From: Rosenbergiella metrosideri | Lineage (GTDB): Bacteria; Pseudomonadota; Gammaproteobacteria; Enterobacterales; Enterobacteriaceae | NCBI RefSeq assembly: GCF_022602565.1 | Contig: NZ_JALBCV010000005.1 | Location: 62,001 to 126,000, forward strand | DNA length: 64,000 nucleotides | Direction: 5' to 3' | Shown: one piece after another, positions 1-64,000 of the stretch | How positions within the stretch are numbered: position 1 is the first letter of the stretch | How the letters are laid out: each line of letters opens with the position of its first letter | Position numbers and translations under genes: made by a program | The notes under the pieces: model-generated | What the model was told of the DNA's origin: nothing | The model's input: the letters and a program-made list of their open reading frames with translations, nothing else | Database searches by the model: none

Positions 1-45
1 AACCGATTTATTATTCATAAATAGCGAGAGAACGGAGGAGGATGA

Positions 46-1107
46 TTAATCACTATCCTGAGGAAATTCTTGAATAGTGACAGGCAGGTTTTTTTTCTGA
101 CCTTGTCTAAGTATCTGTACGTCAATGACAGAGCCAGGTCGTATTTCTGCAACTTGATCCATGGTTTCTTGTGCGGAAACCGCGGGCTTGTTGTTGACAC
201 TGAGTAGAAGGTCATTAGCCTTAATTCCCGCCAACTCGGCAGGCCCGGTGACTTTAGTCACAATAATACCTTGTAATTTTTCGTAGCTATTCCCTTGCTC
301 ATGCATCGGAGGAATTTCTCGACCAGTAATCCCGATAAAGCCACGGATCACGCGACCATCGCGAATAAGTTTATTCATAATCTTAATCGCTAACGGTGTT
401 GGAATGGCAAAACCAATTCCTTCAGGAGTTTCGCCATCATTACTCTTATCGAAGGTCAGTGTATTGATCCCCATGAGTTCACCCAATGAGTTAATCAATG
501 CGCCTCCAGAGTTACCTTGGTTGATCGAGGCATCTGTTTGTAGAAAGTTTTGCCGTCCGGAAGAGCTTAAGCCGACACGGCCAGTAGCACTAATGATGCC
601 TTGGGTAACTGTCTGACCAAGATTATAGGGATTCCCTATCGCCATAACGACATCACCAATATGCGGGTTACGTTCGTCGTTAATCGGAATAATGGGTAAG
701 CTCGGTGCAGAAATTTTAAGTACCGCCAGATCAGTCATGGCATCAGAACCGACCAAGGTTGCTTCGTAAAAGCGACCATCTTGCAAGGCGACGATAATTT
801 GATCAGCATTACTGATGACGTGGCGATTCGTCAGAATATAGCCGCGCTGGTTCATAATCACTCCCGACCCCAAGGTAGTGAAGTCTCTTTTACCTTGTGT
901 TTGTGAGTTGCGGTTATAAACATTCACGACGGCTGGCGCGGCTCGACGCACGCCTTGGCTGAAACTGAACACCGATTCTTGGGTATTAGCAGGTGCTTCA
1001 TTATTCGAAAACAGTGCACCACCGTTACGCAGTAAATGCATACCGACAAGTAAAATTATGGCGACAACAAGGCCGATAAGCGCTGAACGAAGTAATTTAA
1101 ATAACAT
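46..1107 (-). CDS. degS: DegS, inner-membrane regulatory serine protease
   Basis: Site-1 protease of the sigma-E envelope stress response. Anchored in the inner membrane, it senses exposed C-termini of misfolded porins through its PDZ domain and makes the first cut in the anti-sigma factor RseA. Visible: one N-terminal membrane segment (residues about 8-26), a trypsin-like domain with His96 (in TNRHV), Asp126 and Ser200 (in GNSGG), and a single PDZ domain from about 255. Length 353 is close to E. coli (355). It lies downstream of degQ in the same direction, the usual pairing. The end of the gene is 45 bases from the window edge, so what follows it is not visible. Confidence 0.97.
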   Translation of the reverse strand: MLFKLLRSALIGLVVAIILLVGMHLLRNGGALFSNNEAPANTQESVFSFSQGVRRAAPAVVNVYNRNSQTQGKRDFTTLGSGVIMNQRGYILTNRHVISNADQIIVALQDGRFYEATLVGSDAMTDLAVLKISAPSLPIIPINDERNPHIGDVVMAIGNPYNLGQTVTQGIISATGRVGLSSSGRQNFLQTDASINQGNSGGALINSLGELMGINTLTFDKSNDGETPEGIGFAIPTPLAIKIMNKLIRDGRVIRGFIGITGREIPPMHEQGNSYEKLQGIIVTKVTGPAELAGIKANDLLLSVNNKPAVSAQETMDQVAEIRPGSVIDVQILRQGQKKNLPVTIQEFPQDSD

Positions 1108-1152
1108 GCTAATTTAGTTGCCAAGGGAGAGGTTACTGCAGAATACCATGAG

Positions 1153-1184
1153 AAGGATAGGTACGCACCTCTGTACCTATCCTT
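1153..1184 (-). terminator. 12-bp perfect hairpin between degQ and degS
   Basis: Arms AAGGATAGGTAC (1153-1164) and GTACCTATCCTT (1173-1184) are perfect inverted repeats around an 8-base loop. It lies just after the degQ stop codon as read on the minus strand. Only a short T-poor tail follows, so it may be an attenuator, a weak terminator or an mRNA-stabilising hairpin that sets the degQ:degS ratio. Confidence 0.6.
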
Positions 1185-1191
1185 ATTGGGG

Positions 1192-2568
1192 TTAGCGAAG
1201 CAGTAAAAAGAGGTTATCTTTGCCACGCATAACACTCATGGCGATAACGGGAGGTTTGGTCGCTAAAATCTTACTCATTGTATCAAGTGACTCGACACGT
1301 TGACGGTTAATGGCCGTAATGACGTCACCGGCGTGTAAGCCAATTTGTTGAGCAGGGCTAGACGGAGTAACGCTGTCTACTTTGACACCTTTCGCTTTAC
1401 TCAAGGTCATCCCATCGCTAAACGCTGCACCTTGTAACGCTGGGAGGTCAATGGTGGTCGGGACGACCTCGGGTGCACTTTGCTCTAAGGTGACTTCGGC
1501 ATTAATCGATTTACCGTCTCGCAACAAGGTTAAAGTCACTTTATCGCCTGGCGCGCTGGTGCCAACTTTCACCCGAAGTTCGGCGAAACTGGTGATAGGT
1601 TTACCATTCAAGCCAGTGATAATGTCTCCCGCCTTAATCCCCGCTTTGGCGGCAGCTGAATCGGGTAAAACCTCTGCAACGAATGCACCACGTTGCACAT
1701 CGACATGGAACGCTTTCGCCATATCCGAAGACATCTCTGTCCCTTTCAAGCCGAGCTGGCCGCGGGTAATTTTACCGTTTTTAATCAGCTGATGGGCAAG
1801 ATTCATCGCCATATTGGAAGGGATAGCAAAGCCGATACCAATATTTCCGCCGCTGGCAGCTAAAATAGCGGTATTGATCCCGACCAGTTCACCTTTCAGG
1901 TTAACCAGGGCGCCGCCGGAGTTACCGCGGTTAATTGCTGCATCGGTTTGGATGAAATTTTCTAAGCCTTCAATATTTAAGCCGCTACGGCCGAGCGCAG
2001 AGATGATGCCAGAGGTGGCTGTCTGCCCTAGACCATAGGGGTTACCAATGGCGACCGCGAAATCCCCCACTTGTAAAGCATCGGAATCCGCAACATTAAT
2101 TTGGACTAAATTTTTCGCGTTCTTAACTTGGATAAGCGCGATGTCGGTCTGGCTATCATGACCCACCAATTTTGCGGGGTATTCATTACCATCGCCTAAC
2201 TGCACCGTAATCTTATCTGCGCCATTAACAACGTGGTTGTTGGTCAGAATGTAACCATTTTTAGCATCAATGATGACACCTGATCCCAATCCTTGAAACG
2301 GTGTTGGCTGTTGCTGTTGTGGAGCTTGACCAAGAAAACGTTTCAACGGTTCAGGAAGCTGCTGATCTTGGTTTTCCGTCGTCGTACCGCTGACTTGTAC
2401 GCTGACGACAGAAGGTAGCGTTTTAGCAAGCATTGGCGCGAGCGAGGGTAAGGGCTGATCACCAACCTGTGCAGGTAAATTCGCATACGAAGCGGGCAGG
2501 TAAGCCATACCCAAACTCATACTTAGCGCTATCGCTAACGCCAAGGGTGTACGATTTTTTTTCATCAT
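1192..2568 (-). CDS. degQ: DegQ, periplasmic serine protease/chaperone (HtrA family)
   Basis: Periplasmic housekeeping protease that degrades unfolded envelope proteins. A signal peptide is evident (basic MMKKNR start, hydrophobic core, cleavage likely near residue 29). The protease domain has His112 (TNNHV), Asp142 and Ser217 (GNSGG), followed by two PDZ domains (about 265-350 and 370-455), the HtrA arrangement. Length 458 fits DegQ (455 in E. coli); its place next to degS and its short Q-rich loop (about 80-90) favour DegQ over DegP. Two adjacent Met codons could each be the start. Confidence 0.95.
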   Translation of the reverse strand: MMKKNRTPLALAIALSMSLGMAYLPASYANLPAQVGDQPLPSLAPMLAKTLPSVVSVQVSGTTTENQDQQLPEPLKRFLGQAPQQQQPTPFQGLGSGVIIDAKNGYILTNNHVVNGADKITVQLGDGNEYPAKLVGHDSQTDIALIQVKNAKNLVQINVADSDALQVGDFAVAIGNPYGLGQTATSGIISALGRSGLNIEGLENFIQTDAAINRGNSGGALVNLKGELVGINTAILAASGGNIGIGFAIPSNMAMNLAHQLIKNGKITRGQLGLKGTEMSSDMAKAFHVDVQRGAFVAEVLPDSAAAKAGIKAGDIITGLNGKPITSFAELRVKVGTSAPGDKVTLTLLRDGKSINAEVTLEQSAPEVVPTTIDLPALQGAAFSDGMTLSKAKGVKVDSVTPSSPAQQIGLHAGDVITAINRQRVESLDTMSKILATKPPVIAMSVMRGKDNLFLLLR

Positions 2569-2581
2569 TGACCCTTAATGA

Positions 2582-2980
2582 TTATTTTTCAGTGTTAGAA
2601 TTTCTTAATAAACCTGAAGATTTTTCAGAGTAATCTCGCGGCATTTCAGCTAAACCACTCTCAGATTCAATGTTTTTAGCCCCCTGCTGCCAAACGAACG
2701 GGTTGCTCTGCGCCGCTTGCTCTGGTAACAGCTCTTTGGTTGTGCTCGACATATGTTGATAGAGCTCTTGATAGTTCTGTGACATATTTTCTAGCAGTTC
2801 AGCGCTGCGAACAAAGTGTCCATTGAGTTCTTGTTTTAACTCTTTAAGTTCATCTTTTGTTTTTTCTAATTCGTACTGCAGCGCGTGCTGATCACGCAGT
2901 TTACGGCTACCAAAACGTGTGATAACAATCCCAACGATAACGCCGACAATTAATCCGATAAGCCCATATTCCCAGGTCAT
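2582..2980 (-). CDS. zapG: ZapG (YhcB), inner-membrane division/envelope protein, DUF1043
   Basis: Single-pass inner-membrane protein with a cytoplasmic coiled coil, linked in E. coli to cell division and the balance of envelope synthesis. The chosen start (MTWEYGLIG) has a GGGAG ribosome site and gives 132 residues, the family length; upstream in-frame sequence is leader, not coding. A glycine/valine-rich membrane helix covers residues about 5-24, then a Glu/Lys-rich coiled coil to about 80 and a low-complexity tail. Divergent from zapE and 13 bp upstream of degQ. Confidence 0.93.
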   Translation of the reverse strand: MTWEYGLIGLIVGVIVGIVITRFGSRKLRDQHALQYELEKTKDELKELKQELNGHFVRSAELLENMSQNYQELYQHMSSTTKELLPEQAAQSNPFVWQQGAKNIESESGLAEMPRDYSEKSSGLLRNSNTEK

Positions 2981-3079
2981 AATGACTCCCATAATATCCG
3001 TTGTTCTAAGGGGGCGACGATAAGCAATTACCCATTTACAGTAAGATGCTAGTCGAAAATAGTTTACCTCACTATACCT

Positions 3080-3112
3080 GTTAATGCTCAGGATGTGGAA
3101 TCCTGAGTTAAC
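3080..3112. repeat. Bulged inverted repeat in the zapG/zapE divergent spacer
   Basis: CTCAGGAT (3087-3094) pairs perfectly with ATCCTGAG (3100-3107) around a GTGGA loop. The stem extends through GTTAA (3080-3084) and TTAAC (3108-3112) with a two-base bulge, 13 pairs in all. It lies 107 bp from zapG and 68 bp from zapE and could be an operator or a hairpin in the zapG leader. Confidence 0.5.
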
Positions 3113-3179
3113 CTGGCGTACTGTATAGCGGTTTTCAATGTTGTGTTTGTCGTCTTCGAATATCTTAACGGTACCCACT

Positions 3180-4316
3180 ATGCAAACCATTTCTCCACTG
3201 ACATGTTACCAACGAGCACTTGAACAGGGGGATTATCAGCCTGATGATGTCCAAAAAGCTGCGGTAACGGAGCTTGATAAGATTCAAAAAGCGCTAATCG
3301 CCCGTCAGCAAACGGCCTCACCCTCGACGGATAAGAAAGGACTTTTCGGTCGCTTTTCAAAACTTTTCCAGCGCAGTGAGAGTAGCGAACAACCGGTTCA
3401 AGGCTTATATATGTGGGGAGGTGTAGGGCGCGGCAAGACTTGGATTATGGATATGTTTTACCAATCTGTTCCAGGCGATCGTAAATTACGATTACATTTC
3501 CACCGCTTTATGCTGCGAGTGCATAAGGAACTGAGTCAACTTCAAGGCCACAGCGACCCATTATTGATTATTGCTGAACGCTTTCGCGAGCAAACTGATC
3601 TGCTGTGTTTTGATGAGTTTTTTGTGTCGGATATTACCGATGCCATGCTACTCGGCACGTTAATGGAGGCATTATTTGAGCGGGGAATTACCTTGGTGGC
3701 GACCTCTAATATCCCTCCTGATCAGCTTTATCGTAATGGATTACAACGCGCTCGCTTTTTACCGGCGATTGAGCAAATAAAGAAACATTGCCAAATCATG
3801 AATGTGGATGCTGGCGTCGATTACCGTTTACGTGCCTTGACGGCAGCTCATCTCTGGAAATCGCCGCTCAACGGCGAGACCCAGTCGGCCATTAGTACGT
3901 TATTTAAAAATCTATCAGGCACTGATTTTGCGCAGGCCCCTTCACCGGTGTTAGAGATTAATCACCGTGCGATGAAGACTGAGCATGTTGCTGAGGGGGT
4001 TCTTGCCATTCGGTTTAGTGTGCTGTGTGGTGAAAACCGTAGTCAACATGACTACATCGCGCTTTCTCAGCAGTTTCACACGGTATTATTACTCGATGTC
4101 CCACAATTAACCAGCCAGACTGAAGATCATGCGCGTCGATTTCTTGCAATGGTAGATGAATTCTACGAAAGACATGTTAAACTTGTCGTTTCTGCGGAAG
4201 TGGCGTTGGAAGCTATCTATCAAGGTAATCAATTGAAATTTGAATACCAACGTTGCTTATCTCGTCTTCAGGAGATGCAAAGCGAAGAGTATTTGCGTCT
4301 TCCTCATTTGCCGTAA
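3180..4316 (+). CDS. zapE: ZapE, cell-division-associated ATPase (AFG1 family)
   Basis: AFG1-like P-loop ATPase that associates with FtsZ late in division and is needed under anaerobic or heat stress in E. coli. Walker A is GGVGRGKT (residues 80-87); the Walker B-like LCFDEFFV and sensor segment ATSNIPP follow. Length 378 (375 in E. coli). The start MQTISPLTCY is chosen because it aligns with the family N-terminus; an upstream in-frame ATG would add 14 unrelated residues. Divergent from zapG. Confidence 0.95.
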   Translation: MQTISPLTCYQRALEQGDYQPDDVQKAAVTELDKIQKALIARQQTASPSTDKKGLFGRFSKLFQRSESSEQPVQGLYMWGGVGRGKTWIMDMFYQSVPGDRKLRLHFHRFMLRVHKELSQLQGHSDPLLIIAERFREQTDLLCFDEFFVSDITDAMLLGTLMEALFERGITLVATSNIPPDQLYRNGLQRARFLPAIEQIKKHCQIMNVDAGVDYRLRALTAAHLWKSPLNGETQSAISTLFKNLSGTDFAQAPSPVLEINHRAMKTEHVAEGVLAIRFSVLCGENRSQHDYIALSQQFHTVLLLDVPQLTSQTEDHARRFLAMVDEFYERHVKLVVSAEVALEAIYQGNQLKFEYQRCLSRLQEMQSEEYLRLPHLP

Positions 4317-4354
4317 GGCAGAAATATTCGTGGAGTTGCGAATTAATGATAAAA

Positions 4355-4388
4355 GAGGTCGATTTTTAATGTCGACTTCTTTATAATC
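4355..4388 (+). promoter_or_regulatory. zapE-end hairpin and candidate rplM promoter -10
   Basis: An 8-bp stem (4355-4362 with 4372-4379) followed by a short T run could terminate zapE transcription. Directly after it TATAAT (4382-4387) is a perfect -10 element followed by a G/C-rich stretch (GCGACCCC), the discriminator type typical of stringently controlled ribosomal-protein promoters. No strong -35 hexamer is visible at the expected spacing. Confidence 0.55.
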
Positions 4389-4390
4389 TT

Positions 4391-4554
4391 GCGACCCCAC
4401 GTTACAACAAATGGTTTTATTCCCAAAAACCTTTGTGTTCCGGTAGTTCTATCCGAAGGGGTAGGCTTACTGGCAAAATGGTCGTGTGAGCCTCAACCGT
4501 TAATAGCGTTTGGGATTTCACCAACGTGTAACTTATATTTGGGTAAGCTTTTAG
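4391..4554 (+). promoter_or_regulatory. rplM 5' leader (L13-type autoregulatory leader)
   Basis: About 165 untranslated bases precede rplM. The leader closely resembles, from memory, the enterobacterial L13 leader, in which L13 binds its own mRNA and represses rplM-rpsI. The short open frame inside it (4389-4574) has no protein-family resemblance and overlaps the rplM start, so it is read as leader RNA. A covariance search with the Rfam L13 leader model would settle its boundaries. Confidence 0.65.
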
Positions 4555-5391
<837 letters not shown>

Positions 5392-5422
5392 TTCATGGCT
5401 GCTCTGCAGCGATGTGTTTTCG

Positions 5423-5448
5423 AAAAAACCCGCTTCGGCGGGTTTTTT
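5423..5448 (+). terminator. Rho-independent terminator after rpsI
   Basis: A-rich lead, stem AACCCGC/GCGGGTT around a TTCG tetraloop, then six T residues. It ends the rplM-rpsI unit. Confidence 0.93.
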
Positions 5449-5677
5449 ATTGCCGCTAAAAGGGGCTGAGTCGGTTACCGCGTACTCCATGTTCGCGACA
5501 ATTGTTACTTTTTCCTTCCAAAAACGCTTCAACTACCCAGAATTCGCAGCAAAATCGAAAGGTTGCCCACAAAGGCTTCAATTTCTGGTAAACTATCGCG
5601 CAGTTTATGGTCTATTATCTGCCATCGGTCATTCAGATGGTTAATCGCGGCTCTTATAAGTATATGTGGAGGTTTTC

Positions 5678-6307
5678 ATGGCTGTCGCTGCCAACAAACG
5701 TTCGGTAATGACACTGTTTTCTGGACCCACTGATATCTACAGCCATCAAGTACGTATCGTACTGGCTGAGAAAGGTGTGAGTGTAGAAATTGAACAGGTG
5801 GATAAGTCAAATCTTCCACAAGACCTGATCGATCTAAATCCGTATTGCACTGTACCAACCTTAGTGGATCGCGAGCTGACGTTATATCAATCTCAGATCA
5901 TTATGGAATACTTGGACGAACGTTTCCCGCATCCACCGTTAATGCCCGTTTATCCGGTTGCTCGCGGTGAAAGTCGTTTGATGATGCACCGTATCGAACA
6001 AGATTGGTACAGCCTGCTGTTCAAGATTGAACAAGGTTCAAGTGAAGATGCCGATGACGCGCGTAAACAATTACGTGAGCAGTTACTCGCAATCGCGCCA
6101 CTGTTTGCTCGCACGCCTTACTTCCTGAGTGAAGAGTTCAGCTTGGTAGATTGCTACCTTGCTCCTTTACTTTGGCGTTTACCTTCTTTAGGCGTTGATT
6201 TATCGGGTGCGGGTTCTAAAGATCTTAAAGGCTATATGAATCGTGTCTTTGAACGTGATTCGTTCCTCGCTTCTCTTACAGAAGCTGAGCGTGAAATGCG
6301 TCTCTAA
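5678..6307 (+). CDS. sspA: SspA, stringent starvation protein A (RNA polymerase-associated)
   Basis: GST-fold protein that binds the RNA polymerase holoenzyme and affects stationary-phase, acid-tolerance and phage late transcription. N-terminal thioredoxin-like half (about 10-85) and helical C-terminal half; the conserved segment PHPPLMPVYPVARGESR lies near the middle. Start MAVAANKR fits E. coli and the GGAGG ribosome site; 209 residues (212 in E. coli, the last few missing). sspB follows after 14 bases. Confidence 0.97.
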   Translation: MAVAANKRSVMTLFSGPTDIYSHQVRIVLAEKGVSVEIEQVDKSNLPQDLIDLNPYCTVPTLVDRELTLYQSQIIMEYLDERFPHPPLMPVYPVARGESRLMMHRIEQDWYSLLFKIEQGSSEDADDARKQLREQLLAIAPLFARTPYFLSEEFSLVDCYLAPLLWRLPSLGVDLSGAGSKDLKGYMNRVFERDSFLASLTEAEREMRL

Positions 6308-6321
6308 TCGAGGCTACTATT

Positions 6322-6801
6322 ATGGATATGACAGATTTAACGGCACGTCGCCCGTATTTACTGCGGGCATTTTATGATTGGTTGTTAGATAACGAGCTAA
6401 CGCCGCACCTAGTGGTTGATATTAATCTTCCTGGTGTGGAAGTGCCTCTAGAGTTTGCACGTGATGGACAAATCGTTCTTAACATCGCGCCGCGTGCAGT
6501 AGGGAACTTAGAACTGGGTAATGAGTTCGTTAGCTTCAATGCGCGCTTCGGGGGCGTACCGCGTCAGGTTTTCGTCCCTCTTGCAGCCGTTATGGCACTC
6601 TATGCTCGTGAAAACGGTGCTGGCACCATGTTTGAGCCTGAGCCACAGTATGATGATGTTGAGGCTAATGTGGATCTTGACGTAACGCATGAACCTAAAA
6701 TGTCAGTCATTGATGGCGACGGTGAAACTGAGCATACCGATGACGGTGATGATCCCCCCCCACCTAAGGGTGGCCGACCAGCATTACGTGTCGTTAAATA
6801 A
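6322..6801 (+). CDS. sspB: SspB, ClpXP specificity adaptor for ssrA-tagged proteins
   Basis: Delivers ssrA-tagged and some other substrates (such as the RseA fragment) to ClpXP. The folded substrate-binding domain covers residues about 5-110, followed by an acidic flexible linker containing a proline run. The C-terminal ClpX-binding module GGRPALRVVK is intact. 159 residues against 165 in E. coli, the difference lying in the linker. Cotranscribed with sspA. Confidence 0.97.
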   Translation: MDMTDLTARRPYLLRAFYDWLLDNELTPHLVVDINLPGVEVPLEFARDGQIVLNIAPRAVGNLELGNEFVSFNARFGGVPRQVFVPLAAVMALYARENGAGTMFEPEPQYDDVEANVDLDVTHEPKMSVIDGDGETEHTDDGDDPPPPKGGRPALRVVK

Positions 6802-6810
6802 TATTGGCTA

Positions 6811-6840
6811 AAAAAAGAGCGCTTTCGCGCTCTTTTTCTT
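6811..6840. terminator. Bidirectional terminator between sspB and gltD
   Basis: A-run, stem AGAGCGC/GCGCTCT around a TTTC loop, then a T-run. Strong U-tracts occur on both strands, suiting convergent sspB and gltD. In E. coli other genes separate these two; here they abut. Confidence 0.93.
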
Positions 6841-6843
6841 TCA

Positions 6844-8271
<1,428 letters not shown>

Positions 8272-11200
8272 TTACTGCGCCTGTACTCGTAATTCTGCCG
8301 CTGACCGGCTGCGGTGTCCTAGCAGTGCTTTCACATCACTTGACTTAGGTTTGATCAGCATAAATTTCTCTGACCAGTTAGCCCATTGTGCAAGGATCTC
8401 TTCACCACGACTCGATTGGGTATATTGTACATGCTCGGTGATTAAGCCTCGCAGATGTTCTTCGTGAATCGGCAGGGTGGCGACGTCCAAGACCTCGACC
8501 AACTCGCTGTTGACACGTTTACGGAACTCCCCGTCTTCATCAAGGACGTAAGCGAAGCCCCCGGTCATGCCCGCACCAAAATTGACCCCAGTACGACCGA
8601 TGACACAGACAACGCCACCTGTCATGTACTCACAGCCATTGTCGCCAATACCCTCGACAACCGTGATAGCGCCGGAGTTACGTACCGCAAAACGTTCACC
8701 TGCACGTCCCGCTGCGAACAGTTTGCCGCCAGTTGCACCATATAAGCAGGTGTTGCCGGCAATGGTCGCTTCGTGGCTACGGAAGGCTGAACCGATAGGG
8801 GGCCGAATCGCCAAGAGGCCGCCAGCCATCCCTTTTCCAACATAATCATTGGCATCACCCGTCAGGATCATTTCAAGACCTCCGGCATTCCAGACACCGA
8901 AGCTTTGTCCTGCTGTGCCGGTTAAATGAACCTGAACTGGGTCACTCGCCAGACCTTGATCGCCGTAACGTTGGGCGATCGCACCGGATAGGGTTGCACC
9001 AACTGAGCGGTCAGTATTTTTGACATCAAAGTAAAAATGTTTGCTCTGCTTCGTCTCAATGTACGGCAGTGCCTGCTCCAACAGCGCTTTGTTCAGCGTT
9101 CCTTTATCGAAAGGCGGATTCGATTCTGTGCAATACAGAGCCTTTCCAGCAACTGGCGTTGCTGTTTCGAGTAACGAGCCTAAATTAAGTTTTTGTTGTT
9201 TTGCCGTGAAACCTTCCAATGCGGTCAATAGATCTGTCCGGCCTATCAAGTCGGTTAAGCGGCTTACTCCTAAGGAGGCCATGATTTCACGTGTCTCACG
9301 GGCAATAAATTCAAAGTAGTTGGTCACTTTGAAAGGGAGACCGTGATAGTGATTCTTACGTAATTTCTCGTCTTGTGTTGCAACGCCTGTCGCACAGTTA
9401 TTCAGGTGACAAATACGGAGGTATTTACAGCCCAGAGCGACCATTGGGCCAGTACCGAAACCGAAGCTCTCTGCACCAAGAATGGCAGCCTTGATGATAT
9501 CGAGACCAGTCTTTAACCCACCATCAATCTGTAAGCGGATTTTGTGACGTAATCCGTTTGCAACCAACGCTTGTTGTGTTTCCACTAAGCCGAGTTCCCA
9601 AGGACAACCGGCATATTTCACTGAGGTGAGCGGGCTTGCCCCAGTACCGCCATCGTACCCTGCAACGGTAATCAGATCGGCGTAGGCTTTTGCAACGCCG
9701 GTCGCAATGGTTCCTACGCCTGGCTCTGATACCAGTTTGACGGAAATCATCGCCTTAGGGTTCACTTGCTTGAGGTCAAAAATAAGCTGCGCCAAATCTT
9801 CAATCGAATAAATGTCGTGATGTGGCGGAGGTGATATCAAGGTGACACCCGGGACGGAATAGCGTAACCGTGCAATATAAGGCGTGACTTTATCACCCGG
9901 CAATTGACCGCCTTCACCTGGCTTAGCCCCTTGTGCAACCTTAATCTGTATCACATCAGCGTTGACTAAGTAGGCAGGTGTCACACCGAAACGTCCAGAA
10001 GCGACCTGCTTGATGCGCGACACTTTATTCGTGCCGTAGCGAGCGGGATCTTCTCCACCTTCACCCGAGTTCGAGAAACCCCCGATGCTGTTCATCGCTT
10101 CAGCTAGCGCTTCATGGGCCTCTGGGCTGAGTGCTCCAATCGACATGGCAGCAGTATCAAAGCGTTTGAACAGCTCAGTCGCCGGTTCAACCTCATCAAT
10201 CTTGATCACCTGTTCGCTCGGTTTGAGCGCTAGTAAGTCGCGTAGCGTCGCGGCAGGACGGTGATTCACATGTTGGGCGTAGTTGAGATAATCCGCGTAA
10301 TCACCACTCTCTACCGCACGTTGCAAGCTGTTCACAATATCCGGATTATAAGCGTGGTACTCACCGCCGTGGACATATTTCAGTAATCCACCTTGATCAA
10401 GAGGCTTACGGGCTAGCCAAGCACGCTTAGACAGATTCACCAGATCTTGTTCAAAGTCGCTGAAATTTGCACCGCCAATACGGCTAGTGACATTCTGGAA
10501 GCAGAGCGTTGTAATATCGGTATGCAGACCTACGGCTTCAAATAGTTTCGAACAGCGGTAAGAGGCAACCGTTGAAATACCCATTTTCGACATGATCTTG
10601 TACAAGCCTTTGTTGATACCATTACGGTAGTTCAACATTGCTTTACGGTAGTCATGATCGATAATGCCACTGTCTGCCATTTTCGCTAAGGTTTCGTAGG
10701 CTAACCAAGGATAGATCGCGGTTGCACCAAACCCTAGTAGGACCGCAAAGTGATGTGGGTCGCGTGCCGAAGCGGTTTCGACAATAATATTCGCATCACA
10801 ACGAAGACTCTTTTCCACCAAACGCGCTTGTACGGCACCGACGATCATTGGTGCTGGGACGGGCAGTCTCTCTGTCGTAATTTGTCTATCCGACAGGACG
10901 AGTAATACGGTTCCGTTACGAACCATCTCCTCTGCTTGATCGTTTAAGCGATGGATAGCGGCTTCTAATGTTTCATCTGCTGGATTGAAGGTACAGTCAA
11001 TCGTATCGGCACGATAGTATTGAGTGTCTAATTGTGTCAGCTGCGAGAAATCTGAATAGAGAAGGATAGGCGATTTAAAACTGACACGGTGTGCTTGACC
11101 TTCTGCCTCGCAGAAGACATTCATCTCTTGCCCAATACAGGTCGCTAACGACATCACATGATTTTCACGTAATGGGTCGATAGGGGGGTTAGTCACTTGA

Positions 11201-12738
11201 GCGAATTGTTGACGGAAGTAGTCATAGATAATTCGCGGACGGCTGCTGAGAACGGCAAAAGGGGTATCGTCACCCATTGAACCGACGGCTTCTTGTCCAT
11301 TTTCACCCAGTACCCGAATAACGGTGTCTAACTCTTCACTGCTATAACCGAATTGTTTTTGCCAAGTGGCGAGTTGTGTGTCGTCAAGCTGACGTTTACC
11401 CACCTGATCTTCGGGAAGCTCTTCAAAAGGCACCAAGCGTTTAACGTTTTTCTCCATCCAAGTTTTGTAAGGATGGCGGCTTTTTAAGTCGTTATCGGTT
11501 TCTGCAGAATGGAGGATACGCCCAATACGGGTATCAATAACCATTAATTCGCCTGGGCCGACACGGCCTTTCTCAACCACTTCATCGGGCTGGTAATCCC
11601 AAATACCTACTTCAGAGGCACAAGTGATTAATTTATCTTTAGTGATAACGTAGCGCGCAGGACGTAAACCATTGCGATCTAAGTTACAGGCAGCATAACG
11701 GCCATCCGACATCACGATTCCCGCGGGGCCATCCCAAGGTTCCATATGCATAGAGTTGAAATCGAAGAATGCGCGTAAATCGGGGTCCATATCGGGATTA
11801 TTCTGCCAGGCCGGCGGGACCAGTAAACGCATGGCACGGACCAAGTCCATCCCGCCGTTTAAGAATAGCTCTAGCATGTTATCCATTGAACTTGAGTCGG
11901 AGCCAGTTTCATTTACAAATGGGGCAATCGTCTGCAGATCAGGGATCAATGGCGTATTAAATTTGTAAGCACGGGCTCTTGCCCACTGACGGTTACCCGC
12001 AATGGTATTAATCTCGCCGTTATGGGCCATATACCGAAAAGGTTGAGCCAGCGGCCAGCGTGGAACGGTATTGGTCGAAAAACGTTGGTGGAATAGACAG
12101 ATAGAAGATTCTAAGCGCAAGTCAGCCAAATCGAGATAAAATCTCGGTAAATCGGCGGGCATGCATAAGCCTTTATAGATGTTGACCTGGTTAGAGAAGC
12201 TACAGATATAGAATTCAGTATCTCCTAACGCCTCAACACGTTTTTCGATACGACGACGCGCCATATATAGGCGACGTTCCATATCCCGTGGGCGCCAACC
12301 CGCAGGAGCATTAATGAAGAGCTGCTCAATGACCGGAAGAGAAGAGAGGGCAACTTCGCCGAGGACATCACGATTGATCGGCACTTCACGCCAACCTACG
12401 ACAGACAGGGTTTCCCGTAGCACTTCTTCTTCAATGATTTTACGCGAAATCGCCGCTTTTTCCGGATCGTTATTTAGGAATAGCATCCCAACGCTATAGT
12501 TGCGCGCTAGGCTCCATCCTTGCGTTTCAGCAATATATCTAAAGAAGCGGTCTGGTTTTTGCAGCAAGAGTCCGCAGCCGTCACCCGTTTTGCCATCCGC
12601 TAAAATTGCACCACGGTGTTGCATACGTGCGAGACCATGGATTGCCGTTCTGACAACTTTGTGACTGGGCTCGCCCTCTATATGAGCAATAAGTCCGAAG
12701 CCACAGTTATCCTTTTCAAAGGATTTATCATACAACAT
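8272..12738 (-). CDS. gltB: Glutamate synthase (NADPH), large subunit
   Basis: Alpha subunit of GOGAT. The chosen start MLYDKS has a GGAGG ribosome site 7 bases upstream and gives 1488 residues (1486 in E. coli). A short propeptide precedes the N-terminal nucleophile Cys12 (DNCGFG) of the class II glutaminase domain. The central domain, FMN-binding synthase domain (about 800-1200), Fe-S motif with Cys residues in CKYLRICHLNNC, and C-terminal beta-helix all follow. An in-frame GTG/ATG extension of 19 residues (to 12795) lacks family resemblance. Transcribed with gltD, probably from the long spacer shared with arcB. Confidence 0.98.
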   Translation of the reverse strand: MLYDKSFEKDNCGFGLIAHIEGEPSHKVVRTAIHGLARMQHRGAILADGKTGDGCGLLLQKPDRFFRYIAETQGWSLARNYSVGMLFLNNDPEKAAISRKIIEEEVLRETLSVVGWREVPINRDVLGEVALSSLPVIEQLFINAPAGWRPRDMERRLYMARRRIEKRVEALGDTEFYICSFSNQVNIYKGLCMPADLPRFYLDLADLRLESSICLFHQRFSTNTVPRWPLAQPFRYMAHNGEINTIAGNRQWARARAYKFNTPLIPDLQTIAPFVNETGSDSSSMDNMLELFLNGGMDLVRAMRLLVPPAWQNNPDMDPDLRAFFDFNSMHMEPWDGPAGIVMSDGRYAACNLDRNGLRPARYVITKDKLITCASEVGIWDYQPDEVVEKGRVGPGELMVIDTRIGRILHSAETDNDLKSRHPYKTWMEKNVKRLVPFEELPEDQVGKRQLDDTQLATWQKQFGYSSEELDTVIRVLGENGQEAVGSMGDDTPFAVLSSRPRIIYDYFRQQFAQVTNPPIDPLRENHVMSLATCIGQEMNVFCEAEGQAHRVSFKSPILLYSDFSQLTQLDTQYYRADTIDCTFNPADETLEAAIHRLNDQAEEMVRNGTVLLVLSDRQITTERLPVPAPMIVGAVQARLVEKSLRCDANIIVETASARDPHHFAVLLGFGATAIYPWLAYETLAKMADSGIIDHDYRKAMLNYRNGINKGLYKIMSKMGISTVASYRCSKLFEAVGLHTDITTLCFQNVTSRIGGANFSDFEQDLVNLSKRAWLARKPLDQGGLLKYVHGGEYHAYNPDIVNSLQRAVESGDYADYLNYAQHVNHRPAATLRDLLALKPSEQVIKIDEVEPATELFKRFDTAAMSIGALSPEAHEALAEAMNSIGGFSNSGEGGEDPARYGTNKVSRIKQVASGRFGVTPAYLVNADVIQIKVAQGAKPGEGGQLPGDKVTPYIARLRYSVPGVTLISPPPHHDIYSIEDLAQLIFDLKQVNPKAMISVKLVSEPGVGTIATGVAKAYADLITVAGYDGGTGASPLTSVKYAGCPWELGLVETQQALVANGLRHKIRLQIDGGLKTGLDIIKAAILGAESFGFGTGPMVALGCKYLRICHLNNCATGVATQDEKLRKNHYHGLPFKVTNYFEFIARETREIMASLGVSRLTDLIGRTDLLTALEGFTAKQQKLNLGSLLETATPVAGKALYCTESNPPFDKGTLNKALLEQALPYIETKQSKHFYFDVKNTDRSVGATLSGAIAQRYGDQGLASDPVQVHLTGTAGQSFGVWNAGGLEMILTGDANDYVGKGMAGGLLAIRPPIGSAFRSHEATIAGNTCLYGATGGKLFAAGRAGERFAVRNSGAITVVEGIGDNGCEYMTGGVVCVIGRTGVNFGAGMTGGFAYVLDEDGEFRKRVNSELVEVLDVATLPIHEEHLRGLITEHVQYTQSSRGEEILAQWANWSEKFMLIKPKSSDVKALLGHRSRSAAELRVQAQ

Positions 12739-13059
12739 TGAGTCAACCTCCACGGGCTCTGCGGCCCTTTTCTTCCAGCACTTTGCTACAGGCAACGCTG
12801 CTTGGGCTAGGGTAATGGTTAGGAGAGTAAATTCGCGTTAGCGCCTGTGACCTTGGCAGACCAAAATATGCCGCAGGGAACGTGTAATTACTAAAAATTT
12901 AGGCGGGAATGCTGCATTCCGCACAGATAGCTACCAGTTGAATTCCAACTTATCGGGAATTATGACCGAGGTCAAATTAGGAAGGTAACAAATGTTTCAT
13001 TGGTGATTTTATTGTATCATTATGATTTGATTGTTTTTTTTACTTTATTTTTAGCCGTT

Positions 13060-13076
13060 TGCATTATTATAGTGCA
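13060..13076. promoter_or_regulatory. NtrC-like palindrome
   Basis: TGCATTATTATAGTGCA has both outer TGCA arms of the NtrC consensus TGCAC-N7-GTGCA and 13 of 17 matches to the strong glnA-type site. A weaker second copy (13093-13109, right half TATGGTGCA) starts 33 bp downstream, about three helical turns. No sigma-54 promoter was found nearby, so function is uncertain. Confidence 0.3.
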
Positions 13077-13085
13077 GTGGTTTTG

Positions 13086-13101
13086 TGTGAGCTGTATCAC
13101 T
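13086..13101. promoter_or_regulatory. CRP-site-like sequence
   Basis: TGTGA-GCTGTA-TCACT matches the CRP consensus TGTGA-N6-TCACA at 9 of 10 defined positions. It lies about 350 bp from gltB and 265 bp from arcB. CRP control of gltBD is known in E. coli, which supports assignment to gltB, but the distance is long. Confidence 0.5.
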
Positions 13102-13261
13102 ATGGTGCAGCACGAATACGATCACTGAATTCTGTTACATTGACCAATATCAGTGATATATATCGTTAATTTTCCAATAAATGAATTTTTAAACTGTTTT
13201 AATCATTGTGTTTTTTTTTATTTTTACTCTTACACGAATTGTGCGATGACGTTAGAAAAAT

Positions 13262-13296
13262 TGAATTTAAATGCAAATGATTAACATTTAAATTCA
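13262..13296. repeat. 12-bp perfect inverted repeat upstream of arcB
   Basis: TGAATTTAAATG (13262-13273) and CATTTAAATTCA (13285-13296) are exact reverse complements separated by 11 bases. The centre is about 85 bp upstream of the arcB start, a promoter-proximal position suited to an operator. The regulator is unknown. Confidence 0.5.
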
Positions 13297-13364
13297 GGTG
13301 TGAATCTTCTGCTTACCGCATTATTTTTACGCTATCATGTGCACTTCTCGACGATGGAGTGATT

Positions 13365-15692
13365 ATGAAACATATCCGGCTACTAGCGCAGTATTACGTT
13401 GATTTGATGGTCAAACTAGGCCTCGTTCGCTTTTCTCTTCTCCTTGCTTCTGCGTTAGTGGTCTTGGCGATGATCGTGCAAATGGCGGTGACGCTGCTAC
13501 TGCATGGTCATGTCGAATCAATCGATGTTGTACGCTCGATTTTCTTTGGGTTATTGATCACTCCTTGGGCCGTTTATTTCCTTTCTGTCGTCGTCGATCA
13601 GCTTGAGGAGTCTCGTCAGCGCTTAGCAAGATTAGTTGATAAATTAGAAGAGATGCGTGACCGCGATTTACAGCTTAATCAGCAGATGCAGCAAACCATT
13701 ACGCAGCTTAATCAGGAAATTACTGAACGCCGTAATGCTGAGCAAGCACGTGAACGCGCGATTGTTAAATTAGAAGAAGAGATGGAAGGGCGCATCAAGG
13801 CACAAACGGAGCTGGAACAGCAATCATCATTTTTACGTTCTTTTTTAGATGCGTCGCCAGATTTGGTCTTCTACCGCAATATCGATCGTCAATTTTCGGG
13901 GTGTAACCGCGCATTAGAGTTATTAACTGGAAAAAGCGAACAGCAGCTTGTGGGCTTAACCCCACAAGATGTCTATGATCCAGAAGCAGCAGAGAAAATT
14001 TTAGCCACTGATGAAAAGGTTTTTCGCCACAATATTGCGCTGACCTATGAACAATGGTTGCATTACCCTGACGGAAAAAAAGCATGCTTTGAGGTGCGTA
14101 AAGTCCCTTACTATGACCGCATAGGCAAGCGTAATGGTTTAATGGGATTTGGTCGCGATATAACAGAGCGTAAGCGTTACCAAGAAGCGTTAGAAAATGC
14201 TAGTCGTGATAAAACAACCTTTATCTCGACAATCAGCCATGAGCTGCGTACGCCATTGAATGGTATTGTTGGATTGAGTCGGATTCTTTTGGATACTCAA
14301 TTGGACAATGAGCAGTTAAATTACTTAAAAACCATTCATGTCTCTGCCATTACGTTAGGGAACATTTTCAACGACGTTATCGAGATGGATAAAATCGAAC
14401 GTCAGAATATTAAACTGGACCGCCAGCCGACTAACTTTACAGATTTTATCGCCGACCTTGAAAACCTCGCAGGGCTATTGGTGCAACCCAAAGGGCTGAT
14501 CTTCACAATGCAGGTGGATGCGCCATTGCCGCAAACCGTCATGACTGATGGGACGCGCTTACGGCAGATCCTGTGGAATTTGATCAGTAATGCCGTTAAG
14601 TTCACCAAAGAAGGCGAAATCTCTGTCCATGTGAGTTATCAGTCGAAACATCTGACCTTTGCGGTTCAAGACTCGGGTATCGGTATCCCTCAGTCTGAAC
14701 AAGACAAGATCTTTGCTATGTATTATCAAGTTGAAGATGAGCATGGTGGGAAACCTGCAACGGGAACCGGAATAGGATTGGCGGTGTCAGCTCGTATTGC
14801 TGAAGCCATGGGCGGTAGCCTTAGCGTAGAAAGTGAGCCGCATCATGGGGCCTGTTTTACGCTCAATGTCTGCGCCCCTGAGGTGGTGACCGAAACTTCT
14901 AAGGCACAGGAAGAGGAAGAGTGGTTACTTCCCGCTCTACATATCTTATTGGTCGAAGATATTGAGTTAAATGTTGTGGTCGCCCGTTCAGTGCTCGAAA
15001 ACCTAGGCTGTTCGATTGAGGTTGCTATGACGGGGCAAGAGGCGCTAGATCTTTTTGAACCCGATGAGTTCGATATGGTGTTGCTTGATATTCAGTTACC
15101 GGATATGACGGGATTAGATGTCGCCAAGGCATTAAAACAGCGCTTCACTGCTCAACAGCTTCCACCTTTGGTCGCCTTGACCGCCAATGTATTGAAGAAT
15201 AAAAGCGAGTATCTCAACGCTGGGCTCGATGGGGTGTTAAGTAAGCCGCTTTCGGTACCTGCATTGACGGCAACAATTAAACAGTTTTGGGACCCTCATG
15301 CGGCAGAGTCTACTGATCGAGTTGAACCGCTGACTTCTGAGCCGACGGATAAGCTGGATACCGAAATGTTAGAGCAGTACTTAAGCTTGGTGGGTCCTTC
15401 GCTCATTCATGATGGGCTAAGTATGTTCGAGAAAATGATGCCGGGCTATCTTGAGGCGCTAGATTCCAATATGTTGGCACGGGATCAAACTGAGATTGCT
15501 GAGCAGGGGCATAAGATTAAGGGTGCAGCGGGAGCAATTGGTCTTAAGCATCTACAGAGAGTGGCTCAACAAATCCAGTCACCAGAATTACCGGCATGGT
15601 GGGATAATGTTCAAGATTGGGTAGACGAACTGCATAGTACTTGGCAGAAAGATATCGCAGTGCTGAAAGAGTGGGTTAGTACTAAGTCGTAG
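13365..15692 (+). CDS. arcB: ArcB, hybrid sensor kinase of the anoxic redox control system
   Basis: Inner-membrane tripartite sensor that phosphorylates ArcA when quinones are reduced. Two membrane segments (about 23-46 and 57-77), a coiled-coil linker (to about 150), a PAS domain with the redox-active Cys180 and Cys241 both conserved, kinase domain with His292 (ISHELRTPLNG), catalytic N/G boxes to about 500, receiver domain with Asp575 and a C-terminal Hpt domain with His716. 775 residues (778 in E. coli). Start ATG with GGAG upstream is preferred over a GTG two codons earlier. ArcZ, which represses arcB in E. coli, is encoded convergently right after it. Confidence 0.98.
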   Translation: MKHIRLLAQYYVDLMVKLGLVRFSLLLASALVVLAMIVQMAVTLLLHGHVESIDVVRSIFFGLLITPWAVYFLSVVVDQLEESRQRLARLVDKLEEMRDRDLQLNQQMQQTITQLNQEITERRNAEQARERAIVKLEEEMEGRIKAQTELEQQSSFLRSFLDASPDLVFYRNIDRQFSGCNRALELLTGKSEQQLVGLTPQDVYDPEAAEKILATDEKVFRHNIALTYEQWLHYPDGKKACFEVRKVPYYDRIGKRNGLMGFGRDITERKRYQEALENASRDKTTFISTISHELRTPLNGIVGLSRILLDTQLDNEQLNYLKTIHVSAITLGNIFNDVIEMDKIERQNIKLDRQPTNFTDFIADLENLAGLLVQPKGLIFTMQVDAPLPQTVMTDGTRLRQILWNLISNAVKFTKEGEISVHVSYQSKHLTFAVQDSGIGIPQSEQDKIFAMYYQVEDEHGGKPATGTGIGLAVSARIAEAMGGSLSVESEPHHGACFTLNVCAPEVVTETSKAQEEEEWLLPALHILLVEDIELNVVVARSVLENLGCSIEVAMTGQEALDLFEPDEFDMVLLDIQLPDMTGLDVAKALKQRFTAQQLPPLVALTANVLKNKSEYLNAGLDGVLSKPLSVPALTATIKQFWDPHAAESTDRVEPLTSEPTDKLDTEMLEQYLSLVGPSLIHDGLSMFEKMMPGYLEALDSNMLARDQTEIAEQGHKIKGAAGAIGLKHLQRVAQQIQSPELPAWWDNVQDWVDELHSTWQKDIAVLKEWVSTKS

Positions 15693-15694
15693 AT

Positions 15695-15816
15695 AAAAAT
15701 TACCCCGGTTAAACCGGGGTGCGCGAAGATTGCGCCAACACCAGGGAAATTATACTGAACAGCGCAAACTATCATCTTTTTTTGAGAGTAATCGCGTTGC
15801 TATTCAGTGGTATTGG
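15695..15816 (-). ncRNA. arcZ: ArcZ small regulatory RNA
   Basis: Hfq-dependent sRNA that in E. coli activates rpoS translation and represses flhDC and arcB. Read on the minus strand, the conserved processed part is unmistakable: the seed TTTCCCTGGTGTTGGCGCA (15732-15750) followed by TCGCGCACCCCGG, a terminator stem ACCCCGGTT/AACCGGGGT (15702-15720) and a T-rich tail. A candidate -10 (TAGTCT, complement of 15823-15828) places the 5' end near 15816, giving about 122 nt against 121 in E. coli. The position convergent to arcB is conserved. The 5' end is an estimate. Confidence 0.92.
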
Positions 15817-15828
15817 GTACTTAGACTA

Positions 15829-16424
15829 CTGTAACAAATAAATGGTACCGATTTCTATAAAACATTAACATAAGTAATGCATTTAATATCAGGGTGGCTA
15901 AAAAAGCATCATTAATCTTAATTAAGTTTATACTCAAGCCTTACTAATACCTAATAACCTTATAATATCAAGGGATATACAGGGTAGGCAACCATTTTCC
16001 TACAGGGACGACCAAGTGTTTTAAGGTAATACCTTTTAATCTTTAAAAATCGATAGATTTTGCTAATGATTTAGAAGATTAAAAGGTTGAATTAGTCATC
16101 CGTAGCTTAATTTTTCTCTTCTACACATCCTATAAATGATCCTCAAAGAGGATTTTACGCTGGCATTTAAGGCTTATAGTTAACACTATGTTAATTGTTA
16201 GTTTATCAAATGATGGTTCTATTGGCGATATCTAATTCAATATGTTTAAACTTTACTCATAATTCACCTGAAAACTATCATGCTCGCCGAAGTAAGAAAT
16301 TTCTTGGAACCGTTACCTTTTAAGTGGCTTATGAAAGTTGCGGAGAAAGATACCTCTTGCTGAGGCGACTCTTTATAATAGGGCATGAAAAATTGAAGGT
16401 CTCTTTTTAGAGAGAGCGTAGACT
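15829..16424. other. Gene-free AT-rich spacer between arcZ and mtgA
   Basis: In E. coli elbB occupies this interval. No ElbB-like reading frame or remnant is recognisable here. The region holds the nested inverted repeat at 16031-16087, a small hairpin ATCCTC/GAGGAT (16139-16153) followed by TTTT, and near 16293 a short AAGAAATTTCTT palindrome. It must also contain the mtgA and arcZ promoters. Confidence 0.6.
16031..16087. repeat. Nested inverted repeat, 13-bp outer arms
   Basis: ACCTTTTAATCTT (16031-16043) and AAGATTAAAAGGT (16075-16087) are perfect reverse complements. Inside, AAAATC (16046-16051) and GATTTT (16056-16061) form a second hairpin with a GATA loop. The 57-bp unit has no open frame and no second copy was noticed in this window. 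Confidence 0.55.
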
Positions 16425-17147
16425 ATGAAATCAAAACGTAAAACGAGGTTGGGATCGATTAAAAAAGGTCTTTTAAAGGTTTTTTTAGCCTGCGCAGGCC
16501 TCTGGTTTCTCGCTGTCTTATTATGGACTTTTCTACCCGTCCCTTTTTCTACGATAATGGCTGAGCGGCAAATCAGTGCTTGGGCATCAGGCAACTTTGC
16601 ATACCGTGCACATTCTGATTGGGTTGCTATGGATGAGATTTCTCCGTGGATGCCTCTCGCCGTGATCGCGTCGGAGGACCAGCGTTTTCCTGAACATTGG
16701 GGGATCGATTTTGGCGCGGTCAATACTGCGCTTACGCAGCAAGGTGAAACCCATTTACGTGGTGCGTCGACCCTTTCACAGCAAACGGCTAAAAATATGT
16801 TTTTATGGGATGGACGCAGTTGGGTACGTAAGGCCATTGAGGCAGGGATGACGCTGGGTATTGAAGCGGTTTGGCGCAAAAAGCGTATACTTACCGTTTA
16901 TCTTAACGTAGCAGAGTTCGGACCGGGAATTTTTGGGGTTGAAGCTGCTTCGCAGGCCTATTTCCATAAGCCTGCTAAGCAGCTGACTGAAGGGCAGGCG
17001 GCACTGCTTGCAGCTGTTTTACCTTCACCATTGCGTTATAGCGCCAAGGCCCCCTCACGTTACATACAAATGAGACAGCAATGGATTATGCGGCAAATGC
17101 GTCAATTGGGTGGCCTGCCTTTTTTAACGCAGCATCACCTTTATTGA
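16425..17147 (+). CDS. mtgA: MtgA, monofunctional peptidoglycan glycosyltransferase (GT51)
   Basis: Polymerises lipid II into glycan strands without transpeptidase activity. One N-terminal membrane anchor (about 18-38), then a GT51 domain with the catalytic-site motif [13 protein letters not shown] (Glu84 the probable general base) and the second motif [13 protein letters not shown]. 240 residues, family length. Its stop is only 4 bp from the stop of convergent npr, with no terminator between. Confidence 0.96.
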
Positions 17148-17151
17148 ATAC

Positions 17152-17424
17152 TTACTCTTCGTCAAATCGTGAGGCGAAAAGCTCGACAACGGCCTGTAAG
17201 GCTTCAACTTCTTGCAGGCCAGTTGCTTCGACTTCGATCTTACCGCCCTGGGCAGAATCTAACATCAATAAGGCAATCACACTGTTTGCTTCAGCTTCGG
17301 TTCCCGCCTCATTTCGCAGTAAAACTTCAGCATCGAAGCTCTGAACTAATTCAAACAGCTTCATTGCAGGTCGTGCATGCATTCCCAGTTTATTTTGGAT
17401 AGAAACAGTTTGCTTAACGGTCAT
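17152..17424 (-). CDS. npr: NPr, phosphocarrier of the nitrogen PTS
   Basis: HPr-like carrier passing phosphate from PtsP (EI-Ntr) to PtsN (EIIA-Ntr). The phosphorylation site His16 (GMHARPA) is present; 90 residues, as in E. coli. The start ATG lies inside the end of rapZ (11-base overlap), suggesting translational coupling. An in-frame extension to 17529 lies within rapZ and is not part of the protein. Last gene of the rpoN operon. Confidence 0.97.
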
Positions 17425-18274
17425 GATGTTTTTTTTCCAAGGTGCGATGCCGACGTTGAACATTTTTACCGCGAGAGGCAAAGTAATCCGCGAGTTGCTC
17501 AGCAATGTAGACAGAACGATGCTTACCACCCGTACAGCCGATAGCTACGGTGAGGTAGCTACGATTATTACGTTCCAGCATCGGCAGCCATAACTCAAGA
17601 TAGCTACGTGTCTGATAGATAAATTGGTGGACATCGGTATGACGTTCTAAAAACTGACAGACTGGACGGTCCAATCCGGTCATCGGGCGGAGCTTTGCGT
17701 CCCAGTGTGGATTAGGCAGAAATCTTACATCAAACACGTAGTCGGCATCGACAGGTAAACCATACTTAAACCCAAAGGATTCGAAGACAATGGTGAGCTC
17801 TCGCTCCGGCTTACCCGAGAGCCGAGTACGTAGCATCTCCGCCAGTTCGTGTACGGACATTTCAGAGGTGTCGACCACGAGGTCTGCCCGAGAGCGTAAC
17901 GGTTCAAGTAGTTCAGACTCGTGCTCAATAGCATCTTCTAACGAGAGATTTCTCGCGGTTAATGGGTGGAGTCGGCGGGTGTCACTATAACGACGGATGA
18001 GAGTATTGGTATTGGCATCAAAGAACAGCAGTTGAGGAGAGAATTCGATATCAAGCCTATCCAATACGGCTTCAAACAGCTGAGGAGATTCGGGCATATT
18101 CCTGATATCGATACTCACCGCCGCTGATATTTCTCTTTTGGCTAAAGTTGCCGCAAGTTCGGGTAAAAGCTCAACGGGAAGGTTATCGACACAATAAAAT
18201 CCCATATCCTCCAGCGCGCGTAGCGCAACCGATTTACCGGAGCCGGAACGACCGCTAACGATCATCAGTGCCAT
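17414..18274 (-). CDS. rapZ: RapZ, RNase adaptor for GlmZ decay
   Basis: Binds the sRNAs GlmZ/GlmY and glucosamine-6-phosphate, recruiting RNase E to GlmZ and so controlling glmS. N-terminal P-loop GRSGSGKS (residues 8-15); C-terminal domain with [20 protein letters not shown], the conserved ligand/RNA-binding segment. 286 residues (284 in E. coli). Lies 50 bp downstream of ptsN and overlaps npr. glmM, another enzyme of the same amino-sugar pathway, is elsewhere in this window. Confidence 0.97.
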
Positions 18275-18324
18275 GAGTTTATTTTCTCCTGCGAACCTTA
18301 CGAGTCACTCTGGATTGAAGATTA

Positions 18325-18807
18325 TTACTCTTCATTATCTTCATTGCCCATCAAAATGTGATAGAGCATTTCGTCGCTTTCGGCTTGCCGAAGTTGTCGA
18401 CAGACGGCTTTATTCGCTAAACGTTTAGCGATTAGCGATAGGGTGTGGCGGTGTATTTTGCATTGACCAGCAGGGACTAACAGGGCAAACAGCAGATCTA
18501 CGGGTTGATTATCGACAGCATCAAAAGCAATGGGATGTTCGAGCTTAATAAATACGCCGACTGAACGTAACGTATCTTGTTCAAGCTTTCCATGAGGAAT
18601 AGCTATTCCCCCACCAATACCGGTACTGCCCATTTTTTCACGATTGAGAATCGTTTCAAATATGAGTTGATGAGGCAGATTAAGCTGGCCCGCCGCGATT
18701 TCGCTAATTATCTCTAACGCTCTTTTTTTACTTTGGCAGTTAACATTATTGCGCGTGCAATCAAGCGTTAGCACATTACCTAATTCTAAAGGGAGGTCGC
18801 TATTCAT
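18325..18807 (-). CDS. ptsN: PtsN, EIIA-Ntr of the nitrogen PTS
   Basis: Regulatory EIIA protein; its phosphorylation state tunes K+ transporters and other targets. Phosphorylated His72 (GIAIPHGKLE) is conserved. The start MNSDLPLELG is chosen to match family length (160 against 163); an upstream in-frame ATG at 18852 would add 15 unrelated residues, and neither has a strong ribosome site. In E. coli hpf separates rpoN from ptsN; here only 159 bp of non-coding DNA does. Confidence 0.95.
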   Translation of the reverse strand: MNSDLPLELGNVLTLDCTRNNVNCQSKKRALEIISEIAAGQLNLPHQLIFETILNREKMGSTGIGGGIAIPHGKLEQDTLRSVGVFIKLEHPIAFDAVDNQPVDLLFALLVPAGQCKIHRHTLSLIAKRLANKAVCRQLRQAESDEMLYHILMGNEDNEE

Positions 18808-18877
18808 AGTATTCACTTGCTGACGGTTTGACGATGAGTCAGACACATACACCGTGGTTAATGACGATCATTGATTG

Positions 18878-18909
18878 GCCTGCATGGTAACAGAACACTT
18901 TATGCAGGC
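18878..18909. repeat. 8-bp inverted repeat in the rpoN-ptsN gap
   Basis: GCCTGCAT (18878-18885) and ATGCAGGC (18902-18909) are perfect reverse complements with a 16-base loop, about 70 bp before the ptsN start as transcribed. It lacks a U-tract and may be an attenuator, processing hairpin or scar of gene loss. Confidence 0.4.
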
Positions 18910-18966
18910 AAATAATTTACATAGCTGAAATCACTATGCGCTTTTTATCCCCGTTGCGCAATATAC

Positions 18967-20400
18967 TTAGATAAGCCGTTTTCGCTGATTAGAGGGAGGG
19001 ATGGTCAGAGACTCTCGGTACTTTGCCACCGTCCGACGGGCAACGATAATGCCTTGTTCAGACAGTAAGGTCGTCAGTCGACTATCGCTAAGTGGCTTAG
19101 CGGGATTTTCGGCGGCAATAAAGCGTTTTACCAGTGCTCGAATAGCGGTAGACGATGCTTCGCCGCCATTGTCCGTATTAACATGGCTCGAGAAGAAATA
19201 TTTAAGCTCGAAGATACCTCGCGGGCTGTGTAAGAACTTCTGAGTCGTGACGCGTGAAATGGTTGACTCATGCATCTCTATCACGTCGGCAATATCCGCC
19301 AAGACCATCGGGCGCATATGCTCTTCGCCTAGCTCGAAGAAGGCTTGTTGTTGTTCGACAATACATCGAGAAACCTTCAGAAGCGTTTCGTTGCGGCTTT
19401 CCACGCTTTTTATTAACCAACGAGCCTCTTGCAGGTGGCTACGGATAAATTGATTATCACTTTCATTGGCCGAACCGCCACTCATAGCGGCGTAATGCTG
19501 ATTGATACCTAAGCGCGGCAGGCTATCCGAGTTGAGTTCAACTTCCCATTTTTTCCCCCTCTTTTTGACCAACACATCCGGGATAACATAATCTGAGTCG
19601 CCAGTGTTTACTGACTGTCCCGGTCGCGGGTCAAGGGTCTGGATTAGCTGTATGGCACCTTTCAATATCTCTTCTTTTAGCCGTGTGACACGCATCAATC
19701 CCCTAAAGTCGTGGTTAGCGAGCAGGTCGAGATGTTGTTGAATAATACTCCGAGCCTCAGGCAGATGAGGGGTATTTACCGTGAATTGCGAGAGCTGTAT
19801 CAACAGAGTCTCTTGCAGGTCCCGAGCCGCAACACCGATAGGGTCAAAGTGTTGGATACGTTTTAACACTGCCTCGACCTCATCGATATCGCAGTCGTCA
19901 ATCCCCACGCTCTCCAAGATATCTTTAAGCGGGACAGTGAGGTATCCAGTGGGGTCGATGGCATCGATGATGGAGGTGGCGATCGCACGGTCCGTTTCTG
20001 AAAAGGGCGTAAGATCCGCTTGCCAGGTTAAGTAATCTTGCAGAGATTGCGTTGTTTCGCCTTGATAAACAGGGAGTTCGTCTTGATGATAATCACTGCC
20101 GGTACCGGATGGTGTACCCGCGGTATAGATCGAGTCCCATTCGGTATCAAGAGGCAGTTCAGACGGCATGTCATGCTGTTCTAATGCTTCACGCGTATCA
20201 AGTGAAGCACTTTCTGCATCTTCCACCGTATCAATTTCAGAGAGCGAGTCAGTTTGTTCCAATAATGGATTACTCTCTAACGCTAATTGCAGCTCTTGTT
20301 GTAGTTCAAGAGTAGAAAGCTGCAGCAAGCGAATCGCCTGCTGTAACTGCGGAGTCATTGCCAGCTGCTGGCTGAGTCTGAATTGCAGACTTTGTTTCAT
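18967..20400 (-). CDS. rpoN: RpoN, RNA polymerase sigma-54 factor
   Basis: Alternative sigma factor for nitrogen and other enhancer-dependent genes. Region I Q-rich N-terminus ([21 protein letters not shown]) binds activators; acidic region II about 55-115; core-binding and DNA-binding region III follow, with the RpoN box [10 protein letters not shown] near the C-terminus recognising the -24 element. 477 residues from the second of two adjacent Met codons, exactly as in E. coli. 43 bp downstream of lptB. Confidence 0.98.
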
Positions 20401-20443
20401 CATCTTAGACCCAATTGCCAGAAAGTAAAAAAACAGCCTGATA

Positions 20444-21169
20444 CTACAGTCGGAATTCCTCTCCTAAATATACCCGTTTCACTTGCTCATCTTCAAGAAT
20501 CTCTTCTGGCGTTCCGTGAGCAATCAATTGTCCTTGGCTTACTATATAGGCACGTTCACACACCGCGAGAGTTTCTCGCACATTATGGTCTGTGATCAAC
20601 ACACCTAGGCCACTGTCGCGTAAATGTTCGATAATCTTTTTTATATCAATCACCGAGATCGGGTCAACACCTGCAAAGGGTTCATCCAATAAAATAAATT
20701 TAGGATTAGCCGCTAAAGCACGTGCAATTTCTACACGGCGGCGTTCACCACCGGACAATGACTGACCTAAACTCTTTCTTAAGTGTTCGATATGGAACTC
20801 TTTCAAAAGCTCATCGGCTCGTGCTTTACGTTGGTCATTGTTCAGATCATCACGGATCTGTAATACCGCCATTAAGTTATCATAAACACTTAATCGTCTG
20901 AAGATAGAGGCTTCTTGTGGAAGATAACCTATTCCGCGGCGTGCACGTGCATGTAGGGGGAGTAAGCTGATGTCTTCGTCATCAATAATGATCCGTCCGG
21001 CATCACGTTGGACAATGCCGACGACCATGTAGAACGTGGTGGTTTTTCCCGCACCATTAGGCCCTAATAAACCGACGATTTCACCCGATTTAACGTCTAA
21101 GCTAACATCACCGACGACTTGTCTGCCTTTATAGGACTTCGCTAAATTTTTTGCCGTTAACGTTGCCAT
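20444..21169 (-). CDS. lptB: LptB, ATPase of the LPS export machine
   Basis: Cytoplasmic ABC ATPase dimer powering LptFG extraction of LPS from the inner membrane. Walker [10 protein letters not shown] (about 37-45), signature LSGGERRR, Walker [14 protein letters not shown] and switch His (LITDHN). 241 residues, identical length to E. coli. Five bases after lptA. LptF/G are encoded elsewhere. Confidence 0.98.
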
Positions 21170-21174
21170 AGGAC

Positions 21175-21726
21175 TTATTGACCTCTGGTTTTAGGGGTGG
21201 AGGATTTTTTGTCGTCCTGTAGCTGAGACGGCATCAATACTGTCGTCACACGCTTCGATTGGCCTTGGCTGTAAGCTTGCATTTTCTGTGCCTTCACCAG
21301 ATAGGTAATGCGGTCGCCATTGATATTACTATCAAGTTGCTGGACATGAGCGTTACCAGTCAGTTCGACGGAATCGGCTGCTAAATTATAGTGAAGTTTA
21401 CTCGCCCTACCTTTCACCGGTTTACCATTATCTTGCATTTGGTAGAAAGTTGCGGGGTTACCGTAAGCATCGACTAAGGTTTTCTTACTATCGCCCCCCG
21501 GGCGGGTGACGACAACTTTATCGGCTTGGATTTTAATCGTCCCTTGCGTGATCACGACATTCCCGGTGAACGTCGCAATATTGCCATCCATATCTAAGGA
21601 TTGATTGATAGAATTAATATGAACAGGCTGATCTGAGTCGCCAGTAACGGCTAATGCAGGGAGACTCAGCGCGAGTAATCCGCTTGCTAGTAGCAGATTT
21701 AATGAAGATTTATTTTTGAATTTCAT
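21175..21726 (-). CDS. lptA: LptA, periplasmic LPS transport bridge protein
   Basis: Forms the beta-jellyroll bridge that carries LPS across the periplasm from LptC to LptD. Signal peptide (residues 1-26, cleaved after ALA), then the OstA-like fold; conserved [19 protein letters not shown] segment near the C-terminus. 183 residues (185 in E. coli). Overlaps lptC by 17 bases. Confidence 0.97.
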
Positions 21727-22273
21727 AAGAAGTATTTACCTTTTCAAGCAACTCGGCTGTTTTCGCGCGTAAATTACCGCGTAATTTCATTCCGTTAGAC
21801 TCAAATCCAATGCCTTGAAGATTCACTTTATCACTAGAGGTGACATCTTGGGTCACTAAATTAACTTGCGCGGAATCGGTCGTAAGACGTTGTAAGCGCG
21901 AGTCTGAAAGTTGAGATTGCACGACAACATGCCCATAGAGATAGAGCATTCTGTCCTGCGTAAGCTTTGCCTTATCAGCAGTCAATACCCACGTCGCGCG
22001 TTTTGTTTCGTCATAGGTCGTTAGTACTGGCTGGGTAAACCAAGTCAGTTGTTGTGCGTCGAAATATTCGACTTGCTTAGAGACGAGTTGGTACGCTAAT
22101 GATCCCTGCGGGTTGTAAACAGCCGTTTTAGACGTTTCGCTGGTATAAGTTGGAGATTGATCGCTCATTGCCGAAGAAGCGCTTTTATTGTTCGATGACG
22201 TTATATTCAAGCCAATGAGAACTAGCGCGATTATCGCGAGAAGCCCTACTATCCATTTACGCGCGTTACTCAT
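21710..22273 (-). CDS. lptC: LptC, membrane-anchored LPS transport protein
   Basis: Bitopic inner-membrane protein taking LPS from LptB2FG to LptA. One N-terminal membrane helix (about 7-25), then a periplasmic jellyroll. 187 residues (191 in E. coli). Overlaps kdsC by 4 bases and lptA by 17, so the operon is tightly coupled. Confidence 0.95.
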   Translation of the reverse strand: MSNARKWIVGLLAIIALVLIGLNITSSNNKSASSAMSDQSPTYTSETSKTAVYNPQGSLAYQLVSKQVEYFDAQQLTWFTQPVLTTYDETKRATWVLTADKAKLTQDRMLYLYGHVVVQSQLSDSRLQRLTTDSAQVNLVTQDVTSSDKVNLQGIGFESNGMKLRGNLRAKTAELLEKVNTSYEIQK

Positions 22274-22833
22274 ATTGATAACCCTTCGGCTTGTTCAAAT
22301 TTATCTTGTGCCATAAGGATAATATCACAAAGTTCCCTGACTGCGCCCCGTCCACCGGCAATACCCGTTGTGTAATGTGCTCTTTGCTGAATTAACGGAT
22401 GAGCATCTGCGACCGCAACACTCAGCCCTACTTGCTTCATTACTGGCCAATCGATCAGGTCATCGCCAATATAGGCGACTTGATGAGGTTCACAGTGCAA
22501 TGTGTCCAGTAGCTGTTGATAGGCGATGATTTTATTGGATTGCCCTTGATATAAATGTTGAATACCTAGCGTCGCACAGCGGTCTTCGAGCAGTTTGGCT
22601 TTTCGCCCAGTAATAATTGCCACACCGATGTCACTGGTTAATAGGCAGCGGATGCCATAACCGTCTCTGACATTGAACGCTTTGAGTTCTTCACCAGAAT
22701 TCCCTTGATAGACATTCCCATCGGACATTACGCCATCCACATCGCAAATAAGAAGTGTTATCTGCGCTGCGCGTTCCATTACTTCACGTGGAATAGGGCC
22801 GTAACATGAGTCAACATGGCTTTCTGCATTCAT
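22270..22833 (-). CDS. kdsC: KdsC, Kdo-8-phosphate phosphatase
   Basis: HAD-family phosphatase releasing Kdo from Kdo-8-P for LPS core synthesis. Catalytic LLICDVDGVMSDG with the nucleophile and acid aspartates (about 31 and 33), the threonine/lysine motifs IITGRK and the metal-binding YIGDDLIDWPVM are all seen. 187 residues. Cotranscribed with kdsD (17 bp upstream). Confidence 0.97.
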   Translation of the reverse strand: MNAESHVDSCYGPIPREVMERAAQITLLICDVDGVMSDGNVYQGNSGEELKAFNVRDGYGIRCLLTSDIGVAIITGRKAKLLEDRCATLGIQHLYQGQSNKIIAYQQLLDTLHCEPHQVAYIGDDLIDWPVMKQVGLSVAVADAHPLIQQRAHYTTGIAGGRGAVRELCDIILMAQDKFEQAEGLSI

Positions 22834-22850
22834 TAAATAATCTGTCCTGT

Positions 22851-23837
22851 TTATACGACGCCAGCACGCAACATATCGTGCAAGTGTACAACACCCATTA
22901 GTTTTCCCTGCTCCTCAACGAGGAGGGAGGTGATATTTTTTTGTTGCATGATATTCAGCGCATCCACTGCCAAAATTTGTGGGGGAACACGAATACCGCC
23001 ATGCGTCATAACCCGAGCAATAGGCGTCGATTGTAGATCAATATTCATATCGATCACCCTACGTAAATCGCCATCGGTAAAAATGCCGGCGATTTGGCCT
23101 TCAGTCTTGGTAATCACTGTCATTCCCATTTTTTTCTGGGTGATTTCCAAAAGCGCATCGCGCAGCGAGGCAGACTCAGTGACGATGGGGACTTCGTCTC
23201 CTGAGTGCATTATATCACTTACGTGAAGCAGTAGTTTCCGGCCTAACGCACCGCCAGGATGGGACAATGCAAAATCTTCTTGGGTAAACCCTTTCGCTTC
23301 CAATAAAGCGACTGCTAGCGCATCCCCCATCACCAGGGTTGCCGTTGTGCTACTGGTTGGCGCTAATCCAAGCGGGCAAGCCTCAAAAGGAACCTTAATA
23401 CACAGATGGACTAGTGCAGCCCGGGCCATAGTACTTTCAGGCCTTCCCGTCATACAAATCAATGGGATCGCTAATCGTTTAATGACAGGGATAAGCGAAA
23501 GGATTTCTTCGGACTCTCCACTGTTCGAGATCGCCAAGACGATATCATTCGGGCTAATCATCCCTAAATCGCCATGACTGGCTTCTCCTGGATGAACGAA
23601 AAAGGCCGGTGTACCGGTACTGGCGAGGGTGGCCGCAATTTTACGACCAATGTGACCTGATTTACCCATTCCCATCACAACGATTTTTCCAGAGCAATGG
23701 AACATCATTTCACAAACGCTGGAGAACTGTTGATTAATAAATTCTTCTAATTGTTTCAAGCACTCTCGTTCAATACGCAGCACTTTCTTGCCCGCATCAA
23801 TAAAATTGATGTTTTTTGGTTCAGGCTGAAAACCCAT
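22851..23837 (-). CDS. kdsD: KdsD, arabinose-5-phosphate isomerase
   Basis: Converts ribulose-5-phosphate to arabinose-5-phosphate, the first committed precursor of Kdo. N-terminal SIS sugar-isomerase domain (about 45-180, with MGKSGHIGRKIAAT) and two C-terminal CBS domains (about 205-328). 328 residues as in E. coli. Ten bases downstream of yrbG. Confidence 0.96.
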   Translation of the reverse strand: MGFQPEPKNINFIDAGKKVLRIERECLKQLEEFINQQFSSVCEMMFHCSGKIVVMGMGKSGHIGRKIAATLASTGTPAFFVHPGEASHGDLGMISPNDIVLAISNSGESEEILSLIPVIKRLAIPLICMTGRPESTMARAALVHLCIKVPFEACPLGLAPTSSTTATLVMGDALAVALLEAKGFTQEDFALSHPGGALGRKLLLHVSDIMHSGDEVPIVTESASLRDALLEITQKKMGMTVITKTEGQIAGIFTDGDLRRVIDMNIDLQSTPIARVMTHGGIRVPPQILAVDALNIMQQKNITSLLVEEQGKLMGVVHLHDMLRAGVV

Positions 23838-23847
23838 AGTATTATCC

Positions 23848-24837
23848 TTAAGATGTCATCATTGGCCTGAATGGACAGCATAGCCAAAACGCCCAGATTA
23901 AAAATCCAGCTAGCAATAGTATTCCTATAATACGCCCATTAACTTTATTTTGTTTAAGACAAAGTAAAGTTAATAGTGAACTAGCGCCCAATACTAGCCA
24001 AAAATCGTGATTAACTGTTTTTTCGGAAATATTGTCAGGATCGATAAGGGCCGGTAATCCTAATGCGATGGCAAGATTATAAATGTGCGCACCGACTAAA
24101 TTCCCTATTGCTAAATGCTGTTGTCCACGGGTTACGCCTGCAATAACTGTGGCCAATTCGGGCAGGCTGGTGCCGATGGACAAGAAAAGGAGTCCGACAA
24201 CACGTTGACTCAATCCAAAGAAATCGGCCACGACCAACGCATTATCGAGGATCATTCGGGTAGCGATCGGTAATAGAATCAGCGCTACACCCAACCATAA
24301 GAGTGCCACGGTAAAAGAAATTTGCTGATCGGGTAATACCGATAGCTGTTCTTGAGTGAGCTGATCGGGTGTGACGCTGGAGGTGCGTGTAATCAAGCGT
24401 AACATACCGTAAAGATAGATTAGCGCGACGAAAAGTAGCGCAATACCATCCCAAAGCGTTAATTGTCGGTTCACCAGAACTAGGCCTGCAAGTAAGGTCA
24501 CCAGTAACATCAACGGTAGCTCATGGCGTAATAATGCCGAGTGCAAGGAGATAGGGCGTAGTACAAGGGCAATGCCGAGAATAAATAAGACATTGGTAAT
24601 ATTTGAGCCCAAGGCGAGTCCAACCGCAAGCTCCCGTAAACCTTGCTGAGAGGCTGAGAAAGAGAGAATAATCTCCGGAAGTGAGGTCCCTAGTCCTACA
24701 ATCACCCCCCCAATGATAAGGGGAGAAATCCCCAGCATACGACTCAATACTGCTGCGCTAAAAACGAGCCGATCACTGCCATAGGCGAGCAAAAATAAGC
24801 CAACAATAAACAGCATGGCTGAGATTAACATCAACAT
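23848..24837 (-). CDS. yrbG: YrbG, inner-membrane Ca2+/Na+ exchanger family protein
   Basis: Cation/Ca2+ antiporter (CaCA) family. About ten hydrophobic segments in two inverted halves; the family alpha-repeats are visible as GLGTSLPEIILS (first half) and SIGTSLPELATVIAG (second half), both with the conserved acidic residue. 329 residues. First gene of the minus-strand kds-lpt-rpoN operon, divergent from mlaF. The substrate in the cell is not known from sequence. Confidence 0.92.
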   Translation of the reverse strand: MLMLISAMLFIVGLFLLAYGSDRLVFSAAVLSRMLGISPLIIGGVIVGLGTSLPEIILSFSASQQGLRELAVGLALGSNITNVLFILGIALVLRPISLHSALLRHELPLMLLVTLLAGLVLVNRQLTLWDGIALLFVALIYLYGMLRLITRTSSVTPDQLTQEQLSVLPDQQISFTVALLWLGVALILLPIATRMILDNALVVADFFGLSQRVVGLLFLSIGTSLPELATVIAGVTRGQQHLAIGNLVGAHIYNLAIALGLPALIDPDNISEKTVNHDFWLVLGASSLLTLLCLKQNKVNGRIIGILLLAGFLIWAFWLCCPFRPMMTS

Positions 24838-25033
24838 TCCTTGGTAAGCGCAAACGAACGAGAAGGTTATAGGCGAGTAACCTCTAATTTTTAAGAATTT
24901 TGAAGGTACTTTGCCTAAAAGTAAATTTTAAGCCGTAATTAATTAAAAAAAATTTTCTCCTTTCGGTAGAATTCGTTCAACTAGCTAAGTTTACGCTAGC
25001 CTTAATCACCACTATCCATGAAATGAGGTCGTT

Positions 25034-25849
25034 ATGGTGCAGTCACAAACTCCCATTGTGGATATTCGTAATATGTCGTTTAAACGGGGAAATCGAACGA
25101 TTTTCGATAATATTTCGTTAACGGTTCCTGAAGGGAAAGTCACCGCGATTATGGGGCCATCGGGCATTGGTAAAACCACCTTATTACGCTTGATTGGTGG
25201 GCAGCTAACCCCAGATTCTGGAGAAATTTTGTTTCAAAACCAGAATATCCCGACACTATCGCGGAGTAAGCTTTATCAGGCTCGAAAGAAAATGAGCATG
25301 CTTTTCCAATCGGGAGCGCTTTTCACGGATTTGAACGTGTACGACAACGTGGCCTGGCCGCTACGGGAGCATACACAGCTCCCTGCCGCGCTATTGCACA
25401 CGACTGTCATGATGAAGTTGGAGGCGGTCGGCTTACGCGGTGCAGAAAAGTTGATGCCTGCAGAATTATCGGGTGGGATGGCCCGTCGTGTTGCCTTAGC
25501 GCGGGCTATTGCGTTAGAACCTGATCTAATCATGTTCGATGAGCCGTTCGTTGGGCAGGATCCCATCACCATGAGTGTGTTAGTAAAGTTAATTGACGAG
25601 CTTAACCAAGCGTTAGGCGTAACCTGTATCGTGGTATCGCACGATGTGCCTGAAGTACTAAGTATTGCCGACTATGCTTACATTGTGGCAGGTGAACGTA
25701 TTGTTGCCCAAGGCGTGCCTACTGATTTACGCGCGAACGATAATCCGCAAGTACGGCAGTTTATTAATGGGGAAGCTGATGGGCCAGTCCCTTTCCGCTA
25801 TCCTGCCGGAGACTATCTGACAGATTTAGTCGGGACGAGGGGTGTCTAA
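25034..25849 (+). CDS. mlaF: MlaF, ATPase of the Mla phospholipid transporter
   Basis: ABC ATPase of the MlaFEDB complex that maintains outer-membrane lipid asymmetry. Walker A GPSGIGKTT (41-49), signature LSGGMARRVALARA, Walker B LIMFDEPFVGQDP, and a C-terminal extension typical of MlaF that docks the neighbouring subunit. 271 residues (269 in E. coli). Starts the mlaFEDCB operon, 3 bp from mlaE. Confidence 0.97.
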   Translation: MVQSQTPIVDIRNMSFKRGNRTIFDNISLTVPEGKVTAIMGPSGIGKTTLLRLIGGQLTPDSGEILFQNQNIPTLSRSKLYQARKKMSMLFQSGALFTDLNVYDNVAWPLREHTQLPAALLHTTVMMKLEAVGLRGAEKLMPAELSGGMARRVALARAIALEPDLIMFDEPFVGQDPITMSVLVKLIDELNQALGVTCIVVSHDVPEVLSIADYAYIVAGERIVAQGVPTDLRANDNPQVRQFINGEADGPVPFRYPAGDYLTDLVGTRGV

Positions 25850-25852
25850 ATC

Positions 25853-26635
25853 ATGGTATTAACTGTATTTGCGAAGCTTGGCCGCTGGGGAATAGCACGC
25901 TGCCAAGCGCTAGGGCGCGCCGGCTTAATGTTATTCCACGCCATTGTAGGGAAACCCGAACCTTTACAACAAGGGCGCTTGCTTCTTCGGCAGCTTTATA
26001 GCCTAGGGGTTTTATCGTTATTGATCATAGTAGTTTCCGGTATTTTTATTGGTATGGTGCTCGGTCTTCAAGGTTATATGGTTTTAAAAACGTATGGCGC
26101 CGAAACCAGTTTGGGCATGGTCGTTGCGCTTTCTCTACTCCGAGAATTAGGACCGGTGGTCACCGCTTTACTCTTTGCTGGTCGTGCGGGATCTGCGTTA
26201 ACGGCTGAAGTCGGCTTAATGAGAGCGACTGAGCAACTCTCCAGTATGGAAATGATGGCGGTGGACCCGTTGCGTAGAGTCGTAGCCCCACGTTTTTGGG
26301 CAGGTGTTATCAGCATGCCACTACTCTCCATCATATTTACCGCGGTCGGCATATTAGGCGGTGCGCTGGTAGGGGTTTTCTGGAAAGGTATTGACGCGGG
26401 GTTCTTCTGGGGCGCAATGCAGAGCAGTGTCGATTTTCAGACTGACCTCGTTAACTGTGTGATTAAAAGTATCGTTTTCGCGATTACGGTGACCTGGATA
26501 GCCCTGTTCAACGGCTACGATGCGACGCCGACTTCTGAAGGGATCAGTCGTGCTACGACACGAACGGTCGTCCATGCTTCGTTAGCGATCCTTGGATTAG
26601 ATTTTGTGCTCACTGCACTGATGTTTGGGAATTAA
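25853..26635 (+). CDS. mlaE: MlaE, permease of the Mla phospholipid transporter
   Basis: Integral inner-membrane permease (MlaE/YrbE family) with an N-terminal interfacial helix and about five membrane segments. The conserved segment [23 protein letters not shown] is present. 260 residues, the E. coli length. mlaD follows after 4 bases. Confidence 0.97.
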
Positions 26636-26639
26636 GGTT

Positions 26640-27176
26640 ATGCAAAATAAAAAAAGTGAAATATTGGTGGGATTATTTCTATTATTGGCGATTCTTGCAG
26701 GATTATTTCTCTGCCTACGCGTCGCGAATATCACCGCTTGGCGCAGTGCACCAACGTGGTCATTAAGTGCCCAATTTGACAATATTGGCGGATTAAAAGC
26801 AGGCTCACCGGTGAAAATTGGTGGAGTTGTTATCGGCCGCGTCACCCATATATCCCTTGACGATGCTACGTTAACGCCTACCGTGTCGCTGGCGATTGAT
26901 AATCACTACCAGAATAAGATTCCAGACAGCAGTAGTCTAGCTATCCGCACCCAAGGGTTATTAGGGGAGCAATATCTCGCGCTAAACTTAGGTTTCAGCG
27001 ATCCTGAATTGGGTACCAGCATGTTGAAAAATGGCGGGAAAATCACTGATACAAAATCGGCGATGGTGCTGGAAGACCTGATTGGCCAATTCTTGTATAA
27101 GAGTAACGATAGTAAATCTTCTGACAATAGCACGTCAGATAGCGCTGCTCCCCAACCGACTCCTGTCGCTCACTAA
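26640..27176 (+). CDS. mlaD: MlaD, MCE-domain subunit of the Mla transporter
   Basis: Hexameric MCE protein anchored by one helix (about 8-28) that forms the periplasmic lipid channel and docks MlaC. MCE core [23 protein letters not shown] and the [10 protein letters not shown] segment are clear; the C-terminal tail is Ser/Asp-rich. Start MQNKKSE aligns with the family; an upstream in-frame start inside mlaE is not used. 178 residues (183 in E. coli). Confidence 0.96.
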
Positions 27177-27187
27177 GAGGAAATACG

Positions 27188-27853
27188 ATGTCTAAATCAC
27201 TACTTCTAGCAGGCGTACTGGCTGTAATGCCGATGACAATAGGTTCTGTGTATGCTGCGGCGCCTACTGAAGGGCAAGTGGATCAAACTAACCCCTATAC
27301 TTTGATGAATCAGGCTGCGGCAAAAACATTTAACCGTTTGAAAAATGAACAGCCTAAAATTAAGCAGAACCCAAGCTATCTACGCGATGTCGTGCGCCAA
27401 GAGTTACTGCCTTACGTACAAATAAAATACGCTGGGGCATTGGTACTTGGCCGCTATTACAGCCAAGCGACCCCGGCGCAAAAAGAGGCTTATTTTAATG
27501 CTTTTGGAGATTACCTCGCACAGGCTTACGGTCAAGCATTAGCGCTCTATCATGGACAAACCTATCAAATCGCTCCGGCTCAACCGGTAGGTGATGCGAA
27601 GATGCTTGCGATCCGCGTCTCTATTATCGACCCTGATGGTCGCCCGCCAGTTCGCTTAGATTTCCAATGGCGTAAGAATACCCAAACAGGTAAATGGCAA
27701 GCCTACGATATGGTTGCAGAAGGGATTAGCATGATCACGACTAAGCAAAATGAGTGGGCGGATCTGCTGCGTACCAAGGGGATTGATGGTTTGACGGCCC
27801 AATTAAAAGTTTATGCGAACCAACCTATTACTCTAGGTCAGGGTGCTAAATGA
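27188..27853 (+). CDS. mlaC: MlaC, periplasmic phospholipid shuttle
   Basis: Soluble carrier moving phospholipid between MlaA-porin in the outer membrane and MlaFEDB. Signal peptide (about residues 1-24, ending VYAAA) and the Tol-tolerance Ttg2/MlaC fold. 221 residues, about ten longer than in E. coli. The stop overlaps mlaB by 4 bases. Confidence 0.96.
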
Positions 27854-28149
27854 GCCCGACACTCCATTGGCAATGTGAGGAGAGTACTCTCTCCTTACAA
27901 GGCGAATTAGTGCATAACGCGTTAGCCGAACTATGGCAGCAGCGACATCAGGTGTTATCAGGGGTACGCACGATTGACCTCTCGCAGCTTTCGCGTGTCG
28001 ATTCTGCAGGGCTTGCCCTATTGGTGCACTTCACTGCGTCTGATGAAGCAAAAGATCCACTGATCTTGCAGGGGGTGCAGCCCGCGCTACGCTCACTGAT
28101 TGTTCTCTATAATCTACAGGGTGTCTTGCCTTGTGAGGTCAGTGCGTAA
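27850..28149 (+). CDS. mlaB: MlaB, STAS-domain subunit of the Mla transporter
   Basis: Small cytoplasmic STAS protein that binds MlaF and is needed for assembly and activity of the complex. The STAS core [18 protein letters not shown] contains the conserved Asp-Ser pair. 99 residues. Last gene of the mla operon; ibaG follows after 100 bp. Confidence 0.94.
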
Positions 28150-28249
28150 ACAAATAAATTTGGCTGATAGATTCAGGAGCTTTCCTTGTTTATGATGAGG
28201 GCAAATTGGACTAAGATAACGGCCCTAAATTGAGGAGTAGGAAAGCGCA

Positions 28250-28504
28250 ATGGAAACCAATGAAATCCAAGCGGTGCTAGAGCAAGCACTGACGCTAGAT
28301 GAAGTCCATGTCACCGGCGATGGCAGTCACTTCCAAGTGATAGCGGTTGGCGAGATGTTTACTGAGCTTAGCCGTGTTAAGAAGCAGCAAGCGGTTTACG
28401 CGCCCCTAATGCAATATATTGCGGATAACCGCATTCATGCTGTGTCCATTAAGGCCTACACCCCCACTGAATGGGCGCGTGATCGTAAATTAAATGGCTT
28501 CTAA
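28250..28504 (+). CDS. ibaG: IbaG (YrbA), BolA-family acid-stress protein
   Basis: BolA-type protein that partners with monothiol glutaredoxins and [2Fe-2S] clusters and is induced by acid in E. coli. The BolA motif [15 protein letters not shown] with the cluster-liganding His and the C-terminal [10 protein letters not shown] are present. 84 residues. Between mlaB and murA, as usual. Confidence 0.95.
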
Positions 28505-28556
28505 ACTATAGTGATGGCGGCTTGCCGCGGTTACTATCCTGCATATTGAGTGTTAA

Positions 28557-29840
<1,284 letters not shown>

Positions 29841-29858
29841 CGTTGTCATCTAATAATA

Positions 29859-29893
29859 AGCCCCGACTGCAACGCAGTATCGGGGCTTTTTTA
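29859..29893 (+). terminator. Rho-independent terminator after murA
   Basis: Stem AAGCCCCG/CGGGGCTT with an imperfectly paired inner loop, followed by a run of six T. It also has a partial A-tract upstream, so it may serve convergent sfsB. Confidence 0.92.
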
Positions 29894-29912
29894 TTTCTAG
29901 AGTGTAGTAGTG

Positions 29913-30212
29913 TTAAGGGCTGACATCGGGCTCGCTAGACTTTTTCTTCCTTTTTGCTCGAATTAATTGCGATCTATCTAATAACTCTTCTGTAATCGGA
30001 TCGTAGTAACGACTCGGCCAGATTTCGGCAGGATGAATATTAATGGCTTGTGCAATTAATAGTTCACCTTTTGGCCAAGGGCGCGAAAGGGCATTGGCAA
30101 GGGTCGAAGAACTGAGGCCTGCATTCCTGGAAACGGCCGCTAACGATGTCCCTTTTTTACGTAATGCCGCAATAATGTCAGCACTGTGCCAGTCGTTTTT
30201 TAACTTTTCCAT
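29913..30212 (-). CDS. sfsB: SfsB (Nlp), Ner-like DNA-binding regulator
   Basis: Small winged-helix/HTH protein related to phage Ner, a regulator implicated in maltose-gene expression in E. coli. The core WHSADIIAALRKKGTS and SSSTLANALSRPWPKGE (HTH) is strongly conserved. Three in-frame Met codons are possible; the one at 30212 has a GGAGA ribosome site at good distance and gives 99 residues (92 in E. coli), the first (30242) would give 109. Convergent with murA. Confidence 0.9.
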   Translation of the reverse strand: MEKLKNDWHSADIIAALRKKGTSLAAVSRNAGLSSSTLANALSRPWPKGELLIAQAINIHPAEIWPSRYYDPITEELLDRSQLIRAKRKKKSSEPDVSP

Positions 30213-30513
30213 GTCATTCTCCATGCTGTTTGAATTATCCATTTAATTCTTATGCTATAGAAATTTATAGCAGGAAATTACCTAAAGTTTCTATATAAAT
30301 ATGATTAGTTTACTTCCATATGCAGGATATATCGCAAATTTATTGTGATTACTGTAACGCATTAATATTCCCATTAATTCCAAAAAATTAGGTTATTACC
30401 CGTCTGGATAGAGAGTATTTATAAGGAAAAGCGAACGCAGTCCTGCTATGTTCAAGCATGGCGCTAATCAACATAGCGGAAACCTGTCGTATCCCCCTCA
30501 GCTGGAGTGAATA
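30213..30513. promoter_or_regulatory. AT-rich spacer between sfsB and the FAH-family gene
   Basis: No reading frame. The only structure noticed is GCTATGTT (30445-30452) paired with AACATAGC (30470-30477), about 40-70 bp upstream of the next gene, which may be an operator or leader hairpin. Promoters of both divergent genes must lie here. Confidence 0.4.
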
Positions 30514-31122
30514 ATGATCAATAATATTTACTGTATTGGCCGTAATTACGTTGAACATGCCCAAGAGCTAGGCAATCGAGTTGAAGAAGATCCTGTGGTA
30601 TTTAGTAAACCGAATAGCGCATTGATCGTTGGCAATACCATCACCTTACCGACGTTCTCCCAAGATGTTCACTATGAAACGGAGATTGTGGTAAGGATCT
30701 CTGCGCCTGCTTTTCAGATCGAACCCGATCAAGCGGATGCGTACTACGACAGTGTAGCCATAGGCTTAGATCTTACTGCCCGTGATCTGCAAGCCGATTT
30801 GAAGAGTAAAAAATTACCCTGGTTACTGGCTAAGGGATTTAATGGCTCCTGCTATGTCAGTGATTTTGTTGCGAAACAGACTGTCCCGCAACCGATCCAT
30901 TTTGGGTTGGCTATCAATGGTGAGACAGTTCAACAAGGTGTGAGCAGTGAAATGGTATTCAGTATTAAGCAGATAATTGCGTTTATTAGCCGTTATATTG
31001 CCTTACAGCCAGGAGATATTATTTTTACTGGAACTCCTAAGGGGGTGGGAAAGCTAGAAAGCGGAGATAAACTGCGATTAACGCTGGAAGGTGAAATAAT
31101 GGCTGAGCTACAAGTGGAGTAA
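30514..31122 (+). CDS. Fumarylacetoacetate hydrolase (FAH)-family protein
   Basis: Small FAH-superfamily enzyme of the acylpyruvase/oxaloacetate-decarboxylase-like type (similar in layout to E. coli YcgM). Metal-ligand residues Glu55, Glu57 (HYETE) and Asp86 (LDLTARD) and the C-terminal FTGTPKGVGKLESGD are present, so it is probably active. 202 residues. Substrate cannot be told from sequence. It stands alone between sfsB and ispB, where E. coli has no such gene, with 19 bp to convergent ispB and a GGAG ribosome site. Confidence 0.85.
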   Translation: MINNIYCIGRNYVEHAQELGNRVEEDPVVFSKPNSALIVGNTITLPTFSQDVHYETEIVVRISAPAFQIEPDQADAYYDSVAIGLDLTARDLQADLKSKKLPWLLAKGFNGSCYVSDFVAKQTVPQPIHFGLAINGETVQQGVSSEMVFSIKQIIAFISRYIALQPGDIIFTGTPKGVGKLESGDKLRLTLEGEIMAELQVE

Positions 31123-31141
31123 GCTTGTAGCTCGTCGTGGC

Positions 31142-32113
31142 TTAGCGGTCGCGTTGTACTGACATGTGCGCAAGGGCCTCGAGTGCTTCACGCCAAGGAG
31201 TGGCCGGAAGTATTGCCAAAGCTTGAATGGCCTTATTTGCCTCTTCCTCTGCTCTTTGCTGTGTCCAAGCCAAGGAACCACACTGCTGCATCGTCTCAAG
31301 CACTTGATCCAGCAGATGACGTCCATTCCCTTCTTCGATCGCACAGCGGATCATTGCGGCTTGCTCTGGCGTACCATTACGCATCGCATGTAATAGAGGA
31401 AGGGTCGGTTTGCCTTCACTCAGATCGTCGCCGACGTTTTTACCCAGCGCTGCATTATCGGCGCTGTAGTCTAAAAGATCGTCGATCAACTGGAAGGCGG
31501 TACCAATATAACGACCGTAATCTTTCAGTGCTTGCTCTTGTTCAGGCGTGGCGTCAGCGAGAATGGCTGAGGTCTGTGCCGCGGCTTCAAACAAACGTGC
31601 TGTCTTACTATAGATAACACGTAGATAACTCTCTTCCGTAATATCCGGATCATTACAGTTCATCAACTGCAAGACCTCGCCTTCAGAGATCACATTTACG
31701 GCTTCTGACATGAGCTCAAGGATCTTCAAGGATCCTAGTTGAGTCATCATCTGAAAGGCACGGGTATAAATAAAGTCACCGACCAAGACGCTCGCCGCGT
31801 TACCAAAAGCAGCATTGGCGGTCGCTTTACCCCGACGCATATCAGATTCATCGACAACATCATCGTGGAGTAGGGTAGCAGTGTGGATAAATTCGATCAG
31901 GGCAGCATTGAGGATATGTTTTTCACCCTCATAGTTGAGTGAGCGTGCAGCAAGTACCGCAATCATGGGTCGAATTCGCTTACCGCCACCGCTAACGATA
32001 TAATGGCCTAGTTGACTGATGAGGACGACATCTGAATCAAGCTGCTTGAGAATATTTTTATTTACCGCGGCCATATCCGGGGCGGTAAGTTCTGTTATCT
32101 GCTCTAAATTCAT
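31142..32113 (-). CDS. ispB: IspB, octaprenyl diphosphate synthase
   Basis: Trans-prenyltransferase making the side chain of ubiquinone and menaquinone. Both aspartate-rich motifs are intact: DDVVD (84-88, in LLHDDVVDESDMRRGK) and DDLLD (211-215). From the start MNLEQITELT it is exactly 323 residues as in E. coli; the 30-residue upstream extension is not family-like. Divergent from rplU. Confidence 0.97.
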   Translation of the reverse strand: MNLEQITELTAPDMAAVNKNILKQLDSDVVLISQLGHYIVSGGGKRIRPMIAVLAARSLNYEGEKHILNAALIEFIHTATLLHDDVVDESDMRRGKATANAAFGNAASVLVGDFIYTRAFQMMTQLGSLKILELMSEAVNVISEGEVLQLMNCNDPDITEESYLRVIYSKTARLFEAAAQTSAILADATPEQEQALKDYGRYIGTAFQLIDDLLDYSADNAALGKNVGDDLSEGKPTLPLLHAMRNGTPEQAAMIRCAIEEGNGRHLLDQVLETMQQCGSLAWTQQRAEEEANKAIQALAILPATPWREALEALAHMSVQRDR

Positions 32114-32343
32114 ACAATTAGTCAGTTTATCTCTGTGAGCCATCTTCAACGGCATTTCGGGTAAAAGTCGCGGAAATTCTGCTGGTGTCCAGAACCACGC
32201 CAAAGAGTTAGTGTAACACTCTCATCGAGCGTTAATTTATCAATAATGATCACTAAGAATAAACTTATTGTACTAGAAATTTCGTATTGCGAAACCTTGG
32301 AGCGTGACTTGGTTTTTTTTTCTGCAATACCTGAAAAGTTCAC

Positions 32344-32372
32344 TTGTTTTCTGCGGGATAGTTGCGTAGAAT
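32344..32372 (+). promoter_or_regulatory. Candidate sigma-70 promoter of rplU-rpmA
   Basis: TTGTTT, a 17-base spacer and TAGAAT, followed by a G/C-rich discriminator TCGCGCCC typical of stringently controlled promoters. It lies about 70 bp upstream of rplU in a 330-bp spacer (32114-32443) that otherwise shows no gene. Confidence 0.65.
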
Positions 32373-32425
32373 TCGCGCCCTATGTGAATATTTTATCGCG
32401 CCGCCTATTTAACCTAAAAGGCTAG

Positions 32426-32755
<330 letters not shown>

Positions 32756-32770
32756 GAGGAGATTTAACAA

Positions 32771-33028
32771 ATGGCACACAAGAAAGCTGGTGGTTCGACT
32801 CGTAACGGTCGTGACTCAAACGCTAAACGTCTTGGCGTTAAACGCTTTGGCGGAGAAACTGTACTAGCAGGTAGCATCATTGTTCGTCAACGTGGAACCA
32901 AATTCCACGCAGGTAACAATGTTGGTTGTGGTCGTGACCACACTCTGTTCGCTACTGCAACAGGTCAAATCAAATTCGAAGTTAAAGGTCCAGAAAACCG
33001 TAAATACGTCAGCATCGTTGCTGAGTAA
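32771..33028 (+). CDS. rpmA: 50S ribosomal protein L27
   Basis: L27 reaches the peptidyl-transferase centre with its N-terminus. 85 residues; begins [16 protein letters not shown], the unprocessed form normal for Enterobacterales. In E. coli yhbE follows in the same operon; here a terminator and non-coding DNA follow. Confidence 0.99.
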
Positions 33029-33068
33029 TCGGTTCTCTCTGCAGGTTTACCTGTAGGACTGAAGAATT

Positions 33069-33096
33069 AAAGCCCCGCAGCTTTGCGGGGCTTTTT
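33069..33096 (+). terminator. Rho-independent terminator after rpmA
   Basis: Stem AAGCCCCGC/GCGGGGCTT with a short AGCTTT loop and a T-run. It separates rplU-rpmA from obgE, 170 bp further on. Confidence 0.93.
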
Positions 33097-33256
33097 ACAT
33101 TCTGTTGTAAAAGATCGTTGACTACACGAACGAGTTCCTTGTTTGATCGCCTATTCCTACTCACTATTATTAAGATCAAACATTAAGATCCGCTGCCGGT
33201 CAGCTGATATGACCCTGGCGGACCCGCCGACCTAGCTCTGGACGGCGTATGCATGA

Positions 33257-34444
<1,188 letters not shown>

Positions 34445-34450
34445 AAAGAA

Positions 34451-34476
34451 GGGGTAACCGAGTGGTTACCCCTTTT
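34451..34476. terminator. Bidirectional terminator between obgE and entH
   Basis: Perfect 9-bp stem GGGGTAACC/GGTTACCCC around GAGT, with TTTT on one side and an A-rich flank (T-rich on the other strand). It marks the left edge of the enterobactin cluster. Confidence 0.85.
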
Positions 34477-34479
34477 ACG

Positions 34480-34899
34480 TTACCCTAGTATTGTCACCGT
34501 CAGTCGAGCACTGCAACAGAGTTTACCTCGTAGGTTTTTAATCTCTATCTGCCAAACCTGTATTTGCCCACCAAGGTGCAGAGGCTGGCATACCGCCGTC
34601 ACTTTGCCGTTGGCGACAGCACGATGATGACTAGCATTCACCTCAATACCGACCACATTTTGCCCTTGGTGACAGGTCAGCCAACCCGCCATCGATCCCA
34701 TCGACTCGGCCAACACCACACTTGCGCCACCATGGAGTAAACCAAAAGGCTGGCAAGTACGGGCATCTACCGGCATTTCTGCTTCGAGGTGCGTGGGATG
34801 CAGGGCAGTGAAGACAATCCCGAGATGTTCGATCAGACAGTTTTTCCCCATATCATTGAGGGCGTCAAGGTCGATGGATTTTTTCCAGATCGTCTGCAT
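34480..34899 (-). CDS. entH: EntH, proofreading thioesterase of enterobactin synthesis
   Basis: Hotdog-fold thioesterase that clears wrongly loaded acyl groups from the EntB carrier domain. The conserved [18 protein letters not shown] contains the catalytic-region His-Gly-Gly and the acidic residue; 139 residues (137 in E. coli). Last gene of entCEBAH, three bases after entA. Other hotdog thioesterases are similar, but the context is decisive. Confidence 0.94.
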
Positions 34900-34902
34900 T
34901 TG

Positions 34903-35649
34903 CTATGCGCCTAAGGTTGCACCACCATCAATAACAATATCCTGTAATACGATATGGCTCGCAAGATCCGATGCTAGAAACAGGATCGTGTTAGTGATCT
35001 CGCGGGGTTTAGCGATCTTTTTCAAAGGAATACCGAGTTTAAACTGATCAGGAAAACCATTAATCATCTGCTGCTCAGCTTCAGGGGTATGCCATAAGCT
35101 ACGTTGCATTGCGGTATCTGTTGAGCCCGGCGAAACGATATTGCAGCGCACCCCATAGGGGGCCATTTCTAAACCTACCGTCTGGCAAAGGCTGCGTAAC
35201 GCCGCTTTGGATGCACCATATGCCGACATGCCAAGACGTGGGGCATGAGCGGAATTAGAGGCAACGCTGACAATAGCGCCAAACCCTTGCTGACGAAATA
35301 GCGGAAGCGTTTGTGAAAAGAGGTTAAACGCTCCACCGGCATTAACATTAAAGCAGGCTTGCCAATCTTCGAAACTCAAGACGTCGGTCGCACCAATACG
35401 TAGAATACCTGCAGCATTGACTAAGACATCAAGACGAGGTTGCTGGGCTAATTGCGCTTGGCAGACGTCAGCGACCTGTTGAGGATCGGCAACGTCCATG
35501 ACTGTGCAGTGGAAAGGATAGTGCTCGCCGGAAAACTGTTTATCGAAGCCAATAACGATGGCGCCAGCTTGATGAAACGCACAGGCTGCGTCGTAACCAA
35601 TCCCTTGGCCAGCACCGGTCACCCAGACATATTTGTCGCGAAAATCCAT
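34903..35649 (-). CDS. entA: EntA, 2,3-dihydro-2,3-dihydroxybenzoate dehydrogenase
   Basis: Short-chain dehydrogenase oxidising 2,3-dihydro-DHB to 2,3-dihydroxybenzoate with NAD+. Rossmann motif TGAGQGIG (about 10-17), catalytic Ser and YGASK motif (Tyr/Lys). From the start MDFRDKYVW it is exactly 248 residues as in E. coli; two adjacent Met codons just upstream are also possible. 12 bases after entB. Confidence 0.97.
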   Translation of the reverse strand: MDFRDKYVWVTGAGQGIGYDAACAFHQAGAIVIGFDKQFSGEHYPFHCTVMDVADPQQVADVCQAQLAQQPRLDVLVNAAGILRIGATDVLSFEDWQACFNVNAGGAFNLFSQTLPLFRQQGFGAIVSVASNSAHAPRLGMSAYGASKAALRSLCQTVGLEMAPYGVRCNIVSPGSTDTAMQRSLWHTPEAEQQMINGFPDQFKLGIPLKKIAKPREITNTILFLASDLASHIVLQDIVIDGGATLGA

Positions 35650-35661
35650 ACTCATCATCCG

Positions 35662-36510
35662 TTATTTATTCCCAGAAAGTAGTACCCACCAAGCATCGAA
35701 AGTAGGCGTTTTCGCTAGCGTTACGAAGTCCATACTCGGAATCGCCTGACGCCAGCGTGAAGCCAATGCCATCATTCGTACTGAGTCTAGGCCATAATCA
35801 ATCAGATTTTCGTCATCTTCTGGAATATCATCATCTTCGAGCAAGGGTAAAATGGCATCGCGTAACGCTTGCTTTGAGGCAGGCAGTAATAGCAGGTCAT
35901 CGGTCATCACCACTTTTCCACTGCGACCAGCGGTGTAGGTTAGCGCCATAAGATGCTCTTCTCGACTGAAGTCGGCCAAAGCATCGGCAACCATAAAGGG
36001 TTTGATATCCCGCATAAATGCATCTGTCGCGGTAGTCAGGCAACCAATATGGGCATAGACACCGGTGATAATCAATTGGTCGCGACCCATCGCTTTCAGC
36101 TGCTGTTCAAGATCAGAGCGCTGAAAAGCACTGTAACGCCACTTGGTCAGGACGATATCTTGTTCATCTGGGGCCAAGGCGGCGGTTACTTTTTGTTGCT
36201 CAGGATGACGATTTAAGCCAGGCCCCCACATATCGTTCAGTAGAGCGCGGTCCTCATCACTTTGCTCATTGGGTTGTGCAGTGTAGAACACTGGGATACC
36301 CAACGCTTTACATTGTTGGCGTAAGGCCGCGATATGGCCTACTACGGTATCGACAAATTCACTATTTTCTCCCCAGAAATTAAGGAAGTAGTTTTGCATA
36401 TCGTGAATTAATAATGCAGCGCGTTGTGGTTCGAAGGTCCAGTTCACTTTATTCTTCGGTAACTCATCGGCGGTCGGCAGGGCATAGGCCGTTAGTTTAG
36501 GGATACTCAT
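35662..36510 (-). CDS. entB: EntB, isochorismatase / aryl carrier protein
   Basis: Bifunctional. The N-terminal isochorismatase (about 1-205) makes 2,3-dihydro-DHB, with catalytic Asp37 (LIHDMQNYF) and Lys123. The C-terminal aryl carrier domain (about 215-282) has Ser243 (YGLDSVRMM), the phosphopantetheine attachment site, and presents DHB to EntF. 282 residues (285 in E. coli). It needs a phosphopantetheinyl transferase, and no entD is in this window. Confidence 0.97.
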   Translation of the reverse strand: MSIPKLTAYALPTADELPKNKVNWTFEPQRAALLIHDMQNYFLNFWGENSEFVDTVVGHIAALRQQCKALGIPVFYTAQPNEQSDEDRALLNDMWGPGLNRHPEQQKVTAALAPDEQDIVLTKWRYSAFQRSDLEQQLKAMGRDQLIITGVYAHIGCLTTATDAFMRDIKPFMVADALADFSREEHLMALTYTAGRSGKVVMTDDLLLLPASKQALRDAILPLLEDDDIPEDDENLIDYGLDSVRMMALASRWRQAIPSMDFVTLAKTPTFDAWWVLLSGNK

Positions 36511-36546
36511 GACAACTCCAAAATCGATACACTATAAATAGGGGCA

Positions 36547-38166
36547 TTAAGCATTGTTCTTACTTTCTTCAAGTAGTTGCTGACGGAGCAACTTTTTATC
36601 CACTTTTCCGACTGGGGTTAGCGGTATGGCGTCGCTAAAGACGAATCGATCGGGTAATTTAAATTCGGCTATCCCTTGGTCACGTAAATGGCGACGTAGC
36701 TGTACAGCTTTTACCGCTTGTTTGGTGACGATATAGGCGCAACTTTTTTCACCTAATAATTCATCACTCATCGAGACAAGAGCAGCGTGGATAATGTCTG
36801 GATGTCGTTGTAAAAGATTCTCGATCTCTTCAGCGGCAATCTTTTCCCCGCCACGATTGATTTGATCTTTTTCACGGCCCTGAACAGTAATATAGCCGCG
36901 TTCATCAATCGAAATGAGATCGCCTGAGCAATAAAAGCCCTGTTGATCGAAGCAAGCCGCATTATGTTCTGGGCTATTATAGTATCCACGGAAAGTATAT
37001 GGACCACGGGTCATTAAACGGCCGGTCGTATTAACCGGAAGCGGTTGGCCTGCTTCATCAGCCACCCAGACTTCATCATCGGGTGAAATAGGGCAGCCTT
37101 GCGTGGTAAGGATGGTCTGTTGATCGTCATCGAGACGCGTATAGTTCACCAAGCCCTCTGCCATACCAAATACTTGCTGTAACTGGCAGCCGATTTCTGC
37201 AGGAATTCGTGCGGCTAAACTTTCGCTCAGCTTGGCTCCGCCAACTTGCAGTAAACGCAGTGAAGCGAGCTGATGCGCGCAGTTCCACTCTTGTATCGAC
37301 TGCAACCAGAGACTCACCGCAGGCGGTACTAAGGCCGTGACATTAATAAGGTGTTCGGCGATTAAGCTAAAGCAGGTAGTTGGGCTTGGATCGGGTGCCA
37401 AAACGCTAAGTCCACCACTGTATAGTACGCCAAGAATACCCGGTGAGCTCATGGGGTAGTTATGGGCGATAGGCAGTGCGCATAAATAACGCGTCTGCTC
37501 TGTAAATTGGCAAATATCGACACTACCAGTAATGCTGTAATAATAGTCGTTGTGGGTACGAGGAATCAGTTTAGGGGTTCCAGTACTGCCTCCCGACAAT
37601 TGGAAAAAGGCTACGTTATCTGCGGCACTTGGTGTTGGGGTGAACGAGTCGGCGGCTTGAGTATACAGCGACAATAAACTCGGTTCTTCGTCAACAGCGT
37701 TGTGCCAAACTTGATGTTGGAGCTCCGGACACTGCGCGCGGAGTTCATCGATAAAACGATTATCGCTAAAGACCGAATGTTGTCGGTCGGCGATTAGTAA
37801 CCGAGGTTTAATTTGAGCGGCATAGGCACTCAATTCGCTGCGCTGGTGGCTGAAAAGTGCATTAACCGGGGCTACGCCTAATTTTAATAGGGCAAAAAAG
37901 ACAATATAAAATTCGCAGTGATTCCCCAGCTGAACTAATGCCGTATCCCCCGATCGCATCCCACGACTTTGTAACTGTGCAGCCAATTGGTCGCTGTATT
38001 GTGCAAGCTGGCGGTAGCTGAGCGTTTGTATCGCATCGATAATCGCTTGGCGATCGCTATCATGATGCCGATCGAGAATATCTGTTAGAGGAAGGTCTAA
38101 CCAATAGCCTTTTTCACGATAACGTGCCGCCAGCTCTGCAGGCCAAGGCGTAAAAGAAATGCTCAT
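36547..38166 (-). CDS. entE: EntE, 2,3-dihydroxybenzoate-AMP ligase
   Basis: Adenylates 2,3-dihydroxybenzoate and loads it on EntB. AMP-binding motif [15 protein letters not shown], then the YCSGDL and [14 protein letters not shown] core motifs and the C-terminal catalytic Lys (PVGKVDKK). 539 residues (536 in E. coli). Sixteen bases after entC and 36 before entB. Confidence 0.97.
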
Positions 38167-38182
38167 GAATACGTACCTAAAA

Positions 38183-39373
38183 TTAATGTAAACCGAAGGC
38201 TTTTAGCATAGTACTGAGTTTGGTACCGGTCTCTTGCCACTCCGAAAGCGGATCGGAAGCAGGAACGATACCTGCGCCGGCAAAGAGGGTAACCTGTTGT
38301 GGGGTTAATTGTGCACAACGAATCGTCACGACCCATTCGCCATTACCTTCATCATCGCACCAACCCACCATGCCACCAAAGAGTTCTCTAGGGAAAGGCT
38401 CTAACTGTTGAATTAGACGGCAAGCTAACTGATGAGGGTAGCCGCTCAATGCAGGGGTAGGGTGAAGTAATCCTGCTAGCGCTAGCGCATTTTCTTCAGC
38501 GTGATGGGTAATCCCTTGTACGGTGGTCGCAAGGTGCCACAGTTGTGAGGTGGTGACCAATTCTGGAACTTGCGGCACTTGTAACTGCTCAGCGACCGGG
38601 GCTAATACTTTTGCCATCGCGTCTATAACTAGCTGATGCTCATGGCGGTCTTTGGTCGATGCAAGCAGCGTCTGGCCTACACGATAATCGTCCTCTTGGT
38701 CTAGCTGACGCTTTGCTGAACCGGCTAAAGGGCGAGAGCTAAATTGATTTTTTTGCTTACGTAGCAGGAGTTCAGGGCTTGCACCCAGTAATACTTCGTT
38801 ATTTGTAAGCGGGACATGGAAATGATAGTTATCCGGGTTCTGCGCCATAATGCGGCCCATCAACGCAGTGCTATCAATAGGGTCCTCTGTCGTCAATTTT
38901 AGCAGCCTAGAAAGAACGACTTTATCTAGCTCACCTCGATTCATTGCTGCGACAGCATCGCTTACCATCTTCATAAAATGGGGTTGATCAGGGTAAGCTT
39001 GCTGACCGGTGATTGAGGCGATCGGTTGCTGTAGAGAAGAACGGAGCTCTGTGGCCAATTGGTCACGGTCGGTACGGGTAACTTGCTGGGGAATAAACAG
39101 CGCGGTCGGCTGATGGGAATCAAAGGGAATAGCTCCCACCACTAATGGGTCTCTAATCCCTGCGGCACGGGCAAGACGAAATTGTTCCCGCAGCATCTGT
39201 TGAAAAGCGTCTTGGCTTCCCTCGCCATCAAGCAAAGGCTGGGTAATACGTTTAAAGCAACCGTCAGTCAGCAGGCTGGTTTCTGGAGAGGTAAACAGAA
39301 AACGTTCGTTTAATGCGCCCTGTTGTTGAATTTTGCAGTGTGGAATATTTTCAACGGCAGTGATTTCGACCAT
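38183..39373 (-). CDS. entC: EntC, isochorismate synthase
   Basis: Chorismate-to-isochorismate isomerase, the first dedicated step of enterobactin synthesis. The chorismate-binding domain is complete: [10 protein letters not shown] near the centre, [15 protein letters not shown] with the conserved His, and [15 protein letters not shown] near the C-terminus. 396 residues (391 in E. coli). First gene of entCEBAH, with a Fur-box-like site about 30 bp upstream. In E. coli this operon is repressed by Fur-Fe2+. Confidence 0.97.
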
Positions 39374-39400
39374 AATAGCACCATTAAATGATAAGATAAT

Positions 39401-39419
39401 TAATAATGATTATCATTTG
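39401..39419. promoter_or_regulatory. Fur box between entC and fepB
   Basis: The minus strand matches the 19-base Fur consensus at 16 positions (core ATGATAATCATTAT). It lies 28 bp from entC and 120 bp from fepB in the 165-bp divergent spacer, so it could control both operons, as the entC-fepB site does in E. coli. Confidence 0.85.
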
Positions 39420-39538
39420 AATTTTGGCGGTAAGCTACGCTTAACTCCCTTACCTGTCAACTGATGAGGCCCACTTAAGGTTAACTTCTCATTAAGACCT
39501 TAGGATTACGCACTAGATGCTCATATAGGAAAGCCATT

Positions 39539-40498
39539 ATGATCCGACGCTCAAGACTGCTAAATATTCTCTTAGTCAGTGTGTTGTTACCTTTAGCAGG
39601 GCTGAGTCAAGCAGCCGATTGGCCAAGGCAAGTCGTGACGGATAATGGGACGGTGACAATAAAGAGTGCACCGAAAAGAATCGTCTCGACCAGTGTTACC
39701 CTGACGGGATCGTTACTCGCCATCGATGCCCCTGTGATAGCCAGCGGTGCAGGTGTGCCGAATAGCCGCTTTACCGATAACCAAGGCTTTTTTAGCCAAT
39801 GGGGTGCTGTGGCGAAGCAAAAGCACGTACAGCGCTTATATATTGGTGAGGCGAATGCCGAGATGGTGGCTGCGCAGGCCCCGGACTTAATCGTCGTCAG
39901 CGCCACGGGGCACGACAGCGCGCTGCGGTTAGTGAATCAACTTTCAAGCATTGCACCAGCGATTGTCGTCAATTATGACAATAAAAGCTGGCAGCAGATC
40001 GTTACGCTGCTAGGTCAAGCTACCGGTCATGAAGATCAAGCGAATACCTTAGTTCATCAGTTTGACCAGCGCGTTGCCGCATTAAAACCCAAATTAAAAC
40101 TCCCTCCTCAGCCTGTCTCCGCTTTTGTTTGGAATGGAGGTGGGAAAGAGGTGAATCTCTGGACCGCAGACTCTGCTCAAGGGAAACTGTTACAACAGTT
40201 AGGGTTCACCCTAGCGCCAACGCCGACCGGGCTGGCAACTAGCCACAGTATGGGACAGCGTAAAGATATTATTCAGCTTTCCGGTGAAAAAATGAGTGAA
40301 GGGCTGAGTGGTAAAAGCTGGTTAATGTTCGTCGCGGACGATAATACGGTCAAACAAGTGAATGATGATCGTTTTCTACAGCAAGCATCTGCTGTGAAGC
40401 AAGAGCATGTCTACCCGCTGGGTAACGATAATTTCCGTTTAGATTACTACAGCGCGACAGATACTTTAGCGATGCTAGAAAAACTCTTTGTGCATTAA
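39539..40498 (+). CDS. fepB: FepB, periplasmic ferric-enterobactin binding protein
   Basis: Substrate-binding component (cluster A-II, helical backbone) delivering ferric enterobactin to FepDGC. Signal peptide about residues 1-25 (cleavage after SQA), no lipobox. The periplasmic-binding fold TroA-like motifs PKRIVSTS and ANAEMVAAQAPDLIVVS are present. 319 residues (318 in E. coli). Here fepB heads one operon with fepDGC; in E. coli it is separated from them by entS. Confidence 0.96.
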   Translation: MIRRSRLLNILLVSVLLPLAGLSQAADWPRQVVTDNGTVTIKSAPKRIVSTSVTLTGSLLAIDAPVIASGAGVPNSRFTDNQGFFSQWGAVAKQKHVQRLYIGEANAEMVAAQAPDLIVVSATGHDSALRLVNQLSSIAPAIVVNYDNKSWQQIVTLLGQATGHEDQANTLVHQFDQRVAALKPKLKLPPQPVSAFVWNGGGKEVNLWTADSAQGKLLQQLGFTLAPTPTGLATSHSMGQRKDIIQLSGEKMSEGLSGKSWLMFVADDNTVKQVNDDRFLQQASAVKQEHVYPLGNDNFRLDYYSATDTLAMLEKLFVH

Positions 40499-40499
40499 G

Positions 40500-41522
40500 G
40501 TGAAAAACACTCAATCCTCTTCGTGGTGTAAACCCTTAGGACTCTTTTCCGGGGCAATAATCGTCTTATTTGGCTTAATCATTGTGAGTTTGCTGACTGG
40601 AGCCAAGACGATTCCCTTATCAGAAAGCTGGTCAAGCCTGTCATTGTGGTATACCTGTCACAGTGAGAATTGCGACATTATCCGGTATTCACGGCTGCCG
40701 CGGACCTTGGCTGGCTTAGTCGCAGGCTGTGCGCTGGGGCTAGCCGGTGCATTGATGCAATCTCTGACGAGGAATCCGCTCGCTGATCCTGGTCTATTGG
40801 GCGTCAATTCAGGTGCCAGTTTTGTTACCGTCGTGGGATTAAGTTTCTGGGGAACACTCTCTTTCTGGCAGAGTTTTTCTTTAGCATTTTTAGGGGCTCT
40901 TTTGGCGGCCATTGTCGTGGCGATTACCGGTGCAGGACGCGGCGGCCGATTGAACCCGATTCGTCTGACGTTAGCAGGTGTTTCGTTAGCGGCTATTTTA
41001 GAAGGGCTGACGAGTGGTATCTCTCTGTTAAACCCCGATATTTACGATCATCTGCGCTTCTGGCAAACCGGGTCATTAGATGTACGGCAACTTACGATCT
41101 TTAGCTTACTCGGCCCGGTGGTAGCGATTGCTACCCTTTGCACGTTGATGCTGAGTCGTTCATTAAATGCGATCAGCATGGGCGAGGATCTCGCTCGCAC
41201 CTTAGGAACACGCGTCGGACTTGTGCAGCTGTGTGGGCTACTGCTTATCGCGTTATTATCTGCCTGTGCAACGGCTCTGACCGGCCCTATTGCTTTTATT
41301 GGACTGGTTGCGCCGCATCTTGCGCGTGGCATCTTAGGCAGCGACCATCGTTATTTTTTACCGGGTACGGTGCTAATCACCCCGGCTGTTTTACTGCTTG
41401 CTGATATTATTGGTCGTAGTATTGCCCCTAGTGAAATTCGTGTATCGATTATCACTGCTCTTATCGGTGCCCCCGTCTTAATTATTCTCGTTCGTCATCG
41501 GATAGGGCGTGGCATGTCATGA
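40500..41522 (+). CDS. fepD: FepD, ferric-enterobactin permease subunit
   Basis: FecCD-family inner-membrane permease forming a heterodimer with FepG. About nine to ten membrane segments; the family segment SLTRNPLADPGLLGVNSGAS and the coupling-loop region GPIAFIGLVAPHLAR are present. The GTG at 40500, one base after the fepB stop, is chosen (340 residues); a TTG at 40488 overlapping fepB is an alternative. Neither has a strong ribosome site, so translational coupling to fepB is likely. E. coli length 334. Confidence 0.95.
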   Translation: MKNTQSSSWCKPLGLFSGAIIVLFGLIIVSLLTGAKTIPLSESWSSLSLWYTCHSENCDIIRYSRLPRTLAGLVAGCALGLAGALMQSLTRNPLADPGLLGVNSGASFVTVVGLSFWGTLSFWQSFSLAFLGALLAAIVVAITGAGRGGRLNPIRLTLAGVSLAAILEGLTSGISLLNPDIYDHLRFWQTGSLDVRQLTIFSLLGPVVAIATLCTLMLSRSLNAISMGEDLARTLGTRVGLVQLCGLLLIALLSACATALTGPIAFIGLVAPHLARGILGSDHRYFLPGTVLITPAVLLLADIIGRSIAPSEIRVSIITALIGAPVLIILVRHRIGRGMS

Positions 41523-42502
41523 AGAAACGTCCACTGATTATTTTCTGTTTCTTATTGTTTGCGGTCGGGTCGGTGATGTTCAGCGCACTATGTCGTGGCG
41601 CTATCCCGTTATCGCTACACGACCTATGGCTGCTCCTCACGGGAAACGGACCTGCAGGTTTGCGATTAGTTGTCGTCGAGTGGCGGCTACCCCGAGTGCT
41701 TATTGCAGTATTCTGTGGCGCGGCGCTAGGGATCAGCGGCGCGATTTTCCAATCCATTTTACGTAACCCACTGGGTAGTCCGGATGTATTAGGTCTTAAC
41801 GCGGGTGCTTTCTCTGGCGTTCTCGCCGTTATGCTACTGTGGCCCAGTAACCTGTTCGCTATGACGTTAGCCTCGTTGGTGAGCGCCGCGTTAACCGGCA
41901 CCATCATCTATCTATTGGCTTGGCGTCAAGGTATCACCCCTTATCGATTAATTTTGATAGGAATAGGTATTCGAGCTCTGCTTATGTCGTTTAATGGCTG
42001 GGTGATAACCTCAACTTCGTTAAGTACTGCGATGAGCGCAGGCTTATGGAGTGCTGGGTCATTGAACGGCGTAAATTGGCAGAGCGTTACCCTGGTTTTT
42101 CCTGCGGTAATTATCGCACTACTCGGGGTCGCGATGTTAGCGAAACGGATGCGGCTCATGGAGATGGGGGACGACTTAGCCTGCGCGCTGGGCATCCGCA
42201 CGGAGCGAACGCGGTTAGGATTGCTGTTACTCGCCACTTTACTGACCGCGGTACCCACCGCGGTGATTGGACCTGTCTCTTTCGTTGCGCTGGTGGCACC
42301 ACAGATTGCACGGCGTCTGGCTAACAGCCCGTCTGGTGTATTATGGAATACAGCATTATGTGGCAGTCTATTACTACTGGCCGCGGATTATCTGGCGCAA
42401 CATGCTTTCCTGCCTTATCAACTTCCCGTCGGGGTAATTACCGTCAGTGTAGGCGGCATCTATCTATTGTCACTTTTGGTTAGAGAGGCCAGACGTTCAT
42501 GA
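41519..42502 (+). CDS. fepG: FepG, ferric-enterobactin permease subunit
   Basis: Second FecCD-type permease subunit. Family segments QSILRNPLGSPDVLGLNAGA and the late GPVSFVALVAPQIARRL are visible among about nine membrane helices. 327 residues (330 in E. coli). Its ATG overlaps the fepD stop (ATGA), and its own end overlaps fepC in the same way. Confidence 0.96.
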   Translation: MKKRPLIIFCFLLFAVGSVMFSALCRGAIPLSLHDLWLLLTGNGPAGLRLVVVEWRLPRVLIAVFCGAALGISGAIFQSILRNPLGSPDVLGLNAGAFSGVLAVMLLWPSNLFAMTLASLVSAALTGTIIYLLAWRQGITPYRLILIGIGIRALLMSFNGWVITSTSLSTAMSAGLWSAGSLNGVNWQSVTLVFPAVIIALLGVAMLAKRMRLMEMGDDLACALGIRTERTRLGLLLLATLLTAVPTAVIGPVSFVALVAPQIARRLANSPSGVLWNTALCGSLLLLAADYLAQHAFLPYQLPVGVITVSVGGIYLLSLLVREARRS

Positions 42503-43290
42503 GTTTATCTTCTTCCCGTCTTGCTGCGAGAGACCTCACATTGGCTTACGACAATAAAACGGTCGCAGAGCAGCTATCGGTAACGATTCCCGATGGCGAA
42601 TTTACGGTGATTATTGGTCCAAACGCCTGTGGGAAATCGACGCTATTAAAAGCGCTAAGTCGAGTGATAAAACCGGTCGCCGGCCAAGTTATTCTTGATG
42701 GGCAGGCTATCCATCAGTTACCGGCGAAAGAGGTAGCCCGACAACTCGGTTTGCTTCCTCAAAATAGCCATACGCCTGCAGGGATCACCGTCGCAGATTT
42801 AGTTGGCCGCGGACGTTATCCACATCAGTCACTGTTTGGTGGATGGCGTCTTGAGGATAGCCAAGCCGTGGCTGAAGCGATGGCAGCGACTCATATCGAC
42901 CATTTGGCGGATCGTCCCGTTGAGCAGCTTTCCGGAGGGCAGCGGCAACGTGTCTGGATTGCCATGGTGTTGGCACAGCAAACCCCGCTATTGCTCCTCG
43001 ACGAGCCGACGACATGGTTGGATATCACTCATCAAATCGAGCTGATGGAACTGTTACGTGAGCTAAACCAACGCCATGGCCGTACATTAGTCGTGGTACT
43101 GCATGAATTAAACCAAGCGTGTCGCTACGCCAGCCATCTTATTGCGATGCGTGAAGGGGCAATTATTGCCGAAGGTAAACCCAGTGAGATTATCACCGCG
43201 GAGTTAATTGAGCAGGTCTACGGATTGAAAGCGGTCATTATCGCTGATCCCATTGCAGGGACACCGATGATCGTCCCCGTCGGGAAATGA
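42499..43290 (+). CDS. fepC: FepC, ferric-enterobactin ABC ATPase
   Basis: ATPase energising FepDG. Walker A GPNACGKST (about 36-44), Q-loop LPQNSH, signature LSGGQRQRVWIAMVLAQ and Walker B LLLLDEPTTWLD. 263 residues (271 in E. coli). Last gene of fepB-fepDGC, convergent with entF. Confidence 0.97.
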   Translation: MSLSSSRLAARDLTLAYDNKTVAEQLSVTIPDGEFTVIIGPNACGKSTLLKALSRVIKPVAGQVILDGQAIHQLPAKEVARQLGLLPQNSHTPAGITVADLVGRGRYPHQSLFGGWRLEDSQAVAEAMAATHIDHLADRPVEQLSGGQRQRVWIAMVLAQQTPLLLLDEPTTWLDITHQIELMELLRELNQRHGRTLVVVLHELNQACRYASHLIAMREGAIIAEGKPSEIITAELIEQVYGLKAVIIADPIAGTPMIVPVGK

Positions 43291-43308
43291 GGGGGCAACT
43301 GCCCCCTC
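43289..43308. terminator. Hairpin between convergent fepC and entF
   Basis: Perfect stem GAGGGGGC/GCCCCCTC with an AACT loop, overlapping the fepC stop and 5 bp from the entF stop. No U-tract follows on either strand, so it is a strong hairpin but not a classical terminator. Confidence 0.6.
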
Positions 43309-43313
43309 TAGCA

Positions 43314-46300
43314 TCAGGAGAGTAAATGCCTTAAGCGGCGGTTGATCTCTGGGCCGATGGTTTCAAACATCGCCGGTGAAATGATCTCTACATGGGCACA
43401 GTCGATGGGCACAATATCTAACTGCTGAATAAAAGGTGCCCAAGCTTGTTGCGCACTTAACCCAGGTTGCTGCGTTTTTAAGGCGGAGAATAGTGTCGCT
43501 TTTCCTTGTGTCTTACGACTGCGGGCGGTCGTTAATAGGCGCACGGAGTGGGCGTAATTAGCTTCAACCTGATCAAAAAGATGAGAAAGCTCCTCACCTG
43601 CTTGTTGCCGCTGACTTTGAACAAACTGCTCACGTTCACGGTTGACTTCTTCAATGACTTGCTCATCCAAGACATTTTTCCCCTGCTTCTCATCCCAATT
43701 CTGCGTTTCAGGTGGCCACGTATCAAGCAGGCCTAAAAACGCAACCTCTTCTCCTCGTGCTTCCAGCCGTGACGCAATACCTTGGGCTAAGGTCCCACCG
43801 AGGGAGTAGCCGATAAAATAATAAGGCCCCGTGGGTTGGTCGGCCAGAAGCGTCTCAAGATGCCGGTCACAGACATCATCAATATGCTGCGCATCCCCTA
43901 AAGCGCCTTGTTCATCCGGCGATTGGATACCAATAATGGACCATGTCGGGTCTAGATACCGTTGTAATACGCTAAATTGCCACGCGAACCCGGATGCGGG
44001 GTGGAAACAGTAGAGACGAGGTCCCTGTGTTTGGCGTAGAGGTAACAAGGTGTGTAATCCACTGTCCGCGTATTCAGGACTTTGTTGAATGATCTGTGCA
44101 AGTTTTTCCACGGTTGCGTTCACCATCACGTGGCCAACGGTAAGCGGATAATCCATCTGCTTACGAATTTGCGCGGCTAAACGCATTGCTAAGAGCGAGT
44201 GCCCCCCCAATGCAAAGAAGTCCTGATTGGCTGCGACCTGTGGCCGCTGCAGGAGTTCGGCAAACATTGCGGCTAATTGAACCTCTACTGCGCCTTGAGG
44301 TTCACGCAGCGAGTGGTGATCGTCAAGTTTCGGAACGGGCAGGGCTTTACGATCTAACTTACCATTACTGCTAAGAGGGAATGCCTCAACGGGAATAATG
44401 ATCACCGGCACCATATGCGCTGGTAGCCGTTCGGCCAGTTGCTGACGAAGATGATCTGTCTGTTGTGGCGTGTCAGCAATAATATAGCTGACCAATTGTC
44501 GGTCATCGGCTAGACCGGATAATTGTTGATTTAAGCTTACGGCAACGGATGCCGCTTGCTTAATCCCTGGCAATGAGAGGAGAACGGCATCAATCTCTGA
44601 GAGTTCTATCCGCTGACCGCGGATTTTGAGTTGGTCATCGTTACGTCCCAAATATTCAATTTCACCGTTGGTAAGACGACGGGCTACATCGCCGCTACGG
44701 TACAAGCGTTGAGTTGCATCCCAAGGTGCGGCAATAAACCGCTCGGCAGTGAGCTCGGGTCGACCTAAATAGCCCTCTGCCAGCTGCACTCCGCCTAGCC
44801 ATAGTTCACCAGCAATACCATAGGGAACGGGTTTAAGCTGACTATCGAGAATATGAAGCTGAGTGTTCCAAACCGGCCAGCCAATCGGCACGCTGTGACC
44901 TTCCACCGCGGCAAGTTCTGGGCCAAATGCTGGGAACCAACTCACGTCTACAGCAGCTTCGGTGGGGCCATATAAATTATGGCACGGGATCGCTACACTT
45001 TGTTCCCATTGACGAGCCAGCGCGGTAGGCAGGGCTTCGCCACTACAAAAGACGAGACGTAGATGCTGTCGTAACGCCGTGGCAGTGGCTTCAGTGAGGC
45101 TTTCTAAAAACGCGGCTAACATTGACGGCACAAAGTGGGTCACGCTGACATGTTGTTCAACCATGACTTGTTGTAACCACTCAGGATCGCGATGGCACTC
45201 GGGAGGAGCCATAAAGAGCTTCGCCCCAGTCATTAATGGCCAGAAGAACTCCCACACCGACACATCAAAACTACTTGGCGTTTTCTGGATAACGACATCT
45301 TGAGCATCAAGTGGGTAGTGGTTTTGCATCCATTTTAAGCGATTCACGATCGCGTGATGGCTGACTAACACGCCTTTAGGTCTACCTGTCGAACCTGAGG
45401 TATAAATTAAGTATGCCCCTTGTGTCGAGACGGGAACAGCGGCTGATAATAACGGCACATCGGTAAATAGCGATTGATAATAATAATGTGGCGTGTCGTT
45501 AATGTGTGTAAACCGACTACTCAGTGCCTGTTCGGTGATTACCAAGCGCGGAGTTGAATCCTCCAGCATAATGGCTAAGCGGTCATCAGGATAGCCGGTA
45601 TCAAGCGGCAGCCAAATTGCGCCGAGCCGCACGATCGCCTGCAGGGATAATGAGAGATAGATGGAGCGCGGAAGCGCCACGGCGACGATATCGCCAGCTT
45701 GCACACCCTGTTGCTGAAGTGCGGCAGCCAAGGCAATGACCTGCTGTTCCATCTGTGCGTAAGATAGCGCAACGTGCGAATCAGCCAGCGCAATATTATC
45801 CGGAGTACGTTGACATTGTGTGGCGATCATCGACCATAGGGTATCGTCTTGCAGCACAATGTCGGTAGCATTAACGTTGACCAATTGAAGCTGCTCTTGC
45901 TCGCTTAGAAGACTGAGTTCAGAGAGCGTTAGCGTTGGCTGGGCGGTTAACTGTTCGATAATCAGTGGCAAACGTTGAATATGCGTCAACAGTGCGTGTT
46001 CGTCGTAACGATTGCTATTGGCTAAGAACTCTAAGGTTAAGGCACCTTGATTATCGAGGATTAACGCAATTTCAATATCGCGCACCGGCCCTGAGGCTAA
46101 GTGGGTGGTATGAACGTTCTGGCCTTCAAACGCTAAGTGATAATCGAAGAGTTTGACGTTTAAGACAGGGCCGAACAGCGGGGCACTATCTCCGGTTAAG
46201 CCTAAGTCGCGGCTAATTTGTTCTGCATCATAGCGTTGATGACGTCGATTTTTCTTAATCTCTTTATTGAGAAGACCTGCAAATTCGGTAAAAGTATAAC

Positions 46301-47282
46301 TAGGTTGATACCCAACACTCATAGGTAAGACATTAATCACCGGCCCGACTGCGCTAAGGGCTGCCGATCCCATTCTGCGCATAAAAATAAAGCCCGCGCT
46401 AAAGGGTTGCTGGCCCGTCAGATGGGCCAGCCAGGTATTGACGAGCGTAACTGCCGCATCGACAGGCGTGAGGCCTGATTCGGCGAGGTGTTGGTGTAAC
46501 GGAGCAAGCTGCTGAGCGGAAAACTGTATCGTGTGACGTATTACCTGCGGGCTAGCCACTTCACCATTCAGCGGCGCTTGTGCAAGGCTTAGCGGATCGG
46601 GCAGCTGCGGGACTTTCTCCAGCCAATAGCGCTTATCTTTTTGATACGTTGTGCTGTGTTGGTAATTTTGGTACTCCTCAACAACCTCATCGAATGCGGT
46701 AAAGGGTGAGGCGGCTAGCGGTTGCTGGTGGCGTAAATGGGCATAAATTTCACTAATCCGTTTGGTGAGGGCAATAAAGCTGAAGCCATCGACCATCAGG
46801 TGGTGATAACGCTGATACCATATCCATTGTTCAGGGGTGATACGTATCAGCACCTGCCTAACCTTGGGACCTTTATCAGTAATACGTAAAGGACTTTGTA
46901 GATCGGCTTCCATTAAGGCATGTGCCGCTGCCAACGCCTGAGGATCGTCACGGAGATCAATAGATTCTACCGTAAAGCCTAGGTTGGGGCTAAAACATTG
47001 GAAGGCTTCTCCTTCGTGCTCATCAAACCGAAAATTAACAGTGTCTGCTTCGGCCAACCCTTGTTGAATAGCCTGTTGCATCAAATCAAGATTGAGCGTT
47101 CCCGGTAGCGTGATAGCGTGTGCGACGGCAAAGGCGTTGCCGAAAGGAGAAAGTTGGTCGGCAACCCAGATCCCGGGTTGTGCGGCAACCAGTGGTAACC
47201 GACGAGTCGTCACTGACGATGAGGCTGTGTTGTACTCATCAGGGGAACGTTGTTGTGCTATGCTGTCATCGATAATCATCAT
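43314..47282 (-). CDS. entF: EntF, enterobactin synthase NRPS (C-A-T-TE)
   Basis: Activates serine, condenses it with DHB from EntB and cyclises three units into enterobactin. Domains: condensation (about 30-440, HHLMVDG at 160-166), adenylation (about 470-990, YTSGSTGRPKG at 627-637), carrier (LGGHSL, Ser1028) and thioesterase (GYSLGG, Ser1159). 1322 residues against 1293 in E. coli; an extra N-terminal segment of about 28 polar residues precedes the usual LPLVAAQPGIW start. The ATG lies 1 bp after the fes stop with an AGGA ribosome site, so no ybdZ gene lies between. Needs 4'-phosphopantetheine from a transferase not in this window. Confidence 0.96.
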   Translation of the reverse strand: MMIIDDSIAQQRSPDEYNTASSSVTTRRLPLVAAQPGIWVADQLSPFGNAFAVAHAITLPGTLNLDLMQQAIQQGLAEADTVNFRFDEHEGEAFQCFSPNLGFTVESIDLRDDPQALAAAHALMEADLQSPLRITDKGPKVRQVLIRITPEQWIWYQRYHHLMVDGFSFIALTKRISEIYAHLRHQQPLAASPFTAFDEVVEEYQNYQHSTTYQKDKRYWLEKVPQLPDPLSLAQAPLNGEVASPQVIRHTIQFSAQQLAPLHQHLAESGLTPVDAAVTLVNTWLAHLTGQQPFSAGFIFMRRMGSAALSAVGPVINVLPMSVGYQPSYTFTEFAGLLNKEIKKNRRHQRYDAEQISRDLGLTGDSAPLFGPVLNVKLFDYHLAFEGQNVHTTHLASGPVRDIEIALILDNQGALTLEFLANSNRYDEHALLTHIQRLPLIIEQLTAQPTLTLSELSLLSEQEQLQLVNVNATDIVLQDDTLWSMIATQCQRTPDNIALADSHVALSYAQMEQQVIALAAALQQQGVQAGDIVAVALPRSIYLSLSLQAIVRLGAIWLPLDTGYPDDRLAIMLEDSTPRLVITEQALSSRFTHINDTPHYYYQSLFTDVPLLSAAVPVSTQGAYLIYTSGSTGRPKGVLVSHHAIVNRLKWMQNHYPLDAQDVVIQKTPSSFDVSVWEFFWPLMTGAKLFMAPPECHRDPEWLQQVMVEQHVSVTHFVPSMLAAFLESLTEATATALRQHLRLVFCSGEALPTALARQWEQSVAIPCHNLYGPTEAAVDVSWFPAFGPELAAVEGHSVPIGWPVWNTQLHILDSQLKPVPYGIAGELWLGGVQLAEGYLGRPELTAERFIAAPWDATQRLYRSGDVARRLTNGEIEYLGRNDDQLKIRGQRIELSEIDAVLLSLPGIKQAASVAVSLNQQLSGLADDRQLVSYIIADTPQQTDHLRQQLAERLPAHMVPVIIIPVEAFPLSSNGKLDRKALPVPKLDDHHSLREPQGAVEVQLAAMFAELLQRPQVAANQDFFALGGHSLLAMRLAAQIRKQMDYPLTVGHVMVNATVEKLAQIIQQSPEYADSGLHTLLPLRQTQGPRLYCFHPASGFAWQFSVLQRYLDPTWSIIGIQSPDEQGALGDAQHIDDVCDRHLETLLADQPTGPYYFIGYSLGGTLAQGIASRLEARGEEVAFLGLLDTWPPETQNWDEKQGKNVLDEQVIEEVNREREQFVQSQRQQAGEELSHLFDQVEANYAHSVRLLTTARSRKTQGKATLFSALKTQQPGLSAQQAWAPFIQQLDIVPIDCAHVEIISPAMFETIGPEINRRLRHLLS

Positions 47283-47283
47283 C

Positions 47284-48504
47284 TTATTCGTCCTGCCATA
47301 ACGCTTGTAATCCATCTAATAAACTTCCCCGCCACCAGAGTGCATCGTGTCCACCTTCGACATAGCGTAAACGATGTGGGATGTGGTAGTGGCTTAACCA
47401 CTTATCCATTTCGCGGTTGGCTTCGCAAATTAATGTTTCGCGGCAACCTGCCTCCAAGAGTATTTCTCGTGGAGCGATAACGGGGGCTTTCTGCTGTAAC
47501 TGTTGAAGCAGGTAACCTGCCGCATGCCCGCGGTTCGGCCACCAAAAGGATCCGGAAAGGCTGAGGGCTTTACCGTAAAATTGTGGCCAGTTAAGGCACG
47601 CATAGACTGAGGCCAGCCCACCAAAACTTTGCCCTGTGACCAGGGTTCGTGCGGGGTCTTGTCGCCAATCGAATGTTTGTTTGATTAGCGGGAGTAATTC
47701 TTCGTTAATAGCCAGCCAAAAATCGGCATTACAGGGATATTCTCGGCCACGATGCTCGCGATCGATGATTTCAGGCATGATGTAGAGTGCCGCAGGAAGT
47801 TTTCCCCTATCCGTCAATTGCTGCAGAGGACTGGCGATAGGGAGAGTGTTGGCCCAGAACTGTCCATCAAGTATTAAGGCTAAATGCTGATAGGTCGCAG
47901 TGTCCTCTTTCGCCGAACCGTAGCACCACACGTGTCGTTCATTACCTAACCGAGCACTCTTCCAGAGAATGACCTTCAGGGGGAGCGGCGACTGCTCTCC
48001 TCGATCCCATGCTTGCCATTCAGGCTGCGCAGGCGCATCAGGGAGATGAAGGGGGGAGACAGACATCCCTCGACCTGCAGACCAAGAACGTAACGCGTTG
48101 AGGCTATCGTGTTGGGCATGTGTAAACTGTTCGCGCCACCATTCCCGACGCTGGAAAATATCTTGCTTCAACAACCCTACCTCGTTCTTTGAGTCCGGGA
48201 TCAAGCAATAACTTCCTCGCCACTCAGCGGGAAGCGTGAGGCTAAGATACCAGACATCGCTAGCGGGATAATGGACTAGGGATATTGGAGGCTTGGGCTG
48301 GTGATGATCAGTGATCCCCGTAATGTTGAGCCATACCGCTTTTATGGGTGGGGCCTCAGCGGGGCGAGCAGGCTGACGCCAGAGGAAGGTCACGCGGCAT
48401 TGTTGCGCATCAATTCGCTCGATACGCGGCACACCCTGCAATTGTTGTGCTTGCCACCACAGATCGGAACCGGTATCAGAGGTAAACCATTCAGGAATAA
48501 GCAT
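47284..48504 (-). CDS. fes: Fes, ferric enterobactin esterase
   Basis: Cytoplasmic serine hydrolase cleaving ferric enterobactin to release iron. N-terminal Fes domain (about 1-150) and esterase-D-like hydrolase with the nucleophile in GQSFGG and the late GGHDALWWRG with the catalytic His. ATG start chosen (406 residues; 400 in E. coli), a TTG two codons upstream being possible. Immediately precedes entF and is divergent from fepA. Confidence 0.95.
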   Translation of the reverse strand: MLIPEWFTSDTGSDLWWQAQQLQGVPRIERIDAQQCRVTFLWRQPARPAEAPPIKAVWLNITGITDHHQPKPPISLVHYPASDVWYLSLTLPAEWRGSYCLIPDSKNEVGLLKQDIFQRREWWREQFTHAQHDSLNALRSWSAGRGMSVSPLHLPDAPAQPEWQAWDRGEQSPLPLKVILWKSARLGNERHVWCYGSAKEDTATYQHLALILDGQFWANTLPIASPLQQLTDRGKLPAALYIMPEIIDREHRGREYPCNADFWLAINEELLPLIKQTFDWRQDPARTLVTGQSFGGLASVYACLNWPQFYGKALSLSGSFWWPNRGHAAGYLLQQLQQKAPVIAPREILLEAGCRETLICEANREMDKWLSHYHIPHRLRYVEGGHDALWWRGSLLDGLQALWQDE

Positions 48505-48563
48505 TTGCAAAATTATCTTTTATAGCAGCTATCTGCGAATAGCGTTCAGAAGCGAGATTTGTT

Positions 48564-48588
48564 GATAATAGTATTGATAATTATTTTC
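48564..48588. promoter_or_regulatory. Fur-box-like site between fes and fepA
   Basis: Repeated hexamers GATAAT-AGTATT-GATAAT followed by TATTTTC; the best 19-base frame (48570-48588) matches the Fur consensus at 14 positions. It lies 60 bp from fes and 137 bp from fepA in the divergent spacer, as in the E. coli fes-fepA promoter region. Confidence 0.7.
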
Positions 48589-48724
48589 ATCTGCAATAGA
48601 TTGCAATCTCTCTTTACGTAGTTTGTCGTTTATTGCGCATTTGTTTGCATAATGGTAGCGATCTCGTAAAGACTCCTTACTAAACACACACACAGCATTG
48701 ACCTAGGGAACTGGGATTATAAAA

Positions 48725-51058
48725 ATGAAAAAATTATCATTTCTTTCTGCTGCAATTTGTCTTGAGCTAGGTAGCTCATTTTTTATTTATTGCGCGCCGG
48801 CTTCAGCGGCTTCATCGGATGTCACCGTCAACTCTCCTGCGTCAGATGAAACCGCAGCCAAAACTTCTAGTGATAAGCCATTATCTACCGAAGAGAATTC
48901 ACATAACTCCATCGTCGTCACGGCTCGCCAGCAAACCCTCCAAGCACCAGGTGTCTCGACGATCTCCTCTGAAGCGATTCGTAAACACCCTCCGGCGCGT
49001 GATGTATCAGAAATCATTCGTACCATGCCTGGGGTGAATTTAACCGGCAACTCGACCAGTGGGCAGCGGGGAAATAACCGTCAGATCGATATTCGGGGTA
49101 TGGGGCCAGAAAATACCTTAATTTTGATCGATGGCCGTCCGGTCAGTAGTAAAAACTCGGTACGCTATGGATGGCGGGGTGAACGAGATTCTCGTGGTGA
49201 TACCAACTGGGTGCCACCGGAAATGATTGACCACATTGATGTTATCCGCGGACCGGCTGCGGCACGCTACGGTAGCGGCGCGATGGGCGGAGTGGTTAAT
49301 ATCATCACTAAGCAAGCGAATAAAGAGTGGCATGGTTCATGGAACGCCTATTACAACGTTCCACAACATAAATCTGAAGGTTCAACCAAACGAACGAATT
49401 TCAGCTTAATGGGGCCTGCAACCGATAGCTTAACATTAAGTATTTGGGGAAATATCGATAAGACCCAAGCGGATGCTTACGACATTAACCAAAATCATTC
49501 AGCATCGCGTACCGGTACCTATGCCGGGAGCTATCCTGCTGGCCGTGAGGGAGTGAGAGATAAAGATCTCCACGGCAAACTGAATTGGGAATTTGCCCGC
49601 AATCAGCATCTCGAGTTCGAAGCCGGGACCAGTCGCCAAGGGAATATTTATGCTGGCGATACGCAGAATACTAACACCTCAGATTATGTGAAAAGCAAAT
49701 ATGGCGACGAAACGAACCGTATTTACCGCCAAGATTATGCCTTAACTTGGACAGGGGTCTGGGATAACGGAGTCAGTACTAATACCTATGCGCAATATGA
49801 GAGAACCCGTAATTCTAGGATTACCGAAGGATTAGCCGGCGGAACCGAGGGGATCTTTAATAATAACGCCGGGTTCTCCGATATCGATCTGAGCGATGTG
49901 CTGCTGCACAGTGAAGTCAGTATTCCCTTTACGGCTTGGGTAGACCAGAACCTCACCTTGGGAACTGAGTGGAACCAGCAAAAGATGAAAGACGGCACCT
50001 CAACCAGCCAAGCGCTCACTGGGACGAATACTGGCGGCGCAATCAGTGGGGTCGGAACGGGTACGCGTTCACCGTATTCTCAAGCGCAGATTTTCTCTAT
50101 GTTTGCTGAAGACAATATGGATATCACGGATTCCACGGTATTAACACCGGCCATCCGTTTTGACCATCACTCCATTGTCGGCACTAACTGGAGCCCATCA
50201 CTTAATTTAACTCAACAGCTCACTAACGAGTGGACGTTGAAGATGGGGATTGCTCGAGCCTATAAAGCGCCTAATCTGTACCAAACTAACCCGAACTATA
50301 TTCTCTATAGTAAAGGTCAAGGGTGCTACGGCAGTTCGAGTTCGGGTTGTTACTTACAAGGTAATAGCGACCTTAAAGCAGAAACCAGCGTCAATAAAGA
50401 GATTGGACTCGAGTACAAAGATCTTGCTGGACTGCAGGCAGGGCTGACTTATTTCCGTAATGACTACCATAATAAAATTGAGTCGGGTAACAATGTTACT
50501 TACACCAATAGTAGTGGTACTCGCGTTTTCCAATGGGAAAATGTGCCGCGTGCGGTAGTTGAAGGCCTTGAGGGAACCTTTAATGTCCCAGTCACCGATA
50601 CGGTTACTTGGAATAATAATATGACGTGGATGCTGCAAAGTAAGGATAAGACGAATCATGATCGTCTTTCCGTTATCCCGCAGTTTACCCTGAACTCCAA
50701 TGTCGAGTGGCAGATTCGTCAGGACCTGTCGGTACAAGCAACATGGACTTGGTACGGTAAACAGAAACCGAAGAGTCGTAACTACCAAGGGAATAAAGTC
50801 AGTTACCCTGATACCCGTGAAGTCAGTCCATACAGCATCTTTGGGGCCAGCGCGACATGGGACGCTACCAAGAATGTCAGTATTACCGCTGGGATAGATA
50901 ACCTCTTTGATAAACGTCACTTCCGCGAAGGGAATGCACAAACTACTGGAACGCTTAATTCGAAGACAGGTGTCACAAGTTACCTATACGGTGCAGGTGC
51001 TAACACTTACAACGAGTCAGGCCGAACCTTCTATATGAGTCTTAACACTCACTTCTAA
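48725..51058 (+). CDS. fepA: FepA, TonB-dependent ferric-enterobactin receptor
   Basis: 22-stranded outer-membrane barrel with N-terminal plug. Signal peptide about residues 1-29, then a Ser/Asp/Glu-rich stretch longer than in E. coli, the TonB box SIVVTA (about 63-68), plug domain with DIRGMGPENTLILIDGRPV, and barrel strands ending in MSLNTHF with the C-terminal aromatic residue for BAM insertion. A Cys pair (GQGCYGSSSSGCYL) matches the disulfide loop of E. coli FepA. 777 residues (746 in E. coli). Confidence 0.97.
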   Translation: MKKLSFLSAAICLELGSSFFIYCAPASAASSDVTVNSPASDETAAKTSSDKPLSTEENSHNSIVVTARQQTLQAPGVSTISSEAIRKHPPARDVSEIIRTMPGVNLTGNSTSGQRGNNRQIDIRGMGPENTLILIDGRPVSSKNSVRYGWRGERDSRGDTNWVPPEMIDHIDVIRGPAAARYGSGAMGGVVNIITKQANKEWHGSWNAYYNVPQHKSEGSTKRTNFSLMGPATDSLTLSIWGNIDKTQADAYDINQNHSASRTGTYAGSYPAGREGVRDKDLHGKLNWEFARNQHLEFEAGTSRQGNIYAGDTQNTNTSDYVKSKYGDETNRIYRQDYALTWTGVWDNGVSTNTYAQYERTRNSRITEGLAGGTEGIFNNNAGFSDIDLSDVLLHSEVSIPFTAWVDQNLTLGTEWNQQKMKDGTSTSQALTGTNTGGAISGVGTGTRSPYSQAQIFSMFAEDNMDITDSTVLTPAIRFDHHSIVGTNWSPSLNLTQQLTNEWTLKMGIARAYKAPNLYQTNPNYILYSKGQGCYGSSSSGCYLQGNSDLKAETSVNKEIGLEYKDLAGLQAGLTYFRNDYHNKIESGNNVTYTNSSGTRVFQWENVPRAVVEGLEGTFNVPVTDTVTWNNNMTWMLQSKDKTNHDRLSVIPQFTLNSNVEWQIRQDLSVQATWTWYGKQKPKSRNYQGNKVSYPDTREVSPYSIFGASATWDATKNVSITAGIDNLFDKRHFREGNAQTTGTLNSKTGVTSYLYGAGANTYNESGRTFYMSLNTHF

Positions 51059-51087
51059 TAAAAAAACCCGCTTACGCGGGTTTTTTT
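51058..51087. terminator. Bidirectional terminator between fepA and dacB
   Basis: A-run, stem AACCCGC/GCGGGTT with a TTAC loop, then seven T. It suits both convergent genes and marks the right edge of the enterobactin cluster. Confidence 0.93.
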
Positions 51088-51091
51088 ATAG

Positions 51092-52525
51092 CTAATAATT
51101 TCGATACAAATCGCTGTAGAGTCGACTTTCAAATCGGACAAGGGGGACGCGTCGCGTTCGTTGATCTTCTGGAGGGACCGCATACCCAGAGAGGTATTGT
51201 ACGAAGGCGATGCGCGTTCCGCGTGACGTCGTTAAGAAGCCTGCTAAGTTATACACGCCCTGTAACGAACCGGTTTTCGCAGAGAGCTTTCCATCGACAC
51301 CTGCTTCGTGTAATCCGCCACGATACTGTAAGGTGCCATCGTAACCAGCTAAAGGAAGCATACTAATAAAATCGAGGCTGCTGTCATTCTTAGCAATAAA
51401 CTGCAGTGCTTGCATCATAGTGTCCGGTGCAACCAAATCGTGCCGTGATAATCCGGAACCATCGACTTGGATGGTATTGCCCATGTCGACGCCCGCTTTC
51501 TCACGAAGGATACGGCGTACCGCATCCGACCCTGCCCGAAACGTTCCTGGTACGTTGAAATAGTGATGACCGATTGTTCGGAAAACCGTATCGGCAATCA
51601 TGTTATCTGACTTCTTCAACATAGTATGTAATAGGCTATGGAGCGGGGCGGATTGTTCGATTGCCAGAACGGTACCAGGTTCGGTGGGTTGCGTTTGACG
51701 GAGCAAGTGGCCACGATAGTCGATATCGGCTTTACGTAGCTCATCCCGCAAAATTTCCCCAGCCCAAGCCGCGCCATCTTGCACAGCGAAGGCAAGAGGA
51801 AGCGGGTCATTACGCTGGCGCAGACACCCGGTCAGGGTATAGCGGTTTAATTCCCCGGGATTTACGTCAAGCTCGCAATATTGCGCCTCACCTGAGTTAG
51901 GACCTAAGGTTTTCACCTCACTATACATGTGCGCAGGATAGTAAGACGCAATACGGATAAAGGCGTTTTCGCCCGGCGTTTTGGCGCTATAGAGCGAGAT
52001 AGAAAAACAGTTTTTATCGACAATAGCGGCTGCAGGAGGCGCGCTAAAGCATTGCGTTAAATCATTCCATGGCCAGCCGGGAGCCATATCGTGGCTCGCG
52101 AAAACTGAAGTATCGATGACCAAGTTACCTTGAATATGCGTAACACCCTTCTGTTTCAGCTGCGCGACCATATTACGTAAGTCTTGCCGCGTAAACGTCG
52201 GGTCGCCACCAAAGCGAGCAACCAGATCACCCTGTAAGGTATCACCGACTATTTTTTGGTGACTTTCAAAGGTGGTCTGGAAACGAAAATCTTTGCCAAG
52301 TTCTATTAGTGCGGCCAGTGCAGTGAACACTTTCATCGTACTGGCAGGCAGCGCCATTTGTTTTCCGTGATAATCGACAATCGGTGTTGTATCGCCTACC
52401 CTTTGCGCCATGAACGCGAGATTGGTACCATCAGGAAGGTATTGGGTATAATCCTCGACAGGCGTTGCGGTGGCTTGAAGCGTTACCGCAAGGGTAAGAG
52501 CTGTAATGAGTCTTGAAAGTCGCAT
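51092..52525 (-). CDS. dacB: DacB (PBP4), D-Ala-D-Ala carboxypeptidase/endopeptidase
   Basis: Periplasmic class C penicillin-binding protein trimming and cleaving peptidoglycan cross-links. Signal peptide about 1-20; active-site Ser62-x-x-Lys65 (ASTMK), SDN motif (KKSDNM) and KTG motif (SAKTGSL) all present, with the large inserted domain between. From MRLSRLITAL it is 477 residues, exactly as in E. coli; the 38-residue upstream extension is not signal-like. Divergent from greA. Confidence 0.97.
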   Translation of the reverse strand: MRLSRLITALTLAVTLQATATPVEDYTQYLPDGTNLAFMAQRVGDTTPIVDYHGKQMALPASTMKVFTALAALIELGKDFRFQTTFESHQKIVGDTLQGDLVARFGGDPTFTRQDLRNMVAQLKQKGVTHIQGNLVIDTSVFASHDMAPGWPWNDLTQCFSAPPAAAIVDKNCFSISLYSAKTPGENAFIRIASYYPAHMYSEVKTLGPNSGEAQYCELDVNPGELNRYTLTGCLRQRNDPLPLAFAVQDGAAWAGEILRDELRKADIDYRGHLLRQTQPTEPGTVLAIEQSAPLHSLLHTMLKKSDNMIADTVFRTIGHHYFNVPGTFRAGSDAVRRILREKAGVDMGNTIQVDGSGLSRHDLVAPDTMMQALQFIAKNDSSLDFISMLPLAGYDGTLQYRGGLHEAGVDGKLSAKTGSLQGVYNLAGFLTTSRGTRIAFVQYLSGYAVPPEDQRTRRVPLVRFESRLYSDLYRNY

Positions 52526-52764
52526 AATCTCGGCGTCGTTAACAGTGGAACCCGCAATACTACGTCCCCTTGAGGGGCAAAGTAAACGATGATCCGGGAG
52601 GAACTCTCGGGTAAAATATGTATCAAACTGAAAATTCACTCGTCTTGGGTAGCAAACTATCTGAGGCGGGGTTGTTTTGTTTCAAATTTAGGTGCAGCTT
52701 ATTCGGTTAAGCTTGTATCGAATCAGGATGATTGACTGAATAACAGAGTAATGAGGAGTATAAG

Positions 52765-53241
52765 ATGAGCCAGATTCCTATGACCCTTCGCGGTGCAGAG
52801 CAGCTGCGTGAAGAGCTTAACGAGCTTAAAAATATTAAGCGTCCTCGTATCATTGCTTCTATCGCTGAAGCTAGAGAACACGGTGATTTGAAGGAAAATG
52901 CGGAATACCATGCTGCCCGTGAAGAGCAAGGTTTTTGTGAAGGTCGTATTCAAGAGATTGAAGCAAAATTATCGAATGCGCAAATCATTGATGTGACAAA
53001 AATGGCCGCGACAGGTCGTGTCATTTTCGGGGCGACAGTGACTGTTTATAATACCCATTCGGAAGAAGAAGCGACCTATCGTATCGTGGGTGATGATGAG
53101 GCCGATTTTAAGCAAAATCTGATCTCTGTAAACTCGCCGATGGCGCGCGGCTTAATCGGTAAAGAAGTTGATGACGTCACAGTCGTAAAAACGCCAGGTG
53201 GTGATGTTGAGTATGAAGTGATTAAGGTTGAATACCTCTAA
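52765..53241 (+). CDS. greA: GreA, transcript cleavage factor
   Basis: Rescues backtracked RNA polymerase by stimulating cleavage of the nascent RNA. N-terminal coiled coil with the acidic tip ([12 protein letters not shown] region, about 40-55), C-terminal FKBP-like domain. 158 residues as in E. coli. The 239-bp spacer to dacB shows no other gene. Confidence 0.98.
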
Positions 53242-53338
53242 TCATCAGAATACGACGATATGTTGTGCTAGGAGTGGGCTTTTCGCCATTTCGGTCCCGC
53301 AAGTCGGGTTAACCGTGCTAATATATCTTAAGAAAAGA

Positions 53339-53361
53339 AAAAGGCTGTAAAACAGCCTTTT
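53339..53361. terminator. Bidirectional terminator between greA and yhbY
   Basis: AAAAGGCTGT/ACAGCCTTTT perfect 10-bp stem with an AAA loop; A- and T-rich arms provide U-tracts on both strands for the convergent genes. Confidence 0.88.
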
Positions 53362-53396
53362 AACTGGAGGTAAAATAGTGATATTTTTTTCCAGAA

Positions 53397-53690
53397 TTAA
53401 CGTGGTAAAGAAATTTTCTTTTCTTTTGAAGGGCGATAAAGCACCAGCGTTTTACCGATGACCTGGACTTCAGCCGCTGAGGTTTCACGAACAATGGCTG
53501 CTACAATCAACGCTTTGGTTTCACGGTCTTCAGTCGCGATTTTGACTTTGATCAGTTCATGATGCTCAAGAGCTTGATCAAGTTCAGCGAGAACACCTTC
53601 GGTTAATCCATTGTTGCCTAACATCACGACTGGCTTCAGCGGATGAGCGAGACCTTTTAGGTGCTGTTTTTGTTTAGTACTTAGATTCAT
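53397..53690 (-). CDS. yhbY: YhbY, CRM-domain RNA-binding protein of 50S assembly
   Basis: Single CRM domain protein associated with pre-50S particles. Conserved [23 protein letters not shown] and the GxxG-type loop, plus a basic C-terminal tail. 97 residues as in E. coli. Divergent from rlmE. Confidence 0.95.
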
Positions 53691-53815
53691 CGTATTATTT
53701 ACTTACTCAGGGATTGAAAACAGGTCATTGTACCGCCATCTCTAGTATATCGCCAAATCAACGCAGCATTTTGCGTAATGATTTATCGCTGCGATACAAA
53801 AATGTTGGAAAAAGT

Positions 53816-54445
53816 ATGACGGGAAAGAAGCGTTCAGCCAGCTCAAGTCGCTGGTTACAGGAACACTTTAGCGATAAATATGTGCAACAAGCACAAAAGA
53901 AAGGTCTACGTTCGCGAGCATGGTTTAAACTAGATGAGATCCAACAAGGTGATCGTCTCTTTAAACCCGGCATGACAGTCGTAGACTTAGGTGCTGCCCC
54001 GGGGGGTTGGTCACAGTATGTGGTTGAACAGATCGGAGCAAGTGGCCGTATTATCGCATGTGATATCTTGCCAATGGATCCAATTGTTGGTGTAGACTTT
54101 CTTCAAGGTGATTTCCGAGAAGAAGCTGTACTAAAAGCGTTGCTCGATCGTGTCGGTGACGGTAAGGTGCAGGTAGTAATGTCCGATATGGCACCAAATA
54201 TGAGTGGCACTCCCGCTGTGGATATTCCTCGCGCGATGTATCTCGTAGAACTCGCACTTGAAATGTGTCGCGATGTATTGGCACCAGGTGGTAGTTTTGT
54301 AGTAAAGGTGTTCCAGGGAGATGGTTTTGATGATTACTTACGCGAAATCCGCTCCTTATTTACGAAAGTAAAAGTTCGTAAGCCAGACGCTTCGCGTTCG
54401 CGTTCTCGCGAAGTGTACATTGTAGCGACTGGGCGCAAACTATAG
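53816..54445 (+). CDS. rlmE: RlmE (FtsJ/RrmJ), 23S rRNA 2'-O-ribose methyltransferase
   Basis: Methylates U2552 in the A-loop of 23S rRNA, needed for late 50S assembly. SAM motif [13 protein letters not shown] (about 57-69) and the K-D-K-E catalytic tetrad (Lys38, Asp124, Lys164, Glu199 region) are conserved. From [10 protein letters not shown] it is 209 residues as in E. coli; the longer in-frame start at 53714 is not family-like. 47 bp upstream of ftsH, probably cotranscribed. Confidence 0.97.
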
Positions 54446-54492
54446 CTCCCTACGCTTTCTGTTAACATCGTTGTAAATAAGAGGTTAATCCC

Positions 54493-56412
54493 TTGAGTGA
54501 CATGGCGAAAAACCTAATTCTTTGGTTAGTCATTGCCGTAGTGCTAATGACTGTGTTCCAAAGCTTTGGGCCCAGCGAGTCAAATGGCAAGAAAGTCGAT
54601 TACTCAACTTTCGTGACAGAAGTGAATCAAAATCAGATTCGCGAGGCGCGTATTAATGGGCGTGAGATTAACGTAACCACTAACGATAGCAATAAATACA
54701 CTACGTATATTCCTGTCAACGACCCGCAATTACTGCAGAATCTTTTATCTAAAAAGGTAAAAGTGGTTGGTGAACCACCGGAAGGTCAAAGTCTACTGAC
54801 CTCTATCTTTATTTCTTGGTTCCCGATGTTGCTGCTAATTGGTGTATGGATCTTCTTTATGCGTCAAATGCAGGGAGGCGGTGGCAAAGGTGCCATGTCT
54901 TTCGGTAAGAGCAAAGCTCGCATGTTGACCGAAGATCAGATTAAAACCACTTTTGCCGATGTTGCCGGTTGTGACGAAGCGAAAGAAGAAGTCAGCGAGC
55001 TGGTGGAATATCTTCGTGAACCTTCACGTTTCCAAAAGCTGGGCGGAAAAATTCCTAAAGGCGTACTGATGGTAGGCCCTCCAGGTACCGGTAAAACGTT
55101 ATTGGCTAAGGCCATTGCCGGTGAAGCGAAAGTGCCGTTCTTTACTATCTCTGGCTCAGACTTCGTTGAAATGTTTGTCGGTGTCGGCGCATCACGTGTC
55201 CGTGATATGTTCGAGCAAGCGAAGAAATCCGCGCCTTGTATCATCTTTATCGATGAGATCGATGCAGTGGGTCGCCAACGCGGTGCTGGTTTAGGCGGTG
55301 GTCACGACGAGCGTGAACAGACGTTGAACCAAATGCTGGTTGAGATGGATGGCTTTGAAGGTAATGAAGGGATCATCGTTATAGCGGCAACTAACCGCCC
55401 TGACGTCCTTGACCCTGCGCTCCTTCGTCCAGGTCGTTTTGACCGTCAAGTCGTTGTTGGATTACCTGATGTTCGTGGCCGTGAGCAAATCTTGAAAGTC
55501 CATATGCGTCGCGTTCCATTAGCAACGGATATTGATGCCGCGATCATTGCTCGTGGTACACCAGGTTTCTCCGGTGCAGACTTAGCAAACCTCGTCAACG
55601 AAGCGGCACTTTTCGCTGCCCGTAGCAACCAACGTGTTGTCTCGATGGTTGAGTTCGAGAAAGCGAAAGATAAGATCATGATGGGTGCAGAGCGCCGTTC
55701 AATGGTCATGACTGAAGCACAAAAAGAGTCAACGGCTTACCACGAAGCAGGACACGCGATTATTGGTCGTCTAGTACCGGAACATGATCCTGTACATAAG
55801 GTGACAATTATCCCACGTGGACGTGCGTTAGGGGTGACATTCTTCTTACCTGAAGGTGATGCAATCAGTGCAAGCCGTCAGAAATTAGAGAGCCAAATTT
55901 CGACCCTTTACGGCGGACGTTTAGCTGAAGAGATCATCTACGGTCCAGAAAAAGTCTCTACCGGCGCTTCCAACGATATTAAGGTGGCGACAAACCTCGC
56001 ACGTAATATGGTTACCCAGTGGGGCTTCTCCGAGAAATTAGGTCCTCTTCTGTATGCGGAAGAAGAAGGTGAAGTTTTCTTAGGACGTTCCGTTGCTAAA
56101 GCGAAACATATGTCCGACGAAACCGCGCGTATTATCGACCAAGAAATCAAACACTTGATCGACAGTAACTATCAACGCGCTCGCCAGCTGTTGAATGAGA
56201 ACATCGACATCCTGCATACGATGAAAGATGCTCTGATGAAGTACGAAACTATTGATGCTCCGCAAATTGATGATTTGATGGCACGCAGAGAGGTTCGTGC
56301 TCCAGCTGGTTGGACTGAACTGGCAGTGAAAGAAGAAGAGTCTGTCGCGCCACCGCAAGCAGCTCGTCCTGTCGACGCACCTGAGAATAATGATCCCGGC
56401 AATCCGATGTAA
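54493..56412 (+). CDS. ftsH: FtsH, membrane-bound ATP-dependent zinc metalloprotease
   Basis: Essential AAA+ protease degrading LpxC, sigma-32, SecY and other proteins. TTG start as in E. coli. Two membrane segments (about 5-24 and 104-123) flank a periplasmic domain; Walker A GPPGTGKT (195-202), Walker B and SRH, then the zinc site HEAGH near 417. 639 residues: the gene stops at ...PGNPM, and the seven or so tail residues of E. coli (SEQLGDK) are missing. The codons for a similar tail survive just downstream in another frame. Confidence 0.97.
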
Positions 56413-56454
56413 TGTCTGAATCATTCGATAAATAGTGCCAGTTCGCGCTACAAT

Positions 56455-56484
56455 AAAGCCCCGCTTATGCGGGGCTTTTTTTTT
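56455..56484 (+). terminator. Rho-independent terminator after ftsH
   Basis: Stem AAAGCCCCGC/GCGGGGCTTT with a TTAT loop followed by eight or more T. folP begins 36 bp later, so folP-glmM probably has its own promoter or depends on read-through. Confidence 0.93.
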
Positions 56485-56519
56485 GCATCACATCGATAGA
56501 GCGTTAAAGAGGATACTGA

Positions 56520-57353
56520 ATGAAATTGCGTGCCCGAGGGAGTGAGTTAGATCTCTCTTTTCCCCATATTATGGGAATTTTAAATATGACTCCAGACTCC
56601 TTTTCTGACGGTGGCCGCCATAAAACGCTGATCGATGCGATTACTCATGCTAATGAAATGGTGATTGCCGGAGCGACTATTCTCGATATTGGCGGCGAGT
56701 CGACTCGCCCTGGTGCTGATAACGTTTCAGTAGAAGACGAACTGGCGAGAGTTATCCCAGTCGTCGAAGCATTATCTCAACGATTCGAAGTGTGGATTTC
56801 GGTCGACACCTCTAAACCTGAAGTGATTCGTGCTGCTGCTGCCGCAGGCGCCCACTTGATCAACGATATCCGCTCATTAAATGAACCTGGCGCGCGTGAG
56901 GCAGCAGCTGACGTCGACCTGCCGGTCTGCTTGATGCATATGCAGGGTGAGCCGAAATCGATGCAGCACAGCCCGAGCTATCAGCAGATTATTACCGAAG
57001 TGGACAGCTTCTTAGCCACCGAAATTCAGCACTGTATGGCTTCAGGGATACGTCGAGAAAATATTCTGATCGATCCCGGTTTTGGATTTGGCAAAAATCT
57101 GCAACATAATTATGAGCTACTGGCTAATCTAAGCCATTTCCATCATTTCGATCTGCCGTTATTAGTGGGCATGTCTCGAAAGTCCATGATTGGCCAACTC
57201 CTTAATGTCGGGCCAACTCAGCGATTGAGTGGTAGTCTAGCCTGTGCAGTTATCGCCGCGATGCAGGGAGCACAAATCATTCGAGTGCATGATGTTAAAG
57301 AAAGCGTTGAAGCGATACGCGTGGTTGAAGCGACTCTCAGAGCAAAAGGATAA
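56520..57353 (+). CDS. folP: FolP, dihydropteroate synthase
   Basis: Joins p-aminobenzoate to the pterin pyrophosphate in folate synthesis; sulfonamide target. TIM-barrel motifs MGILNMTPDSFSDGG, IGGESTRPGA, the DP-G-FGFGK loop and the SRKSMIG pABA/sulfonamide loop are intact. 277 residues (282 in E. coli). Three bases before glmM. Confidence 0.97.
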   Translation: MKLRARGSELDLSFPHIMGILNMTPDSFSDGGRHKTLIDAITHANEMVIAGATILDIGGESTRPGADNVSVEDELARVIPVVEALSQRFEVWISVDTSKPEVIRAAAAAGAHLINDIRSLNEPGAREAAADVDLPVCLMHMQGEPKSMQHSPSYQQIITEVDSFLATEIQHCMASGIRRENILIDPGFGFGKNLQHNYELLANLSHFHHFDLPLLVGMSRKSMIGQLLNVGPTQRLSGSLACAVIAAMQGAQIIRVHDVKESVEAIRVVEATLRAKG

Positions 57354-57356
57354 TTC

Positions 57357-58691
57357 ATGAGCGAACGTAAATATTTTGGTACCGATGGTATTCGCGGAAA
57401 GGTTGGCGAATCGCCAATAACGCCTGATTTTGTCTTAAAATTAGGCTGGGCCGCCGGCAAAGTACTTGCTGGACAAGGTTCCAAAAAAGTCATTATCGGG
57501 AAAGATACCCGTATATCGGGATATATGTTGGAATCGGCATTAGAAGCGGGCTTGGCCGCTGCAGGATTATCGGCGGCGTTCACTGGGCCTATGCCAACCC
57601 CAGCGATTGCCTATTTAACGCGTACATTCCGCGCGGAAGCCGGTGTGGTGATATCCGCGTCTCATAACCCATTCGATGACAATGGAATAAAATTCTTCTC
57701 CACCGAGGGTACTAAGCTTCCTGACGATGTCGAAGCTGCCATTGAAGCGGAACTCGAGAAAGAGATTACCTGTGTACCCTCAGCAGAACTAGGACGCGCT
57801 AGCCGCATCGTTGATGCAGCCGGACGGTATATTGAATTCTGCAAGGGGACTTTTCCCAGCGAACTCAGCTTAAATCAGCTAAAAATCGTCGTCGATTGTG
57901 CAAACGGTGCGACTTACCATATTGCACCGAATGTTCTTCGTGAGCTGGGGGCTGAGGTGATTACGATCGGCGCTTCGCCCAACGGAATGAATATCAATAA
58001 AGAGTGTGGTGCGACGGATTTAGGCCAACTTCAAAAACGCGTGCTAGCCGAAAAAGCCGATCTTGGTATTGCGCTTGATGGTGACGGCGATCGTATCATG
58101 ATGGTCGACCATCTTGGTCAGGCGGTCGATGGCGATCAAATTCTCTATATCATCGCGCGTGAACGTCTACGACAAGGAAATCTGCGCGGTGGGGTTGTTG
58201 GCACACTGATGAGCAATATGGGGCTAGAGTTAGCCCTGAAGCAGTTAGGCATTCCCTTTGAGCGTGCGAAAGTCGGCGACCGCTATGTATTGGAAAAGCT
58301 GAAGGAACGCGGATGGTTTGTCGGTGCCGAAAATTCCGGACATGTTATTTTACTTGATAAAACCACAACCGGTGATGGCATTATCGCCGGTTTACAAGTG
58401 TTAACGGCCGTAGTGGGGAACAAGCTATCCCTTCACGATTTATGCAGCGGCATGAAGATGTTGCCACAAGTCCTAGTTAATGTGCGCTTCTCTGCGGGGA
58501 GTGATCCGCTTCAACATTCTGATGTATTAGCGGCGTTACACCAGGCTGAACAGCAACTGGCTGGCCGAGGTCGGGTCTTGCTACGTAAGTCGGGTACTGA
58601 ACCGTTAATTCGCGTGATGGTTGAAGGGGAAAATAAAGAGGAAGTAACAGAACTGGCCCAATCTATTGCGGAGATCGTCAAGCGTTTATAA
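57357..58691 (+). CDS. glmM: GlmM, phosphoglucosamine mutase
   Basis: Interconverts glucosamine-6-phosphate and glucosamine-1-phosphate for UDP-GlcNAc, feeding MurA and LPS synthesis. Phosphoserine site Ser102 ([12 protein letters not shown]), metal loop DGDGDRI and the C-terminal [12 protein letters not shown] phosphate-binding loop. 444 residues (445 in E. coli). In operon with folP. Confidence 0.98.
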
Positions 58692-58930
58692 TCGCGTAAA
58701 GGTGTCTGTGATCAGGTGATTCGCTATGAGAAAGGCTTTTCCCACATTGGGGATAAACAGCCTTTAGCTAGTGTTGCTGCTTTTTTCCGCGATCAAAACC
58801 GGCAACGTAAATTGCACTTGCAGAGTGCGTTGCCTTTGGTTAGTATTCACATCCTCTTCAGGGGAGTTCTTTCCTCGTGAAGGTAGATGCGTTTTAAATG
58901 TACGATTACGTACAAGGAAACAGGTTAATT
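58692..58930 (+). promoter_or_regulatory. Spacer between glmM and secG
   Basis: No gene. A hairpin-forming stretch lies near 58732-58766 (AAAGGCT...AGCCTTT with an inner TCCC/GGGA) that could end glmM transcription, although its U-tract is weak. An in-frame ATG at 58898 would add 11 residues to SecG but is not family-like. Confidence 0.4.
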
Positions 58931-59266
58931 ATGTACGAAGCTCTTTTAGTTATTTTCCTGCTAGTTGCTGTTGCGTTAATCGCGATGGTGATGTTACAGC
59001 AAGGTAAAGGCGCTGATATGGGAGCATCTTTCGGTGCAGGTGCCTCTGGAACATTATTTGGTTCAAGCGGTTCAGGAAACTTCCTGACACGTATGACCGG
59101 TATTCTTGCTGCGCTGTTTTTCATTATTAGCCTGGTGCTTGGTAATCTAAACAGTAATAAAACACATAAAGGCAGTGAGTGGGATAATCTGAGTGCTCCA
59201 GTAAAGTCTGAGCAAACTCAACAGCCAGCGAAAACCTCTTCGCCAGCCAGTGATATCCCGCAGTAA
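58931..59266 (+). CDS. secG: SecG, protein translocase subunit
   Basis: Small subunit of SecYEG. Two membrane segments (about 2-22 and 53-72) around the glycine-rich loop QQGKGADMGASFGAGASGTLFGSSG quoted here only in part: QQGKGADMGASFG. The C-terminal tail is polar. 111 residues (110 in E. coli). Followed after 27 bp by a tRNA-Leu gene, as in E. coli, so probably one transcript. Confidence 0.97.
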   Translation: MYEALLVIFLLVAVALIAMVMLQQGKGADMGASFGAGASGTLFGSSGSGNFLTRMTGILAALFFIISLVLGNLNSNKTHKGSEWDNLSAPVKSEQTQQPAKTSSPASDIPQ

Positions 59267-59293
59267 CGCCAACTGATTGCAAGTATCAGCAGT

Positions 59294-59380
59294 GCCGTGG
59301 TGGTGGAATTGGTAGACACGCTACCTTGAGGTGGTAGTGCCCAATAGGGCTTACGGGTTCAAGTCCCGTCCTCGGTACCA
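59294..59380 (+). tRNA. leuU: tRNA-Leu, anticodon GAG
   Basis: 87-nt class II tRNA with long variable arm and encoded CCA. Anticodon stem CTACC/GGTAG encloses TTGAGGT (anticodon 59328-59330); T-arm TTCAAGT. Corresponds to E. coli leuU, also downstream of secG. The acceptor stem has a U-U opposition at positions 5 and 68 (59298 and 59372), where a normal pair is expected, and a G-U pair at 1-72. Confidence 0.97.
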
Positions 59381-59388
59381 ATATTGAG

Positions 59389-59417
59389 AAAAAAGACGCT
59401 TAATAGCGTCTTTTTTT
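59389..59417 (+). terminator. Rho-independent terminator after tRNA-Leu
   Basis: AAAAGACGCT/AGCGTCTTTT stem with TAAT loop and a seven-T run. Its A-rich arm also gives a U-tract on the other strand, towards the decayed gene. Confidence 0.93.
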
Positions 59418-59456
59418 GTTTGGTTACTATTTTAAAAATACCCTTTGCAAATTTTA

Positions 59457-59962
59457 CTATTGAGTGAGTGCTTTTTTTACCTCTGCGAGGGTTGTTACGC
59501 CAGAAGTACTTGGCTTTTTCGTTAATGTACGATCGATATGGAGAGTACGATTAGCGCTCTCTACAGAAAATACTATCGTTTCATCTGTAAGGGTGTTGGG
59601 TGAAGCCGCTTGATAGATTACCGCGATGTTGATTTATTTCTCCTTAGCTGAAGAAATAATACCTACTACTTTCGTTTCTCTACAACTCTCTGATTGCCAG
59701 TCATCATAGCCCATCGTGGGATAATCGTCTTAACCACTGTGTTTTGTACGGACCAACCGATAAAGCAAACATTGTCATCCTGTTCATTGAATCCCTTGCC
59801 TGCGATAAAGGTGCTTAGTACCTTACCGTTACCGGTTAATGTGAAGGTTTGACTGTTTACAGGGATTCCCCCTTAGGTCGTCTTCTCCAGCGCTTTGTAA
59901 AATATATTTTTCTTAAATAGTGTATCACTCGTCACCTGTAGGAAAGTTTGGGCGAGAGCATC
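59457..59962 (-). pseudogene. Decayed protein gene between the two tRNA genes
   Basis: Read on the minus strand, about 168 codons keep protein-like character but are broken. From 59962: DALAQTFLQVTSDTLFKK, then an in-frame TAA (59873-59875), then GGIPVNSQTFTLTGNGKV and LSTFIAGKGFNEQDDNVC in the same frame, a one-base frameshift near 59705-59735, GYDDWQSESCRETKVVG, a second TAA (59634-59636), then INIAVIYQAASPNTLTDE and, to the final stop at 59457, GVTTLAEVKKALTQ. Another in-frame stop bounds the upstream end (59963). The ALAQ at the start could be the end of a signal peptide. I do not recognise the family. Confidence 0.7.
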
Positions 59963-60042
59963 CTATAACTCTGAAACTATTGTTCTTTGGCAATCTATCG
60001 GCTATTGCCTAACTAGTCTTGATTGGTTATTCACAGTTAAAT

Positions 60043-60071
60043 TTGCTTTTGTGCTCGCCTAGGCGTAATAT
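60043..60071 (+). promoter_or_regulatory. Candidate sigma-70 promoter of the metY-rimP-nusA-infB operon
   Basis: TTGCTT, a 17-base spacer and TAATAT, ending 16 bp upstream of the mature tRNA-fMet. Position and spacing fit a tRNA promoter with a short 5' leader removed by RNase P. Confidence 0.65.
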
Positions 60072-60087
60072 TGAGCTGTTTTTCGGA

Positions 60088-60164
<77 letters not shown>

Positions 60165-60359
60165 TTTTCCTAGTTCTTTTTCCAAATCGACGTCGGTAAG
60201 ACGACGGGTTTTAGAAAAATGTCTATTGAAAATGGCTCCTGTCCTTTGACAGGCCCATACAGGATTCTGATCAAAACCCCGACTTTTCGGGGTTTTTTAT
60301 TATCAGAAAAGCGTTGTCATACTGGGCGTTAGCCCTTTTTTTATGTCTTGGGGGTGGCT
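60165..60359 (+). promoter_or_regulatory. Structured leader between tRNA-fMet and rimP
   Basis: Contains three hairpins in series: CGTCG/CGACG (60191-60206), CCTGTC/GACAGG (60238-60253) and a strong terminator-like hairpin AAAACCCCGA/TCGGGGTTTT with six T (60273-60298). Transcripts into rimP-nusA must pass the last one, which suggests attenuation or antitermination control of the operon, plausibly by NusA itself. Confidence 0.7.
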
Positions 60360-60812
60360 TTGTCCACGTTAGAACAGAAGTTAACAGAGTTGATTACAGC
60401 GCCAGTTGAAGCACTGGGTTATGAATTAGTGGGGATAGAGTTTGTGCGGGCTCGCACCTCTACGCTTCGTATCTATATTGATAGCGAAAATGGTATCAAT
60501 GTTGATGACTGTGCCGATGTCAGCCATCAAGTCAGTGCTGTCATGGATGTAGAAGATCCTATTACTGTGGCGTATCACCTTGAAGTGTCTTCCCCAGGGC
60601 TTGATCGACCATTATTTACCGCAGCGCATTATGAACGTTTCGCTGGCCAAGATGTCAGTGTGGTATTACGTATCGCTGTACAAAATCGTCGCAAATGGCA
60701 GGGGACTATCAAATCCGTTGAAGGTGAGATGGTCACATTGTCCGTTGATGGCAAAGACGAAGTGTTTGCTCTGAGCAATATTCAGAAAGCAAACATTATC
60801 CCTCGTTTTTAA
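60360..60812 (+). CDS. rimP: RimP, 30S ribosome maturation factor
   Basis: Assists binding of S12 and other late 30S assembly steps. Two-domain RimP/YhbC fold; conserved [23 protein letters not shown] is the characteristic segment ([12 protein letters not shown] quoted in part) with [11 protein letters not shown]. The TTG at 60360 (TTG-TCC-ACG) with a GGGGG-type ribosome site gives exactly the E. coli length of 150; TTG at 60348 or GTG at 60354 would add 2-4 residues. 24 bp before nusA. Confidence 0.95.
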
Positions 60813-60836
60813 ACGTTCTGATTGAGGCTAACCAGG

Positions 60837-62324
60837 ATGAATAAAGAAATTTTAGCGGTTGTTGAAGCCGTTTCGAATGAAAAAGCCCTGCCGCGTGAGA
60901 AAATTTTTGAAGCGTTAGAGAGCGCGCTGGCAACGGCGACCAAGAAAAAGTACGAACAAGAAATCGAAGTTCGTGTAGAGATCGATCGTAGAAGCGGTGA
61001 CTTCGATACGTTCCGTCGTTGGATGATCGTTGATGAAGTGACGATGCCAACTCGTGAAATCACGCTGGACGCGGCGCGTTTCGAAGACGAAAGCCTGCAA
61101 CTGGGTGAATATGTTGAAGATCAGATCGAATCAGTGACCTTTGACCGCATCACGACACAAACGGCGAAGCAAGTTATCGTTCAAAAAGTTCGTGAAGCAG
61201 AGCGCGCGCTAGTGGTTGACCAATTCCGCGAGCAGCAAGGCGAAATTATTACGGCTATCGTCAAGAAAGTGAACCGCGATAACATCATTCTTGATCTCGG
61301 GAATAACGCTGAAGCGGTGATCCTGCGTGAAGACATGCTGCCACGTGAGAACTTCCGTGCTGGTGATAGAATCCGCGGTGTGCTGTATGCAGTGCGTCCG
61401 GAAGCGCGTGGTGCTCAACTGTTCGTCACACGTTCTAAACCAGAAATGTTGGTCGAACTGTTCCGTATTGAAGTGCCAGAAATCGGTGAAGAAGTCATCG
61501 AAATCAAAGGCGCGGCACGTGACCCAGGCTCGCGTGCGAAGATCGCGGTGAAAACAAACGATAAGCGTATCGACCCGGTCGGTGCTTGCGTAGGGATGCG
61601 CGGTGCGCGTGTACAAGCCGTTTCAAGCGAATTAGGCGGTGAGCGTATTGATATCGTGCTGTGGGATGATAACCCTGCGCAGTTCGTCATCAATGCAATG
61701 GCTCCAGCGGATGTTTCTTCAATCGTAGTGGATGAAGATAATCACACCATGGACATCGCTGTAGAAGCGAGTACTTTAGCGCAAGCTATTGGCCGTAATG
61801 GTCAAAATGTCCGTTTAGCCTCTCAACTAAGTGGTTGGGATCTGAACGTGATGACGGTTGAAGATTTACAAGCTAAGCACCAAGCGGAGGCACATGCCGC
61901 GATTGCGACCTTTACCCAATATCTTGATATTGATGAAGAGTTCGCTACTGTGCTAGTTGAAGAAGGGTTCTCTTCTCTCGAGGAGTTGGCTTATGTTCCA
62001 GTCGATGAATTACTGGAAATTGATGGCCTTGATGAAGAGATGGTAGAAGCTTTGCGTGAACGCGCTAAGACTGCGTTGACCACCCTAGCCCAAAATTCTG
62101 CTACTGGCGGAGCCATTAAACCCCCTGCAGAAGACCTGCTGGGCGTAGAAGGCATGACTCCCGAGTTAGCAAATCGTTTAGCGGCTATTGGTGTTTCCAC
62201 CCTGGAAGATCTTGCGGAGCAAGGTGTTGACGATCTAGCAGATATCGAACAATTGGACGAAGAAAAAGCCGGTACGCTGATTATGGCGGCTCGTAATATC
62301 TGCTGGTTTGGCGACGACGCATAA
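60837..62324 (+). CDS. nusA: NusA, transcription elongation/termination factor
   Basis: Binds RNA polymerase and nascent RNA, modulating pausing, termination and antitermination. N-terminal domain (1-135), S1 domain (about 136-200), KH1/KH2 (about 200-345, with [12 protein letters not shown] and [16 protein letters not shown] motifs), then two acidic C-terminal repeats AR1/AR2 (about 350-495). 495 residues, identical to E. coli. Start MNKEILAVV is preferred over an upstream in-frame codon. Confidence 0.98.
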
Positions 62325-62342
62325 CACACAGGAAGGAAAAGC

Positions 62343-64000
62343 ATGACTGATGTAACAGTAAAAGCGCTGGCAACACAACTGAATACTCCGGTCGATCGCT
62401 TAGTTCAGCAATTGGCTGATGCGGGTATTCGTAAATCCGATAACGATTCTGTGACGCAAGCAGAGCAAGAGACCTTGCGTGCTCATCAGAAAAATACAGC
62501 GTCGAGTAAATTGACGCTTCAACGTAAAACTCGTAGTACGCTTAACGTTCCAAGCACTGGTGGAAAAAGTAAATCGGTGCAGATTGAAGTCCGCAAAAAA
62601 CGTACCTATGTGAAAGAAGACGCTGAAGCGGAGCGTAAAGCTCAAGCCGAAGCCGAAGCGCAAGCACAGCGTGAAGCGGAAGAAAAAGCTAAGCAGGCAG
62701 CAGAAGAAGCGAAGCAGGCGGCTGAAGAAGCGAAGCGTAAAGCGGAAGAAAAAGCTAAACGTGAGGCGGAAGAAGCCGCTAAGCGTCAGGCGGTGGAATC
62801 AAATAAAGTGACCCAACAGAATCAAACTATGAATAAAGACGCACAGTCAGAAAAAGCACGCCGCGAAGCTGAAAATGCTGAGCTGAAGCGTAAAGCTGAA
62901 GAAGAAGCGCGCCGTAAAATTGAAGCGGAAGCGCAACGTGTAGCTGAAGAAGCACGTCGTCTTGCTGAAGAGAAAGGCGAAGAGTGGGAAAAAGCGAGTC
63001 AGAAAACCGAAGAGGAAACTGACTACCACGTAACGACCTCACAACACGCTCGTCAAGCTGAAGACGAGAATGATCGTGAAGTAGAAGGCGGTCGTGGACG
63101 CAGCCGTACGGCTAAAGCCCCTCGTGCTAAAAAAGGCAACAAGCACTCTGAAGCGAAGACCGATCGTGAAGAAGCCCGTGCAGCAGGACGCGGTGGTAAA
63201 GGTAAGCATCGCGGTAAGAGTTCACTGCAGCAGGGCTTTAACAAGCCAGCGCAAGTTGTAAACCGTGACGTGCAAATCGGTGAAACCATCACTGTTGCAG
63301 AGCTGGCGAACAAAATGGCCGTTAAAGGCTCGCAAGTGATCAAAGTGATGATGAAAATGGGTGCGATGGCAACCATTAACCAAGTTATCGACCAAGAGAC
63401 TGCACAACTTGTGGCGGAAGAGATGGGCCACAAAGTTATCTTACGTCGTGAGAACGAATTGGAAGAAGCGGTAATGAGCGACCGTGACACCGGTACAACG
63501 GCTGAATTAGAACCGCGTGCACCTGTTGTCACCATCATGGGTCACGTCGACCACGGTAAAACCTCGTTACTGGACTACATTCGTTCAACGCGTGTTGCTT
63601 CGGGTGAAGCCGGCGGGATCACCCAGCATATCGGTGCTTACCACGTTGAAACAGATAACGGTATGGTCACCTTCTTAGATACTCCGGGACACGCCGCGTT
63701 TACCGCAATGCGTGCACGGGGTGCTCAAGCGACTGATATTGTTATTCTTGTTGTTGCAGCGGACGATGGCGTGATGCCACAAACGATTGAAGCGGTTCAG
63801 CATGCAAAAGCGGCGAACGTTCCGGTTATCGTTGCGGTCAACAAGTGTGATAAGCCAGAAGCTGATCCAGACCGTGTTAAGAACGAACTGACTCAATTCG
63901 GTATCGTGCCGGAAGAGTGGGGCGGCGAAAATATGTTCGTTAACGTTTCGGCGAAAGCGGGTACCGGGATCGACGATTTACTGCAAGCAATCCTATTACA
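62343..64000 (+). CDS. infB: Translation initiation factor IF-2 (partial, C-terminus off the window)
   Basis: GTPase placing initiator tRNA on the 30S subunit. About 552 codons are present without a stop; E. coli IF-2 has 890. N-terminal domain [12 protein letters not shown], a long Ala/Glu/Lys/Arg-rich helical linker (about 80-235), then IF2 N2-like segment and the G domain with G1 GHVDHGKT, G3 DTPGH and NKCD. Alternative internal starts appear conserved: GTG (62808, codon 156) and ATG (62829, codon 163), seven codons apart as in the E. coli IF2-beta and IF2-gamma starts. Confidence 0.97.

Follow-up and report, generated by a model that had tools for sequence, protein, structure and literature searches.

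Adenylation (A) domains that depend on an MbtH-like protein (MLP) and A domains that work without one are both known. Why only some A domains need an MLP is, to our knowledge, an open question. The best PDB match of the enterobactin synthetase EntF studied here was E. coli EntF, known with its MLP YbdZ (5JA1, 5JA2 and 5T3D), which aligned over 27–1317 with 1481 bits and had the same architecture, pathway context and docking motif (PXXTA....A). In the docking described for MLPs, two MLP tryptophans lie around an Ala (or Pro) of the A domain, the third Trp faces a PXXTA pocket, and a salt bridge joins an Arg of the A domain to an acidic residue close to the MLP N-terminus (PMC7539972, PMC6668435, PMC7593251). 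The salt-bridge pairs given in PMC7593251 are TxtH D6 with R395 and R422 (modelled), TioT D7 with R395, SlgN1 E6 with R446, and ObiF1 D1324 with R853.

PA1221, an MLP-independent A domain, is described in PMC7539972 as lacking the PXXTA pocket and as carrying Glu where the docking Ala would stand. In ObiF1 the MLP is fused to its own NRPS; product counts without the MLP were reported to be ∼50-fold lower, not zero (PMC6668435), which is a precedent for residual MLP-free activity.

The fes/entF junction of Rosenbergiella

The window analysed here is a 64,000-nucleotide stretch of Rosenbergiella metrosideri (assembly GCF_022602565.1, contig NZ_JALBCV010000005.1, positions 62,001 to 126,000). On its minus strand, fes (enterochelin esterase, 47284–48510; NF007758, 454 bits against a cut-off of 222) ends with a stop codon at 47286–47284, and the entF ATG lies at 47282–47280. 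A single base (47283, minus strand) separates the two, at the point where relatives have ybdZ (∼70 codons). The sequence-only reading had placed the two codons 1 bp apart with no room for ybdZ, and this was confirmed. If the in-frame ATG further upstream (47315) were used, entF and fes would share 32 bases; because this ATG was found in only three of the five Rosenbergiella species, 47282 is the likely start. Since the 1-bp junction recurs in all five Rosenbergiella genomes, the missing ybdZ does not reflect an assembly gap. Among the loci compared, fes and the conserved entF start lay no less than 228 bp apart where ybdZ was present and 10–85 bp apart where it was absent. Of 5426 E. coli genomes, 5362 contain 80% or more of the fes-ybdZ-entF junction taken from a related species.

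The neighbouring genes were those of an enterobactin locus. On the plus strand were a FepA-type siderophore receptor gene (48725–51058; NF010048, 1212.6 bits against a cut-off of 493), fepB (39539–40498; NF008200), two permease genes (40488–41522 and 41519–42502; Pfam FecCD) and an ABC ATPase gene (42499–43290; Pfam ABC_tran). The genes entC, entE, entB, entA and entH occupy 34480–39373 on the minus strand (NCBIfam): entA and entE scored above the cut-off, the EntC and EntH models were the best matches yet below it, and entB was assigned by position and a weak hydrolase-type match only. A second ACPS-type frame of 261–279 aa, the size of EntD, was found in all five Rosenbergiella. An enterobactin-like cluster has been reported in all sequenced Rosenbergiella (PMC10142583), and "MbtH" is not a word of the main text of that genome paper.

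EntF (1322 aa, 43314–47282, minus strand) showed the C-A-T-TE architecture, with the Pfam domains Condensation (residues 28–467), AMP-binding (488–839), AMP-binding_C (896–975), PP-binding (1002–1064) and Thioesterase (1089–1310). From Pfam and the PDB match, we set our own bounds of the A domain at residues 478–985 (44328–45851, minus strand). The condensation, adenylation, carrier and thioesterase motifs were all intact. The protein was 98% identical to EntF of R. epipactidis, 88% to that of R. gaditana and 82% to that of R. collisarenosi, and only 51–59% identical to 139 aligned MLP-bearing EntF. The strict EntF equivalog model NF007605 (NCBIfam) was its best match over residues 26–1317, at 1700.9 bits and below the cut-off of 2400. 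The protein was filed as an orthologue by synteny and tree instead: it is a C-A-T-TE module with intact motifs beside fes, fep and ent genes, and it nests among Enterobacterales EntF in two trees, its nearest clade in a 61-row tree being MLP-bearing.

The mean pairwise dN/dS of EntF was 0.067 in Rosenbergiella (five sequences), 0.065 in Pantoea lacking an adjacent ybdZ (11 of 18) and 0.134 in Pantoea with ybdZ (seven), and for residues 800–880 it was 0.025, 0.043 and 0.063, respectively, all rough ratios with synonymous sites near saturation.

It had also been claimed that no MbtH-like sequence lies elsewhere in the window. This was borne out by an Enterobacterales MbtH profile run over six frames with filters off, whose best match in the window had E = 11. 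The whole-genome profile search proposed at that time was made with PF03621 (E ≤ 0.001), by which E. coli and B. subtilis were both detected as positive controls; it returned no match in the assembly that contains the window (164 contigs, 3.34 Mb in total, listed as 100% complete) and none in four of four other Rosenbergiella genomes. An MLP was absent from three named Rosenbergiella records too. Thus, unlike the E. coli system, Rosenbergiella has neither ybdZ between fes and entF nor a recognisable MLP in the genome, and in this it differs from an MLP-dependent EntF–YbdZ-type pair.

Recurrent loss of ybdZ among relatives

In a family sample of 392 genomes, 173 had an MLP and 143 had EntF (E ≤ 1e-300), and 138 of the latter also had an MLP. 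The five EntF genomes without an MLP were four Rosenbergiella and one genome of another genus (G196). An MLP was found in two of the four genomes of that genus, and in neither G196 nor G451, the latter not being among the EntF-positive genomes of the sample.

In Pantoea, seven named loci had an intact EntF frame, four of them without an adjacent ybdZ (SOD02, P. wallisii, P. dispersa and RIT-PI-b). Full-length EntF (over 1590 bits) was present in 39 of the 61 genomes of this genus. When sorted by coordinates, by hand, 22 of the 39 had an adjoining MLP and 17 had no adjoining ybdZ; among these 17, 11 had one MLP elsewhere, beside a two-module NRPS of ∼2,800 aa, and six had no MLP at all.

The 61-row EntF tree was obtained by an IQ-TREE quick search with SH-aLRT support only, and included 12 of 18 Pantoea rows without an adjacent ybdZ. 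The ybdZ-less rows fell into three groups, and three losses are required by branches whose SH-aLRT is 95 or higher. The first is that of Rosenbergiella, whose sister clade (L179, L180, L184 and L185) retains ybdZ in four of four rows (SH-aLRT 100); Rosenbergiella has a long stem (0.7) in this tree, and three of its five rows were composition-flagged by the program. The second falls in a single Pantoea clade whose sister retains ybdZ, and the third in G196, beside two species retaining ybdZ. The loss thus extends beyond what the sequence-only reading had seen, being common to five Rosenbergiella genomes and recurring at least twice elsewhere.

Scars of the gene were visible in two of the groups. 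In several Pantoea loci, ∼21 nt from the 3′ end of ybdZ survive as the entF leader (19 of 21 identical, L151 against L159), and in G196 fes now runs at its 3′ end into the final ybdZ codons, as read in its sister species. No readable scar was found at the Rosenbergiella fes/entF junction, where the entF ATG, 1 bp past the fes stop, occupies the site of the ybdZ ATG in two of four sister-clade loci (L179 and L180).

The third Trp of the MLP was missing in 14 of 139 adjacent MLPs, including those of both G196 sister species and of two of the four Rosenbergiella sister-clade rows. This suggested erosion of the MLP before its loss, but the 10 other MLPs without the third Trp go with no observed loss, and the idea was not used.

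Residue 862 and the MLP docking face

The A domain of the window EntF carries the features of the MLP-dependent type: the PXXTA pocket, the Trp-pocket Ala/Pro and the salt-bridge Arg, here P842, T845, A846, A851 and R862. The motif PELTAERFIA (residues 842–851; 44730–44759, minus strand) retains both the PXXTA pocket and the Trp-pocket Ala851, with the roles described in PMC7539972. In alignment to solved complexes, Arg862 (codon at 44697–44699, minus strand; A7 motif, here Y-R-S-G-D) is the homologue of the MLP salt-bridge Arg and corresponds to position 839 in the 5JA1 chain. Compared with the numbering in the ObiF1 paper, the 6N8E chain has 20 extra residues, and EntF 808 and 859 align with chain 818 and 870; with this mapping, EntF A851 and R862 correspond to ObiF1 Ala841 and Arg853, the paper's own numbers. 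The AlphaFold model predicted a helix at residues 842–848 and a strand at 855–869, which would agree with the secondary structure, a helix and strands, given for TioT at its site (PMC7593251).

Rosenbergiella EntF would share MLP-free working with PA1221. It differs from PA1221 in keeping PXXTA and the docking Ala (Pro in two of five species), so that neither a large polar residue in place of this Ala nor a missing pocket was found. From ObiF1 it differs in having no MLP in cis.

The residue-by-residue comparison covered the fetched loci rather than all 143 EntF genomes of the family sample. The invariance counts excluded 18 rows that were identical in sequence or came a second time from a genome already included, and six EntF whose frames were truncated or broken (L026, L274–L278); G018 (L133), with a broken ybdZ, was kept apart, and P. 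dispersa (L009) was counted among the 18 MLP-less Pantoea by its locus, not its whole genome. Among 139 distinct EntF with an adjacent MLP, 328 columns did not vary, including 176 within the A domain, and Arg862 was one of these; the partner Asp (PFD) was invariant in all 139 adjacent MLPs. Column 862 held Leu in 17 and Val in one of the 18 Pantoea EntF without an adjacent ybdZ, and was the only invariant column altered in all 18. In G196, His862 was the sole real change at an invariant column, a gap at column 34 being a trimming artefact with the residue present. G018, which has another MLP near its broken adjacent ybdZ, keeps Arg862.

As a chance level, 18 of 9454 diverged pairs of MLP-positive EntF had a change in common at a column invariant in all the others. 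On the 61-row tree, no change at column 862 fell on a length of 10.2 with an MLP and three changes fell on a length of 1.95 without (P = 0.004; P = 0.026 when only the two changes that lose Arg are counted), for a position that was chosen after looking and a pattern seen in only two of the three losses. In A7-pattern frames of all fetched loci, with same-genome copies counted repeatedly, Leu/Val/His occurred at this position only in EntF without an adjacent ybdZ, the others having Arg/Lys. Because Arg or Lys is found there in the A domains of other enzymes too, residue 862 may have a second role besides the MLP contact.

We would read the replacement of Arg862 in two losses as an adjustment of the bare MLP face. 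That it freed EntF from the MLP twice independently (Leu/Val in Pantoea, His in G196), with Rosenbergiella arriving there by different changes, is a possibility we regard as doubtful. Relaxed constraint, which would alter Arg862 and a few docking residues without conferring MLP independence, has a chance only somewhat short of even; it competes with this reading of Arg862, not with the loss of ybdZ. It would fit the alignment of Arg862 with an MLP-contacting residue and the fact that one base change is enough to turn Arg CGC into Leu or into His. It would also fit the change of Ala851, present in 139 of 139 EntF with an MLP, to Pro in two of five Rosenbergiella and one of the 18 MLP-less Pantoea. 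Against it, the PXXTA pocket was retained in all 24 rows without an adjacent ybdZ, and dN/dS at residues 800–880 was still 0.025–0.043. Nor does site 862 appear free after the loss: Pantoea keeps Leu across varied codons (CTG in 7, CTC in 7, CTT in 3, with GTG for the Val), and counting by hand on the tree gave ∼3 synonymous changes against one replacement, a signal that leans weakly toward constraint (own estimate, P ∼0.15). By sequence, compensation and relaxed constraint at Arg862 cannot be told apart.

All five Rosenbergiella keep Arg862, with M860L and T863S close by, and have G808Q. Their changes at residues 800–880 were enriched among columns conserved at 95% (9 of 55 against 25 of 448 elsewhere, P = 0.007), and not under strict invariance (2 of 34 against 9 of 294, P = 0.32). 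The same clustering was seen in two of ten MLP-bearing controls, namely the sister clade (8 of 60 against 15 of 459, P = 0.002) and L130 (5 of 56 against 8 of 449, P = 0.009). Because it is shared with these, the cluster was not taken as evidence for adaptation, and no specific compensating residue can be named for Rosenbergiella.

Possible activity of EntF without an MLP

The gene ybdZ and any recognisable MLP are absent in the five Rosenbergiella genomes, at least two further independent losses occurred, and EntF is intact and constrained, which suggests that it most likely works without an MLP. The sequence-only reading had left two options, an EntF working without an MLP or one using an MLP encoded elsewhere. 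Intact motifs, low dN/dS and the presence of most pathway genes favour the former as the best inference, and the PF03621 searches left the latter unsupported. The ancestor of Rosenbergiella would have had the usual fes-ybdZ-entF order, still seen in the sister group; ybdZ would then have been lost in this ancestor with no other recognisable MLP remaining in these genomes, and EntF would have remained a working module, now functioning without any MLP. With Arg862 and most of the docking motif retained, any adjustment would have to lie elsewhere. We put the probability of this whole explanation at about 0.77.

The activity of an MLP-free EntF is not a given, because deletion of ybdZ in E. coli is stated to abolish enterobactin (PMC7593251, citing Schomer and Thomas). 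The growth effect of a ybdZ deletion was reported to be weaker in Salmonella Typhimurium than in Paratyphi A (PMC11176087). We also counted against the favoured explanation that Rosenbergiella breaks the Arg862 pattern, that G018 keeps Arg and that EntF scores below the NF007605 cut-off.

The job of the MLP in Rosenbergiella might be done by a protein or segment that is not homologous to MLPs or has diverged past recognition. Arg862 and the docking motif are kept as if still bound by something, and the entF ATG, at the site of the ybdZ ATG in two of four sister-clade loci, opens an N-terminal extension of 28 residues before LPLVAAQ (47199–47282, minus strand) that carries acidic residues. However, PF03621 had no match in five of five genomes, and EntF that do have an MLP can carry an extension of about this length, for example in Serratia. 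The extension is predicted to be disordered (block pLDDT ∼30), and its head (70%) and tail (47%) are less conserved than whole EntF (82–98% to the window). We consider such a substitute unlikely. The extension may still be a remnant or mimic of the acidic MLP N-terminus, an idea that gained no support from a model of the C-A didomain, in which residues 1–25 had pLDDT < 50; the model was built from 34 sequences and one chain, and contacts are not part of its output.

Decay of the enterobactin pathway with an inactive EntF would be slightly less probable still. It would agree with the disappearance of a gene that E. coli requires, with the absence of entS between fepB and the permease genes of the window and with the desferrioxamine cluster also reported in the genus (PMC10142583). 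The frames and motifs are intact and dN/dS across the five species is 0.067, which speak against it, as do the receptor, esterase, uptake and DHB genes and the EntD-sized frame. Service in trans by the MLP of another NRPS cluster, for which the second MLP in 11 of 17 Pantoea and documented MLP cross-talk (PMC7593251) could be cited, is very improbable, as no MLP is available in five Rosenbergiella, G196 and six Pantoea genomes and Pantoea EntF carry Leu862 (one Val) whether or not a second MLP is present, and for the window genome it is already excluded unless the assembly misses an MLP gene.

No published account of EntF lineages without an MLP was found in the openly licensed literature, judged mostly by titles and abstracts. 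The three natural losses of ybdZ, each beside relatives that keep the gene, provide matched pairs in the well-studied EntF, and in two of the three a single residue of the MLP contact stands out. An EntF that functions free of an MLP would help the expression of NRPS modules without a helper protein.

Genomic setting of the Rosenbergiella cluster

Inspection of the window with Pfam showed that the ent/fep/fes cluster (region 34480-52639) was flanked by an obgE-type gene (33269-34444) on one side and a dacB-type gene (52639-51092) on the opposite side. Because obgE and dacB are adjoining genes in E. coli, the cluster looks to have been inserted between them. Within the cluster, fepB and the first permease gene were found on the same strand and overlapped at 40488-40498, and no frame for the entS exporter was observed from fepB to this permease gene (39374-41522). 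The gene order of E. coli is different from this arrangement.

Altered ybdZ genes in other genomes

In genome G018 (locus L273, contig 3528110-3534200), it was found that the ybdZ adjoining entF, scoring 33 bits, was interrupted by a TAA codon. A second MbtH-like protein (MLP), intact and of a different type, was encoded ∼600 bp away on the opposite strand, and it is possible that one MLP was replaced by the other. In the sister species of G196, a genome of another genus that lost its MLP separately, YbdZ (loci L253 and L259) carried Cys at the conserved Ser of SLWP and had no third Trp, as if it were eroding. The third Trp was absent from 14 of the 139 MLPs encoded beside entF.

Pseudomonas-named records and Pantoea

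Two records named Pseudomonas (L017 and L025) contained fes-ybdZ-entF loci. Their EntF grouped beside Serratia-type EntF in the trees, and the presence of these loci looks like horizontal transfer. In three genomes of the Pantoea set (L275, L276 and L278), entF was split into two or three frames while ybdZ was intact. Eleven Pantoea genomes (e.g. G148, G111 and G142) encoded a two-module NRPS that is ∼2,800 aa long and has an MLP of its own. The better-matching part of this NRPS showed 42-51% identity to EntF, and the enzyme perhaps makes a second siderophore.
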